Below, piece after piece: positions 1-61,453 of a stretch of DNA of 61,453 bases. Numbering within the stretch: position 1 is the first letter of the stretch; the number at the start of each line of letters is the position of its first letter. Source of the stretch: Flammeovirgaceae bacterium. GTDB lineage: Bacteria > Bacteroidota > Bacteroidia > Cytophagales > Cyclobacteriaceae. The notes beneath the pieces are model-generated. The model was given only the letters and a program-made list of their open reading frames with translations. It did no database searches and had not been told where the DNA came from. Made by a program: the position numbers and the translations under genes. The stretch spans positions 1 to 61,453 of the forward strand of contig JAJTGQ010000041.1 of NCBI GenBank assembly GCA_021299455.1, written 5' to 3'.

Positions 1-142
1 GAACCGGCATTTGAACGCTGACTTAGAATCGGTTTTCCTGATTACATCTCCAGGTCTTGCAGCAATCAGTTCATCGATCATTCGTGAAGTACATAAATAC
101 AATGGGGACGTGTCCGGATTTCTTCCCTATAAATTAAACTAG
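1..142 (+). CDS. coaD: Pantetheine-phosphate adenylyltransferase, 3' end only
   Basis: Only the last 46 codons are present; the reading frame enters from the left edge (first full codon at base 2). The tail contains ISSSIIREVHKYNGDVSGF, which matches the C-terminal ISSS(I/V)(V/I)RE signature of CoaD and its usual G-D-V-S-G-F/L-V-P ending. CoaD transfers AMP from ATP to 4'-phosphopantetheine in coenzyme A synthesis in the cytoplasm. Its TAG stop overlaps the stop of the convergent Nudix gene within a shared CTAG at 139-142. The assignment rests on a short tail but the motif is distinctive. Confidence 0.85.
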   Translation, partial: NRHLNADLESVFLITSPGLAAISSSIIREVHKYNGDVSGFLPYKLN

Positions 143-816
143 CCAACCTTTTCAGTCTTATAGTATTCTTCGAATACAAACCGTATTGATTTGTAGGAGT
201 TTTCTAATGCGTGATAGACTTCTTTCTGAGTCATCCAACGAAGCTCTTCAATGTCTTCCTCCACACTTGGCTTACTATTCGAATCATCGACCAAAGCCAT
301 TTCATACCATTTGGTTTTTTTGAGCATACTATTCTTATTCATGGTGTAAGTATGCCATGTGGTACATATCTTTTTTCCAAGCTTAACTCGCACATTACAT
401 TCTTCTTCAACCTCGCGAACAGCTGTTTCGGCCGATCGTTCGCCACTCTCGCGCTTTCCCTTGGGCAAATCCCATTTCTTCATGCGGTAAATCATCAAAA
501 ACTTGTCCTTTTTTTTGATCAGACCGCCTGCTGCTTTGATAACCTTAAATTTTCCTTTTAAGTATTTCTTGAACGCCTCATAGTCGTTGATACTGACTGT
601 AAGCGACAACAGGTTGATCGGAACTTTAGAATTAATCAAGTCAAAAACCAGATCCATGTCCTGTACGCTCGCCTGATTTAGCCAGACATGGTGCAGCAGC
701 TTGGCTTTGTTGATGGGTTCCGTGGACGCATTAATCTCAACATTAAAATGCCCAGTTTCAGGCTTTTCTTCAGGAAGTAAGATTCGAACAGGAATATCGT
801 TGATGAACAGGTTCAT
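139..816 (-). CDS. Nudix hydrolase
   Basis: This 225-residue protein has a clear Nudix box at about residues 119-141: G-x5-E-x7-R-E-V-E-E-E-C, where the usual Gly after the EE pair is Cys. The glutamates are the metal-binding residues that cleave nucleoside diphosphates linked to another group. About 95 residues before the Nudix fold form a separate N-terminal region that I cannot assign. The substrate cannot be read from sequence. The gene is convergent with coaD and divergent from pyrE, so a nucleotide-housekeeping role is plausible but inferred. The start is the first Met, with no competing upstream start. Confidence 0.85.
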   Translation of the reverse strand: MNLFINDIPVRILLPEEKPETGHFNVEINASTEPINKAKLLHHVWLNQASVQDMDLVFDLINSKVPINLLSLTVSINDYEAFKKYLKGKFKVIKAAGGLIKKKDKFLMIYRMKKWDLPKGKRESGERSAETAVREVEEECNVRVKLGKKICTTWHTYTMNKNSMLKKTKWYEMALVDDSNSKPSVEEDIEELRWMTQKEVYHALENSYKSIRFVFEEYYKTEKVG

Positions 817-940
817 AGGGTCTGATCTACTTTCTTAAGAAGTTGCAAAAACATAAATTATTCTCATTCCAACAAAACGTTCACGAATAAAAGCTTCCGT
901 AATTGGGCAGTTGCCCGATTCATTATAAATTGCTTGCCTC

Positions 941-1588
941 ATGAGCAGAATAAAGATTCAAAATAAAACAGCCCGAGAAGTAGCTGCAAAGTTACTGGAT
1001 ATTGGGGCGATTAAGTTAAATCATCAAAAACCTTTTACATGGAGTTCTGGTTGGAAATCTCCGATTTATTGTGACAATCGGCTAGCTCTCTCCTATCCTC
1101 CTATCCGATCGTTCATCAAAAAAGCCCTGGCGATGGCCATTCGTGAAAACTTTCCCCAAGCGGAGTGCATTGCCGGTGTAGCCACAGCGGGAATTCCACA
1201 AGGTGCATTGGTGGCAGAAGAATTAGGCCTGCCATTCGTCTACGTTCGCCCTAAACCGAAAGAGCATGGCATGGGCAACTTAATTGAAGGGAAAATTGAA
1301 CTCGATCAAAAAGTCGTTCTGGTGGAGGATCTTATTTCCACAGGCGGCAGTTCTTTAAAAGCAGCACTGGCTATGCGAGAGACAGGCTTTGACGTAATTG
1401 GAATGGTTGCCATTTTTACTTACGGTTTTGACCAGAGCGAAAAGAGCTTCGAAGATGAAAAAGTATCACTCATTTGTCTGAGTGATTTCAATCATCTCCT
1501 TCAAGAAGCTTTAGATAGAAAATACTTAGATGAGAATCAGTTGGTCTATGTCAAATCCTGGCGGCTTGACCCTGCTAACTGGAAGTAG
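941..1588 (+). CDS. pyrE: Orotate phosphoribosyltransferase
   Basis: PyrE joins orotate to PRPP, giving orotidine 5'-phosphate in pyrimidine synthesis. The 215-residue length is normal. The PRPP-binding loop reads VVLVEDLISTGGSS (about residues 128-141), and the catalytic lysine-rich flexible loop region (YVRPKPKEHGMGN) precedes it. The ATG at 941 follows a short AT-rich leader containing TAAATTGC, a possible variant of the Bacteroidota -7 element. The gene stands alone, divergent from the Nudix gene, with a hairpin terminator about 150 bp downstream. Confidence 0.95.
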   Translation: MSRIKIQNKTAREVAAKLLDIGAIKLNHQKPFTWSSGWKSPIYCDNRLALSYPPIRSFIKKALAMAIRENFPQAECIAGVATAGIPQGALVAEELGLPFVYVRPKPKEHGMGNLIEGKIELDQKVVLVEDLISTGGSSLKAALAMRETGFDVIGMVAIFTYGFDQSEKSFEDEKVSLICLSDFNHLLQEALDRKYLDENQLVYVKSWRLDPANWK

Positions 1589-1728
1589 TCATCGATCCGC
1601 TAATGGGTACACAAACTTCAGACCCGACCAGGTCTGATTGACCGCACAGACTTTCACATCTACCAGCCCGTCCCTAAGACCGCCCCAATTTCTTTTGCAA
1701 TGGCCTACCCGGATATCCAGCCATATCC

Positions 1729-1760
1729 AAAAAAAATCCCGACCATTTCTGATCAGGATT
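1729..1760 (-). terminator. Rho-independent terminator after the 1783 lipoprotein gene
   Basis: On the minus strand an 11-bp stem (1735-1745 with 1750-1760, two G-U pairs, loop GAAA) is followed by a run of eight U. It sits 22 bp past the stop of the minus-strand lipoprotein. In the plus direction the same stem is followed by a weaker TTTCTCTTTCTT tract, so it may also stop pyrE transcription. Confidence 0.8.
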
Positions 1761-1782
1761 TCTCTTTCTTAACGACAGCGTA

Positions 1783-2355
1783 TTAATTGCCGCCTTTCCT
1801 TTTTTCCATCTCTTTATCAAACGTATCCTTGAATTTTTCGTAGTCGTAATCAATTTTCAAGCGATCATCTTTGGAAAGACGATCGTTATACTGTTTTACC
1901 AAATCATCCGCAGAAAGCTCCAACGCAATATAGGTTTTGTAGTTACCATCTTTGGTTTGAACCAGTTTTTCGCAGATAGTGCGAATGCCTGTTAAAGATT
2001 GCTCCACCACTTCTCTGTTCAAACTCTCAAACTTCTGCTCTAATTCCTCTTTGCGGTTCATTGACCGAGAGTTCGTGTAGTTATCAGTGACTGTTTTTAC
2101 AGTTGTCTGAATAGCTTGGGCTAGGTCATTTCTTGCATTTGTTAATGCTTTCTTTTTTGACGTTACCTGATCCATACTTTCGCCAATTGAGTTTGCCCTG
2201 AATACTTTATTAGTAGTAAAAAAATCAGGTCCCGAGCAAGGGATAACAACTTCTTTTTCGCCATCAGGAGTAGGCGTTTTTTTCTTGGCACATCCGCTAA
2301 TGATGGCGGCCGCAACTACCATCAGTACTAAAGAGAGATTTGCGATTCGTTTCAT
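1783..2355 (-). CDS. Lipoprotein, LPP20-like
   Basis: This 190-residue protein begins MKRIANLSLVLMV and has a lipobox ending in Gly-Cys at about residue 22, so it should be lipidated and anchored in the outer or inner membrane. I start it at 2355 rather than at the Met eight codons upstream, because only that start puts the basic N-terminus directly before the hydrophobic stretch. The mature part (repeated Lys/Glu/Asn helices, 'NARNDLAQAIQ') resembles LPP20-type lipoproteins and the N-terminal domain of the next gene on the same strand. Function unknown. It probably shares a transcript with the larger lipoprotein 99 bp upstream. Confidence 0.7.
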   Translation of the reverse strand: MKRIANLSLVLMVVAAAIISGCAKKKTPTPDGEKEVVIPCSGPDFFTTNKVFRANSIGESMDQVTSKKKALTNARNDLAQAIQTTVKTVTDNYTNSRSMNRKEELEQKFESLNREVVEQSLTGIRTICEKLVQTKDGNYKTYIALELSADDLVKQYNDRLSKDDRLKIDYDYEKFKDTFDKEMEKRKGGN

Positions 2356-2454
2356 ATTGAATTTAAATTTGGTTAGCAAGTTAGTGAATGCAATTTACAG
2401 GCCACTATTATTTCAAAGTAAAAATACGCCTTAGTAGCCCAGAAACACCAATTT

Positions 2455-3825
2455 TTATTGCAAAATGGAGTTTAGCAGCTCAGGCAACTTTTCTTTTTCT
2501 AAAATTTCAAGCGATTTATTATAAGCTTCCTGGCTGGATCTTTCAAAATCAAGGCTAAAACCCTTAACCCTGTCCAATGTTGTTGTATAAATCTCCCTGT
2601 TATCCTTAACTGCCGCCACCCTGATGACCGCGGTAACATAAGTGATATAGATACTTCCAGAAACGGCTCCTTTTTCAGAGTTTGCATTCACGTCTACCAT
2701 CAGCTCAGCCTTGCTTTTTTCTTCGGTAAATTCAAATCCAGCGTTTGTTAAATAATTTCTGATTCGATTTGTGATTTGCTGGCTTTGCTTAACCGCTCCC
2801 AGGCTTTTTTCGACTGCCGCCAGATAAACTGTTGGCCGTTGTACTTTCAAGAGCACAGTGGCACGTGGCACCACCATGCGTTGCACAATTAATGAATCGA
2901 TGGTGGTGACAGAAGATCCAGCAAAACTAAGTGGATTGACTTTAACAGAAACCGTCTGTTCTAAGTCGCGGGAGCTAATTTTTGTCAGCAAAATTTTTGT
3001 CAGACCATTCCCGTCCGTTTTGTAAGTTGGGAAAACACTACCAGATCCCTTTTCAAATTCCGCTTTCAGCGGCAAGTCTGCAATTACCTTCTTTGTGGCT
3101 TTATCAAAAACTTTGGCAGTAATTGTCTGTTCACTCGTAGAAACCCTGCGATTCAGCGTGATTTGAGATGGATTTAGCGCTATCTCCATTTTGTCAAACA
3201 AAACCTGCATACTGGCAATAATCTCACTGGTCAATAGAATCTCCTTGCCTTCATACTCCAATCGGATGGGTTCTGCTAAGTACTTTTGAATGGCTCTGAA
3301 ACCCTGGTAATAAAAGCCCAAGGCTAAGACTGGTTCTTTATTTCGTTCTGACTCTTTCGCCTTTTTAAAGAAATCGAGACCGATGGAAACAGCATTTCGC
3401 TTTTGTTCGTCTTTAATTTCTTTATAGCGCTGTTTCGAGAGTCTGTAATACACCCAAAAATTTCGTTCGTCTTGCCAGGTATCTACCTGCTCAAATTCCT
3501 CAATTTCATCAGCAGCGGTAGTTTGTATAATCTGCTCATATTTCTCTTGAAATTCTTTGTTGGCATCTATCGAACTCAATACAGAAGAGGATGAGATGTT
3601 AACTTTAATCTCTGATACTAAGTCCTCAAGAGCACTTTTTTTTGCAGCCTGTATGTGATTCGTAACACCGTCTTTCGTGCTACGACCGATCCCAACATAG
3701 TAGGAAGGTTGATTGGGCTTTGCCGCTAACCAATCAGGTTTTGGGTTTTTGTCGTCCTTTTTTGTTGGCGTGCTGACGGGGCTACATGCCACCAAAACAA
3801 AAAGTATAAAAATTGTGTACCTCAC
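2455..3825 (-). CDS. LPP20-family lipoprotein with long C-terminal extension
   Basis: The 456-residue protein has a short signal peptide with lipobox LVAC (Cys14). Residues about 28-150 contain the LPP20-like pattern: D-W-L-A-A-K-P, then YYVGIGRS, then a long Ala-rich helix and an alternating strand. The remaining 300 residues look beta-rich, with Ig-like or regulatory segments around 'TTAKVFDKATKKVIADLPL', and are unassigned. Helicobacter LPP20 is a membrane lipoprotein without a known enzymatic role. The gene leads a probable two-gene unit with the 1783 lipoprotein. A TAGATTTG -7 candidate lies about 60 bp upstream on the minus strand. Confidence 0.75.
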   Translation of the reverse strand: MRYTIFILFVLVACSPVSTPTKKDDKNPKPDWLAAKPNQPSYYVGIGRSTKDGVTNHIQAAKKSALEDLVSEIKVNISSSSVLSSIDANKEFQEKYEQIIQTTAADEIEEFEQVDTWQDERNFWVYYRLSKQRYKEIKDEQKRNAVSIGLDFFKKAKESERNKEPVLALGFYYQGFRAIQKYLAEPIRLEYEGKEILLTSEIIASMQVLFDKMEIALNPSQITLNRRVSTSEQTITAKVFDKATKKVIADLPLKAEFEKGSGSVFPTYKTDGNGLTKILLTKISSRDLEQTVSVKVNPLSFAGSSVTTIDSLIVQRMVVPRATVLLKVQRPTVYLAAVEKSLGAVKQSQQITNRIRNYLTNAGFEFTEEKSKAELMVDVNANSEKGAVSGSIYITYVTAVIRVAAVKDNREIYTTTLDRVKGFSLDFERSSQEAYNKSLEILEKEKLPELLNSILQ

Positions 3826-3887
3826 AAATAGTATTATCAGTTAAACCGTTATCAAATAAACCATATCCATGCCAAAAACACAATTTA

Positions 3888-3895
3888 CAAATCTA
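3888..3895 (-). promoter_or_regulatory. Candidate -7 element for the LPP20 lipoprotein pair
   Basis: The minus strand reads TAGATTTG, an exact fit to TAnnTTTG, 62 bp before the ATG at 3825. No TTG lies at the expected -33 distance, so this is a weak call. Confidence 0.3.
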
Positions 3896-3966
3896 GTGTG
3901 AAATGACTGTTTGTGGGATAATTCTAAATTTTATTATTTAACTTTATACTCGCTAAAAGAACAACT

Positions 3967-4473
3967 ATGAAAACGATTGGAGGGATTGTAACTTTTTTGT
4001 GTTTGGTGAGCGCATGTTCATCAAACGAGAATGTAAGTGAATTTACGGGGAAACAAACAACCTACGCACTTCAAAAGGCCTCACAATATGATGTTTCTGG
4101 AACAGTAGCTTTTAAAGAAAAGAGAGACGGATCGCTAGTTGTGGTGGTAGATCTTACTGGTGTTTCGGGTGACTCCAAATACCCTGTTCATCTACATTTG
4201 GGTGATTTATCAACAATTGGAGCCAGCGTAGCTGCATTGTTAACGCCATTGGCAGGCCAAACCGGGAAAAGTGAAACTACTTTGACCAAACTGGCCGATG
4301 AAACAGCAATAACCTATTCCGATTTGGCCAACCTTGAAGCTTGCATCAAAATACATTTGTCCGATGTGGGCCCCGAAAAAGACATTGTTTTAGCAGCAGG
4401 AAACATTGGTGCGTCAGCAACGAAATCTAATGCCGGGGGCCGTTTAGGTATTGCAACCTGTCAAAGCAATTAG
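3967..4473 (+). CDS. CHRD-like lipoprotein
   Basis: The 168-residue protein starts MKTIGGIVTFLCLVSAC, with a lipobox ending at Cys17. The mature domain has the beta-strand pattern of CHRD or Cu/Zn-superoxide-dismutase-like folds: 'YDVSGTVAFKEKRDGSLVVVV', 'PVHLHLGD' (an HxH pair) and 'CIKIHLSDVG'. There is no complete copper and zinc ligand set, so I do not call it an active SOD. It is probably anchored in the envelope. The stop codon overlaps that of the convergent thioredoxin-fold gene by four bases (TTAG, 4470-4473). Confidence 0.7.
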   Translation: MKTIGGIVTFLCLVSACSSNENVSEFTGKQTTYALQKASQYDVSGTVAFKEKRDGSLVVVVDLTGVSGDSKYPVHLHLGDLSTIGASVAALLTPLAGQTGKSETTLTKLADETAITYSDLANLEACIKIHLSDVGPEKDIVLAAGNIGASATKSNAGGRLGIATCQSN

Positions 4474-5054
4474 TTTTTCGGAATTTCAGAATTAGAAACC
4501 GTCACGTAAGGCGACTTATAGGTCTTCATGAATTCCGCATAAGAATTTTGGCCTTTCTTGTGGTGATTCCCGCCAAAGAAAACCAGATACGGATGAAACT
4601 CTTCCGGCTTCCGATAGCCTGGTATCGGATATACAGCGGTAAAATCCTCTTCTAAAAAAGTAACCGTGGGATAGCTTAGTTGGTTGTTTAGTAAAGCTGC
4701 GGCCAATTGGTGAGTTCCCTTGTTTCCATAGGGAACAAATTTGAATGTGGTTCCATTAAAAACTACATCCGCTGTTTGCTCGGCATCAAATTTCACCGGA
4801 TAGAACTTCTCGTTCAACAGTTTCGCCACGGTAGGATCTGCAAACGTGTTTTTGTCCATGACTTTGCACCACCCGCACCAATCGGTATACACATCAATGA
4901 ATATTTTCCTTTTTTCGGTCTTTGTACGTTCCACCGCTTGTTCAAAGGTCATCCATTTTACTGGCGATGCTCCGTTTAATTCCTGAGCCTGAACGGACTC
5001 AGGGGTCGAATAAATTGCTAGAATAAGTAAGTAGACAATTATTTTGTTGTTCAT
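4470..5054 (-). CDS. Exported thioredoxin-fold protein
   Basis: I place the start at 5054 (MNNKIIVYLLILAIYS), giving 194 residues with a signal peptide ending near 'VQAQ'. Starts further upstream lack a signal peptide, and the best -7 candidate (TAAATTTG, 5089-5082) lies downstream of them. The mature part has the thioredoxin-like redox motif DWCGWCKVMDKNTF and 'NEKFYPVKFDAEQ', as in periplasmic DsbD-gamma or DUF255-like proteins. A role in periplasmic thiol chemistry is likely; the partner is unknown. The tail 'PEEFHPYLVFFGGNHHKKG' is typical of the Bacteroidota family. Confidence 0.8.
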   Translation of the reverse strand: MNNKIIVYLLILAIYSTPESVQAQELNGASPVKWMTFEQAVERTKTEKRKIFIDVYTDWCGWCKVMDKNTFADPTVAKLLNEKFYPVKFDAEQTADVVFNGTTFKFVPYGNKGTHQLAAALLNNQLSYPTVTFLEEDFTAVYPIPGYRKPEEFHPYLVFFGGNHHKKGQNSYAEFMKTYKSPYVTVSNSEIPKN

Positions 5055-5081
5055 GCTGTAATTATTAGGCCTTCCATCCGA

Positions 5082-5089
5082 CAAATTTA
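5082..5089 (-). promoter_or_regulatory. Candidate -7 element for the thioredoxin-fold gene
   Basis: The minus strand reads TAAATTTG, an exact TAnnTTTG match, 28 bp before the chosen ATG at 5054. ATG stands where the -33 TTG is expected. It supports the shorter start of the downstream gene. Confidence 0.4.
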
Positions 5090-5173
5090 AGCAGAAAGAA
5101 GTTCGGATCATTGATAATATTTTAAGGGCTTTTGTAACTAGTTGCAATCCAAAAAGTATTCCATTTACGAAGT

Positions 5174-5386
5174 ATGAAAATCACTAGAAAAGATATTTTG
5201 ACTGTTTTTGGCGTTTTGATGGCCTTTCTGGTTGCTGCAACCCTGCACCTGTCAGAAAGCAGCGCAATCCCCACAGGAATGACCTCTGCTACTTCTGAAC
5301 TTGCCTTTCAAGTAAAGAAAACGAGCCAAAAATTTAAAATTTTAGTACAGCTAAAAAGTCTTTTCAGCCACAGCCATCACCGGTAG
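5174..5386 (+). CDS. Small membrane or exported hypothetical protein
   Basis: This 70-residue frame starts MKITRKDILTVFGVLMAFLVAATLHL, a basic N-terminus followed by one hydrophobic segment (about residues 9-26), then a polar tail rich in Ser, Lys and His. It could be a single-pass membrane peptide or a short exported protein. I recognise no family. Its 3' end overlaps the convergent YkgJ-type gene by 10 bases. Divergent placement from the thioredoxin gene leaves room for a promoter. It may not be real. Confidence 0.4.
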   Translation: MKITRKDILTVFGVLMAFLVAATLHLSESSAIPTGMTSATSELAFQVKKTSQKFKILVQLKSLFSHSHHR

Positions 5387-5946
5387 GCATAGTAGTGCAA
5401 AACCGTTTCGATCGCTTTTCGCATGGCACTATTTATCGGGTAAAACTGGTTTGTTAACTCAAAGTCAATAGAGTGAAGTTGCATATAATACGCACTCATG
5501 ACTGGCATTTCTTCACCCGCTTCAATCTTGCTTTCGGCCAGCTCATAGTTCTCCTTCTGCTCGGTTTTGATAATTTGACAGGTAATCAATTCCTTTTTTG
5601 AATACTTGTTGGTGCGAGCGGAATAGCCGAACAACCTACATATCAACCCTCGATGATGGTATTGCGAGCAAAGGCCTGCACCCGCCTGAGTAGGGTTAAA
5701 AATCAAGCAAATCGAAGAATCGGTAGTTTCCAGCTTCTCGAGCCACTCCTCTGCAAGTTTATTCTGGTAAAGAAAATAGGCAAAGGGAAGAAACTCAAGT
5801 ATCGTTGCTTCAATGTCCGGTTTGGTACAACACTTGCCGCATCCAAATTTGCAGTGCAACCCGGACCAAGATTGAAACGTGGCAATTTCCTTGTCCAGTT
5901 TTTCAAACACCGACTCCACTAAGTTTACTTTCTCTTCCAGGGACAT
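5377..5946 (-). CDS. YkgJ-type cysteine cluster protein
   Basis: The protein carries the cysteine pattern of the YkgJ family (putative zinc- or iron-sulfur-binding): 'CKFGCGKCCTKPDIEAT' near the N-terminus, then C-L-I-F-N at mid-protein, 'GLCSQYHHRGLICRLFG' and a later Cys. I start it at the Met in 'MSLEEKVNLVES' (5946, 189 residues). A start 27 codons earlier would run into the 5' end of the divergent glycosyltransferase. The family is often proposed to bind an Fe-S cluster, but no reaction is established. Confidence 0.75.
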   Translation of the reverse strand: MSLEEKVNLVESVFEKLDKEIATFQSWSGLHCKFGCGKCCTKPDIEATILEFLPFAYFLYQNKLAEEWLEKLETTDSSICLIFNPTQAGAGLCSQYHHRGLICRLFGYSARTNKYSKKELITCQIIKTEQKENYELAESKIEAGEEMPVMSAYYMQLHSIDFELTNQFYPINSAMRKAIETVLHYYAYR

Positions 5947-6029
5947 CCCGCAAATGTAATCCAATGGGCTTATTGTCTTCGTATAGTTGACAGTAAATCC
6001 ATTTGCTAACTTGAGCCGTGAAAGCAAAT

Positions 6030-6743
6030 ATGTCTAACGGAATATCTATCATCATTCCCGCTGTGGATGAGGCCTCGATAATAGCTAGAGCCGTTTTACA
6101 GTTTACCCAACATCCTCACAGCTCATTTTTAGAAGTGATTGTGGTGGATGGAGGAAGCAGAGATCAAACAAAAGAAGTCGCCTTAGAAGCGGGTGCGAAA
6201 GTGATAGAAAGCCCAAAAAGAAACCGAGCTGCGCAAATGAATCTGGGAGCCTGGTCAGCCAAATTTCCTCTTTTGTATTTCGTTCATGCCGATGTTCAAG
6301 TACCAAAAAGCTTTTGTGATGATATTTTTCTTTCTATCAATAACGGCTTTGAGTCGGGTTGCTATAGATCAGACTTTGAAAGCTACCCTGGCTTGATGCG
6401 CTTGAATGCATACATGACTCGTTTTAAGCTACTGACTTTTCGTGGGGGAGATCAAACCTTATTCATTACAAAAAGCGCCTTCGACAAACTAAACGGATTT
6501 GATGAATATTATACGATCATGGAAGACTATGATTTTATTGCGCGGCTTTGGAAAGCAAAAATTCCCTTTGCATTGATTCAAAAAGATGTTGTGATCTCTG
6601 TTAGGAAGTATGAAAAAAACTCATGGTTGCGAGTGCAAATTGCCAATGGCATTGCTATGTTTTTGTTTAAGCAAAAGAAAAGCCCTGAAGTGATTAAAAG
6701 ATACTATCGAAAACTCTTGAACTATCGAGAAGAAAACTACTAG
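6030..6743 (+). CDS. Family 2 glycosyltransferase (TIGR04283-like)
   Basis: The protein begins 'MSNGISIIIPAVDEASIIARA', the beta strand and helix of a GT-A nucleotide-sugar fold. It continues with 'VVDGGSRDQT', a D-x-D equivalent 'HADVQVP' at about residue 90, and 'RGGDQTLFITKSAFDKLNGF'. The pattern fits the TIGR04283 subgroup of GT2, which transfers a sugar to an unknown, often membrane-associated acceptor. I start at 6030 since this Met is the one directly before the first strand. At 237 residues it is full length, with no transmembrane segment seen. Confidence 0.85.
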   Translation: MSNGISIIIPAVDEASIIARAVLQFTQHPHSSFLEVIVVDGGSRDQTKEVALEAGAKVIESPKRNRAAQMNLGAWSAKFPLLYFVHADVQVPKSFCDDIFLSINNGFESGCYRSDFESYPGLMRLNAYMTRFKLLTFRGGDQTLFITKSAFDKLNGFDEYYTIMEDYDFIARLWKAKIPFALIQKDVVISVRKYEKNSWLRVQIANGIAMFLFKQKKSPEVIKRYYRKLLNYREENY

Positions 6744-6770
6744 AAGCGACCTCAAAAATACGTGTAGCCT

Positions 6771-6793
6771 TGTCAGCCTGATCCTGTCGAAGG
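6771..6793 (+). repeat. Degenerate copy of a dispersed 'CTTCGACAGG.TCAGGCTGACA' type motif
   Basis: In the gap between the convergent glycosyltransferase and saccharopine dehydrogenase genes the sequence reads TGTCAGCCTGATCCTGTCGA followed by AGG. From memory it resembles a short intergenic motif scattered through many bacterial genomes (TGTCAG.CTGAGC.TGTCGAAG). A single copy here cannot prove repetition. Confidence 0.4.
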
Positions 6794-6870
6794 CAATTTA
6801 TTTGAAAATCAAGGTTTAGAAATGCTCAACCCGACACGGTTTTATTTTTGAGACAGCCTATAGCCTTCGA

Positions 6871-8205
6871 TCAACTCGTCTCAATAAACCGAATCCCTAA
6901 CTCGGCTAACTCAACCAGCACGGGTTCGTATATCTCTTTTACCACGGGAATCACAACTCCCCTACTCTTGATTTTACCTTGAAGCAACAGCTTTGCTGCG
7001 ATGGCAAGAGGAAGCCCCACTGTCTTCGCCATGGCTGTGTTATTTTTGTTATCTCCCGTTGCGGTAAGGTATGCTTGGATTTCATTAGAAACCCCTCCTT
7101 TTTCATAACGAAAACGGTGCCACATCACAATAAAATCTTTGTCACCAGATTGGAGCTTCCATTTTTTGTTCAGGATGTGCTCCAACACATGTGCCGGAGT
7201 TCCTTTCGTCATTCCAATTTTTTCATCTGTAAAAAAACCACTCCAACGCAACCGCTTCATTTCTTCGCCTTTCGCCTCCAGGCCAAAAGTAGCGGCTATC
7301 ACTTCTTCGGTGGTTTTTCCCGGTTGTGCCTCTACAAAAGCATTGACAAAATCGATATGCCGCATTTCGGCAACGCGATCCATCTCATACCCATCTTCAC
7401 AACAACCCAACTGAACCAACACATTCCATGCACTGCAATAGCCTTTGTTTCTTAATGTACCGCGCAGCATCGTTTTTATGCCCTCCAATCCATAAGTGTC
7501 AAGGTACTTAAGAGAATCCCTATTGGCATACCCCTCGTACTCACCAAACCCCGGGACAGAAACGGGCGTGATGCGCTGAAACAATTGCTGGTAAGGGATA
7601 TACTTGTACACACCCTTTTGCAAATATTTGGCGGTGCTTTGTCCGGCCATCACCACGTTGCGTGGGTTCCAGGTAAATTTATATCTCCACGGGTTTTCGG
7701 GATCTGTTTCGTTGGCGATCAGGCCTCCGGTAAATGACTCAAAAGAATTTAGTTTTCCTCCCTCTTCTTTAATCCGATCAATCACCTGCATGGCGCTCAT
7801 GTGATCGATACCGGGATCGAGCCCACTTTCGTTTAGAAATAGAAGATCTTTTTCCGTTGCCTCGATGTGAAGAGACTTCATTTCGTCAGATACATAACTG
7901 GCTGTTAACAAATGTTTGCGCTCGGCTAAACAAATCTTTGCCACGAGGGGATGAAGATTTGCGGGGATCAGCGAAACAACAATATCTGCAGAAGCAATCG
8001 TGTTGCGACTTGAAGGTTCATCGGTGATATCAAAAGAAACGGGAACGCCATTGCCCGCATTTCCAATTGGCTGAGCCGCAGCTTTTACGTCAACATCTCC
8101 GACAACTATTTGCCAGTTGTTTGTCATTCCAATCTTTAACAGATAGTTAATCAATGAACCGGAGGAGCGGCCAGCGCCCAGAATCAGAATTGTTTTAGAC
8201 CACAT
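6871..8205 (-). CDS. Saccharopine dehydrogenase family protein
   Basis: The 444-residue protein opens with a Rossmann fold, 'TILILGAGRSSGSLINYL', then 'ADIVVSLIPANLHPLVAKICL' and 'FLNESGLDPGIDHMSAMQVI', all typical of saccharopine reductases. It has the full-length C-terminal catalytic domain ('SFTGGLIANETDPENPWRYKF'). The family interconverts saccharopine with glutamate and 2-aminoadipate semialdehyde (lysine catabolism); relatives act in carboxyspermidine synthesis, so substrate is uncertain. It is a single-gene unit, divergent from cytidine deaminase. Confidence 0.9.
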   Translation of the reverse strand: MWSKTILILGAGRSSGSLINYLLKIGMTNNWQIVVGDVDVKAAAQPIGNAGNGVPVSFDITDEPSSRNTIASADIVVSLIPANLHPLVAKICLAERKHLLTASYVSDEMKSLHIEATEKDLLFLNESGLDPGIDHMSAMQVIDRIKEEGGKLNSFESFTGGLIANETDPENPWRYKFTWNPRNVVMAGQSTAKYLQKGVYKYIPYQQLFQRITPVSVPGFGEYEGYANRDSLKYLDTYGLEGIKTMLRGTLRNKGYCSAWNVLVQLGCCEDGYEMDRVAEMRHIDFVNAFVEAQPGKTTEEVIAATFGLEAKGEEMKRLRWSGFFTDEKIGMTKGTPAHVLEHILNKKWKLQSGDKDFIVMWHRFRYEKGGVSNEIQAYLTATGDNKNNTAMAKTVGLPLAIAAKLLLQGKIKSRGVVIPVVKEIYEPVLVELAELGIRFIETS

Positions 8206-8307
8206 AGGAGACAGTATTATTTAACCAGTTCCTAAAGTAAACTAATTTCGCCAAACGTTTCTAAACTGTCGTTGGCTTCGCTATATTTAACACACAACCA
8301 AAGTATT

Positions 8308-8775
8308 ATGAAGGACTTTGAAACTTTCGAAAGCATTGAGGAGCTAGATAGTGAATCGAAATACCTGATTCATAAAGCCAAAGAAGCCACCGCCCATTCG
8401 TATGCGCCTTACTCCAAGTTTTGTGTGGGGGCTGCGCTTATCCTGGAAGACGATACCATTGTGGTGGGTGCCAATCAGGAAAATGCCTCCTACCCTCTTT
8501 GCATGTGCGCCGAGCGGGTAGCCCTTTACGCAGCCGCTTTGCAGCACCCCGATAAACGAATTGTTAAGATGGCCATCATTGCCCACAAGAAAAACCACAA
8601 AGAACTCACTCCTGCCGCCTCATGTGGTGCGTGCCGGCAGGTGATGTTGGAATATGAACACCGGCAGAAGGCAGCTATCCAGATTGTTTTATTGGCTAAA
8701 CCCGATGAGTGGGTGAAGTGTTCAAGCGCGGCCTCCTTACTACCCTTTGGGTTTTCCAAAGACGCATTCGGATAG
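8308..8775 (+). CDS. cdd: Cytidine deaminase
   Basis: Cytidine deaminase converts cytidine or deoxycytidine to uridine forms in pyrimidine salvage. The zinc site is visible: C-A-E-R ('CMCAERVALYAAALQ'; the Glu is the proton shuttle) and S-C-G-A-C-R-Q. The substrate-binding 'YAPYSKFCVGAAL' and 'GANQENASYP' are present. I take the ATG at 8308 ('MKDFETFESIEEL'), giving 155 residues. The longer frame adds 12 residues with no family match. A near-consensus -7 (TAATTTCG) lies at 8240-8247. Confidence 0.93.
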   Translation: MKDFETFESIEELDSESKYLIHKAKEATAHSYAPYSKFCVGAALILEDDTIVVGANQENASYPLCMCAERVALYAAALQHPDKRIVKMAIIAHKKNHKELTPAASCGACRQVMLEYEHRQKAAIQIVLLAKPDEWVKCSSAASLLPFGFSKDAFG

Positions 8776-9074
8776 CAAGTAGAGCTATGTCAGCCATTTT
8801 GCCTCAAAAAACTGACTAAGAATTGGTCTCGAAACCTTGAAATGGTGAAACCGGAAACTGATAAAATTCTTTCGTTGATTGGTAAGTGACTCATAATTAA
8901 TAATTTGGCCATAAAAAAAATTAGTGACCCCGTTTGGTATTAATAACTTTATCGTGTTTTAGCCCCCTTAGGGGAGGATTTAACCCGTGTAAGATTTCTT
9001 CCAGAATAAGACCACTAAGCGACAATTGAAAACCTATTTTTGCTTTTCTTTGAAGAATAGCTAATACGACCAAA
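8776..9074. other. Intergenic region before the cheR-sia cluster
   Basis: These 299 bases contain no convincing gene. I see a TATTTTTG -7 candidate at 9035-9042, a very short CCCC-TTA-GGGG hairpin near 8964-8974 without a T-tract, and otherwise AT-rich sequence. It is the likely control region of the downstream signalling operon. Confidence 0.6.
9035..9042 (+). promoter_or_regulatory. Candidate -7 element of the cheR-sia operon
   Basis: TATTTTTG fits TAnnTTTG exactly and is 33 bp upstream of the cheR start codon. No TTG lies 19 bp further upstream, so the -33 half is missing or an activator is needed. Confidence 0.45.
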
Positions 9075-9899
9075 GTGGTACAAGATATTGACATAGCAGA
9101 CTTAAAAAAGATCACTGAGCTTGTTCAGGGAAAATACGGGTATGATTTCCGGAATTATGCGATGTCCTCCTTTAAGAGACGAATGCTGCGTATTCTGGAG
9201 TTGAAGAACCTGACTATAGAATCTCTGCTCAAAAAGTTGAGTGACCAGCCCTCCTTTATCGAAGAATTTTTGGATGAACTGACCGTCAACGTAACCGAGA
9301 TGTTCCGTGATCCGGGGTTTTGGCGAATCATGCGTGACGAAATCATTCCGGGAATTCTGTTAAACCACAAAACCTTTAAGATCTGGCACGCTGGCTGCTC
9401 ATCGGGCGAGGAAGTGCTTTCGATGGCGATCCTGCTCAAAGAAATGGGCATTCATCAAGACGTTCAACTATTTGCAAGTGACCTGGATGTGAACATTCTG
9501 GAAAAGGCAAAAGCAGCTACCTACCCCATAAAAAACATGGAGTTGAATGAAAAGAATTACATACGCTACGAGGGTAAAAAAAGCTTGAAGGAATATTACA
9601 AGGAAGAAAACGGGAAAGCAGTTTTCGACAAAGAACTGATGCAAAACGTGTCTTTTCGGAAACACGATTTGGTGAAAGGGGAGATCTTTAACAAGTTCGA
9701 TTTGGTTTTGTGCCGAAACGTGATGATTTATTTTAATCAGTCACTACAAAACGAAGTACTAAAAAAATTCCACGAGAGTTTATTCAAATACGGATACCTG
9801 GCAATTGGCTCCAAAGAGTCATTGATCTGGTGCGATGTGGCAAGCAAATTTTTAGTGGTAAACAACGAGGAAAAAGTTTACAAGAAGATAAAGGATTAG
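9075..9899 (+). CDS. cheR: CheR-type protein-glutamate methyltransferase
   Basis: CheR enzymes use S-adenosylmethionine to methylate glutamates on chemoreceptors. This 274-residue protein has the N-terminal helical CheR domain ('ITELVQGKYGYDFRNYAMSS', 'LLKKLSDQPSFIEEFLDEL', 'VTEMFRDPGFWRIMR'). The SAM fold follows with 'HAGCSSGEEVLSMAILL', 'LFASDLDVNILEKA' and 'VLCRNVMIYFN'. The start is a GTG at 9075, as an in-frame stop lies 21 bp upstream and the next Met would cut the helical domain. There is no receptor, CheA or CheW gene nearby. It is the first gene of a seven-gene run on the same strand. Confidence 0.92.
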   Translation: MVQDIDIADLKKITELVQGKYGYDFRNYAMSSFKRRMLRILELKNLTIESLLKKLSDQPSFIEEFLDELTVNVTEMFRDPGFWRIMRDEIIPGILLNHKTFKIWHAGCSSGEEVLSMAILLKEMGIHQDVQLFASDLDVNILEKAKAATYPIKNMELNEKNYIRYEGKKSLKEYYKEENGKAVFDKELMQNVSFRKHDLVKGEIFNKFDLVLCRNVMIYFNQSLQNEVLKKFHESLFKYGYLAIGSKESLIWCDVASKFLVVNNEEKVYKKIKD

Positions 9900-9912
9900 G
9901 GAAACTGCTGCC

Positions 9913-10509
9913 ATGGACAAGTATAACTTAAATAATAGCTACAAGGCAGTGGTGATTGGAGGGTCAGCAGGGAGTTTTCAGGGAATTGTGAAAATTCTGG
10001 CTCAGCTTCCGAAAACTTTTCCTCTGCCCATTATCATGTGTATGCACAGATTGAAACATGTGCGCAATGGATTTGTCGAGGCCTTATCAATAAAAAGTGT
10101 GGTACAAGTAGTAGAACCGGTAGACAAAGAGTCAATCAAAAAGGGAGTGGTATACCTTGCCCCCTCCAACTACCATATGTCGGTAGAGCTTGGCAATCAC
10201 TTTTCGATGTCTACCGAGGAAATGGTAAATAATTCACGACCCGCCATCGACATCACACTAGGAACAGCTGCCTATGTATATCGGGACAAACTCATTGGAG
10301 TTTTACTTTCGGGCGCCAACAGAGACGGTGGACTAGGAATGAAACACATCAAGGACAAAGGCGGATTGACAATTGTACAAGAACCTACGGAATGCATGAT
10401 TGATACGATGCCCAAGGCCGCACTTGCACTTACTAAAATCGATCACACATTAAAAATTGATGAGATCGTTGAATTTTTGAAAGAACTAGATAAGCACTAC
10501 ACTAAATAA
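9913..10509 (+). CDS. cheB: CheB-type methylesterase without receiver domain
   Basis: The 198-residue protein is the catalytic CheB domain alone. The triad is visible: Ser18 in 'VVIGGSAGSFQG', His45 in 'IIMCMHRLKH' and Asp138 in 'LLSGANRDGGLGMKHI'. It should hydrolyse glutamyl methyl esters or deamidate glutamines on a receptor-like partner. Canonical CheB has an N-terminal response regulator domain controlled by CheA; none is present here, so activity must be controlled otherwise or be constant. It lies 13 bp after cheR and 1 bp before the GAF gene, implying coupled translation. Confidence 0.92.
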   Translation: MDKYNLNNSYKAVVIGGSAGSFQGIVKILAQLPKTFPLPIIMCMHRLKHVRNGFVEALSIKSVVQVVEPVDKESIKKGVVYLAPSNYHMSVELGNHFSMSTEEMVNNSRPAIDITLGTAAYVYRDKLIGVLLSGANRDGGLGMKHIKDKGGLTIVQEPTECMIDTMPKAALALTKIDHTLKIDEIVEFLKELDKHYTK

Positions 10510-10510
10510 T

Positions 10511-11284
10511 ATGGAAAGGCTCCTTCAAACGTTAAAAGATCCAGGCAAATTAAGCTTGTTGCTTTCTGCACTTTTTTATGTTGGTTTGGTTTCATCTGCC
10601 TTTGTGTTGGTGACACTTCCTCATGATCTTGTTACCAAAGGCGGAATGACCTCTAATGGGTTGGAAACACTCGTCTATACAAAATTATTTATCACGCTTG
10701 TTGTCACTTTCGGGCTCGGAATTTTCGCCATCAATACCACCCATAAGGCAAAAAAGGAAATTGTTGTCTTTAAGGAGAAGAAGACAGAAACCTCGGCAAC
10801 CTCAAAGGGAGAAACCACCGAGCAATCATCGTTTGATACACTAGCATTCACCAAAGCCCTCAAAGGTGCCACTTCTGGTCAACTGTATCAGATAGGAATC
10901 AATCAGATTTGCAAGGCACTCAATGCGGGACAAGGTGCATTTTATCTTGTAAAAGAAAGGGAAGGCAAACGCGTTGTAGAAATGAAAAGTGCGTTTGCTG
11001 TACCGCTTGAAGGCGACCCAGTTGTCTATGAATTTGGTGAAGGCTTGGTAGGGCAATGCGCGGCAACTGGAAAAAGTATGCTTCTTGACGAGCTGCCCGA
11101 AGGTTACACCCATGCGATCGTTAGCGGACTGGGAATGGCCGCTCCAAAATACATTCTGATTATCCCAATAAAAAAGGAAGAAGTGGTTGCGGCTGTTTTG
11201 GAAATAGCAACATTTTCAAACCTGACCGGCAATAGCCAAAAAGAGGCAGAACAAATGGCTGCACTTTTAGCAGAACAGATTTAA
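10511..11284 (+). CDS. Two-pass membrane protein with cytoplasmic GAF domain
   Basis: Residues about 15-38 and 58-78 form two hydrophobic segments. A charged linker rich in Lys, Thr and Glu follows, then a GAF domain at about 115-257 ('GQGAFYLVKEREGKRVVEMK', 'FGEGLVGQCAATGKSM', 'PKYILIIPIKKEEVVAAVLE'). It resembles the GAF domain of the next gene closely, including the EGLVG motif and SG-L-G, so the two probably arose by duplication. No catalytic domain is present, which suggests a sensor or adaptor at the inner membrane. Ligand unknown. Confidence 0.85.
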   Translation: MERLLQTLKDPGKLSLLLSALFYVGLVSSAFVLVTLPHDLVTKGGMTSNGLETLVYTKLFITLVVTFGLGIFAINTTHKAKKEIVVFKEKKTETSATSKGETTEQSSFDTLAFTKALKGATSGQLYQIGINQICKALNAGQGAFYLVKEREGKRVVEMKSAFAVPLEGDPVVYEFGEGLVGQCAATGKSMLLDELPEGYTHAIVSGLGMAAPKYILIIPIKKEEVVAAVLEIATFSNLTGNSQKEAEQMAALLAEQI

Positions 11285-11309
11285 CGTACTACTAAACCGT
11301 AAAAAGGTT

Positions 11310-14300
11310 ATGTTTAAAAACATAAAAATTAGCACAAAGATCACCATCCTCATTGTCGCCATTTCGTTGGTGAGTGTGTTGGCGATCTCCCTGTTTACTT
11401 ACCATATCAACGTAAAAAATTCGGAAGAAAAGCTTCACACTAATTTGTCAGTCATTGCCGACAATAAATCAGCTCAACTTAGCCACTATTTCGCCCACAT
11501 AGCCAGCACGGTTAATTTTCTTCAGAATTCCCCCGAAATAAAAAACTTACTCAGTTCTTCGCCAGATTCACTTCGATCTACTCTTACAAAGGCAAAGGAA
11601 ACCTATGGATTTGAAGAGTTGTTTGTTTCTAATAGTAGTGGAACGATCCTAGTCTCTGCAAACACGCAAAAAGGAAACTTCCCCGATCCCGATGGCTCTT
11701 TTTTCTCAAATGCAGCAAGCAACATCTACTACAGCTCTGTTAAAAAAGATACCGTGAACAAATCCTCGGATTCATACATGATGTTTGCAGGAGCACCTCT
11801 TCACGGGAATCTGTTAATTTTTAAGATTGATTTAAATCCGCTATTTAAGTCATTACAAGATACAAACGGTCTTGGGGCTACTGGTGAATCTTTTATTGGA
11901 TACAAAGATTTGGTGACCCGGAAAATCATCCTAGCCAGCCCATTGAGAAACGACCCCGGAGCCTTTTTTAAATTTTATTCTGAGAATGAAAACGAAGTGA
12001 AAGAGATTAGCCTGGCGCTGGAAGGTAAAAATGGCTTTGCCACCGGTCGTGACTACCGCCATCAGGAAGTGTATGTTGCTTATCGCAAAATTGAAAATTC
12101 GCCTTGGGCTCTTGTTGTAAAAATAGACACCAACGAAATCAATGGGCAAGGGGGAGCGCTTGCTAATATCTACTGGATGGGTGGATTGGTTATTGTGCTA
12201 CTGGCAGCCGCCATTTCAGTTCTATTTGCACGCTCACTTACAATGCCACTTATTTCAATGCGCGACACCCTAGATTTGGTTTCGCAAGGTGTTCTTCCCG
12301 ATAAAATTGAAGCGGCTAGCAGCGATGAGTTTGGCCAAATGGCCACTAAGGTGGATGGCCTTGTCCAGACATTAAAAGGGAGTGCCCAATTTGCACGCTT
12401 GGTTGGAGAAGGACAATTTAATGCCGCCTATCAGCCTGCCAGTGAAAATGATACGCTCGGCCTTTCGCTATTAAACATGCGAGAGAATTTGATTGAAAAT
12501 GAAAGAAAAGATAACGAGCGCAACTGGATTGTGAGAGGGGTAGCGGAGGTAGCGGAGATCTTAAGGATGCACGATACGTTGGATGGTCTGGGTGACGATG
12601 TTATTCAGTTCATCATCGAGAAGATTGGAGCCGTACAGGGTGCTTTCTATGTTGTCAGTGACGAAAAAAAAGAGAAAAGCATTGAAATTCGCGCGAGCTT
12701 TGCCTACAATCGAAAAAAGTATCTAAAAAAATCTTTCCGTTTTGCAGAAGGTTTAGTCGGAGAAGCGGCTGCTGAGAAAGATTACATTCTCCGCACCGAA
12801 ATACCTAGTGAATACGTAACGCTGACATCTGGTATTCTCGGTGATCAAAAACCCAACTGCATTCTTATTGTACCATTGATTACCAATGAGGAGGTGTACG
12901 GAGTTGTGGAATTTGCAGGCCTTAAGAAGTTTGATTCCTCACAAGTAAAATTTGTTCAAGAACTAAGTTTGATATTGGCCCGAACCATCTTCAATATAAA
13001 AGTCAATGAGCGTACAAGACGGCTCTTGAGTGAATCGCAAGCATTGAGCAGCGAGTTGACGGAAAAACAAGAAGTACTCCGCCAAAATGCAGAGGAAATG
13101 CGGGCCACGCAAGAAGAATTACAAAGGTCGAATATCAAGCTCGAAGAACAAATTGAAGAAGTAAATCGCACTCAAAATCGAATGCAGTTACTTCTCGAAA
13201 ATGCCTCGGAAGTAATTACCATCTACGAAGAAGATGGGCGAATTCGCTACATATCACCTTCCGTTGAAACCATTTTAGGATATTCTCAAAAAGAACTACA
13301 AGGGCAAAGTGATTTGAATCGTGTTCACCCCGATAGTCTGGAGGTAGCAAAAGGTTTGTTTGATCAATTGCGTGAAAATCCTGATGAAAAATTAACGGTA
13401 CAACTTGAATACAAGACAAAAGACGGCAAGTATATTTGGTTGGAAGCTACAGGTACCAATTTTATGGCGAATCCGGCTATCCATGGTTTTATTCTCAACT
13501 CCCGCGATATCACAGAGCGCAGGTTAGCCGAACAAGAGCAACGTATGCGCAGTAAGATGCAAGCATTGTCAGAAAATTCGCTTGATATCATTACCCGCCT
13601 GGAGAATGATGCTATTTCCTACATCAACCCAACGATTGAAAATTATACCGGTAAATCGCCTGAACGATTCATTAACAAAAAGATAATGGAAGCAGACTTA
13701 GAGTCTGGGATTTTGGAGCAGTGGCTCTCTATTTTTGAACAAGTAAATTCAACAAATGACAAGATTTCAACCGAAATGGATTTTCCATCTGAAATGGGAA
13801 AACGAATAATGCAAGTAAACGCCATACCCGAGTATGATGACCTTGAAAACATCGAGTCAGTTCTCTTGGTGTCGCATGATATTACCGATCGAAAAGAAAT
13901 CGAGCTTGAGATTCAAAATAAAAACAAGAAAATCAACGACTCTATCAATTATGCAAAACGTATACAGAACGCAATTTTGCCAAATACCAGATTAGTAAAT
14001 AGGACATTGCCTGATTCTTTTGTACTCTATAAACCAAGAGATGTTGTAAGTGGAGACTTCCCGTGGTTTGTTCAGATTAAAGATGATTTGTTTATAGCTG
14101 CTGTAGATTGTACAGGTCATGGCGTTCCGGGAGCCCTCCTTTCTCTGATTGGCTATTTCCTGCTGAACGATATCGTGCGAAGCAGGAAAATCACTGATCC
14201 TGGAAAGATATTAGATCTGTTGGATGAAGGGGTAACTCAAACACTCCGCCAAGACCAGGAAGATTCCGCAACAAAAGATGGAATGGATATCGCACTTTGT

Positions 14301-14684
14301 CGCATCAATACAGAGACTAGGGTGGTTGAGTATGCTGGTGCTCACCGTCCCTTGTACATCATGAAGGGTGGTGTGATGGATGAAATAAAGGGAAATAAAT
14401 TCCCTATTGGTGGCGGTATCTATAAAAATCAAACGAACTTTACGACTACCAAATTAGAACTTGGCAAGGGTGATTCTTTCTATTTTTGCTCCGATGGATT
14501 CCCTGACCAATTTGGCGGGCCGGAATCACGTAAATTCGGTCCAAAAAAGACAAGGGATATCATTGAAAGGGTTCACCGTGACCCAATGAGCGAAGCGGCC
14601 AAAATCTTTGATGCAGAATGGGAGGCCTGGAAAGGAGATCAAAAGCAAACGGATGACGTGTTGCTAATTGGAATTAAATTGTAG
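11310..14684 (+). CDS. Cache-HAMP-GAF-PAS-PAS-SpoIIE sensor phosphatase (SiaA-like)
   Basis: Domain order in this 1124-residue protein: TM1 (about 11-31), periplasmic Cache-like sensor (33-284), TM2 (285-308), HAMP (310-375), GAF (425-560), coiled coil (565-625), two PAS domains (625-745 and 750-853), short linker helix 'INDSINYAKRIQNAILP', and a PP2C SpoIIE phosphatase (875-1124). Metal-binding aspartates lie in 'VVSGDFPWF', 'VDCTGHGVPGALLS', 'GMDIALCRI' and 'TDDVLLIGI'; Pro in GDFPWF is unusual (Tyr is common). In Pseudomonas, SiaA dephosphorylates SiaC. The adjacent siaB and siaC genes support the same role here, with extra sensory domains. Confidence 0.9.
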   Translation: MFKNIKISTKITILIVAISLVSVLAISLFTYHINVKNSEEKLHTNLSVIADNKSAQLSHYFAHIASTVNFLQNSPEIKNLLSSSPDSLRSTLTKAKETYGFEELFVSNSSGTILVSANTQKGNFPDPDGSFFSNAASNIYYSSVKKDTVNKSSDSYMMFAGAPLHGNLLIFKIDLNPLFKSLQDTNGLGATGESFIGYKDLVTRKIILASPLRNDPGAFFKFYSENENEVKEISLALEGKNGFATGRDYRHQEVYVAYRKIENSPWALVVKIDTNEINGQGGALANIYWMGGLVIVLLAAAISVLFARSLTMPLISMRDTLDLVSQGVLPDKIEAASSDEFGQMATKVDGLVQTLKGSAQFARLVGEGQFNAAYQPASENDTLGLSLLNMRENLIENERKDNERNWIVRGVAEVAEILRMHDTLDGLGDDVIQFIIEKIGAVQGAFYVVSDEKKEKSIEIRASFAYNRKKYLKKSFRFAEGLVGEAAAEKDYILRTEIPSEYVTLTSGILGDQKPNCILIVPLITNEEVYGVVEFAGLKKFDSSQVKFVQELSLILARTIFNIKVNERTRRLLSESQALSSELTEKQEVLRQNAEEMRATQEELQRSNIKLEEQIEEVNRTQNRMQLLLENASEVITIYEEDGRIRYISPSVETILGYSQKELQGQSDLNRVHPDSLEVAKGLFDQLRENPDEKLTVQLEYKTKDGKYIWLEATGTNFMANPAIHGFILNSRDITERRLAEQEQRMRSKMQALSENSLDIITRLENDAISYINPTIENYTGKSPERFINKKIMEADLESGILEQWLSIFEQVNSTNDKISTEMDFPSEMGKRIMQVNAIPEYDDLENIESVLLVSHDITDRKEIELEIQNKNKKINDSINYAKRIQNAILPNTRLVNRTLPDSFVLYKPRDVVSGDFPWFVQIKDDLFIAAVDCTGHGVPGALLSLIGYFLLNDIVRSRKITDPGKILDLLDEGVTQTLRQDQEDSATKDGMDIALCRINTETRVVEYAGAHRPLYIMKGGVMDEIKGNKFPIGGGIYKNQTNFTTTKLELGKGDSFYFCSDGFPDQFGGPESRKFGPKKTRDIIERVHRDPMSEAAKIFDAEWEAWKGDQKQTDDVLLIGIKL

Positions 14685-14728
14685 TATTTTTAGATTAAAC
14701 GATAATTTCGAATCCAAACCCAAATACG

Positions 14729-15283
14729 ATGAATTTTATCTATGACTTGCACCGGACAATGATGTCCCAAAAGCTAATCTTGGTGTATGATGGTGATTTC
14801 ACCCAGGAAACAACCAAGTCCATATTGGCCATGGCAGAGCGCAATCTTGATTCTTCAGGAGAAGATTCAGGAATAAAACGCAAAGTGTTCAACGTAATGG
14901 TTGAGGCTCTTCAAAACATCGTTAAACATAGCAGTGAACAGGGTACGCAAGCTGGATCGCTGGTCAGTAGAAGCGCGATTTTCATGATCAGCAAAGACGA
15001 CAAAAGGTACTGCGTATTAACTGGCAATCCTATTCTAAAAGGCAAGGCAGTGCTGTTGACCAGCAACCTCAACGAACTCAATAGCAAAGACAAAGACGGC
15101 CTCAAAGAGATGTATAAAGAAATCATCAAGAATACTCAGATATCCGAAAAAGGTGGTGCGGGCTTAGGGTTTGTTGACATGGCAAGAAAGTCGGGAGAAA
15201 AATTGGAGTTCACCTTTAGCGATATGGACGCAGAATATGACTTCTTCTGCCTAAAAGTTAATATCTCACGTGAAAAAGAATAA
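14729..15283 (+). CDS. siaB: SiaB family protein kinase
   Basis: The 184-residue protein has a GHKL-type ATP-binding fold: an N-box in 'VFNVMVEALQNIVKHS' (Glu59, Asn63) and a glycine-rich 'GGAGLGFVDMARKSG' loop near residues 145-160. It lacks a histidine-kinase dimerisation domain, as expected for the SiaB / DUF6272 group. In Pseudomonas aeruginosa SiaB phosphorylates SiaC and opposes the SiaA phosphatase. Here it lies 44 bp after the SpoIIE gene and 27 bp before siaC, which matches that partner-switch arrangement. Cytoplasmic. Confidence 0.9.
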   Translation: MNFIYDLHRTMMSQKLILVYDGDFTQETTKSILAMAERNLDSSGEDSGIKRKVFNVMVEALQNIVKHSSEQGTQAGSLVSRSAIFMISKDDKRYCVLTGNPILKGKAVLLTSNLNELNSKDKDGLKEMYKEIIKNTQISEKGGAGLGFVDMARKSGEKLEFTFSDMDAEYDFFCLKVNISREKE

Positions 15284-15310
15284 TTAAAAAAATTAAAAAA
15301 CGAACCAATC

Positions 15311-15673
15311 ATGGAAATCTTAAATCTAAAAGGGACAGAAGATACACCCACTATCTTGTTGGATAAGAAAAACGGCATTTTCGAAATTAGTGGACGTTCG
15401 CTGCCAGAGGACTCAGCGGAGTTCTACACGCCAGTCATTGAGTGGATCAATGCCTACGCATCAGACCCTAATTCAAGCACAGAATTCGCAATAAAACTGG
15501 AATACTTTAACACGGCTTCATCAAAATTAATTTTGGATGTACTTTCGGCACTCGAAGAGGTAAAGGGCATCAAAGTTTTTTGGTATTTCCACGATGATGA
15601 CGAAGATATGGAAGAGGCAGGCCAAGAGTTCTCGGAATTGGTTGAAATTCCCTTTGAGTTTAAAACATACTAA
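15311..15673 (+). CDS. siaC: SiaC family regulatory phosphoprotein
   Basis: The 120-residue protein fits the SiaC (DUF1987) family in length and motifs: 'TPTILLDKKNGIFEISGRSLPEDS', shown here as separate motifs TPTILLD and ISGRSLPEDS, and 'KLEYFNTASSKLIL'. Thr68 in Y-F-N-T sits at the same residue number as the threonine reported as the phosphosite of Pseudomonas SiaC. In that system unphosphorylated SiaC binds and activates the diguanylate cyclase SiaD. No GGDEF gene is present here, so the target differs or lies elsewhere. The stop codon is inside a small hairpin (15671-15688). Confidence 0.92.
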   Translation: MEILNLKGTEDTPTILLDKKNGIFEISGRSLPEDSAEFYTPVIEWINAYASDPNSSTEFAIKLEYFNTASSKLILDVLSALEEVKGIKVFWYFHDDDEDMEEAGQEFSELVEIPFEFKTY

Positions 15674-15694
15674 ACCACAATCGGTTTATTTTTT
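15671..15694 (+). terminator. Weak terminator or attenuator between siaC and the ABC gene
   Basis: A perfect 6-bp stem (15671-15676 with 15683-15688, loop of six) is followed by six T. The siaC stop codon forms part of the left arm. The stem is AT-rich and probably only partly efficient, which could lower expression of the transporter relative to the sia genes. Confidence 0.4.
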
Positions 15695-15737
15695 ACGTTC
15701 CTTTGAGTAATCAGAAAGGAAAAATATTTTTTAAGGA

Positions 15738-18700
15738 ATGAGTGAAGAAATACTAAGGGCGCTTACCCAACTCTTTGCAATCATCACCAAACAAGACGGT
15801 GGTGTGACTGAAAACGAGCGTCAATTTGTAATTACTTTTTTTAGAACTGAACTCGACCAAGACTCGATTAAAGAGTACCTTGAGCTATATGACAATATCT
15901 CCGGATACAGCAAGCAAGGCTCAGGAGAGGACGAAAAAAACAAGCTCACTTCCGTTAGGGACTCCGTAAAAACCCTGGGGATCTGTAAGAAAATTAACAA
16001 GACCCTTACCCAAAAACAGAAGGTGGTGGTGTTGATTAAGCTGTTAGAACTTATTGGCTCTGACAAAAACTTTACACCTCAACGCATCGAAATTATCAAC
16101 ACCGTTTCGACTGTATTTAACATCGATCAGAAAGAATACAACCTCATTGAAAAATTCATTACAGCAGAACAAATTGAGGAGCTGAATTTTTCTGATATCC
16201 TTATTTTAAATGGCGGCACAGAGAAATCCGCAGAACTTCAAAAGCATACACACGGCCACATTGCGGGCAACCTGATTTTTATGCGGGTAAGCAGTGTGGA
16301 AATGTATTTCACAAAATACCTCGGTGAAGAACTAAATATACTCAATGGATTTATCATGCAGTCCAATCGGGTGTATTTGTTTTCGCATGGAAGCACCATT
16401 AAAACACAAGCAGGGGACGCGCTTTACTATAGTGATCTGGTGGCGCACTTCAATGAAGAAATTAAAACCACCAAGCTTTCTTTTAATGCAAACGTAGAAG
16501 AATTTAAGTTCCCCAACGGAGCCATTGGACTACGGGACGTATTGATTGCAGAGGGGCCTGGCAAGTTGATCGGCATCATGGGTGCTAGTGGAGCTGGAAA
16601 AACAACGCTTCTACTAACGCTCGCTGGCTTGGAAAAACCTTCCAAAGGTGAAATTTTAATAAACGGATTTGATATCCATAATGAGAAAGACAAGATCCAA
16701 GGTGTAATCGGATTTGTCTCGCAAGATGATCTGCTCATCGAAGAATTAACAGTCTACCAGAATCTGTATTACAATGCCAAACTATGCTTTGCAACTTTCA
16801 CGGAGGCGCAACTGCATGAACGAGTGATGGAAACCCTCGAAAATCTGGGACTCGACCAGCGCAAAGACCTGACAGTAGGCAGTGTGCTCGATAAAAAAAT
16901 AAGCGGTGGACAACGCAAACGCCTCAATATTGCATTGGAACTTATTCGAGAACCAGCGATACTTTTCTTGGACGAGCCAACTTCGGGGCTGTCATCTCGC
17001 GACTCGGAAAATGTTATAGATCTGTTGAAAGAACTTTCGCTGAAAGGGAAGCTAATTTTTGTCGTTATACACCAGCCATCTTCAGATATCTATAAGATGT
17101 TCGACAAGATGATCATTATGGATACCGGAGGCTATCCGGCCTATTATGGCGCCCCCGTTGAAGCGGTCAGTTACTTTAAGAAAGCGACCCATCAGGTGGA
17201 TAGCAATCGCGGTCAATGCGAAACCTGTGGAAATGTAAACCCGGAACAGATCTTTAATATAATCGAGGCCAAAGTGGTGGATGAGTATGGTCAGCCCACC
17301 AACAAGCGCAAGGTTACTCCGCCCCAATGGCATGATAAGTACAAAGAACGATTCAAAATCAATCGTATTGAGGATGTAAAAGAAGAGCCACCCAGCACGC
17401 TCAATATCCCAAGTCGATTTAAACAAACCGCCATTTTCGCTACCCGCGATTTTCTATCAAAGCTTAGCAATAAACAATACCTGTTAATTAATTTACTGGA
17501 GGCGCCTTTGCTGGCAGCAATTCTGGCGTTTATCATTAAGTACAAAAGTGCACCGGGTGGCAAAGAGTACATATTTCGCTTCAACGATAATTTCCCGGCC
17601 TTCCTTCTGATGTCAATTATTGTAGCCCTCTTTATGGGCCTGACGGTCAGTGCCGAAGAAATTATCCGCGACCGAAAGATCTTGAAACGAGAATCGTTCT
17701 TAAATCTGAGTTGGAATAGTTATTTGATTTCTAAACTGGCCATTCTTTTCCTTCTATCGGCTATACAAACCTTAACATTCGTAATTATTGGAAATGTAAT
17801 TCTGGAAATCCACGGGATGACTTTTGCGTTTTGGTTTGTGTTGTTCACCACATCCTGTTTGGCTAACGTTTTGGGTTTAAATATTTCATCTGCTTTCAAC
17901 TCTGCGGTCACGGTTTATGTGATGATTCCGCTTTTGCTTATTCCTCAAATGATTTTGAGCGGACTACTTTTCAACTTTGACAAATTGAATGGAATCATTG
18001 CCACCAAGGGCAAAGTACCAGTGGTGGCCGATTTAATGACGTCTCGATGGGCCTACGAAGCCATGGCTACCTATCAATTCAAGAATAATGATTATGAAGC
18101 CACTCTATTTAAGTATGAAAAAGAAGAGGCAAAAGCAGATTTCAAAGCAGCCTATTTGGCCGATGAGTTAAAAAAACGGAATCTGTTTGTCTTGGAGAAC
18201 TTCGAATCAAAAAATGATTCCCTCAAGAAATTGGTTACCATGAACCTTTCTATCATCGATGACAATTTGAAGAACGAACCGTTCCGCATAGGCTTCGAAA
18301 AAATCGATCTCTCTAACGCTCTTGACCCTAAAAATTATTCAAAGGTAGTGGGTGCCTTATTGAACAACTATTTTGAGGAGTACCGAAAATACTACCAGAA
18401 AATCTATAATGAAAATGTTTCTTTGATCGAAAAGAGAATGGCATTCGATGAGAAAAATGGTGTGAATATTAACCATGAAAAGAATAAGTACTACAATGAG
18501 AGTTTGGCTGACCTGGTCAAAAACATCACGACCAAAGAACGATTACTGGAATACAAAGGAAAATTGATTCAACAAATTAATCCCATCTTTCAGGAAGCAA
18601 ATCCATCGAACGTGATGGATTACAGAACAGCCTTTTTCCTCCCCCAAAAGAATTTGGCGGGAATTAACGTGGATACCTATTGGTTTAATTTGCTGGTGAT

Positions 18701-18821
18701 CTGGATGATGGCCCTGTTATTATATATAGCTTTGTACTTTGAATGGCTCAGAAGCCTGATTGATTTATTTGGGAAAGTGAATATCCCAAATAAAGTCACG
18801 ATTCCCTTCAAAAGGAAGTAG
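15738..18821 (+). CDS. ABCG-type ABC transporter with TerB-like N-terminal domain
   Basis: This 1027-residue half-transporter has an N-terminal helical domain (1-145) resembling TerB ('LTQLFAIITKQDGGVTENER'). A beta-rich segment follows (about 150-240). The ATPase has Walker A GASGAGKTT near residue 280, signature ISGGQRKRL near 388, Walker B AILFLDEPTSGLSS near 407 and an H-loop 'VVIHQPSSD'. A C-x2-C pair (QCETCG) lies near 494. A membrane domain begins near 580 and carries a roughly 190-residue soluble, charged insert before the last helix. The fold order (ATPase before membrane domain) is that of ABCG exporters. Substrate unknown. The operon position suggests control by the Sia proteins, which is inference. 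Confidence 0.88.
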   Translation: MSEEILRALTQLFAIITKQDGGVTENERQFVITFFRTELDQDSIKEYLELYDNISGYSKQGSGEDEKNKLTSVRDSVKTLGICKKINKTLTQKQKVVVLIKLLELIGSDKNFTPQRIEIINTVSTVFNIDQKEYNLIEKFITAEQIEELNFSDILILNGGTEKSAELQKHTHGHIAGNLIFMRVSSVEMYFTKYLGEELNILNGFIMQSNRVYLFSHGSTIKTQAGDALYYSDLVAHFNEEIKTTKLSFNANVEEFKFPNGAIGLRDVLIAEGPGKLIGIMGASGAGKTTLLLTLAGLEKPSKGEILINGFDIHNEKDKIQGVIGFVSQDDLLIEELTVYQNLYYNAKLCFATFTEAQLHERVMETLENLGLDQRKDLTVGSVLDKKISGGQRKRLNIALELIREPAILFLDEPTSGLSSRDSENVIDLLKELSLKGKLIFVVIHQPSSDIYKMFDKMIIMDTGGYPAYYGAPVEAVSYFKKATHQVDSNRGQCETCGNVNPEQIFNIIEAKVVDEYGQPTNKRKVTPPQWHDKYKERFKINRIEDVKEEPPSTLNIPSRFKQTAIFATRDFLSKLSNKQYLLINLLEAPLLAAILAFIIKYKSAPGGKEYIFRFNDNFPAFLLMSIIVALFMGLTVSAEEIIRDRKILKRESFLNLSWNSYLISKLAILFLLSAIQTLTFVIIGNVILEIHGMTFAFWFVLFTTSCLANVLGLNISSAFNSAVTVYVMIPLLLIPQMILSGLLFNFDKLNGIIATKGKVPVVADLMTSRWAYEAMATYQFKNNDYEATLFKYEKEEAKADFKAAYLADELKKRNLFVLENFESKNDSLKKLVTMNLSIIDDNLKNEPFRIGFEKIDLSNALDPKNYSKVVGALLNNYFEEYRKYYQKIYNENVSLIEKRMAFDEKNGVNINHEKNKYYNESLADLVKNITTKERLLEYKGKLIQQINPIFQEANPSNVMDYRTAFFLPQKNLAGINVDTYWFNLLVIWMMALLLYIALYFEWLRSLIDLFGKVNIPNKVTIPFKRK

Positions 18822-18823
18822 AT

Positions 18824-18853
18824 TTGGTAACGTAGGCTGAATTCTTAATTTTG
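18824..18853 (+). promoter_or_regulatory. Bacteroidota promoter TTG-N19-TAATTTTG
   Basis: TTG at 18824-18826, a spacer of exactly 19 bp, and TAATTTTG at 18846-18853 match the Bacteroidota sigma-A consensus in full. The ATG of the next gene is 20 bp downstream, so the lipoprotein has its own promoter just past the ABC transporter gene. Confidence 0.7.
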
Positions 18854-18873
18854 TATAGATAATTTGATAAGTT

Positions 18874-19767
18874 ATGAGAGTATTTTTGATTGCACTACTC
18901 GCCCTTTTTTTGACGGCTTGTGGCTCGGGCAAAAAGCCTGATGAACAAGCATTTCTAAACAGTCTGGATTCTGCCAAGAGTGGGCCAACAATAGATGAAG
19001 AGGTCATAAACAGCATCCTTCAACAGATACCAAGCCCGCTGGAGATTTCGGTTCTTTTAAAGGAATCGGGAACAAAGTACAATGCGGGCATGCTAAACAC
19101 CCCTGATAATCTCTCAAAATATAACAGCAACTACAAAAAGGCGCTCAATTTGGGTGTTTTTGGTACTGATTTGGGATATACCAACATTTACGAACAGAAT
19201 CAGGACGGCATTAAATACCTTTCATCGATCAAATCTCTGGCTGACGGTCTGAATATTGGGCAATTTTTTGATATTGAGACCATAGGAAGATTGGCGACAA
19301 ACAGCAAAAATCTTGATTCTTTGTTGTTAATCACAACACAAAATTTTAATAGCATCAACCATTATTTGCAAACTCAGAGCCGTGCTAACCTAAGTGTTCT
19401 ACTGCTTATTGGGGGATGGGTGGAGGCGATGCAGATTACCTGCCAGGTAGCTGCCAAAGACCTCAAGAATAAAGAGCTTCAAGAGAAAATAGGCGAACAG
19501 AAAATAATATTAGAACAAATCGTGCTTCTGCTTTCGTTCTATAAAGATGATGCAAATATGGCATCTTTATTGAATGACATGAACGAATTGAAGGTTGCCT
19601 TTGACAAAATCAATATTACCTATACGTACAAGGAGTCTACGATGGAAATCATTGATGGTGTTGCAGTTATCAAAGACAACAGTTCTACCACGATCAATGT
19701 CACCAACGAGGATATTGAGGCGATTAGAAACTTGACGAATTTGATCAGAAATAAAATAATTGGCTAA
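18874..19767 (+). CDS. Lipoprotein of unknown function
   Basis: The 297-residue protein starts MRVFLIALLALFLTACG, a clear lipoprotein signal with Cys16. The mature part is largely helical and polar with one moderately hydrophobic stretch ('ANLSVLLLIGGWVEAMQI'). I recognise no named domain. It follows the TerB-ABC gene by 52 bp but has its own full promoter, so it may be expressed with the cluster or independently. An envelope partner of the transporter is possible but unsupported. Confidence 0.75.
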   Translation: MRVFLIALLALFLTACGSGKKPDEQAFLNSLDSAKSGPTIDEEVINSILQQIPSPLEISVLLKESGTKYNAGMLNTPDNLSKYNSNYKKALNLGVFGTDLGYTNIYEQNQDGIKYLSSIKSLADGLNIGQFFDIETIGRLATNSKNLDSLLLITTQNFNSINHYLQTQSRANLSVLLLIGGWVEAMQITCQVAAKDLKNKELQEKIGEQKIILEQIVLLLSFYKDDANMASLLNDMNELKVAFDKINITYTYKESTMEIIDGVAVIKDNSSTTINVTNEDIEAIRNLTNLIRNKIIG

Positions 19768-19787
19768 TTTTACAGAACTATCTACCT

Positions 19788-20219
19788 ATGAAAAAGGCAT
19801 TTATCATAACATTATCGTTGCTCATCATGAGCGCTGGATCCATTGATTTAATTGGCCAGTGTAACCCTGACAATTTTGCGAACGCCTGTATCCCTAAGTT
19901 GGCATCTGGCTTTAACTTTTTGAAAAGTTATAAGGTAGATGGTGAAGGTGGTTCAAAAGAAAAAGTAGAATACAGCTACGTATTTACGAAAGGCACCCAA
20001 TACATGATCAACCTTTGTGCAAATGGCGCAAACACAGACGGCATCGTAGTTACATTATTTGATTCTGGCCGTAATAAAGTTGCGTCCAGCAAAATCAACG
20101 GTCAATTTATATCTGCCATCGCTTATCCATGCAATGCTACAGGAATCTATTACATCCAATATACATTTGACGGTTCGGCCGGAAAATGTGGCGGAAGCGC
20201 GCTTGGATTTAAGCGATAA
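19788..20219 (+). CDS. Secreted hypothetical protein
   Basis: The 143-residue protein has a signal peptide (MKKAFIITLSLLIMSAG, cleavage likely after 'LIGQ') and a beta-rich mature domain with five Cys that may form disulfides ('CNPDNFANAC', 'INLCANGA', 'AYPCNATGIYYIQYTF', 'GKCGGSA'). The strand order resembles a small jelly-roll or pre-peptidase C-terminal-like domain ('GIVVTLFDSGRNKVASS'), but I cannot assign it. It lies 20 bp after the lipoprotein gene and before a strong terminator, so the two are probably co-transcribed. Confidence 0.7.
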   Translation: MKKAFIITLSLLIMSAGSIDLIGQCNPDNFANACIPKLASGFNFLKSYKVDGEGGSKEKVEYSYVFTKGTQYMINLCANGANTDGIVVTLFDSGRNKVASSKINGQFISAIAYPCNATGIYYIQYTFDGSAGKCGGSALGFKR

Positions 20220-20241
20220 AACAGAATTTCATTAGAAAATG

Positions 20242-20269
20242 AACCTTGCTTACGGCAGGGTTTTTTTTT
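20242..20269 (+). terminator. Rho-independent terminator closing the signalling cluster
   Basis: An 8-bp stem (20242-20249 with 20255-20262, one G-U pair, 5-base loop) runs into a tract of nine T. It lies 22 bp past the stop of the secreted protein gene. Confidence 0.85.
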
Positions 20270-20281
20270 ACCTTTTGATTA

Positions 20282-20920
20282 ATGGAGCAACTCACAAGCA
20301 CATTTAATTGCCAGGCGCGCTACTATAAGGTAGGTCGCATCGATGAATCTACCACACAAATTTGGTGGGTGCTTCATGGCTACGGTCAGTTAGCACAATA
20401 TTTTGTTCAAAAATTTAAAGTTCTCAGTGAAAAGGGCATTTGTGTGATTGCTCCGGAGGGTTTGTCGAAATTTTATCTGTCTGGCAATGCGGGTCGCATT
20501 GGGGCAACCTGGATGACACGCGAAAATCGAATCGCTGAAATCGAAAATTATACCAACTACCTCGACTCCATCCTAGCCATAGAACGCTCTCCCTCCCACG
20601 TCAAAACTACCTTACTAGGCTTTTCTCAAGGTGCCGCGACTGCTGTACGATGGGTCATGAACGGCAAACTGGAATTCGACCGATTAGTTTTGTGGGCAGG
20701 CCTTTTTCCTCCTGATATGGATTTTGAGAAAGGAACCCACCTTCTACAAAACAAAGAAGTGATTGAAGTACTTGGGAAGCACGATGAATTTATCACCAAA
20801 GAAAAGATAGCCGAAATGCACGACCTAAACACTCGCCTGCACTTGAATCCTGCTATAATTGAATTTGAAGGGAAGCATGAATTGGATATGGGTGTTATAG
20901 AAAAGATTGCGTTTGGCTAG
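20282..20920 (+). CDS. Alpha/beta hydrolase (carboxylesterase/phospholipase type)
   Basis: The 212-residue protein has the alpha/beta hydrolase core: oxyanion motif 'WWVLHGYGQLAQYF', nucleophile elbow GFSQGA (Ser near residue 122), an acid in 'LGKHDEFI' and a catalytic His in 'FEGKHELDM'. Length and motifs fit the small YpfH / phospholipase-carboxylesterase group, acting on esters in the cytoplasm; substrate unknown. It starts just after the previous terminator. A TACCTTTTG sequence directly upstream suggests a very short leader. Its stop overlaps that of the SDR gene by four bases (CTAG). Confidence 0.88.
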   Translation: MEQLTSTFNCQARYYKVGRIDESTTQIWWVLHGYGQLAQYFVQKFKVLSEKGICVIAPEGLSKFYLSGNAGRIGATWMTRENRIAEIENYTNYLDSILAIERSPSHVKTTLLGFSQGAATAVRWVMNGKLEFDRLVLWAGLFPPDMDFEKGTHLLQNKEVIEVLGKHDEFITKEKIAEMHDLNTRLHLNPAIIEFEGKHELDMGVIEKIAFG

Positions 20921-21678
20921 CCCTCCCTCTTCAATACAGTAGCACTGGCTTGTGCCGTTGGCAGCACCACCATGTCGGCAATCACCACATGAGAGGGCCT
21001 GGTAACGGCAAATAGAATAACATCTGCAATGTCTGCTGCGTAAAGGGGCGTTAAGCCCTGGTACACAGATTTTGCGCGCTCAGCATCTCCTTTAAATCGA
21101 ACGAGAGAAAATTCTGTGTCCACCATACCCGGATGAATGCCGGTGACTTTTATCCCAAAGGGATTGAGATCCATGCGCATGCCGTTGGTGAGTGCGTCCA
21201 CTGCAAATTTGCTGGCACAATACACATTCCCGTTTGGGTACACTTCTTTGCCGGCAATCGAGCCAATGTTGATGATATGGCCGGCCTTTCGTTCAATCAT
21301 ACCCGGTATGACTTGTTTAGACACATAGAGTAAGCCCTTTACGTTGATATCAATCATGGCGTCCCAGTCGTCCACATCTCCGGTTTGGATTGGTGCAAGC
21401 CCGTGTGCGTTGCCGGCATTGTTCACCAGCACATCAATACTTCTCCATTCCCCTGGCAGCGAGTCAATTGCTCGGACTGTTTGACTGCGGTCGCGCACAT
21501 CAAAGCTCAGTGATACAACGTCTGTGTTAAGAGCAAGCTCGTCCTTCAATTTTTTCAATCGGTCGTTTCTTCGGCCGGTGAGGATAAGTTTGAAATTGTT
21601 TACCGAAAGTAGGCGAGCAGTGGCCTCTCCAATTCCTGAGGTGCCTCCGGTGATCAGTGCTATTCTTTTTGAATTCAT
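20917..21678 (-). CDS. Short-chain dehydrogenase/reductase
   Basis: Classical SDR of 253 residues: coenzyme motif 'ITGGTSGIGEATARLL' (TGxxxGIG), 'NNAGNAHG', catalytic Ser in 'IINIGSIAGKEVYPNG', Tyr and Lys in 'YCASKFA', and 'GIHPGMVDTEF'. An Arg in 'LTGRRNDRL' favours NADP(H). The closest described group is YdfG-like 3-hydroxy acid or serine dehydrogenases, but the substrate cannot be fixed from sequence. Single gene, convergent with the hydrolase. Confidence 0.92.
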   Translation of the reverse strand: MNSKRIALITGGTSGIGEATARLLSVNNFKLILTGRRNDRLKKLKDELALNTDVVSLSFDVRDRSQTVRAIDSLPGEWRSIDVLVNNAGNAHGLAPIQTGDVDDWDAMIDINVKGLLYVSKQVIPGMIERKAGHIINIGSIAGKEVYPNGNVYCASKFAVDALTNGMRMDLNPFGIKVTGIHPGMVDTEFSLVRFKGDAERAKSVYQGLTPLYAADIADVILFAVTRPSHVVIADMVVLPTAQASATVLKREG

Positions 21679-21729
21679 TCTATTCTTCGAAATAATAAAA
21701 CAGAAATATAAAAATACGGGATATCCCTA

Positions 21730-22467
21730 CTATTGGAAGATGAGATAGACCCCAATCGTATTGGTGTTCAATCGGCTTAGTGGATCTTTATAGACACTTG
21801 CTTCATCGCCCAACATGTCAACGAGCCCTCTGGAGAATCGCAGCTCTGGTGAGAACTTGAACAACGGAAAATAAAAATCAAAACCAATACCTGCGTCCAC
21901 ACTCAAATTTCTCTTTAGAATGGGTATGGAACCAAACGAATTGCCAACATCATTTTTGCCAGACGCCTCGATAGCCGGAGTAAATCCACCTACCATGTAC
22001 ATACGTACATTGCCCCTGCGCATAGATTTAAACTTTACCAAAATTGGAAATTCAACCATGGTGGTTTCGATCAACTGAGATTGAGTGGTTCGGTTGGTGT
22101 AAAAATAAGTAAGCCGGTGAGAATAGAACCCGGCCTTGGGCATCAGCCGTAAATCGAAAAATTCGTTAAGCCGATAATTGACCAAAAAGCCCAATGAAAA
22201 ACCGGGTATAAACTGGGGTTGCACAGAATGAATGGTATCAAATTTTTTTGTGACAAACTGTTCAGAATACTTTAATTCATAGGAGGTGGTGTGTATCCCT
22301 ATTGAAAATCCATAACTGAATTTCCGTTCGTCATAGTTGGGATTATGCTGCCTCGCCCATCTAAACAACTGAGCCTGAGCAGTTGCCGAGCAACACAGTA
22401 AAATTACTGCGAACGCTACTTGACGCCCGAATAGAGACTGCTGATGCCAAATGTTAGCGCCTTGCAT
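21730..22467 (-). CDS. porT: PorT family outer-membrane protein (type IX secretion)
   Basis: The 245-residue protein has a signal peptide ending near 'CCSATAQAQ' and alternating amphipathic strands of an outer-membrane beta-barrel, ending in aromatic residues ('NTIGVYLIFQ'). Its place directly after ubiE is typical of porT in Bacteroidota. PorT is needed for type IX secretion in Porphyromonas. The ATG at 22467 lies inside ubiE (52-bp overlap). No later Met precedes the signal peptide, so the overlap is probably real and the genes are translationally coupled. Confidence 0.82.
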   Translation of the reverse strand: MQGANIWHQQSLFGRQVAFAVILLCCSATAQAQLFRWARQHNPNYDERKFSYGFSIGIHTTSYELKYSEQFVTKKFDTIHSVQPQFIPGFSLGFLVNYRLNEFFDLRLMPKAGFYSHRLTYFYTNRTTQSQLIETTMVEFPILVKFKSMRRGNVRMYMVGGFTPAIEASGKNDVGNSFGSIPILKRNLSVDAGIGFDFYFPLFKFSPELRFSRGLVDMLGDEASVYKDPLSRLNTNTIGVYLIFQ

Positions 22468-23138
22468 GATGTATTTTTATAACCTAACTCAGCTAAAATC
22501 GAAATAAAATCTTCCCCATCCGGAAAAGCCTTCACTGAATCCGGAAGGTAAGTATATGCTGCGGAATCTTTGGATAACACTTTCCCCACAGCCGGTGTAA
22601 CAAGCTTAAAATAGAATTGATACAAAGGCTTAAAGTACCATGTGGTAGGCTTTGAGAACTCCAGAATGACCACCCTACCCCCTGGTTTTAAAACTCTCAA
22701 CATCTCGGCTAATCCTTGCCTTAAATTTTCAAAGTTCCTCACTCCAAAGGCAACGATAATGGCATCGAACTTATTGCTATCAAAGGGCAGATTCTCGGAA
22801 TCTCCGGTTCTCAATTCAATAACATGATCCAATTTCTTAGCCACCAGTTTCTTTCGTCCCACCTCCAACATGCCTTCAGAAATATCGACCCCGATGACTT
22901 GGGTGGGATTTAGTTTCATCGCATGGATGGCAAAATCCCCCGTGCCCGTAGCCACATCGAGAATTAATTTTGGGCTACTTTTTTCTAACAATTGAATGGC
23001 CTGCTTCCTCCAGCCAATGTCTATTCCAAAACTTAGAAAATGGTTTAAGAAATCATAGTTGCCACTGATGGTGTCGAACATTTTCGCCACCTGCTTCTTC
23101 TTACCGGATGGATCGTTCTTGTAGGGTACAACTTCCAA
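22416..23138 (-). CDS. ubiE: Demethylmenaquinone methyltransferase
   Basis: UbiE/MenG C-methylates demethylmenaquinone using SAM, the last step of menaquinone synthesis. The 240-residue protein has the family signatures 'MFDTISGNYDFLNHFLSFGID', seen as MFDTISGNYDFLNH and LSFGID, the SAM motif 'LDVATGTGDFAI', and the second motif 'RVLKPGGRVVILEFSKP'. Bacteroidota respire with menaquinone, so menG is the functional equivalent. It overlaps porT at its 3' end and the two form an operon. Confidence 0.95.
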   Translation of the reverse strand: MEVVPYKNDPSGKKKQVAKMFDTISGNYDFLNHFLSFGIDIGWRKQAIQLLEKSSPKLILDVATGTGDFAIHAMKLNPTQVIGVDISEGMLEVGRKKLVAKKLDHVIELRTGDSENLPFDSNKFDAIIVAFGVRNFENLRQGLAEMLRVLKPGGRVVILEFSKPTTWYFKPLYQFYFKLVTPAVGKVLSKDSAAYTYLPDSVKAFPDGEDFISILAELGYKNTSCKALTFGISSLYSGVK

Positions 23139-23185
23139 TTTAATGCTGATTTGGTTTATGGAATTAGTAAAGTCTGCAAGCTAAG

Positions 23186-25267
23186 TTATTTCCCTAGCAC
23201 TTTAAATTCCACCCTTCGGTTAAATTGACGGCCTTCTTCTTCGTCATCGTTGCTCGCCAAAGGTTTGGTTTCTCCGTATCCAACCGCTTTGATTCTTCTT
23301 GTGTCAACTCCTTTGGACGTTAAAAAGCTTTTCACCGCATTTGCTCTTCGCAGCGACAACCCCAAATTGAACTTGTTGTCACCAACGCTGTCGGTGTGCC
23401 CACCAATTTCCACTTGAAGACTGGTATTCTGCTTCATCATGGTCTCTAACTTGTTTAGCTCCGGATAAGATTCTGTTTTAAAGGTTGCTTTTTCAAAATC
23501 AAAATAGATGTTTCGCAAAATAGACACCACGCCAACCGACAACTTTCTCATTTCAACGGTCTTAGTAATAGTCTTTTCTTTTTCAGTTGCCCCCTCAATT
23601 TTTACGGTGAGGGTTTGAAACACATATCCTTCCTTCTCAACCGATACGCGATAGTCTTTGGTGGTTGTCGATACAATAGCAAATTTTGAAGAACCTCCTC
23701 CAAGATTCTCAACCCCAACCATTACATTGTCTTTCAGCCCTTGCATCCTCACCTTGGCATCCAACGGGCTTTTTGTTTCAGCATCCACCACGTTTACAAC
23801 ATATTGAATAGGGACAACTGCAGGCTTCGGCTCAGCTTTCGGTTTAACCTCGTCTACTACCGGTTTCTTTACAGGTTCTTCTTTGGGAGTCTCGATAACC
23901 GGCTCAGGTTCTTTTGCAGCAACCTGAGGTGTTTTCTTTTCGTCTGTAGATGGCTCGATCTTATAGATATCAGAATAGCCTAAGCCATCTGCACGCACAG
24001 AAGAATAATACCAACGCTTTCCATCTTTCGTTCCGGAAAAAAAGACGTCATCGTCAGGTGAATTGATTGGATATCCCAAATTCTCCGGATCACTCCACTC
24101 ATTTTTTTCTTTATCCAACAAATTGGATTTAAAAATATCAAATCCACCCATTCCTTTTCTACCCCTGGAACTAAAATATAACGCCTTCCCATCATAATCG
24201 ATAAATGGCCCATCTTCATCGTATTCTGTATTGATCGCTGACCCGAGGTTTTTTACGCGAGACCATTCACCACGGCTATCCTTTGAACAAACATAGATAT
24301 CCGAACCACCAAAACCACCAGGTCTTTCGCTTGCGAAATAAAGCAAATCCCCATCTTTTGTTATTGAAATCGATGACTCCCTATAGGAGGAATTGATAAC
24401 CCCAGGCAACGCTTCTAGCGAGCTCCAAGAGCCATCTTTCTTTCGCTCAGAAAAATAAATATCGCCCCCACCATCGTCTTTATACACAAATAGAGTGGTT
24501 CCATCGGGGGAAAAAGCAAGGCTAGAGTCAAAGAACTTAGTGTTTAAGGTAGGGCCTATGTTCTTTGCTTTCTGCCATGTAGTCCCGCTTCGGGTCGTTG
24601 TAAAAATATCCTCATAAGGTTTGTTATCCTCTGCCACATTTTCATACGTGTTCCCATCCCTTCTGCGGGTTGTAAAAACAATCTCGTCCTCGCTGGCATT
24701 TAGAATAGGCGCAAAATCTTCAAACTCAGAGTTGATCTCTCTACCAATATTTACAATCGAATAGGGCTTTGGATTTGCAACAAACTCCTTTCCGTTTTTA
24801 CATTCGGTGATCCTTCTATCTACGTCCTTCATCTCCACCTTATCTTTGCCTTGATAATTTGGCTTTTTAGTCAATTTGTTTTTATAGCGGGTGTAAAAGT
24901 CGATGGCTTTGTCAAACTCCAATCCGTATTGATAACTCATCGCAATCCAGTACTCGATATCGAATCGATAGTCAGCATCCTGGCGGTAGACTCGCAAAAA
25001 GTATTTTACAGCTAGCTCCTTTCCAATGGTTTTTAAATACAATTCGCCTGCGCCAAAATTTGCCTTGATGAAGGTTGTATCTAAGTTGGCAGCAAGCACC
25101 ATCTGATCTTTGGCGTCATCCTCGGCTTTGGTCTCAGCCAACGTGAGTTCCGCCTGAAGCATATACTCCTTTGCAAGTTCTTTATCTTGTTCCTGCTGAC
25201 CGTATACGGATATGAGAAGACAAAAGAAGCAAGCCGAAAAAAATAGTACCCTTAAAAGGCTAGACAT
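23186..25267 (-). CDS. OmpA-family protein with TPR and WD40-like propeller (PorE-like)
   Basis: Domain order in 693 residues: signal peptide (MSSLLRVLFFSACFFCLLIS), TPR-like helices (about 25-150), a beta-propeller of PD40 repeats (about 180-430: 'DEIVFTTRRRDG', 'DGTTLFVYKDDGGGDIYFS', 'DGDLLYFASERPGGFGGSDI'), a Pro/Lys/Glu linker (about 440-490), a carboxypeptidase-regulatory-like domain (490-575), and OmpA peptidoglycan-binding domain (580-693, 'IGGHTDSVGDNKFNLGLSLR'). This order and length match PorE of the Porphyromonas type IX secretion system, which ties the system to peptidoglycan. Nearby porT supports this, but similar paralogs are common in the phylum. Confidence 0.85.
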   Translation of the reverse strand: MSSLLRVLFFSACFFCLLISVYGQQEQDKELAKEYMLQAELTLAETKAEDDAKDQMVLAANLDTTFIKANFGAGELYLKTIGKELAVKYFLRVYRQDADYRFDIEYWIAMSYQYGLEFDKAIDFYTRYKNKLTKKPNYQGKDKVEMKDVDRRITECKNGKEFVANPKPYSIVNIGREINSEFEDFAPILNASEDEIVFTTRRRDGNTYENVAEDNKPYEDIFTTTRSGTTWQKAKNIGPTLNTKFFDSSLAFSPDGTTLFVYKDDGGGDIYFSERKKDGSWSSLEALPGVINSSYRESSISITKDGDLLYFASERPGGFGGSDIYVCSKDSRGEWSRVKNLGSAINTEYDEDGPFIDYDGKALYFSSRGRKGMGGFDIFKSNLLDKEKNEWSDPENLGYPINSPDDDVFFSGTKDGKRWYYSSVRADGLGYSDIYKIEPSTDEKKTPQVAAKEPEPVIETPKEEPVKKPVVDEVKPKAEPKPAVVPIQYVVNVVDAETKSPLDAKVRMQGLKDNVMVGVENLGGGSSKFAIVSTTTKDYRVSVEKEGYVFQTLTVKIEGATEKEKTITKTVEMRKLSVGVVSILRNIYFDFEKATFKTESYPELNKLETMMKQNTSLQVEIGGHTDSVGDNKFNLGLSLRRANAVKSFLTSKGVDTRRIKAVGYGETKPLASNDDEEEGRQFNRRVEFKVLGK

Positions 25268-25417
25268 AACAAAAAAATGTTTTCTACGGTCAAAAAAAAA
25301 CGCGACCTAGGAGGCAATTTAGTAAAATCCCAGCAAAAAAAAAGAGCCTGAATCAATCTATAACTAACACGTTTCTTACATTATTAGTATTTTGCGCTTA
25401 AATCAATACTTTAAGCG

Positions 25418-26026
25418 ATGATCATCAAGTCGGCCGAGTTCGTTATCAGCAATACCGACTACCAAAAATGCCCCGAAACGACAAAGCCGGAGTTTGCCTT
25501 TATTGGGCGCTCCAACGTAGGCAAGTCCTCGTTGATCAACATGTTGGTTGAGCAAAAAAAACTGGCCAAGGTATCAGGTACCCCGGGTAAAACTCAGACA
25601 ATCAATCATTTCATTATAAATCAAGAGTGGTTTCTGGTTGATCTGCCAGGCTATGGATACGCTAAATTGAGCAAAGAAGACCGCTGGAATTTTGGGAAAA
25701 TGATTGAAAGCTACCTGGAAAACAGACAAAATCTTTTTTGCACTTTTATCCTTATTGACTCGCGACTTCCTCTGCAAAGTATTGACTTAGATTTTATCAA
25801 CTGGATGGGTAAGCACGACCTACCCATTGCTTTAGTTCTGACAAAAACAGATAAACTCAAACAATCCGAATTAGGCAAATCCAAATTCAACATCGAATCG
25901 GCTCTCCTGAAATCTTGGGAAGAATTGCCCCCGGTCTTTATCACCTCTTCCGAAAAAAAATCTGGCAGGGATAAGCTACTCGGCTTTATTGAACAGGCCA
26001 TCGCGAACGCGAACGAAATTGATTAG
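25418..26026 (+). CDS. engB: Ribosome biogenesis GTP-binding protein YihA/EngB
   Basis: EngB is a GTPase needed for assembly of the large ribosomal subunit. The 202-residue protein has G1 'FIGRSNVGKSSLIN', G2 region 'SGTPGKTQTINHF', G3 'LVDLPGYGYAKL' and G4 'TKTDKL'. The N-terminal 'SAEFVISNTDYQKCPET' is typical. It is divergent from the PorE-like gene and followed 24 bp later by the DUF5606 gene. Confidence 0.95.
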   Translation: MIIKSAEFVISNTDYQKCPETTKPEFAFIGRSNVGKSSLINMLVEQKKLAKVSGTPGKTQTINHFIINQEWFLVDLPGYGYAKLSKEDRWNFGKMIESYLENRQNLFCTFILIDSRLPLQSIDLDFINWMGKHDLPIALVLTKTDKLKQSELGKSKFNIESALLKSWEELPPVFITSSEKKSGRDKLLGFIEQAIANANEID

Positions 26027-26031
26027 TTTTG
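26024..26031 (+). promoter_or_regulatory. Candidate -7 element for the DUF5606 gene
   Basis: TAGTTTTG is an exact TAnnTTTG match overlapping the engB stop codon, 20 bp before the next ATG. No -33 TTG is seen. It may give separate expression of the downstream gene. Confidence 0.35.
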
Positions 26032-26050
26032 CATCCTAATTTACAAATGC

Positions 26051-26482
26051 ATGGAACTTAAGGATATCGCGTCTATCAGTGGAAAAAGTGGATTATTTAA
26101 GATTTTGAAGCCTGGCAAAGGCGGAGTCATTCTCGAATCACTGGATGAAGCAAAGACCAAATTGGTAGTAGGTGCGACCCAGCGGCTGTCTGTGTTAAGC
26201 GAGATATCGATTTATACCACCACCAGAGAGGGTACGGTGCAACTTCAGGAGGTTTTACAAAGCATCAATAAGAAATTGGGTAGCGAAATTGGGGTAACAC
26301 CTGAATCAGATAACGCGAAATTGAAATCGTTTTTGAAGTCAGTGCTTCCCGAATTTGATGAAGATCGAGTCTATGTTTCAGACATCAAAAAACTGGTCAA
26401 ATGGTATGGTATTTTGACACATGTCGCGCCTGAAGTCTTCGAGCAGTCTGTGTCAAAAGTCGAGAGCGAAAAGACGGCCTAG
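26051..26482 (+). CDS. DUF5606 family protein
   Basis: The 143-residue protein begins 'MELKDIASISGKSGLFKILK', an opening I associate with DUF5606, a Bacteroidota-restricted family. The N-terminal 70 residues look like a small beta-barrel or Tudor-like fold ('KPGKGGVILESLDE', 'LSVLSEISIYTTT') and the C-terminal half is helical ('LKSFLKSVLPEFDEDRVYVSD'). Function is unknown. It follows engB closely and converges on fbp with a 9-bp gap. Confidence 0.8.
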   Translation: MELKDIASISGKSGLFKILKPGKGGVILESLDEAKTKLVVGATQRLSVLSEISIYTTTREGTVQLQEVLQSINKKLGSEIGVTPESDNAKLKSFLKSVLPEFDEDRVYVSDIKKLVKWYGILTHVAPEVFEQSVSKVESEKTA

Positions 26483-26491
26483 CTTGTAGAA

Positions 26492-27478
26492 TCAGATTCC
26501 CTCGATCGCTTTTTCGACCATCCTTTTTGAGCCCACATAAAAAGGTGTTCGCTGGTGTAAGTCTTTGGGCTTTATCTCCATAATACGCCCCTTGCCGTCT
26601 GTTGCTTTTCCACCCGCCTGTTCTGCAATAAAAGCTAGCGCATTGCATTCGTACATCAGCCGGAGTTTGCCATTCACGTCTTTAGCCGTGGCGGGGTACA
26701 CATAAATCCCTCCTTTCAATAGGTTTCGATGAAAATCGGCAACCAAAGAGCCGATGTATCTGGCGGTGTAGTTGTTGTCTTTGCAATATTGAATATACGA
26801 CTTGACGCTTTGCGAAAATGAGTTGGCCGAGCCTTCGTTGATCGAATAGATTTTTCCGGTTTCTGGAATGGTCATATCCGGATGAGAAAGTACATATTCA
26901 CCCAGCGTAGGCTCATAGGTAAATCCGTTCACTCCGTGACCAGTCGTATAGACGAGCATGGTAGACGATCCATAAAGAATGTAGCCAGCAGCAACTTGTT
27001 CATCACCTGTTTGCAAAATATCGGCATCGCTGATCGGGAGCCCTACTTCACTTTTCCTTCTGTAAATTGAAAAAATCGTACCAATAGATACGTTCACATC
27101 AATGTTTGATGAACCATCTAATGGGTCAATGGCGATGACATATTTTCCATCATTGCTTAAGTCCACAAACGACTCCGTTTCTTCTGAAATCAACGCGCAG
27201 ACTTCTCCACCTTTCGTGAGAGCACGCGTAAACCGGATATTCGCCAACACATCAAGTTTCTGTTGCTGCTCCCCTGTTGAATTTTGTGAGCCCATCGATC
27301 CCATAATATCAATTAGACCCGCCTTGTTGATTTCTCGGTTTACGACTTTTGAAGCTAACGCGATATCGCGCAATAGCTGAGACAACTCGCCACTGGCATA
27401 TTGGAATTGAAACTGATTATTCTTGATGAATCGATCGAGGGCGGTGCCAATCGGCAGTGCAATTCGGGAGGCTTCCAT
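26492..27478 (-). CDS. fbp: Class I fructose-1,6-bisphosphatase
   Basis: Fbp removes the 1-phosphate from fructose 1,6-bisphosphate in gluconeogenesis. The 328-residue protein has the metal-binding motif '[20 protein letters not shown]', seen as DPLDGSSN, together with '[18 protein letters not shown]', '[19 protein letters not shown]' and '[17 protein letters not shown]', all typical of class I enzymes. Length is normal. The upstream region carries a 14-bp tandem repeat, likely in the 5' leader, and a TATATTTG -7 candidate. Confidence 0.95.
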
Positions 27479-27490
27479 GATTGGATCTAG

Positions 27491-27518
27491 GATTTACGAT
27501 TTTAGATTTACGATTTAT
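27491..27518. repeat. Two tandem copies of a 14-bp AT-rich unit
   Basis: GATTTACGATTTTA (27491-27504) is followed directly by GATTTACGATTTAT (27505-27518), with a further partial TAGTTTAG. The pair lies between fbp and aspartate kinase and would be inside the fbp leader. Confidence 0.7.
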
Positions 27519-27553
27519 AGTTTAGTCGGAACATCCCGCTAATTTTAGGCTCA

Positions 27554-27561
27554 CAAATATA
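27554..27561 (-). promoter_or_regulatory. Candidate -7 element for fbp
   Basis: The minus strand reads TATATTTG (TAnnTTTG), 75 bp before the fbp ATG. No -33 TTG at standard spacing. If used, the tandem repeat lies in the transcript leader. Confidence 0.3.
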
Positions 27562-27592
27562 GTCTGCAATCGTTTGAAATAAAGTAAAAAGG

Positions 27593-28831
27593 ATGAATAT
27601 CTTTAAGTTTGGTGGGGCTTCGCTTAAGAATTCTGAGCGTATAAAGAATGTTGTGGACATTATCTCGTCTCATTCGAAGGATCCTTTACTCGTGGTCGTT
27701 TCGGCCATGGGCAAAACAACTGATGCCCTGGAAAAAATTGCTTCGTTGTCATCTGATCGCAAAGATTTTAAGAGGGAACTTGAAGAAATCAAAAACTACC
27801 ATGTTACAATCTGCCGCGATCTATTTCAAGGAGATTACTTTGAGAACGAACTTAAAACGCAATTTTCTAATTTCAACAGCACTGCGCTCGCGCAAGGTGA
27901 AATTGACTTTGTCTATGACCAGATTGTCTCTTTTGGAGAATTGATCTCCTCTTCGATCTTAACTGCGTATTTAAAATACAGAAAATTCGAAGTGTCCTGG
28001 ATAGACTCGCGACAGTACATTAAAACTGACAATACTTTTCGAGAAGGAAAAGTTGATTGGAATCTAACGCAGAAAAATATAGCGGCTCTAAAGCAAACTA
28101 AGGATCAACTCATCATCACCCAAGGATTTATTGGCTCTACGACCAGAAATGAAACAACCACACTCGGGCGCGAAGGTTCTGACTTTACAGCAGCCATTTA
28201 CGGAAGCTGTCTCGGTGCCCAGTCTGTCACCATTTGGAAAGACGTGCCCGGTGTAATGAGTGCCGACCCCAGGCGCATACCCACTGCTCTAGTGTTTGAT
28301 GAATTGCCCTACAAAGAGGCTGCCGAGATGACCTATTTTGGTGCGTCTGTCATACATCCCAAAACAATAAAGCCATTGGCCAATCGACAAATTCCGCTAT
28401 TGGTAAAAAGCTTTATCGACCCCACTGTTGCCGGAACCAAAATTCATGAATGCCGTGTAGACCACCTGCCTCCACTGATCGTCTTCAAGGAAAATCAATG
28501 TCTGATCTCATGTAAAGTCACCGACTACACATTTGTTGACGAAACGCAGATGACGACCATTCTAAAAGCATTGTCGGATCTCAATCTAAAAATCAACGTC
28601 ATGCAAAACTCCGCGATTTCGTTTTCGTTTTGCATCGATTATAGAGAAAGTAAAGTATTGAAACTCATTGATGTGTTGAGCAAACAATTTGAAGTATACT
28701 ACAATGCCAACCTGACGTTAATCACGATCAAAAATTACGATGCCATTACTTCTTCCGCCTACCGAACGATGAAGGGAGTCATTTTGGAGCAATCGTCCAG
28801 ATCCACTTTACAGGTGCTGGTGAAAATGTAG
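27593..28831 (+). CDS. Aspartate kinase
   Basis: Aspartate kinase phosphorylates aspartate, the first step toward lysine, threonine and methionine. The 412-residue protein opens with 'MNIFKFGGASLKNSERIKNV' (KFGGTS form with Ala and Leu) and has 'TLGREGSDFTAAIYGS' and 'IWKDVPGVMSADPRRIPTA'. The C-terminal 120 residues form an ACT region ('TQMTTILKALSDLNLKIN') expected to bind a feedback amino acid. It is monofunctional, with no homoserine dehydrogenase. Whether it is the lysine- or threonine-sensitive isozyme is not visible. The stop is 2 bp from that of the convergent phosphatase. Confidence 0.93.
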   Translation: MNIFKFGGASLKNSERIKNVVDIISSHSKDPLLVVVSAMGKTTDALEKIASLSSDRKDFKRELEEIKNYHVTICRDLFQGDYFENELKTQFSNFNSTALAQGEIDFVYDQIVSFGELISSSILTAYLKYRKFEVSWIDSRQYIKTDNTFREGKVDWNLTQKNIAALKQTKDQLIITQGFIGSTTRNETTTLGREGSDFTAAIYGSCLGAQSVTIWKDVPGVMSADPRRIPTALVFDELPYKEAAEMTYFGASVIHPKTIKPLANRQIPLLVKSFIDPTVAGTKIHECRVDHLPPLIVFKENQCLISCKVTDYTFVDETQMTTILKALSDLNLKINVMQNSAISFSFCIDYRESKVLKLIDVLSKQFEVYYNANLTLITIKNYDAITSSAYRTMKGVILEQSSRSTLQVLVKM

Positions 28832-28833
28832 AA

Positions 28834-29292
28834 CTACTTGGTAAGGCTTACAAGCAAGTTATCGATGGTGCGATCGAGAATTTGAAAAACTTCTTGAAAA
28901 TCATCTTCTGTCCCGTAATAGGGATCGGGAACATTGCCCCTTTTGACGGGATCAAAATCACGTATTAGTTTGACTTTTGAGCGCTCTGCTTCCGATTGTG
29001 TATAGCTTAAAATAATCTCAAGGTTGCCTTTATCCATAGCGAAAATCCAATCAAAATCAGTAAGGTCTCTTTTTGAAAACTGCCGCCCCCTGTGAACTAT
29101 TTCAACTCCGTTACTTTGAGCGTTTTTGAAGGTTCTCGGGTCTGGACTATCCCCAATATGGTAATTCGCAGTACCGCAAGAATCAGCAAAAAGGGTATTA
29201 GACAGTCCCATTTTCTGGGCTTTTGCTTTGAAAATAGCTTCAGCGAGTGGCGATCGACAGATATTGCCCAGGCAAACAAAAAGTACTTTCAT
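28834..29292 (-). CDS. Low-molecular-weight protein-tyrosine phosphatase
   Basis: The 152-residue protein has the P-loop 'VLFVCLGNICRSPLAEAIF' at the N-terminus (C-x5-R-S, nucleophilic Cys near residue 7) and the general-acid loop 'VPDPYYGTEDDFQEV'. 'DSCGTANYHIG' in between is also typical. It dephosphorylates tyrosines on proteins, often partners of a bacterial tyrosine kinase in capsule control; no such kinase is in this window. A TATTTTTG -7 element lies 19 bp upstream. Confidence 0.95.
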   Translation of the reverse strand: MKVLFVCLGNICRSPLAEAIFKAKAQKMGLSNTLFADSCGTANYHIGDSPDPRTFKNAQSNGVEIVHRGRQFSKRDLTDFDWIFAMDKGNLEIILSYTQSEAERSKVKLIRDFDPVKRGNVPDPYYGTEDDFQEVFQILDRTIDNLLVSLTK

Positions 29293-29310
29293 GATTCTTC
29301 ATTTCTGATT

Positions 29311-29318
29311 CAAAAATA
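29311..29318 (-). promoter_or_regulatory. Candidate -7 element for the LMW phosphatase gene
   Basis: The minus strand reads TATTTTTG, an exact TAnnTTTG match, 19 bp before the ATG at 29292. No -33 TTG at standard spacing. Confidence 0.42.
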
Positions 29319-29403
29319 ATGGCTAAAAAAGGTTACATCGAATGTTAGGCCAGTATTTATTGCCGCATAGTACATATAGTTTATCACCTTTTGGTTAAGT
29401 CTG

Positions 29404-29435
29404 GCCCCTTCAAACGAGAAGGGGCTTTTCTTTTT
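29404..29435 (+). terminator. Strong plus-strand terminator with no adjacent plus-strand gene upstream
   Basis: A perfect GC-rich 8-bp stem (29404-29411 with 29418-29425, loop AAACGA) is followed by TTTTCTTTTT. The minus strand lacks a T-tract after the stem, so the signal works on the plus strand. The nearest plus-strand gene to the left is aspartate kinase, which ends 570 bp earlier; the phosphatase gene between them is on the other strand. Confidence 0.85.
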
Positions 29436-29446
29436 GTAGGATTCAT

Positions 29447-29454
29447 TAGATTTG
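29447..29454 (+). promoter_or_regulatory. Candidate -7 element for the enoyl-CoA hydratase gene
   Basis: TAGATTTG (TAnnTTTG) lies 21 bp before the chosen ATG at 29475 and just past the terminator at 29404-29435. It supports the shorter start of the hydratase gene. Confidence 0.42.
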
Positions 29455-29474
29455 ATACTTCTAATAAAGAACCT

Positions 29475-30248
29475 ATGGATTTCATCAAAGTAACTGAACA
29501 AAAAGAACCCTTTGTGGCATTGGTTGAATTAAACCGACCGAAAGAACTCAATGCATTAAATCACCAGCTGATGAGTGAATTGCTGGTCGCGTTCCAACAA
29601 CTGGATAAGAATGATCAGGTGCGCGTAATTGTCTTAACCGGAAACGAAAAAGCTTTTGCGGCAGGTGCCGACATTAAGGAGATGGCCGAGAAAACTGCCA
29701 TTGAAATGCAACTGATGGATCGATTCGCAACATGGGATCAAATACGAAAGACAAGAAAGCCTATCATTGCAGCGGTTAGTGGATTTGCGCTAGGTGGAGG
29801 CTGCGAACTTACTATGATGTGCGATATGATCATTGCGTCTGAAACGGCCAAGTTTGGTCAGCCTGAAATTAAAATTGGTACCATCCCGGGAGCGGGTGGC
29901 ACACAGCGATTGACAAAAGCCTTGGGAAAAGCGAAAGCGATGGAACTCATTTTGTCTGGCCGATTTTTATCGGCTGATGAGGCCCACTTTTATGGACTGG
30001 TGAACAAAGTTGTTCCCGTAGAAATGTATTTGTATGAAGCCCTGCAGCTAGCCAAAGAAATTGCGCAGATGTCGCCCATTGCTGTGCAACTGGCTAAAGA
30101 AGCGATCAACCGATCCTTTGAAACACAGCTGGATGAAGGACTGGCTTTTGAGCGAAAAAATTTCTACTTGACTTTTGCCTCTGAAGACCAGAAAGAAGGC
30201 ATGAAGGCATTTGTAGAGAAGAGAAAGCCGGAGTATAAAGGCAAGTAA
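29475..30248 (+). CDS. Enoyl-CoA hydratase/isomerase
   Basis: The 257-residue protein is a crotonase-fold enzyme: 'ALNRPKELNALNHQL'-type N-terminus (V-E-L-N-R-P), oxyanion-hole segments 'AFAAGADIKEMAE' and 'AVSGFALGGGCELTMMCDMI'. 'QPEIKIGTIPGAGGTQRL' carries the two catalytic acidic positions (E in PEIK; following GAGGTQ). It adds water to trans-2-enoyl-CoA in beta-oxidation or a related route. I start at 29475; the frame extends 28 codons further but would cross the terminator and promoter. Confidence 0.93.
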   Translation: MDFIKVTEQKEPFVALVELNRPKELNALNHQLMSELLVAFQQLDKNDQVRVIVLTGNEKAFAAGADIKEMAEKTAIEMQLMDRFATWDQIRKTRKPIIAAVSGFALGGGCELTMMCDMIIASETAKFGQPEIKIGTIPGAGGTQRLTKALGKAKAMELILSGRFLSADEAHFYGLVNKVVPVEMYLYEALQLAKEIAQMSPIAVQLAKEAINRSFETQLDEGLAFERKNFYLTFASEDQKEGMKAFVEKRKPEYKGK

Positions 30249-30255
30249 ATCAATA

Positions 30256-30285
30256 AAAAAGATCGGGTGTTGCCCGATCTTTCTT
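30256..30285. terminator. Bidirectional terminator between enoyl-CoA hydratase and DUF6588
   Basis: An 8-bp GC-containing stem (30260-30267 with 30273-30280) is flanked by A5 on the left and TTTCTT on the right, so it can end transcription from both convergent genes. Confidence 0.8.
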
Positions 30286-30303
30286 AGTAAAGCAAGACCA
30301 AAA

Positions 30304-31344
30304 TTACCTTACATTAAATCCAAACCCGACCGTCAATGCGTTGTATTTTTGGAAAGTATAGTCACCATGGAACGTGAGGTTGAATAATTTCAACCGCATA
30401 CCTGCTGTCAAGCGTGGGCCTGAGTTGCTAACGCTAAAATCGACTGGACCTTTAATTGTTTTCCCTGAGTTGTTAATCGCATAGGTGCCTTTCATAACCA
30501 GAGAAGCAATCGTGAAGTTATACCCAAGGCCACCATAAAAAGTTAATACAGAGAGCTTTTTAGAAATCAAAGCTTGCACAGTAGTAGCGGTTGTTTCAAA
30601 ATTTGCTTTTTGATCTGGCCTATTTGAATCCAAACCCACATCTAATTTAACATTTGTATAGCCTACAAAAACAGATAAGTCGAATGGCAATCTCTTTATA
30701 CTCGGAATATGCTGCTTAATATCACGCATCAATCCAAAACCAAGCATGCTTGCGCTGCCATTAACTCCTACTTTCGTGCTTGGGTAGAAGCGGAATTTTA
30801 AATCCGTTCCCTTTGGCAATCCTATTCCCAATTGCACCTTTGCGACTGGAATAAACGTACCGACTTCTTTGGCAAAATCAAGGCCTGGAGCTCCTTGTAT
30901 GTTTTGGCCCGGCATTGGCAAGATCGGCCCATTAGGAGGAGGCAAAGGGTCTTCTAATTGATATACTGGCACTGTTACCGAACCAAAAACGGTGGGAGCA
31001 TCAACAAAAGTAGTGGCTGACGGAGATACATTTACTTGCACGTTCGTCATTTGACTATTCTCAACTTTGTGCGTTAGGTCAGAACTTGGAAAATAAATGG
31101 CTGAGGCAGTAACGGTTAAATCAAAACCAATCAACTTATATGGCTTGGCTGTATTGTACCATGCTTGTGCAAATCCAGCACCCTTGGTATTAAGTGCAGG
31201 AGAAATGTAACCTTTCACCAAATCGTTGGCGTCTTGCCCACTTCCTTTTATAAGATTTTATAGATCTTGTGAAAACGACAATTGAGTGGCACTAAAGATG
31301 ATAAAAGCAGTTAGGATTCGCTTTATAAGTAAATTAGGTTTAAT
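30304..31344 (-). pseudogene. DUF6588 outer-membrane-type protein with premature stop after the signal peptide
   Basis: The open part (31221 down to 30304) encodes about 305 residues with the DUF6588 pattern: 'AWYNTAKPYKLIGFDLTVTA', long beta strands, and the barrel-like end 'FHGDYTFQKYNALTVGFGFN'. Its only in-frame initiator is TTG, with no signal peptide. Upstream in the same frame is a good signal peptide (KRILTAFIIFSATQLSFSQ) followed by D-L, a TAA stop at 31260-31258, and then N-L-I-K-G-S-G-Q-D-A-N-D joining the open part without a gap. The signal-peptide stretch has no ATG, GTG or TTG initiator; ATT (31344) or ATA would be needed. I read this as a gene broken by a nonsense change, or a sequence error. 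Confidence 0.75.
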
Positions 31345-31390
31345 TTAAAATAAGTCAATTTTTAGGAATTAATTTGTACTTGCAATCCAA

Positions 31391-32638
31391 ATGAGTCGGC
31401 TACTGTATAGTTTTTCCATCCATCTTTTAGCCGGCATCTATCGGATCGCCAGTCTTTTCAATCCGAAGGCAAGGCAATTCGTAAGCGGAAGGAAGCGGCT
31501 TTTTCTAAAATTGAAACAAACATTTACCAACAAGCATCAACGATGGGTTTGGGTTCACTGCGCTTCTTTGGGCGAATTTGAACAAGGCCGACCCGTGATG
31601 GAGTCGCTGAAGAAAAATTCTCCGGATGTAAAAATATTGCTCACATTTTTCTCTCCGTCTGGTTATGAAAACAAGAAAAACTATTTTGGAGCTGACGCCA
31701 TCTTCTACCTACCCTGGGATACGGCTTCAAATGCCAAAAGGTTTGTTGAAACTGTTAACCCGGTCTTAGCTATTTTTATTAAATACGAGTTTTGGTATAG
31801 CTATTCGGAGGCCCTCAAGAAAAAATCTATTCCACTTATTTCCGTATCCTGCATCCTTCGGCCAACTCAAGCTTTTTTCAAATGGTATGGAGGCATCTTT
31901 CGAAAAACACTTCGGAATTTTGATTTCTTCTTTGCGCAGAATAAGGAAACGGTGGATCTGTTGGCGAGCCTAAACCTTCAGTCTACGCTGACCGGGGATA
32001 CTCGTTTTGATCGCGTGTTTGAGATCACAAAAAGCAATGACGAAATAGAAATTGCCAAGCAGTTTAAGGGCGATCAAAAACTACTTGTGGCAGGAAGTTG
32101 TTGGGCCGAGGACATGGATGTGTTGTATCCTTTTATTAACCTAAATGGCTACCAACTTAAATTCATTATCGCTCCCCACGAAATATCAGAAAGCTTTATT
32201 ACAAAGATTGAAACGTCATTATCTGTAAAATCCGTTCGTTACTCGAGGGCTAAGGGGGACCTTTCTGACGTTACCGTGCTGATTGTCGATAATATTGGGT
32301 TGCTTTCCAAGCTTTATAGATATGGAGAGTTTGCCTATGTCGGTGGTGCATTTGGCGATGGCCTACATAATATACTAGAAGCAGCTTGTTATGGAGTTCC
32401 CCTCTTTTTTGGAAATAAGAATTACAAAAAGTATCAGGAAGCAAACGACTTGATTGTGAGAGGCGGTGCTTTTGAAATAGGTGGTTACTCAGAGTTCAAG
32501 TCAAAATACGAAATGCTTCACAACCATCCTGAAAACTTTCTGTTGGCCTGCGAAGTCACGAGATCTTATGTTAAAGAGAATTTAGGCGCCACTCAAAAGA
32601 TAATGGATTATTGTTCAACCATCCTTCGCGAAAAATGA
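31391..32638 (+). CDS. waaA: 3-deoxy-D-manno-octulosonic acid transferase
   Basis: KdtA/WaaA transfers Kdo to lipid A precursor at the inner membrane. The 415-residue protein has an N-terminal hydrophobic segment, 'WVHCASLGEFEQGRPVME' (with the conserved acidic residue in GEFEQ) and 'FIKYEFWYSYSEALKK'. The C-terminal GT-B nucleotide-binding part has 'YVGGAFGDGLHNILEAACYGVP'. Length is normal. It overlaps rsgA by ATGA, so both are translationally coupled. Confidence 0.94.
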   Translation: MSRLLYSFSIHLLAGIYRIASLFNPKARQFVSGRKRLFLKLKQTFTNKHQRWVWVHCASLGEFEQGRPVMESLKKNSPDVKILLTFFSPSGYENKKNYFGADAIFYLPWDTASNAKRFVETVNPVLAIFIKYEFWYSYSEALKKKSIPLISVSCILRPTQAFFKWYGGIFRKTLRNFDFFFAQNKETVDLLASLNLQSTLTGDTRFDRVFEITKSNDEIEIAKQFKGDQKLLVAGSCWAEDMDVLYPFINLNGYQLKFIIAPHEISESFITKIETSLSVKSVRYSRAKGDLSDVTVLIVDNIGLLSKLYRYGEFAYVGGAFGDGLHNILEAACYGVPLFFGNKNYKKYQEANDLIVRGGAFEIGGYSEFKSKYEMLHNHPENFLLACEVTRSYVKENLGATQKIMDYCSTILREK

Positions 32639-33549
32639 AAGGATTGGTTTTAAAATCTACAGGCTCCTGGTATGAGGTATTGGGAGAAGATAACATCCGA
32701 ATCATGTGTCGGATGAGAGGAAAAATCCGGTTGGATGAAATCAAAGAGACCAATCCGGTGGCCGTAGGTGATTACGTGCAATTTGAAAAAGAAGACATCA
32801 ATGGGGCAATCTATGAAATCCTGCCTCGCAAGAATCACCTCCTCCGCCAATCTGTAAAGAAAGCGAGTCACGCTCATGTGTTGGCGGCCAACGTGGATCA
32901 GGTCTTGCTCATTGCAACGCTGAAACAACCACGTACGTCTTTGGGTTTCATTGATCGTTTTCTCGTTTCTGCTGAAGCTTTTCGTATTCCGCAAATTATC
33001 CTTTTCAACAAGTCTGACCTTTTGAACGAAGAGGAGAAAGAAAAACAACAAGAACTACTTACGCTGTATCGTTCACTGAATGTGATCTCCCAATCTTTAT
33101 CTGCACAAGAAGACAACTTGACTTTTTTGATGTCGCTGCTCAAAAACAAGGTAACCCTCGTAGCAGGTCATTCCGGAGTGGGCAAGTCTACACTATTAAA
33201 CCGTCTTTCACCAAACCTGCAACAAACCACTAACGAGATTTCAGAGTTTTCAAACAAGGGCACACACACCACCACTTTTGCAGAAATGTTTTTGCTGGAT
33301 GAGAATACTTTTATTATTGATACACCTGGCATAAAAGAATGGGGGTTGGTACAAATGGAACCACAAGAAATTTCAGACTATTTTCCTGAGATGAGGGAGC
33401 TTCGACATCAGTGCAAATTTGGGTCAAAGTGCTTGCATTTGACGGAGCCCGCTTGTGCTGTATTAAAAGAAGTGGAAAAAGGAACCATCAGACGCAGCCG
33501 CTATGATAACTACGTGAGCATGGTGCTGGGCGAAGATAATCGAAAATAG
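32635..33549 (+). CDS. rsgA: Small-subunit-dependent ribosome GTPase A
   Basis: RsgA is a circularly permuted GTPase in late assembly of the 30S subunit. In the 304-residue protein the order is OB fold (1-75), G4 'ILFNKSDLL', then G1 'VAGHSGVGKSTLLNRL', G2 'TNEISEFSNKGTHTT', G3 'IDTPGIKEWGL', and a zinc motif 'CKFGSKCLHLTEPACAV' at the end. I start at 32635, where ATGA overlaps the kdtA stop. The last 40 bases overlap the 3' end of the convergent glycosyltransferase gene. Confidence 0.95.
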   Translation: MKGLVLKSTGSWYEVLGEDNIRIMCRMRGKIRLDEIKETNPVAVGDYVQFEKEDINGAIYEILPRKNHLLRQSVKKASHAHVLAANVDQVLLIATLKQPRTSLGFIDRFLVSAEAFRIPQIILFNKSDLLNEEEKEKQQELLTLYRSLNVISQSLSAQEDNLTFLMSLLKNKVTLVAGHSGVGKSTLLNRLSPNLQQTTNEISEFSNKGTHTTTFAEMFLLDENTFIIDTPGIKEWGLVQMEPQEISDYFPEMRELRHQCKFGSKCLHLTEPACAVLKEVEKGTIRRSRYDNYVSMVLGEDNRK

Positions 33550-34382
33550 AGTCGAACAAATTTGACGGCCAAACTGAAATCACCCAATTTGACTGACAAG
33601 AGAAATTCATAACGTATGCGTTTTTTCAACTCTTCTTCTTCGTCAATTGTCTTATTCATCTTTTTTATTTTTTCACAAACACGAAATGTTGACGCTCGTT
33701 GAGGATCTCCCCTTCTAAATTGTTTCCGCGACATGGATTGACTAACCAACCTCCTTTTTACAAGTGGCTTAGGTGTGTAGCAAAAGTGAAAATCGCGAGC
33801 GGCCCGCACCAAAAAATCAAAATCTTCGAAAGCCAGAGAATCATCATAGCCTCCCAAGCGATCAATCACTGACTTTCTGAACAGCATTGTAGGTGGACAA
33901 ATAAAATAACGTCTCACAATATCTTTGTAGACATCCCCTTGGGGTATGGACTGATGGGGATATTTTTCAGAGTGAAAACCCAAGAAACGTCCGTCTTCAG
34001 CGATGATCTCCGCATCAGAGAAGTTGACGCCAAATTTCGCGCCCGCTTTTACAAGGGCACTTACACCCTCCTCCACGCGAGTCGGCATAAGCAAATCATC
34101 TGCGGCAAGATCTACTATAAATTCACCGGTGGCATGGCTCAATGCTTTGTTCAGCGATTTGGTGTAGCCTTGATTGGTTTCGTTGATGAGGAACACCACA
34201 GATGCTTTGTCCCCGAGAAACCGAGTGATCGTTTGTGCGCTACCATCGGAACTTCCATCATCCAAAACAATTAATTGAATAAAAGGGTAGGTTTGATTGA
34301 ATACCGATTGGATCGCCTCCTCAACAAATTTTTTTTGATTGTAACTTAAACAAAGAACAGAGACAAGAGGATTATTGATCAT
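33510..34382 (-). CDS. Family 2 glycosyltransferase
   Basis: The 290-residue protein has the GT-A fold: 'PLVSVLCLSYNQKKFVEEAI', 'VLDDGSSDGSAQTI', the D-x-D-like 'VDLAADDLLMPTRV', and the acceptor-side 'YDDSLAFEDFDFLVRAAR'. The last quarter is helical and basic. It probably adds a sugar to a surface glycan; donor and acceptor unknown. The final 12 codons and the stop overlap the end of rsgA on the other strand. Confidence 0.9.
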   Translation of the reverse strand: MINNPLVSVLCLSYNQKKFVEEAIQSVFNQTYPFIQLIVLDDGSSDGSAQTITRFLGDKASVVFLINETNQGYTKSLNKALSHATGEFIVDLAADDLLMPTRVEEGVSALVKAGAKFGVNFSDAEIIAEDGRFLGFHSEKYPHQSIPQGDVYKDIVRRYFICPPTMLFRKSVIDRLGGYDDSLAFEDFDFLVRAARDFHFCYTPKPLVKRRLVSQSMSRKQFRRGDPQRASTFRVCEKIKKMNKTIDEEEELKKRIRYEFLLSVKLGDFSLAVKFVRLYFRLSSPSTMLT

Positions 34383-34412
34383 CCCATTTATTATTGCCTG
34401 TCATTGAAATCG

Positions 34413-34892
34413 TCAATAAGGTATTCCTATCTTTTTGTAGATGAAGTGCATCAGCCAGGCGGGGCCTATCATCAAGAATTGCACGTCTTTGAAAAATGAC
34501 GGTTTCTTACCCTCTACCTTATGTCCATAAAATTGTCCGATCCACGCAGCAACAAAAATGCCAAGACTTACTAACCAAAGCGGAGCGATATTTAGGAGAA
34601 CAAGTTGGTTGATGAAGAAAAGGCAGGCCAACGCGAATAAAAACATTCCGATTGTCAATGGGATAGAAAGTGTGATGTAGTAGATCAAGGCCAAGGCCAA
34701 GACAACTGCAGCCCAATTGGCATACATACTTCCTTCGCCAAATGCTGAGCTTAAAACACCACTGGGTATCGAGGCGATCAATCCCATCAGGCTAAAAAAA
34801 ATCAACGGCACACAAATCCAATGAATCAATTTATTGGTGGGATTCTGATGACTTACGCCATACTCCGAAAGAAGGTTATCTATTTTTCTCAT
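34413..34892 (-). CDS. DUF962 (Mpo1-like) membrane protein
   Basis: The 159-residue protein has four to five hydrophobic segments and the family signature 'LLSEYGVSHQNPTNKLIHWICVP', shown here as YGVSHQNPTNKLIHW, plus 'QFYGHKVEGKKPSFF' near the end. Its histidines match those that bind iron in yeast Mpo1, a dioxygenase that shortens 2-hydroxy fatty acids. A similar lipid role is possible in this Bacteroidota but is an inference. It has a full promoter overlapping the end of the DUF4442 gene. Confidence 0.88.
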   Translation of the reverse strand: MRKIDNLLSEYGVSHQNPTNKLIHWICVPLIFFSLMGLIASIPSGVLSSAFGEGSMYANWAAVVLALALIYYITLSIPLTIGMFLFALACLFFINQLVLLNIAPLWLVSLGIFVAAWIGQFYGHKVEGKKPSFFKDVQFLMIGPAWLMHFIYKKIGIPY

Positions 34893-34911
34893 AAAATAAC
34901 TATTTACAAAC

Positions 34912-34941
34912 CAAAGCTAAAGCAAATTAGAAAATTCTCAA
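34912..34941 (-). promoter_or_regulatory. Bacteroidota promoter TTG-N19-TAGCTTTG for the DUF962 gene
   Basis: On the minus strand TTG (34941-34939), exactly 19 bp, then TAGCTTTG (34919-34912) match the full consensus. The ATG at 34892 is 19 bp downstream. The -33 element overlaps the stop of the upstream DUF4442 gene. Confidence 0.68.
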
Positions 34942-35447
34942 GCTTTTGTTTTCACTTTGCTCCATTCTTTGAATTGCCAATGGACAATTGCGGTTGTCAA
35001 ATGATTGCCCTTCACATCATGCACCTTCACTTCACAAGGCACGACCACCGCATCTTGCGTTTTCAGGGGAGCGGCTATTTTTTCATCTATCCACTCTTTG
35101 GAAATGACAAACTCTGCGGTTGCGTCCATTTTCCCTTGATACAAATAGTTGACCTCTAATCTTTGCAAGATCATTCGATATTTTTTTTGACCCAAGGCAT
35201 TCAACAACAAGAATCCGGTCGCAAACTCAGAAATAGTGGCTAACCCACACGCATGCAAGCCTTTGATATGATTGAAGTTGCTTCTTTTGTAGGGCATCAA
35301 TGTCTTTAACCGGAAGTCATCAATTTCCACAACTCGAAAACCGTGCGGCTTGTTAAAGGGTACCATCCGATACAGGCCCCAGTTTAATAGCTTTAAATAA
35401 AATGGAGAATGCTTTGCTTTTTCAAGTATTTTGGCGGTATCGAACAT
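34938..35447 (-). CDS. DUF4442 hotdog-fold protein
   Basis: The 169-residue protein has the single hotdog domain of the DUF4442 / thioesterase-like family: 'FNHIKGLHACGLATISEFATG' (here seen as IKGLHACGLATISE), a long central helix, then strands ending 'GNHLTTAIVHWQFKEW'. Such proteins may hydrolyse acyl-CoA esters, but family members are mostly untested. The upstream 46 residues include 'GLYRMVPFNKPHGF', typical of the family. Confidence 0.82.
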   Translation of the reverse strand: MFDTAKILEKAKHSPFYLKLLNWGLYRMVPFNKPHGFRVVEIDDFRLKTLMPYKRSNFNHIKGLHACGLATISEFATGFLLLNALGQKKYRMILQRLEVNYLYQGKMDATAEFVISKEWIDEKIAAPLKTQDAVVVPCEVKVHDVKGNHLTTAIVHWQFKEWSKVKTKA

Positions 35448-35563
35448 AAATCGTGTTTAAGGTGAAAAGTTATGAATAAAAAAGTTGTCATACCGACAGA
35501 ACGTAAATCCCCCCTGTTAGAACTTCAACACTTATTCTTACCTTGACCGCCTAAAGTGACCCC

Positions 35564-37009
35564 ATGACGAAACCTAGCAAGCCAACGCTACTTCACGCTT
35601 TCATCCCGATAGTTACACTTATTATTCTCTTGGCCATCAATGTCATCATCTTTGGGTCCGAGGCAACGGATGGACCCAATCAAATCGCATTGGTATTGGC
35701 CGCCTCGGTGGCAGGCTTAATCTCATGGAGGTTGGGTCATTCATGGGAAGAAATTGAAATAAGTATCGTAAAAAGTATCAGTTCTGCCATGGGCGCTATG
35801 CTCATTTTGTTAGTGATCGGTTCGCTCTCTGGCACGTGGCTGCTAAGCGGCATTGTTCCTGCCATGATTTATTATGGACTCAAGATCATGAACCCCACCT
35901 TTTTCTTATTTGCGGCCTGCGTGGTTTGCTGCATCGTTTCATTGGCCACCGGCAGCTCATGGTCAACGATTGCCACAGTGGGGATCGCTTTACTCGGCAT
36001 TGGTAAGACACTGGGCATTCACGAAGGGGTTATTGCCGGAGCGTTGATTTCGGGTGCCTACTTTGGTGATAAAATGTCACCGCTATCGGATACCACCAAC
36101 TTGGCTCCGGCAATGGCGGGTACGGATTTGTTTACTCATATCCGTTATATGGTCATCACAACGGTACCCACGCTCACCATCACACTGATCATTTTTTTTG
36201 TTTGGGGTTTTACGCTAGATACCGCGGGAGTCGTAAATACAGATGCCGTATTAACTTCTATCGATAATGCTTTCAACCTAAATCCTATTCTATTTTTAGT
36301 GCCAGCACTCGTGTTGTTCATGATCGTTCGCAAAGTACCAGCTATTCCGGCACTTCTTGTCGGCTCTATTTTAGGTGGAATTTTCGCCATTATTTTTCAA
36401 CCGCAAATAATCGCTCAAGTTTCAGGAATCACGGACGACCCAATAAAATCAGCCTTTGTAGCCGTGATGAAATCGTTAGCTCTTTCTACAAGTATTCAGA
36501 CTGACAATGCGATGATTAATAAACTGCTTTCATCCGGTGGCATGGCAGGCATGTTAAACACCATATGGTTGATTTTGGGTGCCATGATCTTTGGTGGTGT
36601 AATGGAGTCATGTGGATTGTTGAGACGGATTGTAGAAGAAATAATAAAGTGGGCTCATTCCACTGGATCTCTGGTTGCCTCGACAGCTGTCACTAGCATT
36701 TTCTTCAACATAACAGCCGGTGACCAGTATATGGCCATAGCTGTTCCTGGTAGAATGTTCGCAGACACTTATCGCAAGCGCGGCTACAAACCCGAATTGC
36801 TAAGCAGAACACTGGAAGATGCAGGCACCGTGACCTCTGTATTAGTCCCCTGGAACACCTGCGGTGCCACGCAGTCAAAAGTGCTGGGTATTTCTACGTG
36901 GGCCTATGCACCTTACTGTTTCTTTTGCATTATCAGCCCAATCATGACAGTGCTAATGGCCTATTTGAATTATAAAATCCACAGGTTGGATGACGCACCT
37001 ACCGAATAA
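35564..37009 (+). CDS. nhaC: Na+/H+ antiporter NhaC family
   Basis: The 481-residue integral membrane protein has about eleven hydrophobic segments and the NhaC signatures 'YFGDKMSPLSDTTNLAPAMAG' (as GDKMSPLSDTTNLAP), 'NITAGDQYMAIAVPGRMF' and 'SVLVPWNTCGATQ'. It should exchange sodium for protons across the inner membrane. Length is normal. Its last 20 bases overlap the start of the exonuclease gene, so the two are probably co-transcribed. Confidence 0.93.
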   Translation: MTKPSKPTLLHAFIPIVTLIILLAINVIIFGSEATDGPNQIALVLAASVAGLISWRLGHSWEEIEISIVKSISSAMGAMLILLVIGSLSGTWLLSGIVPAMIYYGLKIMNPTFFLFAACVVCCIVSLATGSSWSTIATVGIALLGIGKTLGIHEGVIAGALISGAYFGDKMSPLSDTTNLAPAMAGTDLFTHIRYMVITTVPTLTITLIIFFVWGFTLDTAGVVNTDAVLTSIDNAFNLNPILFLVPALVLFMIVRKVPAIPALLVGSILGGIFAIIFQPQIIAQVSGITDDPIKSAFVAVMKSLALSTSIQTDNAMINKLLSSGGMAGMLNTIWLILGAMIFGGVMESCGLLRRIVEEIIKWAHSTGSLVASTAVTSIFFNITAGDQYMAIAVPGRMFADTYRKRGYKPELLSRTLEDAGTVTSVLVPWNTCGATQSKVLGISTWAYAPYCFFCIISPIMTVLMAYLNYKIHRLDDAPTE

Positions 37010-37574
37010 AATAACCATTACCCACGAGGAGATCAACGACCTCCCACTGGGCGCTTTTGAAGGAAAGGTGGCTGTTATCGACAGTCGCGAAAAAATCGAA
37101 AAAGCATTTGCGGAAATCAGCAAACATAAGATAGTAGGTTTTGACACGGAAACGAAGCCCGTTTTTGTAAGTGGCCACTCCAATAAAGTGGCGTTGTTAC
37201 AAGTGGCTCTTCCCGAAAAAGTCTACCTGATCAGACTGAATAAAACTGGGCTGACCCAACCCATCATTCATTTCCTCGAGAATGAATCAATTCTAAAAGC
37301 AGGTGTCGCGTTACGCGATGATATCAAGGGACTTCAAAAACTACATCACTACCATCCTGCCGGATTTGTTGAACTCGCTCACCTCAGCAAAGAGGCTGGC
37401 CTTGAGGTGGAAAGCGTAAAAAAATTAACCGCCCTTTTGTTGGGCTTTCGAATTTCCAAAAGTGCTCAGACTAGCAATTGGGAGGCCGACACTCTCAACG
37501 AAAAACAAATCAGCTATGCCGCCACGGATGCGTGGGTGTGCCTGGAAATTTTTAAAAAACTCCACAAGAAATAG
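36990..37574 (+). CDS. 3'-5' exonuclease, DEDDy type
   Basis: The 194-residue protein has the ribonuclease D / WRN-like exonuclease fold: motif I 'VGFDTETKPVF' (D and E), motif II region 'ILKAGVALRDDIKGLQKL', motif III 'ISYAATDAWVCLEIFKKL' (Y-x3-D). These are the four acidic residues and tyrosine that bind two metals. It lacks the HRDC domain of RNase D, so the substrate (RNA or DNA) is not determined. Start at 36990 inside the end of nhaC. Confidence 0.9.
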   Translation: MTHLPNKITITHEEINDLPLGAFEGKVAVIDSREKIEKAFAEISKHKIVGFDTETKPVFVSGHSNKVALLQVALPEKVYLIRLNKTGLTQPIIHFLENESILKAGVALRDDIKGLQKLHHYHPAGFVELAHLSKEAGLEVESVKKLTALLLGFRISKSAQTSNWEADTLNEKQISYAATDAWVCLEIFKKLHKK

Positions 37575-37837
37575 AACAAAAAATCAAAAAAAGTAGTCGG
37601 TACATCTCACATTTTTGACAACTCAGCCTAGCCATAGAACAGCCCAGCAATTGGCTTTCATTCGCGACAAGTCATCGATGGATGTAAGTTCAGTTCTTTT
37701 CAGCCTTTTGTTAGAGCTCTTCGTTCTGTTTTAGAACAAAGATTAAACATCTTAGCAATCATGTAACAAATAACGTAACCATTACGTCTCCGCTGTAATT
37801 TTAAAAGCACTTGAGATACTTATCTGCACAAAACTAC
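37575..37837. other. Intergenic region before the DUF5686 gene
   Basis: These 263 bases hold no convincing gene. A TAATTTTA at about 37795 is one base off the -7 consensus. I see no strong terminator for the exonuclease gene. Confidence 0.5.
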
Positions 37838-40282
37838 ATGAGACTATCTGCTTTTGTTGTTATTCTACTTTTCATCAAGTTCTCTGCCACAAGCCAGTCT
37901 ATTTCTGGAAGGGTAATAGATAGCTTAAAAAACGAAGCCATTGCGTTCGCAAATATCTCACTGTCAGATGGAATCAGAGGAACAACTTCAGACATTGAGG
38001 GGAACTTTACCTTACGTATACCTGATGACTATAATGGCATGATCTTAATCTCTCATGTAAGCTACCAGCGCGTTAGTCTACCGGTCAACTATTTTAAGAA
38101 ATCAAAAACAATTCGGCTTAAGCCTAGTGAAACGGTATTAAGTGAACTTACTTTTTTTGCTGAAGAAAATCCGGCTTTTCGGATTATTCGACAAGCCATA
38201 AAAAATAAATCACTCCACAACCCTGATAACTTAAAGAGCTATCAATACTACTCTTACAACAAATTCATCTTTCGCCCCACTGAAATGAGTGAGAAGTATA
38301 AGCGAAAATCGGATAGTCTTAGAAATACAAGCTCTACCAAAACAAAAACTCAAAAAGACCTATTGAAATGGGACAGCCTTACAAGCAGGATGTACTTTTT
38401 CATGACTGAGTCCGTAACTGAAAAAAAGGTAATGAACCCAAGTCGCCAAAAAGAAAAACTCATCGGTTTTAAAGCTTCAGGATTTAAAAGCCCTCTTTTT
38501 GCGAATGTGGCCACAGACTACCAGCCTTTTTCATTCTATAACGATAAAATATCATTGTTGGGAAAAGATTTTCTAAGCCCGATTAGCAAAAACTCAGAAG
38601 ACCGCTACGATTTCTACCTAACTGATACCACTTTTTTTGAGAATGATACCGTATATGTGATTCAATATGAACCGAGAAAAGGCAAATTGATCACAGGATT
38701 GAAGGGTATGGTTTCAATTAGCACCAACGGCTATGCAATAAAAAACATCATCGCGTCATCATCAGATTCATTAGCACTTACGGGAATTCGTATCCAACAA
38801 AACTATGAACGAATTAACGGAAAGTGGTTTCCCGTGCAACTTAACACGGATATAGATTTTTACAATTTTGGCGGATATGGAAGCCACATCGTTGCACAAC
38901 ATCGCAGCTTCTTGAAAGATATTCAAATCAATTTGCCGTTAGTTAAGTCTGAGTTTGGCGATATCAAAGTGGACTTATCGCCACCTTCAACTGAAGTCAA
39001 TCTTGCAAACCTGGAAAAATACCGAGCTGCGCCATTGGATGCCAAAGAAAACAAGACCTACGTGATGATTGACTCGGTCATGAAAAAGTTTAGTTGGTTT
39101 GACAAAGGAATGGAAGCACTTGCCACCGCCTCGATTCCAATAGGTCCATTCGAATTAGACCTAACCCGCTTAATGCATATCAACGGATATGAAGGCTTTC
39201 GCTTGGGAGCTGGCATTTACACCAGCAATCGTTTCTCAAAGTGGATCCGAGTTGGTGGATATGCAGCATACGGATTTAAAGATGAACAATGGAAATATGG
39301 CGGTGAATTGCGTTTCAATATAAACCCAAACAAAGATTTCTTCGTTTCACTGCAATACGCTAGAGACATCTACGAAACAGGGTATTCTAATACCAACATG
39401 CAGCGCGATTTTACAAATCCCTATGCCGGCCTCCGTAGGCTGGTGAGTTCGCAATACGATCACATTGAATCGTTCCGTGGTGAGCTATCACACCGATTAT
39501 TACCTCGAATACATGCCAGTGGGTTTATTTCAAAAAACGACATTCGTCCAAGCTACAACTATTCTTTGCAGCTTAATGGCGAAGCCCTTTCTATCTTTAG
39601 TATTGCCGAAATCGGAGCCACCGTTCGCTATGCGGGTAGTGAAAACTTCATGCAGCTCGCAGGAAAAAAAGTACTACTTGGGCGTGAGTGGCCTATGGTT
39701 TCTGTTTCTTATGCACGCAGCGTTAATTTGTTTGACGCCCAGAATTTTCAATATCAACGTATTGATTTTTCCTCGCGATTTCAATTCAAATATAGACCAA
39801 AAGGTAAAACGCGTTTATCGGTTCACGCGGGCTTGGTCGATGGAATTGCACCTTATGGCAAATTGTACAATGGCCGGGGTGCAAAAGAGGTAGATAATAT
39901 TTTTGTAGATGAGTTTTTTCAAACCATGGGTTTATATGAATTTGCCACCTCTCAATATGGGTCTGTTTTCTTTAACCACAATTTTGGCAATGTCCTTTTA
40001 AATTCGCGCTACAGTAAGCCCGAATGGCTCATCTACCATAGCGCAGGTATTGGTACGTTAGCAAATGCGAGTGCGCATGCAAGCACGTCCGTTTCGCTTC
40101 AACCATTTGACAAAGGTTTTTTTGAAACAGGCACCGGTTTCAACAACTTATTACGATTTAAATATGCCGATATCGCTTATTTGGGTTTGGGTGCTGCCGT
40201 TTTTTACCGGCACGGGGCTTACCAGTTTGTAAAAACTTCAGAGAACTTGTTTTTTAGAGTCTCCTTTTCATTCTCATTTTAG
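37838..40282 (+). CDS. DUF5686 / carboxypeptidase-like regulatory domain outer-membrane protein
   Basis: I start at 37838 (MRLSAFVVILLFIKFSATSQ), giving a proper signal peptide and 814 residues; the frame is open nine codons further up. The N-terminal 90 residues form a carboxypeptidase-regulatory-like domain ('SISGRVIDSLKNEAIAFANI', 'GTTSDIEGNFTLRIP'). The rest fits DUF5686, with a beta-barrel-like C-terminal half ('YTSNRFSKWIRVGGYAAYGF') that ends in aromatic 'FFRVSFSFSF'. It is predicted to be in the outer membrane. Function unknown; relatives resemble TonB-dependent receptors without a plug. Confidence 0.85.
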   Translation: MRLSAFVVILLFIKFSATSQSISGRVIDSLKNEAIAFANISLSDGIRGTTSDIEGNFTLRIPDDYNGMILISHVSYQRVSLPVNYFKKSKTIRLKPSETVLSELTFFAEENPAFRIIRQAIKNKSLHNPDNLKSYQYYSYNKFIFRPTEMSEKYKRKSDSLRNTSSTKTKTQKDLLKWDSLTSRMYFFMTESVTEKKVMNPSRQKEKLIGFKASGFKSPLFANVATDYQPFSFYNDKISLLGKDFLSPISKNSEDRYDFYLTDTTFFENDTVYVIQYEPRKGKLITGLKGMVSISTNGYAIKNIIASSSDSLALTGIRIQQNYERINGKWFPVQLNTDIDFYNFGGYGSHIVAQHRSFLKDIQINLPLVKSEFGDIKVDLSPPSTEVNLANLEKYRAAPLDAKENKTYVMIDSVMKKFSWFDKGMEALATASIPIGPFELDLTRLMHINGYEGFRLGAGIYTSNRFSKWIRVGGYAAYGFKDEQWKYGGELRFNINPNKDFFVSLQYARDIYETGYSNTNMQRDFTNPYAGLRRLVSSQYDHIESFRGELSHRLLPRIHASGFISKNDIRPSYNYSLQLNGEALSIFSIAEIGATVRYAGSENFMQLAGKKVLLGREWPMVSVSYARSVNLFDAQNFQYQRIDFSSRFQFKYRPKGKTRLSVHAGLVDGIAPYGKLYNGRGAKEVDNIFVDEFFQTMGLYEFATSQYGSVFFNHNFGNVLLNSRYSKPEWLIYHSAGIGTLANASAHASTSVSLQPFDKGFFETGTGFNNLLRFKYADIAYLGLGAAVFYRHGAYQFVKTSENLFFRVSFSFSF

Positions 40283-40368
40283 AAATACCATGTATTAATC
40301 CCTATTTTTATCCATGCTATCCATCTCGTATTTTCTCCTTTGCTAACAAAACCCCACAAATTTTTACT

Positions 40369-41262
40369 ATGCAACTCATCATCCAAAATCTCAACAAAAC
40401 CTACTCCAACGGAGTACAAGCGCTAAAAGATATCAATTTAACCATTAACCAAGGCATGTTTGGTTTGCTTGGCCCCAATGGCGCAGGCAAATCTTCGCTA
40501 ATGCGAACCATCGCCACGCTTCAAGAGGCAGACAGCGGTTCGATTCAACTAGGCGACATCAACGTACTCACTCAGAAGGAAGAGGTGCGGAAAACGTTAG
40601 GCTACTTGCCACAGGAGTTTGGGGTCTATCCAAAAGTAGATGCCGTGACCTTGTTGGATCACTTAGCGGTTTTGAAAGGTATTGTGGATAAGAAAGAAAG
40701 GAAAGCCGTAGTAGAAGCTCTCTTGCACAAAACGAACTTATGGGCAGCCAAAGACAAAAATCTGGGTGGTTACTCAGGCGGTATGAAACAACGATTTGGT
40801 ATAGCACAAGCGTTGCTGGCTAACCCAAAACTAATCATTGTAGACGAACCAACAGCTGGATTGGATCCGGCTGAGCGAAATCGTTTTTTGAATTTGCTTT
40901 CTGAACTGGGAGAAAATACCATCGTTATTCTTTCCACACACATCGTGGAAGATGTAAAGGAGCTTTGTACCGATATGGCCATTATAAACAAAGGGCAAGT
41001 TTTGTACAAAGGAAGTCCACTGGATGCTATTGCTGAAGTACAGGGTAAAGTGTGGAGTAAGCGAATTGCAAAAGCAGAACTGGAAGACTATCGAAAAAAT
41101 TTCAATATGATTTCGGAGCGCTTGATTGCTGGCCGGCCCGAGATCACCGTGTTGAGTGATGTTCAGCCTGATTCGACCTTTGAAAAGATGCAAGCCGACT
41201 TAGAAGATGTTTACTTCTCACATGTGTTCGGTTCAAATGCCACTGAAAAAATAGTAGCCTAA
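40369..41262 (+). CDS. ABC transporter ATP-binding protein
   Basis: The 297-residue protein has Walker A 'GLLGPNGAGKSSLMRT', signature 'LGGYSGGMKQRFGIAQAL', Walker B 'LIIVDEPTAGLDP' and an H-loop 'ILSTHIVEDV'. The C-terminal 80 residues are an extension of unknown role. It lies 12 bp before a permease/aminopeptidase fusion gene, which is its obvious membrane partner. The substrate is unknown. Confidence 0.93.
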   Translation: MQLIIQNLNKTYSNGVQALKDINLTINQGMFGLLGPNGAGKSSLMRTIATLQEADSGSIQLGDINVLTQKEEVRKTLGYLPQEFGVYPKVDAVTLLDHLAVLKGIVDKKERKAVVEALLHKTNLWAAKDKNLGGYSGGMKQRFGIAQALLANPKLIIVDEPTAGLDPAERNRFLNLLSELGENTIVILSTHIVEDVKELCTDMAIINKGQVLYKGSPLDAIAEVQGKVWSKRIAKAELEDYRKNFNMISERLIAGRPEITVLSDVQPDSTFEKMQADLEDVYFSHVFGSNATEKIVA

Positions 41263-41274
41263 CCCAATACTGCT

Positions 41275-44200
41275 ATGCTAAAAGAGATATTTTTATTCGA
41301 GTTGAGCTACCGTAAGAATCGAGCGGCCAACTATATTTATTTTGCCATCATCTTCCTCATTGCCTTTGGGGTAGTAGCGAGCCCTATTGTTAGTGTAAGT
41401 GGAGCTTCCGGCCAAATCAAAGCCAACTCACCATACGCGATTGCTAACATTACCAATGCAATGATATTTTCATTTATGATGATTACATCGGCCATCATGG
41501 GTGTTGCTATAGTGCGAGACTTTGATCACAACATGGAAGCACTGCTGTTTAGCACGCCCATGAAAAAGGTTCATTATCTGCTTGGGCGATTTGGAGGATC
41601 GTTTTTGGTACTGCTACTTATATTCAGTGGTATTTGGATGGGGTTAATGACCGGGTTTGCTGTAGGTAAATATGTGCCCTGGGAAGTAGATTGGAAAACG
41701 AAAGAGATACTTCCGTTTAATGCATGGGCTTATTTTCAACCCTTCCTGTATTATGGTGTAAGCAATTTGTTTATCATGGGTTCACTGTTCTTTATGGCAG
41801 GTGCGCTCGGCAGGAAAACAATTGTTATTTATACCCAAGGAATTATTCTTTTAGTGCTGTATAGCATTGCTGCCTCTTTTTTGGCAGACGTTGAGTGGAA
41901 AGAAACAGCAGCCTTGCTTGACCCTTTTGGTTCACAAACATTTGACTATGTCACTCGCTATTGGACTCCGGCTGAAAAGAATACGAAGCTTGTCCCACTG
42001 GAAGGCATCATGTTATACAATCGTCTGATTTGGGTTGGTTTTGGTGCACTCGCTTTAGTGGCCACCTACTATGGTTTCTCTTTTAATGTAGTTCGTAACT
42101 CTCTGATCAAAAGAAAACCATCCACTGTAAAGGACAAACCTAAGAAAACAGATGTGCAAATTCCCGTGGTGCATCAAGTAATCAACTGGAGTACCTACGT
42201 CAAGCAATTCATTAGGTTATCTATTTTCAATTTTAAGATTGTGATAAAAGAAATTCCATTCTTGGCAATTCTACTGACGGGTATGTTGCTATTAGTGGTG
42301 AATGCATTTAACATGAACCAATTGTATGGAACAAGTTCCTACCCTACCACTTATTCTATACTTGGGTTGCTAGATGGCTTTACGTTGTTCTTTATCATCA
42401 TCGCCATTTTTTATTCAGGTGAATTGGTGTGGAAAGAACGTGCAGTAAATTTTAATTTAATCATCGATGCGATGCCGATGCCGAGTTTTGTTAGTCTGTT
42501 AGCAAAATTTATGGGGATGGTATTCATCTATCTCATCATGCTTTTTGTCTTGATCATTTGTGGTGTGATCATACAGGCATCATATGGTTATTTCAAATTT
42601 GAGCTTCCTATTTACTTTAGCACACTTTACACCAGTACGTTAACCCTTCTTGTTCTTTATACACTTTTGGCAATTTTCATTCAGGTACTTGTTAACAATA
42701 AGTTTTTGGGCTTTGCGCTTTGCATCTTGTTTTTTATTGTACGCGGTGTGATGGGTGAACTTGGACTGGAGCATAACTTATGGCGATTTGCAAGTGGAAC
42801 GCTTGGAACGTTCTCGGACATGAATGTGTATGGCCACTACGTGCCTCCTTTTTCATGGTTTAAGGTGTATTGGTTTGCATTGGCAATGTTTCTTTTTTCC
42901 ATTGCTGTTATTTTTTCTGTAAGAGGTTCGGAAGCAGTCATGAAAATGCGTTGGAAAACCGGGAAACTTCGCCTAAACCGTTCTTTTCTTGTATTCTCGT
43001 TTTCGGTACTAGCTATATTTATTTTTTCGGGTTTTTACATTTACTACAACACATCCATCGTCAACAAATTTGTGAAATCGGATGACCAGGAAGACCTGCA
43101 AGAAGAATACGAACAAAAATTGAAGAAATATGATTTCGTTCCACAGCCGCGGATCATTGATACTAAACTCAAAGTTGACATCTATCCTTACTCGCGCGAT
43201 TTCGAGGCCGAAGGTTACTATTGGCTAAAAAATAAAACAGACCAACCCATTTCGGACATTCACATCCAACATAGCATTGACAATCAATTAATCATCAACT
43301 ATGTGAAGTTCAATCGAGAGGCGAAAGTGAAGGAAAATCCGGAACAATTCCGCTATTACGTCTATGAACTGGCGAGCCCACTCAATCCAGGTGACAGTAT
43401 TCAAATGAATTTCAAAGTGACATTCGATACAAAAGGATTTGAACAAGGAGCCAGCAATACCAATGTGGTTTTCAACGGTACCTTCTTCAATAATACCGCC
43501 TTCTTTCCAACCCTGGGCTACAACAGCGACTTCGAATTGGGAGATGATGACGAACGCAAAAAACGGAAGCTGAAAGAGAAGGAACGCATGATGGAGCGCA
43601 ACGACCCGCGAGGATTAGCGCAAAGTTTGTTTGGCGATGATGCCGATCATATTCGTTTTGAAATGCAGATCAGTACCGAAGGAGATCAGATCGCCATAGC
43701 GCCCGGCTATCTGCAAAAAGAATGGAAAGAAAATGGGCGGAACTATTTCTCCTACAAAATGGATGCCCCCATGTGTAACTTCTACTCGGTTGTTTCGGCT
43801 CGCTACGCCATCAAACGTGACAAGTGGAATGATATCAACTTAGAAATCTATTATCATCCGGGTCACGAATACAACCTGGATAAAATGATGGAGGGAATGA
43901 AAGATGCATTAGCTTATTATTCCAAAAACTTTGCTCCTTACCAATACCGTCAAGTGCGTATCATGGAGTTCCCGCGATATGCAACTTTTGCACAGTCATT
44001 TGCGAACACAATCCCCTTTTCAGAGGGCATCGGGTTCATTGCCAAAATTGACGACCCCGAAAAGGATATCGACTATGTCTATTACGTAACCGCCCATGAA
44101 GTGGCACATCAATGGTGGGGTCATCAAGTGATGGAGGCTGGCGTAAAAGGAAATGCGATGCTTTCCGAAAGTATGTCGCAATACTCTGCGTTAATGGTGC

Positions 44201-44874
44201 TTAAACATAAATTCACTCCGGAAATTTTAGAGCGGTATTTAAAGTATGAATTAGATCGTTATTTGGGTGGACGTGCGTTTGAACGAAAGAAGGAACAACC
44301 ACTAGAGTTTGTGGAAGGCCAGGGGTATATTCACTACCAAAAAGCCTCACTCATTTTCTTTGCTTTGCAAGATTACATTGGAGAAGATAGTGTTAATGCT
44401 GCGTTTAGAAGATACAATGCCACCTGGAGGTTTAAAGATGCGCCCTACCCTACTTCCGCAGACTTGCTAAAAGAAATCAAAAAAGTAACTCCGGATAGTT
44501 TGCAAAGTGTCATTCACGATATGTTTGAAACCATCACACTCTTTGAGAACAAAACAATAGAAGCCACCTACGTGGAAAAAGCCAAAGATCAATTTGAAGT
44601 GACGTTAAAAGTGTCAGCCGAAAAAATGCGGGCCGATAGCACCGGGTTAGAGTCATCCATTGCCATTAATGATTGGATTGACATTGGTGTGTATGGAAAG
44701 AATAAAGCTGGTAAGGACAGCCTGCTCTATTTGAAGAAACATAAGATCACCCAGAAGGAAAATACGTTTACGATCACTGTGAAGGACAAGCCACGAAAGG
44801 CGGGCATTGATCCATTGCATAAGTTGATTGACCGGCATTCGGATGACAACACGAAAGGCCTTGTAAAAAAGTAG
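41275..44874 (+). CDS. ABC transporter permease fused to M1-family aminopeptidase
   Basis: The 1199-residue protein has two blocks of about six membrane segments each (residues roughly 15-270 and 320-600), then a soluble region (about 620-1195) with an M1 metallopeptidase site. The zinc motif is 'YVTAHEVAHQWWGHQVMEAG' (H-E-x2-H), followed by the third ligand in 'MLSESMSQYSALMVL'. 'FAQSFANTIPFSEGIGF' corresponds to the substrate-recognition loop and 'GYIHYQKASLIFFAL' to the catalytic Tyr region. The peptidase probably faces the periplasm. This fusion is a known Bacteroidota architecture; its transported or processed substrate is not established. Confidence 0.92.
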   Translation: MLKEIFLFELSYRKNRAANYIYFAIIFLIAFGVVASPIVSVSGASGQIKANSPYAIANITNAMIFSFMMITSAIMGVAIVRDFDHNMEALLFSTPMKKVHYLLGRFGGSFLVLLLIFSGIWMGLMTGFAVGKYVPWEVDWKTKEILPFNAWAYFQPFLYYGVSNLFIMGSLFFMAGALGRKTIVIYTQGIILLVLYSIAASFLADVEWKETAALLDPFGSQTFDYVTRYWTPAEKNTKLVPLEGIMLYNRLIWVGFGALALVATYYGFSFNVVRNSLIKRKPSTVKDKPKKTDVQIPVVHQVINWSTYVKQFIRLSIFNFKIVIKEIPFLAILLTGMLLLVVNAFNMNQLYGTSSYPTTYSILGLLDGFTLFFIIIAIFYSGELVWKERAVNFNLIIDAMPMPSFVSLLAKFMGMVFIYLIMLFVLIICGVIIQASYGYFKFELPIYFSTLYTSTLTLLVLYTLLAIFIQVLVNNKFLGFALCILFFIVRGVMGELGLEHNLWRFASGTLGTFSDMNVYGHYVPPFSWFKVYWFALAMFLFSIAVIFSVRGSEAVMKMRWKTGKLRLNRSFLVFSFSVLAIFIFSGFYIYYNTSIVNKFVKSDDQEDLQEEYEQKLKKYDFVPQPRIIDTKLKVDIYPYSRDFEAEGYYWLKNKTDQPISDIHIQHSIDNQLIINYVKFNREAKVKENPEQFRYYVYELASPLNPGDSIQMNFKVTFDTKGFEQGASNTNVVFNGTFFNNTAFFPTLGYNSDFELGDDDERKKRKLKEKERMMERNDPRGLAQSLFGDDADHIRFEMQISTEGDQIAIAPGYLQKEWKENGRNYFSYKMDAPMCNFYSVVSARYAIKRDKWNDINLEIYYHPGHEYNLDKMMEGMKDALAYYSKNFAPYQYRQVRIMEFPRYATFAQSFANTIPFSEGIGFIAKIDDPEKDIDYVYYVTAHEVAHQWWGHQVMEAGVKGNAMLSESMSQYSALMVLKHKFTPEILERYLKYELDRYLGGRAFERKKEQPLEFVEGQGYIHYQKASLIFFALQDYIGEDSVNAAFRRYNATWRFKDAPYPTSADLLKEIKKVTPDSLQSVIHDMFETITLFENKTIEATYVEKAKDQFEVTLKVSAEKMRADSTGLESSIAINDWIDIGVYGKNKAGKDSLLYLKKHKITQKENTFTITVKDKPRKAGIDPLHKLIDRHSDDNTKGLVKK

Positions 44875-44885
44875 CGAGAAGAGAG

Positions 44886-44955
44886 CTAAAAGTTAAAAGT
44901 GTAAAGTTTAAGGTTTAAGGTTTCTAGCCTTTCACCTTTACACTTTCAACTTTAG
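44886..44955. repeat. Long imperfect inverted repeat
   Basis: Left arm 44886-44906 and right arm 44936-44955 pair over about 20 bp with one bulged A and one A/C mismatch (G-U on the other strand). Inside lies a TTTAAGG direct repeat. There is no T-tract, so it is not a standard terminator. It separates the M1-ABC gene from fabH. Confidence 0.6.
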
Positions 44956-45019
44956 ACAAATTCCTAACGCTCACTAGGAAACAATTCCTTAACTTCGCCT
45001 TCATTTTTAAAAGCACGTT

Positions 45020-46021
45020 ATGCATTCTTCTAAAATTGTAGGTGTGGGACATCATGTTCCTGAGGCAGTTATCACCAATCAGTACCTCACGACCATCATG
45101 GACACCACCGATGAGTGGATCATTGAGCGAACAGGTATTAAAGAAAGAAGATGGATAGATCCCTCAAAAGATACCGTGGCCAACATGGCCGCTAAGGCCT
45201 CAAGAATTGCATTGCAGCGAGCTAATCTTACAGAAAAAGACATCGATTTTATTGTTTTCGCAACCATCACCCCTGATTACTTTTTTCCAGGATCTGGCGT
45301 CCTGCTTCAGCGCGAACTTGGGTTAGACGGAAGTATTGGGGCCATTGACATACGTAATGCCTGTTCAGGATTCATCTATGCCCTTTCGGTTGCCGATCAG
45401 TTCATTAAAACGGGAATGTATAAAACTATTCTGGTTGTTGGAGCAGAGATACAGTCTACAGCAATAGATCCAACTACTCGAGGCCGAAACACTGCCGTGA
45501 TTTTTGCTGATGGCGCAGGAGCGGCTGTTTTGCAACGGTCTGACAATCCCGGAATACTTTCTACTCATTTGCATTCAGATGGCAATTTTGCAGAAGAGCT
45601 ATATGTGAGAGACCCTGGAAGCAGCCGCCCCAGAGAGGAAAGGCAACCAGAACAAATTCTCGACACGACACACTATAAAGTGGTCATGAACGGAAGTCTC
45701 GTTTTCAAACATGCTGTTGTTCGTTTCCTGGAAGTAATCCAGGAGGCACTGGCAGCGAACAAAATGAGCAAAGAAGATATCACGTTGCTTATACCCCACC
45801 AGGCAAATCTTCGTATCAGTCAATTCATCCAACACAAATTGGAGTTTTCCGATGATCGGGTGTACAACAATATCATGAGGTATGGTAATACGACAGCTGC
45901 TTCTATTCCGATCGCATTGAGCGAGGCTTGGGGTGAGGGAAAGATCAAAGAAAATGACGTACTTTGTTTGGCCGCCTTTGGAAGTGGTTTTACATGGGCC
46001 TCCGCATTGATTCGGTGGTAG
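45020..46021 (+). CDS. fabH: 3-oxoacyl-ACP synthase III
   Basis: FabH starts fatty acid synthesis by condensing acetyl-CoA with malonyl-ACP. The 333-residue protein has the Cys-His-Asn triad: Cys in 'DIRNACSGFIYALSVADQF', His in 'LLIPHQANLRIS' and Asn in 'RYGNTTAASIPIALSEAW'. 'TDEWIIERTGIKERR' near residue 35 is also typical. The gene is not next to plsX or other fab genes, so it may be a secondary FabH paralog with a different acyl preference. A TAACTTCG element lies 23 bp upstream. Confidence 0.92.
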   Translation: MHSSKIVGVGHHVPEAVITNQYLTTIMDTTDEWIIERTGIKERRWIDPSKDTVANMAAKASRIALQRANLTEKDIDFIVFATITPDYFFPGSGVLLQRELGLDGSIGAIDIRNACSGFIYALSVADQFIKTGMYKTILVVGAEIQSTAIDPTTRGRNTAVIFADGAGAAVLQRSDNPGILSTHLHSDGNFAEELYVRDPGSSRPREERQPEQILDTTHYKVVMNGSLVFKHAVVRFLEVIQEALAANKMSKEDITLLIPHQANLRISQFIQHKLEFSDDRVYNNIMRYGNTTAASIPIALSEAWGEGKIKENDVLCLAAFGSGFTWASALIRW

Positions 46022-46034
46022 ACTAGTCGGCCTT

Positions 46035-46070
46035 TCAAAATTTGTAAATCAAATTTTGAGTGTTAAACAC
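46035..46070. repeat. Two adjacent inverted repeats before the small 46092 gene
   Basis: TCAAAATTTG (46035-46044) and CAAATTTTGA (46050-46059) form a perfect 10-bp inverted repeat with a 5-base loop. It is followed at once by GTGTT-A-AACAC (46060-46070), a 5-bp inverted repeat. No T-tract follows. The layout suits a protein-binding site or a weak fabH terminator. Confidence 0.6.
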
Positions 46071-46091
46071 AAATGTTTTGAATGACACGAA

Positions 46092-46316
46092 ATGAAAACC
46101 GATTCTTATAATCCAAGTCCGCTAGAAGTTGATATGGCCAATGCGCTCTTTATCGTTCAAAAGGAGATAGAAAAGCATTTGCAAAACAATGAGATCGTGC
46201 ACGTGGAGACCAACATCAAGCGCGATAATCCGATGGTCAAGTTTAACTTACTAGACAAGGACGGAGATCCACATGAGATTGTCATACGAATCGTTCAACT
46301 ACCCGACAAGTTTTAG
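46092..46316 (+). CDS. Small conserved-looking hypothetical protein
   Basis: The 74-residue protein has an amphipathic N-terminal helix ('LEVDMANALFIVQKEIEKHL') and three predicted strands ('VHVETNIKRD', 'MVKFNLLDKD', 'HEIVIRIVQLPD'). There is no signal peptide or membrane segment, so it is probably cytoplasmic. I do not recognise a family. It follows fabH by 70 bp and ends by sharing a TTAG overlap with the convergent carotenoid gene. Confidence 0.6.
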   Translation: MKTDSYNPSPLEVDMANALFIVQKEIEKHLQNNEIVHVETNIKRDNPMVKFNLLDKDGDPHEIVIRIVQLPDKF

Positions 46317-46957
46317 TTTCCAAGTACAAAATGTGCCAACTGGAGGAGGCCGAAGAAACTGGCTTGCACAATGTACAGTGGCAACGCCAGGCGATTTTTT
46401 GACTCTACTTTAAGCCAATAGTAGGCACTGAGCATCACGCCCGAAGTAATCAACCATCCTACGTAGTTCTGAAGAGGTATTGCGCCCTGCTCCCAACTCC
46501 AAAAATCATATCGGATTGCAATCGGCTCAATCAGCCAATCCATAAACACGGCCAAACATGAGCCAATAATAATCTTCGCCCATGTTGGGATAGATACCCG
46601 ATCCAAGCCTGTAGCTACGCTGTAAATAATCAGCATCCAATTGAGGCCAATCACAATAGGTACGTTAAAAAGCTTTATCCCGAGCGTGTTCCCATATGAG
46701 TAACTACCAAACAAAAAGCCAAAGTTTACACCTAGGTACTCTACAAAAAATCCGAGCGAAAAGGTGAACCCGAAAAAATAGACCAGTGGCTTTAGCGCAG
46801 TAGTATGATGGCGCCAAAGCAAGAGGGCGGATAGTATCAAATTGAACGGTGTGAGCAACATGAACAGGTTGCTGTATGGCGACAATAGTCCGCAAAACCC
46901 CACGAAATGGAATATGATTAATACAACCAGCGAATAAGTAAAATTAGCATTCTTCAT
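46313..46957 (-). CDS. Carotenoid biosynthesis protein (CruF / DUF422-like)
   Basis: I start at 46957 ('MKNANFTYSLVVLI', 214 residues), as the Met 12 codons upstream adds only a polar tail. Seven hydrophobic segments fit an integral membrane enzyme. Family hallmarks are 'GFFVEYLGVNFGFLFGSYSY' (seen as EYLGVNFGFLFG), 'DWLIEPIAIRYDFWSWE' and 'PLQNYVGWLI'. In other bacteria the family hydrates the C-1' end of gamma-carotene or bisanhydrobacterioruberin. No other carotenoid gene is in the window. Confidence 0.85.
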   Translation of the reverse strand: MKNANFTYSLVVLIIFHFVGFCGLLSPYSNLFMLLTPFNLILSALLLWRHHTTALKPLVYFFGFTFSLGFFVEYLGVNFGFLFGSYSYGNTLGIKLFNVPIVIGLNWMLIIYSVATGLDRVSIPTWAKIIIGSCLAVFMDWLIEPIAIRYDFWSWEQGAIPLQNYVGWLITSGVMLSAYYWLKVESKNRLALPLYIVQASFFGLLQLAHFVLGN

Positions 46958-47138
46958 GGGTCGTAAACACTTATCAAATGAACCACTAAACACCTGATAA
47001 GTTTGAAAGATTCAAAAAATATTTCATAAACATTGGCTTAATAATCTTGATAAAAATAAATCCAACTGTTTTAGAAATTCTGCGACCGTCAATCAATAGA
47101 TGGGTTATTAGTTCTTGGAATTGTAATCCGGGCACTAT

Positions 47139-48221
47139 CTATTTCATGAACTCTGCGATCAATCGATGAAAATGATGAGTGCCCATCTCCCTGGTTACTG
47201 AATATCGACCGTGGTTGTAAAAGCGAGAACGAATACCTTTTTGTACGCTCTGAACGATTTCCTCATCCTCCAGTTCAACTTTGTGCAAGTCTGCCCCGGC
47301 ACCCTGCCTCTGCTTACTTTCATCCCAAACAAAAGTTAAAAAAGAGACCTTCGTTTTTTTGTTTGAAATAGGTTGAATAATATTTACCGACAATCCCCAA
47401 GGATAAAAATTAAACATCATGTTGGGAAACACCCAGAAATAATAGCCTGCCACATTCTTCCCATAGTCTGGTGATGTCGGAGGCAAATCAAAATTAAATC
47501 CATCGGGCTTTCCAATTCCTAACTGCAAACTTGAATAGGGAAAAAGTTCCACCGAATAATTTCCATAGTCAATTACAGAATTCAGCCCTGCATGCACAAA
47601 GGGAATGTGAAACCCTTCTAAATAATTTTCGCAATACAAGGCCCAGTGCGCATCAATCAGATAATCCTTTGAGAGTTCAGGATGAAAAACAAATTCATTC
47701 AATGGCATCCACGAAACCCGGTCAGCCATTTGTTTGAAAAATAAATCGGCATCAGCCTTTTTGTCAAGTGACGCAAACAAAAGTTTACCCCATTGATGAA
47801 TCGGTAGATTTACCAGATCGTCAGCTGTTGTTGGGAAATTTTTTACTTCTTTGAATTCCGGCATAGAACTGAACTTTCCGTTCAGATCAAATCTTCTTCC
47901 ATGATAGCGGCATCGGAGATCATTTACTTTGCATGGTTTGTCTACAATCAGATTGCCACGGTGTGTGCACACATTGGATAAACAATGCAAGTCGCCACTT
48001 TTATCTCGCGAAAGTAAAAGGGGTTCATTCAAAAATTCCTGAAGCAGACTTACCGGAGTCACCCACCCGTTGTCTTTTACCTGGTCGGCATCGCCTACAA
48101 AATGCCAGCTTTTCGAAAATATCTTTTCTTTAGACTCTCTGAAAAAGTGGGGATCAAGATAAAAGTCCGTGGAGATGGTTTTTGCTTGTGCAATATCTGG
48201 GTGAATATCGAAGACAGCCAT
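47139..48221 (-). CDS. Rieske non-heme iron oxygenase, alpha-subunit type
   Basis: The 360-residue protein has a Rieske [2Fe-2S] site: 'CTHRG' (Cys and His) and 'CRYHGRRF' 18 residues later. The catalytic domain carries the mononuclear iron site: 'NYLEGFHIPFVHAGL' (two His) with a later acidic residue. The family oxidises aromatic rings, or removes methyl groups from amines such as choline or carnitine derivatives. Substrate is unknown, and a partner reductase gene is not adjacent. Confidence 0.92.
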   Translation of the reverse strand: MAVFDIHPDIAQAKTISTDFYLDPHFFRESKEKIFSKSWHFVGDADQVKDNGWVTPVSLLQEFLNEPLLLSRDKSGDLHCLSNVCTHRGNLIVDKPCKVNDLRCRYHGRRFDLNGKFSSMPEFKEVKNFPTTADDLVNLPIHQWGKLLFASLDKKADADLFFKQMADRVSWMPLNEFVFHPELSKDYLIDAHWALYCENYLEGFHIPFVHAGLNSVIDYGNYSVELFPYSSLQLGIGKPDGFNFDLPPTSPDYGKNVAGYYFWVFPNMMFNFYPWGLSVNIIQPISNKKTKVSFLTFVWDESKQRQGAGADLHKVELEDEEIVQSVQKGIRSRFYNHGRYSVTREMGTHHFHRLIAEFMK

Positions 48222-48297
48222 TTTTAAAAATTAAATCTTTGAACTAACTATTTTACCACCTGATGTTCTTGAAAGCTGTCTCGAATTCAAAGGCATC

Positions 48298-48314
48298 TGA
48301 CCGCTTCAAGCGGT
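48298..48314. repeat. Short perfect palindrome
   Basis: GACCGCTT-C-AAGCGGTC forms a near-perfect hairpin in the gap between dnaN and the Rieske gene. No T-tract follows on either strand, so it is not a plain terminator. Confidence 0.6.
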
Positions 48315-48358
48315 CTGACGCCTACTTCCTAGGTAACATCACTTACCACCCCAATTAA

Positions 48359-48385
48359 CAAAAAAGCCACACGAATCGTATGGCT
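48359..48385 (-). terminator. Rho-independent terminator of dnaN
   Basis: On the minus strand a 9-bp stem (48385-48377 with 48373-48365, one G-U, loop ATT) is followed by a run of six U. It lies 27 bp past the dnaN stop. Confidence 0.87.
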
Positions 48386-48411
48386 CTTCACTATTCTATT
48401 TAAAAAAAATT

Positions 48412-49536
48412 CTATACATATTGGTTGAGCATCACTGGCATCACCAACATCAAAATATCCTCGTTCTTATCTTTTTCAGAAGGTGTAATCACCCCGGCCT
48501 TATTCGGTGCTGACATATTCAACTTAATCTGATCCACAGTGGCATTGCTCAGCATTTCTATCAAGAACTTTGCGTTGAAGCCAATCTCGATGTCTTCTCC
48601 TTCATGTTCGCAAGATAGGCGCTCGTTTGCTTCATTCGAGAAATCTAAATCTTCGGCAGACACAACCAATTCGCTACCTGTTATCTTCAATCTTACTTGG
48701 TGCGTTGTCTTATTGGCATAAATTGAAATACGTCTTAACGAACCCAGTAAATCCATGCGACTGATCGTCATCTTAATCGGATTGGAAGCTGGGATTACAT
48801 TTTCATAGTCGGGGAAACGCTCGTCAATCAATCGGCAGATCATGCGGATGTTTCCGAATTTGAAAAATGCGTTCGATAAGTTAAAATCAATACTTACATC
48901 TGTATTTTCAGATGGAAGTGTTGCCTTCAATAAGTTCAACGCTTTACGTGGAATAATGATGGCACTTCCATTATCAGACTTGATATCGGTTCTACGGTAG
49001 CGAACCAAGCGATGACCATCGGTAGCTACAAAAGTGGTATTCTTTTCTCCCAGATTTACATACACACCAGTCATAGCGGGGCGAAGTTCATCGCTGCTAG
49101 TAGCAAAAATGGTGTTGTTCACTGCTTTAGCCAATACCTCCGAAGAGATGGAAGCAGAAAAATCATTGGATACGGCTGGCACTTTAGGAAAGTCAGTGGC
49201 ATTCTCGCCCGCTAATTTATACCGCCCATTATCTGAACTAATTTCGATGCTGTAAGAAGCAGCATCTATGGAAAAAGTGACAGGTTGATCAGGTAGATTC
49301 TTTAACGTATCTAATAATATCCGAGCGGGCACCGCAATGCTTCCCTTCTCTTTTGACTCTACCATGATCTCGGTGATCATGGATGTCTGCAAATCAGAAG
49401 CTGTGACCGTCAGATTGCTCTTGTCTATTTCGAACAAAAAATTCTCAAGGATTGGAACAACCGGATTGGAGGTGATTACCCCATTGATATTAGAGAGCTG
49501 CTTGAGCAGGTAGCTGGAATTTACAATGAACTTCAT
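48412..49536 (-). CDS. dnaN: DNA polymerase III beta sliding clamp
   Basis: The beta clamp encircles DNA and holds polymerase III. The protein is 374 residues from 49536 ('MKFIVNSSYLLKQLSNINGV'), the standard DnaN opening; the frame extends 18 codons further but lacks family match. Family features include 'TDLQTSMITEIMVES'-like strands, 'FVATDGHRLVRYR' and the end 'DILMLVMPVMLNQYV'. dnaA and an origin are not seen nearby. It lies 108 bp downstream of the gld operon on the same strand. Confidence 0.95.
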   Translation of the reverse strand: MKFIVNSSYLLKQLSNINGVITSNPVVPILENFLFEIDKSNLTVTASDLQTSMITEIMVESKEKGSIAVPARILLDTLKNLPDQPVTFSIDAASYSIEISSDNGRYKLAGENATDFPKVPAVSNDFSASISSEVLAKAVNNTIFATSSDELRPAMTGVYVNLGEKNTTFVATDGHRLVRYRRTDIKSDNGSAIIIPRKALNLLKATLPSENTDVSIDFNLSNAFFKFGNIRMICRLIDERFPDYENVIPASNPIKMTISRMDLLGSLRRISIYANKTTHQVRLKITGSELVVSAEDLDFSNEANERLSCEHEGEDIEIGFNAKFLIEMLSNATVDQIKLNMSAPNKAGVITPSEKDKNEDILMLVMPVMLNQYV

Positions 49537-49644
49537 CAGAATCAGTGGTTTGTGTTTATAAAGGGCTGTAAAGTTAGAAAGAAAAACCAATCCTAAAAAT
49601 GAGATTTTAAGTATCTTCTCTGTGCCAACTCGTTGATAGCGAGG

Positions 49645-50589
49645 TTACTTCATCACAAAGAAATCTCGCCCTCTCGACACAGCAGCTGCAGCCCTCCGAG
49701 AAAGCAAAACAGTCTCAGAATCATTTATTCTTCCAACGATTACCCTACTTCCTTTTTGAGGGGGAAAAATCTTCAATGCAATATTTTTCTTTGAGATATC
49801 CTGAATGGCTAACTCCACAACTGGATAGCCGCTTAAAAGGCTGTCGTAACACATACTTTCCGTTTTCGAAAGTATCTGCTCGGCTTGAAGTTCGAACAAC
49901 GACTCCAGAAAGCCACTCAACTTCGTGGTATCAGCTACAGATACCTCGGCAATAGTAAAAAGACTGTTAACCAGAGAAACTGAAAAATCCTGGTCGATTC
50001 GCTTGGGAAAATGGACTTTCAACTCCTTGAAGTTCTGCCAATTGAAGTTAAAAATTCCCTTGTCCCTCCACCCTGATTCGCCCAACTCAAAAATCGAAGC
50101 GACATACACGCGGTATCCGGGAATGGTGACCAGATAAATCTCCTCTTCGCCTGCCAGCTGATAATAGGTCTCCGTTTTTTCTTCGTTGCCGCATACCAAG
50201 AACTCTTTGTTGGGGGCCTCCCCTTCAAAAAGTAAAACACGGACAGCATCCCGTGACATTTTTTTAGATACCGAATCCCTTTGGACACCGGTTAGTTTAC
50301 GTTTGGGCTGTGTTTGTACAACGGTGGCAAAAAGCACTGTAATTAATTGGCGATCGGCATCATAAGCAGCATTCACCTTCCATTTAACTCCATCAAACTT
50401 CAACTCCACTGTTCCCCTTTGTGAAGTCAGGGCTACCCGATCTATTCGATCTTGATTAACAACTTCAAAAATAGTTTTATCAATGCCCGAACTATCGCGA
50501 TTGCCAAAATAAAACATGACACTTGCCAGCACTGATAAGCCAATCAACGAAATCAATAGTTTAACATTTCTAGGCATCCCGCTACTCAT
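49645..50589 (-). CDS. DUF4340 domain protein of the gld operon
   Basis: The 314-residue protein has one N-terminal membrane segment ('KLLISLIGLSVLASVMFYFG') and a periplasmic region of repeated short strands ('VELKFDGVKWKVNAAYDADR', 'VRVLLFEGEAPNKEFLVCG'), consistent with DUF4340. Its ATG overlaps the gldG stop by four bases, so it belongs to the gldA-gldF-gldG unit. DUF4340 proteins often sit next to GldG-like ABC auxiliary proteins. A direct role in gliding is not shown. Confidence 0.85.
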   Translation of the reverse strand: MSSGMPRNVKLLISLIGLSVLASVMFYFGNRDSSGIDKTIFEVVNQDRIDRVALTSQRGTVELKFDGVKWKVNAAYDADRQLITVLFATVVQTQPKRKLTGVQRDSVSKKMSRDAVRVLLFEGEAPNKEFLVCGNEEKTETYYQLAGEEEIYLVTIPGYRVYVASIFELGESGWRDKGIFNFNWQNFKELKVHFPKRIDQDFSVSLVNSLFTIAEVSVADTTKLSGFLESLFELQAEQILSKTESMCYDSLLSGYPVVELAIQDISKKNIALKIFPPQKGSRVIVGRINDSETVLLSRRAAAAVSRGRDFFVMK

Positions 50590-52277
50590 TTAAATTGTCC
50601 ATATCGTTTCTGGCGCACGTAGGTCAACATAAGCCCAATCAAAATCAAGACGATCAAGGGCAACACAATATTTATTACCTGCCAGTAAAGCCGGTTGTTG
50701 CGAATCTTTTCCTTATCCAGCGGCCTGATCTTCACATCTTTATTCCTCGCTTTGATTAACCCATTCTCATCCGTCAGGTATGCCATCATATTCAGCAAAA
50801 TATCCTGATTGGCAAAGGTGTACTTCGAAAAAGGATCGTAGCCGAGAGCCATTGGTTTGTTTTCACGCGGATTAATATCATTCCGTGCTATATCACCATC
50901 CGCGATGACAATTATTTTGGTAGAAACGCTTTGCTCTTTAAATCCGGCAGCATCTAATCCGGGTGGCGCAAACCGATTTTTATACAAAGAAGTAAAGCTA
51001 CCTTCGAGCAGATAAGAAATAGGAATCTTACCACCTTGAAAGTTCTCTTCCTTTATTTGTCTTCGTAAATCATTCACTCCCACTTTGACTGGGGCTGTTA
51101 ACTTTCTCGAATACGGAGACGAATACATCAACGGAAACTTTCTAACTCCCGTGGCTTTTACGGTATCAATACTACTTACAAATTTTGTTTGAGTAGCATC
51201 CAGATTTCGAGTAATCGGATGCTCGGCATATTGATTGATCAAGGGGAAAAAAGGCCAATCCAATTGCATCATTTGTGGACGATTGCCTGCGTTCCCCACA
51301 ATGATTGGGTACTTTCCTGAGACGCGGTCTTGAACCAGGTCTGCATTGATTCGAATGCCATATTTAAATAACTGATCTTCCAGGTTTAGTTCATACGGAA
51401 AAGCAAAGTAATTTTCGCTGGAGGCGCTATCCATACTGGCATCCAACCGATCGAGCAAAAACAGCATTTTGCCACCGCGCATCAGATACTGATCAAGCTT
51501 GTATTTGTCAGTCTCAGAAAACTCAGAACGAGGTTTTGCGATAATCAATGCTTGATAATCGGGAACCGTGTTTTTGTTTGATAAATTCAATTGAAAAACA
51601 TCGTATTGTTCTAAAAGGGCACTATTGAAACTGGCTATTTGCAAACTATCTAATTCCCCATGTCCTTTCACTAATGCTATTTTCTTACGATTTGAGTTAA
51701 CCAATTTATAAACAGCATTCGCCAATTCAAATTCAACATTTTCAATAGACTGGTTCAACGTCTCCTGAGCCCCTTGAGTGCGGCTACCTTTCAACAACAT
51801 AACGCCCGTTTCAAATCCGCCTGTCGACACAAGTGCACCCGGAAAAACAAATTTCTCAATCCGTTGCCCGTCTTTCGTGTCAATCACATTCATCGCACTG
51901 ATTCCCTTTGCAGCGAGGTCGCTCATAAACTCATTCCGTGCCTTCTCGCCTACCGCCTGATTTGGATCCGTGAAAACAAAATTGATTTTGTTGTTCGAAT
52001 AAATACGAAATTCATCCAACGTTTCTTTGATTGATTTTTGAAACCGTTTAAACCCCGGATTTAAGTCACCCTCCAAAAAAACCTCCACGAATATATCATC
52101 CTCTAGCTTCTTTAAAAGCTCTTTCGTTTCGGGTTTAATGGTATACCTCTTTTCTTCGGTGAGATCAAGTCGGGAGAAATAAAACTGTCCGAACCCGTTG
52201 ATGAGCAAAACGAATACAATGCTATTTGCCACCAATAGCAAATCCCCCACCTTTTTACTTTGCTTCCAGTTTACCAT
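50586..52277 (-). CDS. gldG: Gliding-associated ABC component GldG
   Basis: The 563-residue protein has membrane segments at residues about 12-30 and 535-555, enclosing a large periplasmic domain. The GldG pattern is seen in 'YFSRLDLTEEKRYTIKPETKELL', in parts as RLDLTEEKRYTI, and in 'LKGSRTQGAQETLNQSIENVEFELA' (GAQETLNQSIENVE). GldG is needed for gliding in Flavobacterium johnsoniae, with GldA and GldF. Here all three are in one operon (gldF overlaps gldG by 7 bases). Confidence 0.93.
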   Translation of the reverse strand: MVNWKQSKKVGDLLLVANSIVFVLLINGFGQFYFSRLDLTEEKRYTIKPETKELLKKLEDDIFVEVFLEGDLNPGFKRFQKSIKETLDEFRIYSNNKINFVFTDPNQAVGEKARNEFMSDLAAKGISAMNVIDTKDGQRIEKFVFPGALVSTGGFETGVMLLKGSRTQGAQETLNQSIENVEFELANAVYKLVNSNRKKIALVKGHGELDSLQIASFNSALLEQYDVFQLNLSNKNTVPDYQALIIAKPRSEFSETDKYKLDQYLMRGGKMLFLLDRLDASMDSASSENYFAFPYELNLEDQLFKYGIRINADLVQDRVSGKYPIIVGNAGNRPQMMQLDWPFFPLINQYAEHPITRNLDATQTKFVSSIDTVKATGVRKFPLMYSSPYSRKLTAPVKVGVNDLRRQIKEENFQGGKIPISYLLEGSFTSLYKNRFAPPGLDAAGFKEQSVSTKIIVIADGDIARNDINPRENKPMALGYDPFSKYTFANQDILLNMMAYLTDENGLIKARNKDVKIRPLDKEKIRNNRLYWQVINIVLPLIVLILIGLMLTYVRQKRYGQFK

Positions 52278-52993
52278 AGCCTGCTACCCAAAACAACTTT
52301 CGTAAATAGTAACAGCAACCCAGCGGTACTTAGCGAATAGATAATGTCTCTTGTGTCAATTAATCCTTTGCCGAGCGACTCATAGTGATAAAGAATACCA
52401 AATTGTTTCACCAGCAAAGCCTGACTTCCAGCAAAGGATGAAAGTGAATCAAATCCGGTATACATCAGGAAAGAAAAAAAGGCTGCAAGCAAAAACGCAA
52501 CGATTTGATTGTTTGAAAGCGTAGATGTAAAAATTCCAATCGCACAAAAAATGGCCGCCAAAAACAGTAGTCCGACATAAGAACCAACTACTGCTGCCGT
52601 ATCAATGTTTCCAACAGGATTGCCCAACTTGACGATCGAAAAATAATAAATAAAGGTGGGCAGCAAAGCAACCACTACCAACGCAAAAGCAGCAAAAAAC
52701 TTACCCAATACAATATCCCAATCCGTCAGTGGCTTTGTCAGCAGTAACTCAAGCGTACCGAGCTTTCTTTCTTCTGCAAAACTCTTCATCGTGATGGCTG
52801 GAATCAGGAAGGTAAAAACATAAGGTGCCATTGAAAACAACGTATCTAAATCGGCATATCCGTAATCAAGAACTGAGGTCTCCGGAAAAACCCAAATCAA
52901 CAATCCCATTGCCGTGAGGAAAATACCTATCACCAAATAGGCAATGAGTGAATGAAGAAAGCCGTTGAATTCTTTTTTGAAAACGTGAATCAT
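52271..52993 (-). CDS. gldF: Gliding-associated ABC permease GldF
   Basis: The 240-residue inner-membrane protein has six hydrophobic segments, with 'EERKLGTLELLLTKPLTDWDIV' (ABC-2 permease coupling region, here EERKLGTLELLLTKPLTD) between the second and third. It is the permease of the GldAFG ABC complex. Its ATG overlaps the gldA stop (ATGA) and its end overlaps gldG. Confidence 0.93.
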   Translation of the reverse strand: MIHVFKKEFNGFLHSLIAYLVIGIFLTAMGLLIWVFPETSVLDYGYADLDTLFSMAPYVFTFLIPAITMKSFAEERKLGTLELLLTKPLTDWDIVLGKFFAAFALVVVALLPTFIYYFSIVKLGNPVGNIDTAAVVGSYVGLLFLAAIFCAIGIFTSTLSNNQIVAFLLAAFFSFLMYTGFDSLSSFAGSQALLVKQFGILYHYESLGKGLIDTRDIIYSLSTAGLLLLFTKVVLGSRLW

Positions 52994-53913
52994 ACCGCAG
53001 CGGAAGTAATCGTTAATGATCGAAAGATATCTTCCAACGTGTTTTCCTCCACCTTGAATGAAAGCAATGCCTGGTTACGGTCCGTTGATAAACGAAAGAT
53101 GGCAGCTCGAACTTCATCACTCCGTTGAGTCGTTATCCGACAGAGGTGTTTATCCATTTCTACCTTTTCTACCCCATTGATTGATTCAATAGCCGACAAA
53201 GGTGCTGCTCCATCCCACTCTACCACTAACACAACTTGCTCCTTCTTTCCCGTGAGCAAATTCTTTAATAGATCATCGGCCACAATTTTTCCTTGATGGA
53301 TGACAATCACCCGATCACACAATGCTTGCACTTCTTGCATAATGTGTGTGGATAAAATAACCGTCTTTTGTTCGCTTATCTGCTTGATCAGTTTTCTGAT
53401 TTCTAAGATCTGATTCGGATCCAACCCCGAGGTGGGTTCATCTAAAATTAATACTTGCGGATTGTGAATTAATGCTTGCGCCAGGCCCACACGCTGCCGA
53501 TATCCTTTGGAAAGTGACTCAATCCTTTTATTTTGTTCCTTGGTCAACCCACACAACTCGATCATCTCTCCCACGCGCTTTACTGTTTCCTTTTTTGTTA
53601 GCCCATAAACAGACGCCACAAACTGCAAGTATTCGTGCACGTACATTTCCAGATAAAGAGGGTTGTGTTCCGGAAGGTATCCGATAATGCGCTTAACAGC
53701 CATCGGCTGCTCCACTACATTCAGCCCATTGATGGTTATACTTCCTGATGTGGGCGGTAAGTAGCTGGTGGCCATCTTCATGGTAGTCGATTTGCCTGCT
53801 CCATTGGGTCCTAAAAAGCCAACAATCTCACCCTGCTGTACAGAAAAAGAAATGTTGTCTACAGCCAATTGTTGGCCATATTGCTTGGAAAGATTGGTTA
53901 CGGTCAGTGACAT
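52990..53913 (-). CDS. gldA: Gliding-associated ABC ATPase GldA
   Basis: The ATPase of the GldAFG complex. Visible motifs: Walker A 'GFLGPNGAGKSTTMKMA', signature 'ESLSKGYRQRVGLAQAL', Walker B 'VLILDEPTSGLDPNQ', H-loop 'ILSTHIMQEV'. A C-terminal 80-residue extension follows. I start at 53913 (MSLTVTNLSKQYG, 307 residues); upstream codons precede a promoter element TATTTTTG at 53933-53926. The short distance (about 6-13 bp) implies little or no leader. Confidence 0.93.
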   Translation of the reverse strand: MSLTVTNLSKQYGQQLAVDNISFSVQQGEIVGFLGPNGAGKSTTMKMATSYLPPTSGSITINGLNVVEQPMAVKRIIGYLPEHNPLYLEMYVHEYLQFVASVYGLTKKETVKRVGEMIELCGLTKEQNKRIESLSKGYRQRVGLAQALIHNPQVLILDEPTSGLDPNQILEIRKLIKQISEQKTVILSTHIMQEVQALCDRVIVIHQGKIVADDLLKNLLTGKKEQVVLVVEWDGAAPLSAIESINGVEKVEMDKHLCRITTQRSDEVRAAIFRLSTDRNQALLSFKVEENTLEDIFRSLTITSAAV

Positions 53914-53925
53914 TTTAAACGCTTG

Positions 53926-53933
53926 CAAAAATA
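53926..53933 (-). promoter_or_regulatory. Candidate -7 element for gldAFG
   Basis: The minus strand reads TATTTTTG, an exact TAnnTTTG match, 13 bp before the gldA ATG at 53913. No TTG at -33. If real, transcription starts only a few bases before the ATG. Confidence 0.42.
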
Positions 53934-54034
53934 GTTTAAAAGTTGACTTGTTACCCACGTATTAGTTGGCCTATTAATTGCCATTGTACGTTCGACTGAA
54001 TATGCTCAAATTTGTCAACCAATATAGATCATAA

Positions 54035-55504
54035 ATGAAACGCCTACTCATCACCTTCATTGCTTTAGCTGTTACCCAATTTGCCCATGCTCAAAGTGGC
54101 TATCGAATTGATTTTAAGATAAAAAACTGGAAAGACACCACCGTTTATCTAGGGAGCTATTATGGAGAAAACACCGTTTTACGCGATACGGCAAAGAGCA
54201 AGGCGGGTTCTTTTCATTTTGATGGAAAGACTGCGTTGCCAGAAGGCGCCTACTATCTTGTATTAGGAAAAAATAAGTTGTTTGACTTTGTAGTTGGGAA
54301 AAATAAGTTCTTCACTATTGAAACTACCGCCAACCCTACGGATGCTTTAAAAATTGAAGATTACCTAAAGACTATTGTGGTAAAAAATGATGAAGATAAT
54401 AAGCTGTTTTTTGACAATCTTCATTTCATAGGACAGCAGAGTCTCGAAGCCGAACCGTTGATTAAAGTATTGAGAGACAGCACACTGACAGAAGATCAAA
54501 AGAAAGATGCCCGAGCATCCTTCTCCAAAATCAATGATCGCGTGATGGCCTATCAAAATGAGTTGATTGAAAAGAATCCAACGACTCTAACGGCACGTCT
54601 ACTAAAAGTGACAAAGCAAATCGAAGTCCCCAATCCGCCAAAAAAGGCAGATGGGTCGATTGACTCTACCTACCAGTTGAAGTACTATCGCCAACACTTT
54701 TTTGACAATCTGGATTTGGCAGACGAAGCCATGATCCGACTTCCCCGTCCATTTTATCAAGAAAAAGTAAAGGAGTATTTGGAGAAATTATTTGTTCCTG
54801 CACCAGACAGTGTGATGAAGGCCATAAATGGGATTGTAGAGAAGGCTAAGAAAAACCAGGATACCTATAAGTACATGGTTTTCAACCTGATGGTAATGTA
54901 CCAAGCTCCGGAGATTATGGGTTTGGACGAAGTTTTCGTACGGCTGAACGATACTTACTGGGCCACCGGTGAAATGAATTTTTGGGCTGCAGCTTCGATA
55001 AAGAAGAGCATGAAAGATTATGCAGATAAGATTCGCACCAGTATGATCGGGCGAACTGGAGCTAACCTTATCATGCAAGATCAAAACCTACAGCCAAGGT
55101 CGATGTACGACATCAAAAACAAGTACACTATTCTTTTCATTTTTGATCCCGATTGTGGCCACTGCCGGGAAGAGACACCCAAACTGGTAGAGTTTTACAA
55201 TAAGAGTAAAACTCAATACAACTTTGAAGTATATGCCGTATCCTCGGACACCAGTATGGTAAAGATGAAAAACTTCATGAAAGAATTTAAAACTCCGTGG
55301 ATTACCGTAAATGGCCCACGAACGTACTTAAAGGAGCATTACTCGAAAATGTACCATTCGGAAACAACGCCCACCATCTATATCTTAGATGACAAGAAAA
55401 AAATTATTGCTAAGAAACTGCCAGTCAGCAAACTAGACGATTTTCTCTCTAAGCAACAAAAATTCGAAAAGATGAAGAAAAGTCAACCAGCCAAGGGGTC
55501 CTGA
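54035..55504 (+). CDS. Exported DUF4369/DUF5106-thioredoxin protein
   Basis: The 489-residue protein has a signal peptide (MKRLLITFIALAVTQFAHAQ). A DUF4369 beta domain follows (about 22-110, 'YRIDFKIKNWKDTTVYLGSY'), then a helical DUF5106-like middle (110-350), and a TlpA/thioredoxin C-terminal domain with 'FIFDPDCGHCREETPKLVEF' (C-x2-C, about 370-375) and 'TPTIYILDDKKKIIAKKLP'. A periplasmic thiol-disulfide role is likely. It is divergent from gldA and stands alone. Confidence 0.88.
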   Translation: MKRLLITFIALAVTQFAHAQSGYRIDFKIKNWKDTTVYLGSYYGENTVLRDTAKSKAGSFHFDGKTALPEGAYYLVLGKNKLFDFVVGKNKFFTIETTANPTDALKIEDYLKTIVVKNDEDNKLFFDNLHFIGQQSLEAEPLIKVLRDSTLTEDQKKDARASFSKINDRVMAYQNELIEKNPTTLTARLLKVTKQIEVPNPPKKADGSIDSTYQLKYYRQHFFDNLDLADEAMIRLPRPFYQEKVKEYLEKLFVPAPDSVMKAINGIVEKAKKNQDTYKYMVFNLMVMYQAPEIMGLDEVFVRLNDTYWATGEMNFWAAASIKKSMKDYADKIRTSMIGRTGANLIMQDQNLQPRSMYDIKNKYTILFIFDPDCGHCREETPKLVEFYNKSKTQYNFEVYAVSSDTSMVKMKNFMKEFKTPWITVNGPRTYLKEHYSKMYHSETTPTIYILDDKKKIIAKKLPVSKLDDFLSKQQKFEKMKKSQPAKGS

Positions 55505-55617
55505 TTTGATCTTCGAGACGCAAATCCGGTCTTTCGTTACAATATTTTACATCTTTCACTCCACTCAGTGCAACTATTTGTCCTTTTGAGAGTATCTAAT
55601 ACAATAAATTCCTCCGC

Positions 55618-56085
55618 ATGGCACTAATGGATGCCCTATTCGGCAAAAAAAAGAAAGAATTCAAAGCTTCTTGTCAAATTACTAAGGAGCCTCTTGAAAA
55701 AGGGTACGGCTACTTACTCACTACCGCTCAGGTAGTTAGTTCAAAACGCTACTGGGATTTGATCATGACCGAGCCAGAAACCATGTCATACACTATTTCG
55801 CACTTTAAGAGTCAGCCCAGCGGAACCCAAATGCGAAACATGATCTTTGAAAAATATGCGACCATTGCAAAGCCATGGATCGTGTCTGATTCAATTATAA
55901 ACTATTTTGAAGTAGATAAACCAACGGCCAAAGATCTGGCAAAAAAATGGTGGGAAAGCGAGGGAACCTTTACTCCTACCACAACCGGGCCTGCTGCTCA
56001 GCATTTGGAAGAAGCGATATTTACAAGTGTAAAAGACTACGCTGTGCAGGAAGCAGGGCGCGGAAAAGTAAAGCTGGCAAACTAG
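55618..56085 (+). CDS. Hypothetical protein
   Basis: The 155-residue protein starts 'MALMDALFGKKKKEFKASCQ'. It has a single 'CQITKEPLEKGYGYLLTTAQ' segment and two later hydrophobic-poor helices, without signal peptide or membrane segments. I do not recognise a family. It shares a CTAG stop overlap with the convergent polyprenyl synthase gene, which suggests both ends are real. Confidence 0.6.
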   Translation: MALMDALFGKKKKEFKASCQITKEPLEKGYGYLLTTAQVVSSKRYWDLIMTEPETMSYTISHFKSQPSGTQMRNMIFEKYATIAKPWIVSDSIINYFEVDKPTAKDLAKKWWESEGTFTPTTTGPAAQHLEEAIFTSVKDYAVQEAGRGKVKLAN

Positions 56086-57056
56086 TTTTTCCGTTCAATG
56101 GTGAACTTAACTAACTCTCTTAGAGAATTTCGATACGTAGAATCGGGTAGTTCTTTTAGCAATTCCAAGGCCTCCGCATAGTACCTGTTCATCGCTTCTT
56201 TTGCGTACTCAATTCCTCCCGACTTCTTTACAAATTCGATCACTTCTTTGACTTTCTTGGGCTTCTCGCTTTCATTTTTTACAATCGAAATCATTTTGCG
56301 CTTTTCGAGCCAGCCTGATTTTGACAACGCATAAATAAGAGGTAGTGTCATCTTTTTTTCTTTGATGTCGATGCCTAGTGGTTTACCGATTTCATCCTCT
56401 CCGTAGTCAAAGAGATCGTCCTTTATCTGAAAAGCCATTCCCACTTTTTCACCAAAAAATTTCATTTTTTCCACCATCTCAGGGGTAGAGTTTACTGAGC
56501 TCGCTCCTATTGCACAGCACGAAGCAATTAACGAAGCTGTCTTTTTTCTAATAATATCGAAATAAACTTCCTCCGAAATATCCAGCCGTCTGGCTTTCTC
56601 CATTTGCATTAGCTCCCCTTCGCTCATCTCCTTAACCGCCTCAGTACATATCCCTAAAAGATCATAGTCTTTATGTTCCAAAGCGAGGAATAGACCTCTC
56701 GTCAAAAGAAAATCTCCCACCAACACAGCGATCTTATTCTTCCAAAGCGCATTGACTGAAAAAAAACCTCTTCTATAATTCGAGTTATCAACCACATCAT
56801 CATGAACCAAACTTGCCGTATGAACCAGTTCAATGAGCGAAGCGGCACGATAAGATGATTCATTAATTGTCCCGCAAGAACCCGCACTCAAAAAGACAAA
56901 AAGCGGACGCATTTGCTTCCCTTTTCGCTTGACAATATAAGTCATGATTTTGTCCAGCAACAAAACGTTCGTTTTCATAGAAGCCCGAAACTTATGTTCG
57001 AATTCTTCCATTTCAACAGCAACGGGTGCCTTAATGTGGTCGAGGTGCAAAGACAT
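56082..57056 (-). CDS. Trans-polyprenyl diphosphate synthase
   Basis: The protein extends isoprenoid chains from isopentenyl diphosphate. I start at 57056 ('MSLHLDHIKAPVAVEMEEFE', 324 residues). The first Asp-rich motif is in 'LVHDDVVDNSNYRRG' and the second in 'FQIKDDLFDYGEDEIG'. The residues before the first motif ('TASLVHDD') are small, which favours a long-chain product (C40 or similar), so it probably makes the menaquinone side chain. This pairs with UbiE/MenG at 22.4-23.1 kb. Chain length is inferred. Confidence 0.92.
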   Translation of the reverse strand: MSLHLDHIKAPVAVEMEEFEHKFRASMKTNVLLLDKIMTYIVKRKGKQMRPLFVFLSAGSCGTINESSYRAASLIELVHTASLVHDDVVDNSNYRRGFFSVNALWKNKIAVLVGDFLLTRGLFLALEHKDYDLLGICTEAVKEMSEGELMQMEKARRLDISEEVYFDIIRKKTASLIASCCAIGASSVNSTPEMVEKMKFFGEKVGMAFQIKDDLFDYGEDEIGKPLGIDIKEKKMTLPLIYALSKSGWLEKRKMISIVKNESEKPKKVKEVIEFVKKSGGIEYAKEAMNRYYAEALELLKELPDSTYRNSLRELVKFTIERKN

Positions 57057-57168
57057 TAGCACAATATTACAGAAAAGTAGATAGTAGACGATCATGGTTT
57101 TTAAATGCCATCAATAAAAAGAACTAAGGTGGGTGGTAAGCAATGGACAATTCACTATTTTCGAGGCA

Positions 57169-58011
57169 ATGTTGTATATCAATAAGTATTGGGAACAAGT
57201 CATATTCATCATATCGGTGATCATTGTGACATTTATTGTCTCCCGAATTTTACGGTTTTTGGTAGGCCGTTTTTTTAGAGCTGCGGCTCGCAAGCTGAAA
57301 GTGGATCCTACCCGCTATAACTTTTTTAAAAATGCTGTTGACTTTATACTTTTCTTCGTAGCGGTAGTGGTAATTTTCAGATCCATCCCAGCCCTGCACA
57401 CGGCAGGCACAACGTTGCTAACAGGTGCGGGGGTTTTGGCTGCGATTGTTGGCTTTGCCTCGCAAGCTGCCTTCTCTAACATCATAAGTGGGTTTTTCCT
57501 GGTGATCTTTAAGCCTTTTAGTGTAGGTGACCGAGTTAGAATTGGGCAACTCTACACGGGGGATGTGGAAGACATTAATTTGAGGCACACCACCATCAAA
57601 GATTTCGAAAACAGACGGGTGATCATTCCCAATAGTGTGATTAGCAATGAAACCATTATTAACTCCACCATAACTGACGAAAAAACCTGCATGTTTGTGG
57701 AAGTTGCCATTTCGCTTTCTTCGAATATTGACCAAGCGATCAAGATTATTCAAGAGGAAGCCGGGCGACACCGTTACTATATTGACAACCGAACGGATAC
57801 TGAAAAGGCACGTGGCGAACACCCGGTTATGGTGCGAGTTATGACCTTCCTCGACTCTGGCATCCATTTAAGAGCCTCGGTTTGGGCCAAAGACCCAACC
57901 GATGGGTTTGACTTAAAATGCGATCTAAATAAGTCGATCAAAGAACGCTTTGACGCGGCTGGCATTACCATGGCCAACCTTCATCACCTGCTGGTGATGA
58001 AAAATTTATAG
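57169..58011 (+). CDS. Small-conductance mechanosensitive channel (MscS family)
   Basis: I take the ATG at 57169 (280 residues). Three N-terminal hydrophobic segments are followed by the pore helix and beta domain signature 'AAIVGFASQAAFSNIISGFF' and 'FKPFSVGDRVRIGQLYTGDV', then 'IPNSVISNETIINST' and a C-terminal alpha/beta domain. It should open under membrane tension to relieve osmotic pressure. It is the first of three ion-transport genes, 3 bp before corA. Confidence 0.92.
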   Translation: MLYINKYWEQVIFIISVIIVTFIVSRILRFLVGRFFRAAARKLKVDPTRYNFFKNAVDFILFFVAVVVIFRSIPALHTAGTTLLTGAGVLAAIVGFASQAAFSNIISGFFLVIFKPFSVGDRVRIGQLYTGDVEDINLRHTTIKDFENRRVIIPNSVISNETIINSTITDEKTCMFVEVAISLSSNIDQAIKIIQEEAGRHRYYIDNRTDTEKARGEHPVMVRVMTFLDSGIHLRASVWAKDPTDGFDLKCDLNKSIKERFDAAGITMANLHHLLVMKNL

Positions 58012-58014
58012 CGT

Positions 58015-59064
58015 ATGGCCAGAAAAAAGAAACTCATTTCCCATACCAATGATCCTCGCCCCAGCGACAGTAAGGTAATTCTTGAGCTCATCCAGTACGA
58101 TGAGAAAGAGTACAACATGTACCAAGATTTGCCCATTACAGAACTCATCGCGCACATCAAACTAAATCACGTCAATTGGATCAATCTGGATGGACTTCAT
58201 GAAAAGTCAATCGTTCAAAAACTGGCCGATCACTTCTGCCTTCATAGCTTGCTGGTAGAAGACATCACCAGCGACCATCAACCGAAAGCTGAAGAATATG
58301 ATGACTTTTTATTTTTGACGTTAAAGATGCTTTATCGAATTGACGAAGGTAAAATCGACTACGAGCAAATAAGTTTTGTGCTGGGTAAAGATTACCTACT
58401 ATCATTTCAAGAGAAAGAAGGAGACCTATTTGGACTATTAAGGGATAGAATTCGCCTTGATCAGGGAAGGGTGCGAAAAAAGAAAGCTGACTATTTATTG
58501 TACCGTGTGGTCGACATTATTGTCGATAATTACTACAACGTACTGGACGCCATTGGCCAGCAGATAGAGACCATTGAAGATGAGATTTACAAGAATTCGT
58601 CAGAAATACAATTTAAGAACATTCAACAGCTCAAGAAAGAGTTAATCTTTTTACGCAAGGCACTGTATCCGCTGCGTGATGCAATGAGCAAAATATTGAA
58701 AGATGAAAGTGGATTTATTGACCCTGTCAACCTTCGCTACTATGCCGATGTGTATGACCATGTCGTTCACCTGATCGATTCGCTGGATACCTACAAAGAT
58801 CTTACTTCGGGCTTGATGGATATTTACATCAACACACTCAATAGCCGCATGAACGAAGTAATGAAGGTACTGACGGTTATATCCACCATTTTTATGCCGT
58901 TGACTTTTATTGTTGGTGTGTATGGAATGAATTTTCATACCGACAAATCAGTCTGGAATATGCCAGAACTAGATTCACCCTACGGCTACCCTATTGTGAT
59001 GGGATTCATGCTTCTAATAGTTATTGGTATGATTCGCTATTTTAAATTCAAAAAATGGTTTTAA
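58015..59064 (+). CDS. corA: CorA-type magnesium/cobalt transporter
   Basis: The 349-residue protein has the long N-terminal cytoplasmic funnel, then TM1 ending in the 'VGVYGMNF' (GMN selectivity motif) and TM2 'PYGYPIVMGFMLLIVIGMIR'. 'VEDITSDHQPKAEEYDDFLF' near residue 80 is typical. It should import Mg2+ as a pentamer. Spacing to MscS is 3 bp and to the antiporter 25 bp, so the three are probably one operon. Confidence 0.94.
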   Translation: MARKKKLISHTNDPRPSDSKVILELIQYDEKEYNMYQDLPITELIAHIKLNHVNWINLDGLHEKSIVQKLADHFCLHSLLVEDITSDHQPKAEEYDDFLFLTLKMLYRIDEGKIDYEQISFVLGKDYLLSFQEKEGDLFGLLRDRIRLDQGRVRKKKADYLLYRVVDIIVDNYYNVLDAIGQQIETIEDEIYKNSSEIQFKNIQQLKKELIFLRKALYPLRDAMSKILKDESGFIDPVNLRYYADVYDHVVHLIDSLDTYKDLTSGLMDIYINTLNSRMNEVMKVLTVISTIFMPLTFIVGVYGMNFHTDKSVWNMPELDSPYGYPIVMGFMLLIVIGMIRYFKFKKWF

Positions 59065-59089
59065 TTTACACTACCTAAACCCTACCCCT

Positions 59090-60064
59090 ATGTTGATCCC
59101 TATTTTACTTCTTCTCCTTGGATTTGGAATATTGATAAAAGGAGCCGATTTTCTAGTAAATGGTGCTTCATCCGCTGCCAAAAAGTACGGCATCTCAAAT
59201 TTAGCCATCGGCCTTACAGTAGTGGCCTTTGGGACGTCCATGCCAGAATTGATTGTCAGCCTCCTTTCCGCCCTAAATGGAAAAAACGATGCTTCATTTG
59301 GCAATGTCATTGGGAGCAACAATTTCAACTTGCTTTTTATCTTAGGCATAGCTGGATTGATTTACCCATTGGTCGTGCAGCGCAACACAGTGAAGTATGA
59401 AGTACCCCTTTCGTTGTTGGCAGCAGGGGTTCTATTTCTTCTTGTCAATGATTCTATATGGGGTGGAGAAGGTGCTGGTAGCTTAAGCAGAATAGATAGC
59501 ATTATCCTCTTGGCATTTTTTGCTGGTTTTATCTTTTACATCTATAAAACCATGAGCCACACAACCGATTTGGAAGAGGGCGAGCCCATTAAAATATACA
59601 GTATGCCCTTATCGATAGGTATGGTTATTTTGGGTCTTGGTATGTTAATTGGCGGGGGACAATTAGTTGTGAATAATGCTTTGGAAATCGCCCGAGCGTA
59701 TGGTTTATCTGAAAAGTTGATTGGGTTAACCATTCTGGCAGCCGGCACCTCATTACCTGAGCTCGCCACTTCTTGCGTTGCTGCCTATCGAAAGAATACT
59801 GATATCGCAATTGGCAATGTGGTAGGCTCGAATATTTTCAACATATTTTTTATTCTTGGCATTACTGGTGTTGTCAATCCAATGGCTTACAATCCCGCAA
59901 TGAACTTCGATTTGTATGTACTAATGGGGTCTACCGTGTTACTGATGATTTTTATGTTTACCCTAAACACTCGTAAACTTGATCGTTGGGAAGCTGCACT
60001 CCTATTAGGCGGTTACATTGTGTACACGGTGTATTTGATTGGAATGGATAATGGAGCTGTGTAA
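59090..60064 (+). CDS. Calcium/sodium antiporter (CaCA family)
   Basis: The 324-residue membrane protein has ten hydrophobic segments and two inverted alpha repeats: 'AFGTSMPELIVSLLSAL...NVIGSNNFNLLF' and 'AAGTSLPELATSC...NVVGSNIFNIFF'. The first repeat has Asn where Ile is usual after GSN. These repeats form the ion-binding site of K+-independent Na+/Ca2+ exchangers such as YrbG. Last gene of the MscS-CorA-CaCA operon. Confidence 0.93.
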   Translation: MLIPILLLLLGFGILIKGADFLVNGASSAAKKYGISNLAIGLTVVAFGTSMPELIVSLLSALNGKNDASFGNVIGSNNFNLLFILGIAGLIYPLVVQRNTVKYEVPLSLLAAGVLFLLVNDSIWGGEGAGSLSRIDSIILLAFFAGFIFYIYKTMSHTTDLEEGEPIKIYSMPLSIGMVILGLGMLIGGGQLVVNNALEIARAYGLSEKLIGLTILAAGTSLPELATSCVAAYRKNTDIAIGNVVGSNIFNIFFILGITGVVNPMAYNPAMNFDLYVLMGSTVLLMIFMFTLNTRKLDRWEAALLLGGYIVYTVYLIGMDNGAV

Positions 60065-60087
60065 AGTTGTTAGATTGTATTAAACAA

Positions 60088-60124
60088 AAAAAGAGAGGCA
60101 CCGTTACGAGGCGCCTCTCTTTTA
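60088..60124. terminator. Bidirectional terminator between the CaCA gene and the coiled-coil lipoprotein gene
   Basis: A 10-bp stem (60090-60099 with 60113-60122) with a 13-base loop has A5 before and TTTATTTA after. It can end both convergent transcripts. Confidence 0.85.
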
Positions 60125-60141
60125 TTTATAGCAGGAGAGTA

Positions 60142-60885
60142 CTAAATCTTCTTCTCCAGAGCAGCAATCTTCGCTTGGGCTTCTTGCTTCCCTAGAGAGA
60201 GTGCTTTTTTATACAACTCCATCGCTTCTTTATAGGTATCTTTCTTCTTGCGCGGTGCAAGCTTGGTGCGATTGGCAGCTTCTTCAATAGCCTGGCCTCT
60301 GGCAAAGTAAGAATCCGCTTCGCTCATTTTGCTTTGAACCATCATTTCCTGAATGCGAGCCTCAATGAGTGCTAACTCCTGCTGCTTCGCAACAATTTGA
60401 GACTCCTTGTCTGTAAGCTCAGCTTCCTGCAATCCTACAGTAGTAATTAGGTTTTGATTTTCGTTTTTCAACAGGTCAACTTGCTCATTCAATGCCGCGA
60501 TCTCTTTATTGCGCTCTTCCAAGTCACCCTTTAGCTTTTTGATGGTGGCGGCAAATGCATTCGCATTTCCTTTTGATTTTTTCAGGGATTTTTCAAGATC
60601 CGAGATTTTATTCTGAGTATCCTTTACGTAGTTATTAATGTCCTTCATTCTGCTTTTGTAATTGTCATAGGTAGTTCCTTCTACCATATTTACACGGAGC
60701 AATTGACGATTCGCGTCAATAGAGTCCATCAACACACCAACCTCTTGAAGGGTCGTTGCAAATTGTTGACTGGTCTGAAGTTCCGTTCTTAGCGAATCAA
60801 CTTGTGATTGGAGCTTCTCTGAGTTTCCTCCACAGCTTGCCATGGTAATACCGATTGTGGCCACGAATAATAATCTTTTTAGCAT
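60142..60885 (-). CDS. Coiled-coil lipoprotein with C-terminal TPR-like helices
   Basis: The 247-residue protein has a lipobox at 'MASCG' (Cys near residue 18). A long coiled coil follows (about 25-190, heptad-like Leu/Lys/Glu pattern, 'KKLKGDLEERNKEIAALNEQ'), then a C-terminal TPR-like pair ('ADSYFARGQAIEEAAN', 'YKEAMELYKKALSLGK'). It should be anchored in the envelope and bind partners through coiled coils. Function unknown. A TAATTTTG -7 element lies 20 bp upstream. Confidence 0.8.
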   Translation of the reverse strand: MLKRLLFVATIGITMASCGGNSEKLQSQVDSLRTELQTSQQFATTLQEVGVLMDSIDANRQLLRVNMVEGTTYDNYKSRMKDINNYVKDTQNKISDLEKSLKKSKGNANAFAATIKKLKGDLEERNKEIAALNEQVDLLKNENQNLITTVGLQEAELTDKESQIVAKQQELALIEARIQEMMVQSKMSEADSYFARGQAIEEAANRTKLAPRKKKDTYKEAMELYKKALSLGKQEAQAKIAALEKKI

Positions 60886-60905
60886 ACAGTTGTTAGTTTA
60901 GAACG

Positions 60906-60913
60906 CAAAATTA
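60906..60913 (-). promoter_or_regulatory. Candidate -7 element for the coiled-coil lipoprotein
   Basis: The minus strand reads TAATTTTG, an exact TAnnTTTG match, 20 bp before the ATG. A TTG lies 23 bp upstream of it, slightly longer than the preferred 19. Confidence 0.45.
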
Positions 60914-61021
60914 CACCCTTGTTGTACTGTTTAGTGCAAGAACAAAATATTTTTTCAAATAGCCTTAAATCCACCGACAACGCGTAAATTGCGGGCGCAA
61001 AAGGCAAAGATTATCCGTTAA

Positions 61022-61453
61022 ATGCCCAAATTAATAACCACGCGCACGCGTATTGAAGACCTGGGCAAACCTCGAGTAATAGTAATCGGAGGAGGATTTG
61101 GAGGACTGGAAGTGATCAAGAAGCTTCGGGGAGCGAAACTTCAGACTGTCTTATTCGACAAAAACAATCACCATACGTTTCAACCACTCCTTTATCAAGT
61201 GGCCACATCCGGGCTTGAAACCAACTCAATTGTGGCTCCCTTTCGTAAGTTGTTCGGCAACTATCAAGACTTTTACTTTAGGCTGGCAGAGGTAAAGAAC
61301 ATTAAACCGGAAGAAAACTACATCGAGACTTCAATTGGAGGGGTTAAGTACGATTATTTGGTCATTGCCTCGGGTGCTGTAACCAATTTTTATGGTATGG
61401 AAGAAGTGCAAAAAAATGCCATTTCCATGAAGAATATTGTAGACGCGACCAAA
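61022..61453 (+). CDS. ndh: Type II NADH dehydrogenase, N-terminal part
   Basis: The frame runs off the right edge after 144 codons. It starts at ATG 61022 ('MPKLITTRTRIEDLGKPRVI') and has the FAD-binding motif 'VIVIGGGFGGLEVIKKL'. 'DKNNHHTFQPLLYQVATSGL' and 'YDYLVIASGAVTNFYG' follow, all typical of single-subunit NADH:quinone oxidoreductases. It should pass electrons from NADH to menaquinone without pumping protons. The NADH-binding half is outside the window. A TAAATTGC lies about 35 bp upstream. Confidence 0.92.
   Translation, partial: MPKLITTRTRIEDLGKPRVIVIGGGFGGLEVIKKLRGAKLQTVLFDKNNHHTFQPLLYQVATSGLETNSIVAPFRKLFGNYQDFYFRLAEVKNIKPEENYIETSIGGVKYDYLVIASGAVTNFYGMEEVQKNAISMKNIVDATK

Follow-up and report, generated by a model that had tools for sequence, protein, structure and literature searches.

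A SiaABC-type partner switch linked to a TerB-ABCG transporter in Bacteroidia, with transport as its candidate output

A block of nine genes in Flammeovirgaceae bacterium (GCA_021299455.1) joins CheR and CheB, a SiaABC-type partner switch and an ABCG half-transporter with a TerB domain. It lies within the 61,453 nucleotides of contig JAJTGQ010000041.1 that were analysed (hereafter the window). With moderate confidence, we read it as a membrane-sensing partner-switch operon with the ABC exporter as output, where SiaC would dock on TerB depending on the state of its Thr68 and CheR/CheB would adapt the sensor. In Pseudomonas, SiaABC controls the diguanylate cyclase SiaD, and the switch is best known for the control of a biofilm signal molecule. 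SiaC-family proteins are widespread, and a diguanylate cyclase is the only output named in the literature searched; the operon points to a different one, and the genome that carries it gave no GGDEF match. In that literature, which lies mostly outside subscription journals, we found no report that links SiaBC to an ABC transporter, or a partner switch to an ABCG, in Bacteroidota.

Gene block and conservation of its order

On the plus strand, from 9075 to 18821, seven codirectional genes follow each other in the order CheR, receiver-less CheB, membrane GAF protein, SiaA-like phosphatase, SiaB, SiaC and TerB-ABCG, with intergenic gaps of 13, 1, 25, 44, 27 and 64 bp in the ORF list (Table 1). An earlier reading made from the sequence alone (the sequence-only reading) had described these ORFs with this place, strand and spacing, and both the ORF list and Pfam/NCBIfam confirm it. 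As a seven-gene unit, however, it was drawn too short, since a lipoprotein (ds1) and a small secreted protein (ds2) were missed. The block has nine genes and is closed by a terminator-like hairpin, the only intergenic plus-strand one in a scan whose total of 15 is close to the shuffled mean of 12.2. We found no terminator-like site in the siaC-ABC gap, and both sigma-70-type and Bacteroidota-type promoter patterns occurred at chance level.

Table 1. Features of the block, with positions in the window.
Feature	Position	Strand	Basis or remark
CheR-type protein-glutamate O-methyltransferase, 274 aa	9075..9899	+	Pfam CheR E 4e-44, CheR_N 2e-6, both over cut-off
CheB methylesterase domain, 198 aa, without receiver	9913..10509	+	Pfam CheB_methylest E 3e-48, sole family match
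Membrane-anchored GAF protein, 257 aa	10511..11284	+	GAF_2 E 3e-10, over cut-off; hydrophobic N-terminal segments read from sequence
SiaA-like sensor phosphatase, 1124 aa, dCache-HAMP-GAF-coiled coil-PAS-PAS-PP2C	11310..14684	+	Pfam, NCBIfam, PDB 6k4e
Codons for EEMRATQEE, like the MCP methylation consensus	13092..13118	+	Phosphatase coiled coil, GAF-PAS linker
SiaB-family protein kinase, 184 aa	14729..15283	+	NCBIfam SiaB_fam_kinase; PDB 6kko_A
SiaC phosphoprotein, 120 aa, Thr68 in LEYFNTAS	15311..15673	+	Pfam SiaC E 4e-39, over cut-off
TerB - FHA-like - ABCG half-transporter, 1027 aa	15738..18821	+	Pfam TerB, ABC_tran, ABC2_membrane
Lipoprotein ds1, 297 aa, TerB-ABCG companion	18874..19767	+	Lipobox-like start read from sequence
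Small secreted protein ds2, 143 aa	19788..20219	+	Conserved after ds1 in relatives
Terminator-like hairpin, then T run	20241..20263	+	End of block; hairpin scan

Of the 80 named SiaC loci examined, 44 have all nine genes in this order and 50 the first seven; the sample includes one locus (L082) with a 100% identical SiaC, probably from the window's own species. Cultured relatives that carry the whole block include Ohtaekwangia koreensis (L099), Chryseotalea sanaruensis (L092) and Marivirga atlantica (L110). Since the nine-gene order recurs in 44 loci, the arrangement is not due to chance. Loss of the order in related genomes was the main ground on which the sequence-only reading could have been refuted, and the order is kept. 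The combination is not singular, the theme being widespread in Bacteroidia, although patchy: five genomes of the window's family have neither SiaC nor TerB-ABCG.

Proteins of the switch

In the SiaA-like protein, GAF_2, PAS (two stretches) and SpoIIE are over the Pfam cut-offs, with dCache (E 3e-10) and HAMP (E 0.009) under them. Its C-terminal part matches NCBIfam SiaA (E 1e-63, under cut-off), and the solved SiaA-PP2C structure 6k4e is matched with E 2e-43; the metal-binding Asp of PP2C is conserved in 59 or 60 of 60 sequences and also aligned to 6k4e. SiaB corresponds to Pfam DUF6272 and exceeds the NCBIfam SiaB_fam_kinase cut-off (180 vs 85 bits). It matches PDB 6kko_A (E 3e-11), and its Glu59, conserved in 78 of 78, is aligned to a Glu of this chain that is most likely the Glu61 predicted as catalytic in the consulted part of PMC7647112. 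SiaC matches PDB 6kko/6k4f (E 4e-16) with Thr68 aligned, a residue shared with Pseudomonas and conserved in 81 of 81 sequences. All three proteins miss the NCBIfam equivalog cut-offs (SiaA 215.5 vs 700, SiaB 80.6 vs 225 and SiaC 89.7 vs 150 bits). The conserved residues suggest that the Cache/GAF/PAS sensor phosphatase and the kinase SiaB would together determine the phosphorylation of SiaC Thr68.

The absence of SiaD, already noted by the sequence-only reading, extends beyond the operon: no GGDEF match was found there or in the window's genome (176 contigs, 96.5% complete), which holds one SiaC. An unlinked diguanylate cyclase as the target of SiaC is therefore rejected for this genome.

Transporter and companion proteins

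The transporter combines ABC_tran (274-416) and, after it, ABC2_membrane (563-751) in one chain, both over the Pfam cut-offs, and its best NCBIfam match is a pigment-precursor permease subfamily, under cut-off. TerB is recognised by Pfam (26.8 vs 24.4 bits), residues 1-142 being helical in a model of the N-terminus with pLDDT 83. Foldseek places FHA and TerB-like chains on top for this region, none under E 0.001; the TerB match is 2h5n (E 0.13, probability 1.00). The second N-terminal domain, which the sequence-only reading had missed, is probably FHA-like: FHA domains lead its Foldseek matches (probability as high as 1.00, E 0.01 at best), and there is a profile match to 5yyx (E 0.022). No Pfam FHA match was obtained in the transporter, and a PDB search with the single N-terminus gave a chance match only (E 0.18).

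The phosphothreonine-binding signature of FHA domains consists of Arg/Ser/His/Asn. By eye on the alignments, Asn203 is invariant or nearly so, and a conserved Gly-Arg or His was not seen. We do not favour the FHA-like domain as a direct reader of SiaC-pThr68, given the lack of a canonical signature by eye and its conservation of 67% in codirectional SiaC-linked transporters vs 79% in paralogues. A by-eye comparison with residues from the consulted part of PMC8457831 gave no convincing match to a SiaD-type SiaC-binding stalk motif in TerB-ABCG.

The lipoprotein ds1 adjoins the transporter in relatives, at one of the two paralogues of the same genome and at convergent ABCGs, and two Bacteroidales loci have a weak ds2 homologue that separates ABCG from ds1. 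As a lead to the exporter's substrate, ds1 was uninformative: its model has no usable match to solved structures (best E 0.59), and its sequence search returned a chance-level match only (E 0.07). Both proteins may assist the transporter on the outside.

Linkage of SiaC with the transporter

Among 395 genomes of the class, 189 have both SiaC and TerB-ABCG, 9 the ABCG only, 24 SiaC only and 173 neither, in counts uncorrected for kinship. The transporter is within the locus in 67 of the 80 named SiaC loci. From the side of the transporter, SiaC is found in the examined stretch of 16 of 40 TerB-ABCG loci of the class sample and is missing from that of the other 24, some of which stop at contig edges. 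The link occurs in two gene arrangements, whose transporters fall into different regions of their tree: besides the codirectional one, SiaB-SiaC lie tail-to-tail with TerB-ABCG in other Bacteroidia. Being convergent, these genes are not in one transcript, yet the association is kept.

We took as reference the positions fixed in 18 convergent SiaC-linked transporters. TerB (56-142) keeps 75% of them (range 50-85) in 63 codirectional SiaC-linked transporters and 95% in 24 unlinked ones, all from genomes with SiaC. The value is 40% (31-54) in the paralogue set, made of 5 proteins from 3 genomes and with a range that just overlaps the codirectional one, and 37% in 21 transporters of family f12. 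For the ATPase domain, codirectional, unlinked, paralogous and f12 transporters keep 91, 96, 93 and 81%, respectively. The transporters associated with SiaC thus retain the TerB residues, most of which have been lost by paralogues; this suggests the domain as the candidate docking site of SiaC.

Other switches and other outputs

Of 21 TerB-ABCG loci in family f12, 11 carry STAS, HATPase, kinases and receiver-PP2C next to the lipoprotein-ABCG, and 10 have no switch in the examined stretch; no SiaC match was obtained in the 3 f12 genomes of the class sample that have the transporter. That a different family has an unrelated switch next to the same kind of transporter amounts to a natural experiment, and makes the idea directly testable. 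Conversely, 16 other SiaC loci were scanned for the downstream neighbour, which is a signalling enzyme in 11 (4 histidine kinases, 3 class III cyclases, 2 GGDEF and 2 SpoIIE) and a housekeeping-type protein in 3, with an AAA protein one small ORF further downstream in 2. In other parts of the phylum SiaC thus precedes other outputs, and it resembles a plug-in switch.

Only tentatively, we suggest that Bacteroidia may have a class of phospho-switch-gated exporters (TerB-FHA-like-ABCG with lipoprotein) in which TerB is a socket for SiaBC or STAS/RsbW. The outputs of SiaBC would be exchangeable among cyclases, histidine kinases and the exporter, and in Cytophagales the phosphatase would be tuned by MCP-type reversible methylation through CheR/CheB without chemoreceptors. 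If true, the result would be a signal pathway with adaptation whose end point is transport and not movement, c-di-GMP or transcription.

CheR/CheB and a methylation-like motif

The MCP signalling domain (PF00015) has 0 matches in the window's genome, with 7 of 14 controls positive, and the CheR of the block is the only CheR match there. CheR/CheB therefore very probably serve a non-chemotactic sensor. The sequence-only reading had them act on a receptor-like sensor, which agrees with this in general terms, but methylation appears most likely to target the phosphatase and, in addition, a GAF protein not linked to the block. The MCP methylation consensus is E-E-x-x-A-S/T, and a similar motif, itself a coiled-coil sequence, occurs in the phosphatase. 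Its NAEEMxAT block is found in 46 of 51 SiaA orthologues whose loci also encode CheR and CheB, the remaining 5 having an altered form or none, and the EE-x-x-ATQEE motif was detected in DNA of 26 of 35 genomes with standalone CheR, being absent from the other 9, and in 0 of 25 without it. The motif suggests that CheR/CheB adaptation was transferred onto a phosphatase.

Proposed mechanism and alternatives

It is rather unlikely, in our view, that switch and transporter share operon and task while SiaC acts on another, unlinked target, such as a regulator, with the transporter merely co-expressed. SiaC does have other partners elsewhere, because TerB-ABCG is not nearby in 28 of 32 loci of the wider phylum sample (examined stretch) and 11 of the 80 named loci, and the up to 11 SiaC matches in some class genomes also indicate other partners in general. 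In the window's genome, however, one SiaC is present and no GGDEF; the association persists in convergent genes, f12 has a different switch at the transporter, in other clades SiaC precedes different signalling enzymes, as though the adjacent gene encoded its output, and TerB diverged in paralogues without SiaC neighbours. Moreover, SiaC remains by the transporter in L144 despite the loss of five upstream genes, including SiaA and SiaB.

This last locus, together with the precedent of MlaB and MlaF in the consulted part of PMC7367683, would also fit a role of SiaC in the transporter as structural subunit or as chaperone, with phosphorylation of minor importance. We regard this as very unlikely: L144 is a single MAG contig, Thr68 is invariant, and a kinase and a phosphatase with intact catalytic residues accompany SiaC in at least 50 of the 80 loci, those with the first seven genes in order. 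That CheR/CheB belong to a separate sensory pathway and are in the operon incidentally is unlikely as well. Long open frames with a CheR domain, which probably encode fused kinases, are frequent in this bacterial family, but the genome has no MCP match and its sole CheR is the operon copy; CheR-CheB head the block in 50 of 80 named loci, and L237, L253 and L257 show them together with SiaBC in other families as well.

In the partner-switch reading that we favour, dephosphorylated SiaC would dock on the N-terminal TerB of the ABCG and switch or stabilise the transporter, and phosphorylation would free it again, by analogy with SiaC-SiaD and in line with the co-conservation. CheR/CheB may reversibly methylate glutamates of the phosphatase coiled coil, leading to sensor adaptation, and probably also methylate the unlinked GAF protein.

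Comparison with known systems

The block resembles SiaABCD of Pseudomonas aeruginosa in that a PP2C phosphatase is followed by SiaB and then by SiaC with its Thr68, and all three match the solved proteins (SiaA-PP2C, SiaB and SiaC) in sequence. It differs in the TerB-ABCG transporter after siaC, the lack of SiaD and of any GGDEF in the genome, the additional GAF, PAS, CheR and CheB parts, and the missed equivalog cut-offs. Unlike in chemotaxis, CheR/CheB occur here in a genome without MCP receptor, and CheB has no N-terminal receiver domain. RsbU/RsbV/RsbW-type switches, whose usual output is a sigma factor, have the same kinase-phosphatase-STAS logic, and this type is found beside TerB-ABCG in the 11 f12 loci; the neighbour here is a transporter instead.

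A putative ABC exporter gene adjoins a Ser/Thr kinase gene also in PknF-Rv1747, a two-gene operon with a modulating kinase (PMC3908365, in part), and Rv1747 has FHA domains (PMC5549992, in part). In the present block the kinase is SiaB and would act via SiaC, and the FHA-like domain has no evident phosphothreonine-binding signature. The STAS protein MlaB binds the ABC ATPase MlaF through an interface that includes a Thr, and the phosphomimetic T52E weakens binding; the consulted part of PMC7367683 reports no evidence of MlaB phosphorylation. Here the small STAS-type protein has kinase and phosphatase genes beside it, and the transporter is of ABCG type with TerB and FHA-like domains. The operon supplies what that paper left open, namely a kinase and a phosphatase dedicated to a STAS-type protein that is encoded beside an ABC transporter.

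Gene block in the window

The seven plus-strand genes proposed by the sequence-only reading are real, with gaps of 13, 1, 25, 44, 27, and 64 bp. Pfam and NCBIfam identify the first two products as CheR and a CheB methylesterase domain without receiver, the third as a GAF protein, the fifth and sixth as a SiaB-family kinase and SiaC, and the seventh as a transporter combining TerB, ABC_tran, and ABC2_membrane (TerB-ABCG). In the long SiaA-like sensor phosphatase, GAF, PAS (two stretches), and SpoIIE score over the cut-off, and dCache and HAMP under it. A lipoprotein gene (ds1) and a small secreted protein gene (ds2) extend the block to nine genes, followed by the sole intergenic plus-strand terminator-like site of a hairpin scan, which found none in the siaC-transporter gap. 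Since the scan total of 15 is not above chance (12.2 in shuffles), we propose this hairpin by its place and shape only. The transporter-ds1 gap contains a Bacteroidota-type promoter pattern, a kind of match occurring at chance-level frequency in the window.

Positions of features in the window and in loci (L-numbers) of its own and other genomes
Stretch	Feature	Position	Strand	Remark
Window	Promoter pattern	18823-18853		
Window	ds1, lipoprotein	18874-19767	+	52 bp gap after transporter gene
Window	ds2, small secreted protein	19788-20219	+	20 bp gap after ds1
Window	Terminator-like hairpin and T run	20241-20263	+	
L162	TerB-ABCG paralogue	7457-10552		own genome
L163	TerB-ABCG paralogue	6266-10316		own genome
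L324	Membrane GAF coiled-coil protein	4753-6210		own genome, G000:C39
L325	SpoIIE, STAS, HATPase genes	3181-6025		own genome, G000:C93
L036	SiaC relative	5830-6195		
L127	Extra ds2 (two)	13615-15921		
L136	Extra ds1 (three)	13640-16864		
L144	Cytidine deaminase, SiaC, cut transporter	4841-6589		

Conservation in relatives

Named genomes were scanned with the SiaC alignment; of 552 confirmed loci, the 80 best were used. All nine genes occur in identical order in 44 of these, confirming that the order is conserved in related genomes, and the first seven only in 6; SiaB-SiaC-ABCG is codirectional in 10, SiaBC and ABCG are convergent in 6, and 14 are arranged otherwise, with contig ends cutting several of the 10 and several of the 14. 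One of the 80, L082, has a SiaC 100% identical to that of the window and is probably from the same species. The full block is found in Chryseotalea, Ohtaekwangia, Parachryseolinea, Marivirga, Fulvivirga, Flexithrix, Flammeovirga, Cesiribacter, Nafulsella, and Bernardetiaceae. In the phylum sample, 4 of 9 genomes of the window's own family carry it (window, L032-L034), and the other 5 gave neither SiaC nor TerB-ABCG matches.

TerB-ABCG is present in 67 of the best 80 loci; in two others (L135, L144), part of a TerB lies close to the end of the contig. The codirectional siaC-transporter gap has a median of 95 bp (61 loci). On L144, a single MAG contig, SiaC with Thr68 kept lies between a cytidine deaminase gene, of the same kind as precedes the block elsewhere, and a transporter cut by the contig end; CheR, CheB, GAF, SiaA, and SiaB are absent between deaminase and SiaC. 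Clear exceptions are L123 and L132 (Cytophagales), with SiaBC and no transporter, and the Crocinitomix loci. In four of the latter (L151, L154, L155, L160), SiaB-SiaC is followed by a P-loop kinase-like gene (GITGGIGAGK), without transporter, whose product is possibly another SiaC partner. Other variants are a second PP2C/SiaC/SiaB set just downstream of the block, with SiaC and SiaB reversed (L113, L118, L121; Cesiribacter and Nafulsella group), and extra ds1 or ds2 copies behind the transporter (L136, L127).

Co-occurrence of SiaC and transporter

Among 395 class genomes, the profile of the transporter N-terminus matched 223; after setting apart 25 weak matches (E 1e-9 to 1e-3), 198 were left, all under 1e-18. 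SiaC matched in 213 genomes of the same draw. Both are present in 189 genomes, the transporter only in 9, SiaC only in 24, and neither in 173 (Fisher p 5e-72, ignoring kinship). In 40 class transporter loci drawn from high-scoring matches, a choice leaning to profile-like sequences, SiaC was found in the examined stretch of 16, within 1.5 kb in 15 of them, and not in that of the other 24. The ds1 lipoprotein is beside the transporter in most of these 40 loci, whether SiaC is there or not, and it also adjoins one of the two unlinked TerB-ABCG paralogues (L162, L163) of the own genome. One of these paralogues has the ds1-type lipoprotein before it, after genes reading like RND efflux components.

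In one bacterial family (f12), 21 transporter loci were examined (20 and L167). In 11 of them, the lipoprotein-transporter pair has next to it genes for a STAS protein, for an RsbW-like HATPase, for two proteins of kinase type, and for a SpoIIE phosphatase with receiver; the examined stretch of the other 10 has no such STAS/HATPase/kinase/phosphatase set. In L167, Pfam confirmed HATPase_c_2, HATPase_c/HisKA, and Response_reg-SpoIIE, while the STAS gene, cut by the stretch end, was assigned by reading and not by Pfam. SiaC had no match in the 3 transporter-bearing f12 genomes of the class sample, and we interpret the f12 arrangement as another kind of partner switch placed next to a transporter of the same type.

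Sia identity and possible outputs

The nearest solved proteins by sequence are all from Pseudomonas: 6kko/6k4f for SiaC (E 4e-16), 6kko_A for SiaB (E 3e-11), and 6k4e for the phosphatase domain (E 2e-43). Thr68 is present in all 81 aligned SiaC (that of the window and those of 80 loci). All 78 SiaB proteins compared share the glutamate, and 59 or 60 of 60 phosphatases have the aspartates that bind metal. Because the block proteins miss the equivalog cut-offs of Pseudomonas SiaA, SiaB, and SiaC, we consider them family members, not strict equivalogs. At position 68, a SiaC relative in L036 carries Ser rather than Thr (LEYFNSS).

A single SiaC and no GGDEF match were found in the own genome (176 contigs, 96.5% complete), with 8 of 14 control genomes giving GGDEF matches; SiaD is absent as output, as had been claimed. 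The own genome also contains, at L325, genes for a SpoIIE phosphatase, STAS, and an RsbW-like HATPase in that order (Pfam), a second, canonical partner switch with no TerB-ABCG adjoining in the stretch seen.

SiaC is present in 22 of 395 phylum genomes. In 32 further loci from this sample, TerB-ABCG is nearby in 4 (L032-L035) and not in 28, of which 16 were scanned for the neighboring downstream gene. We found a histidine kinase in 4 (L038, L047, L056, L057), a class III cyclase in 3 (L051, L054, L059), SpoIIE in 2 (L046, L062), GGDEF in 2 (L040, L041), an AAA protein one small ORF further in 2 (L043, L058), and a glycosidase (L049), a primase (L055), and a methyltransferase (L039) in the other 3. 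SiaC therefore precedes different possible outputs in different clades. In other classes of this phylum, SiaB-SiaC lies directly upstream of class III cyclase, histidine kinase, SpoIIE, or GGDEF genes, which makes SiaBC resemble a plug-in switch whose outputs can be exchanged. Some class genomes (e.g., G397, G438, G415, G613) have up to 11 SiaC matches, hence a large SiaC network outside the operon of the block.

In Pseudomonas, the helical stalk of SiaD is bound by SiaC in its unphosphorylated state, and Thr68 phosphorylation blocks this binding; the authors suggest that members of this protein family commonly modulate adjacent proteins (PMC7647112, PMC8457831). The varied SiaC neighbors agree with this idea and show the transporter as one output among several.

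CheR/CheB and a methylation-type motif

The own genome has no MCP match, and its one CheR match is that of the block. The coiled coil of the phosphatase contains LRQNAEEMRATQEEL, matching E-E-x-x-A-S/T, the MCP methylation consensus. Of the 51 phosphatases whose named loci also encode CheR and CheB, 46 keep the NAEEMxAT block (missing in L130, L134, L137, L139, and L143) and 42 the extended form EE-x-x-ATQEE. The less strict E[EQ]xxA[ST] occurs in 48 of 51 phosphatases, in 13 of the 16 additional GAF proteins with genes ahead of CheR, and in 0 of 51 membrane GAF proteins.

In 60 genomes of the family, we searched for a DNA pattern encoding EE-x-x-ATQEE whose third residue is hydrophobic. It occurs in 26, all of which belong to the 35 genomes having a standalone CheR (over cut-off and in an open frame shorter than 420 aa, sorted by hand; kinship ignored); the other 9 of the 35 and all 25 genomes lacking such a CheR do not have it. 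The own genome has two copies: one lies in the phosphatase and the other, its sole further site, in a 485-aa membrane GAF coiled-coil protein that is unlinked (L324, with EEEMRQNMEELVATQEEM). The gene for this protein is similar to the additional GAF gene preceding CheR in many relatives. From these motifs, we propose both proteins as candidate methylation targets.

Candidate docking site of SiaC

The model of the transporter N-terminus (281 residues, mean pLDDT 83) is all-helical in 1-142 and all-beta in 154-230. Foldseek gave no match under E 0.001; FHA domains ranked high (5yyz first among them, with E 0.01 and probability 1.00), as did the TerB-like chain 2h5n (E 0.13, probability 1.00). 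A profile search matched residues 179-225 to the MEK1 chain 5yyx (E 0.022). In a tree of 97 transporters, all 28 codirectional ones included, from a total of 63, fall in one branch of 31 rows. Its sister comprises the extra paralogues of the window's family and L236 (convergent, SiaC-linked), with f12 apart.

Retention was measured at the positions that 18 convergent, SiaC-linked transporters conserve, with L236 kept out of this set. For TerB (56-142), it is 75% (50-85) in codirectional transporters (n=63), 95% (69-100) in unlinked ones (n=24, whose genomes all have a SiaC match), 92% in L236, 40% (31-54) in paralogues (n=5), and 37% in f12. In the same order, the values are 91, 96, 93, 93, and 81% for the ATPase and 67, 92, 88, 79, and 54% for the FHA-like part, and the outcome is similar with positions defined on all linked transporters. 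The paralogues have thus diverged in TerB but not in their ATPase and membrane parts. This sequence comparison, based on 5 paralogues from 3 genomes, with retention ranges of paralogues and codirectional transporters just touching, points to TerB as the probable SiaC-specific part.

Proposed mechanism and known systems

Beside the gene content, order, conservation, conserved residues, and absence of GGDEF and MCP matches, which are direct observations, we suggest a pathway where the sensor phosphatase and SiaB would set the phosphorylation level of SiaC. Dephospho-SiaC would dock on TerB and thereby control the exporter, in a direction that we infer; the lipoprotein and secreted protein may help the transporter outside, and CheR/CheB may adapt the sensor.

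A literature search of partial coverage found no report linking SiaBC to an ABC transporter or a partner switch to an ABCG transporter in Bacteroidota. Among the closest systems is SiaABCD, in which the output of the block rules out membership, but not a shared working principle. Others are PknF-Rv1747 (PMC3908365) and MlaB-MlaF, where the phosphomimetic T52E weakens ATPase binding, in a study that presents no evidence of phosphorylation in cells (PMC7367683).
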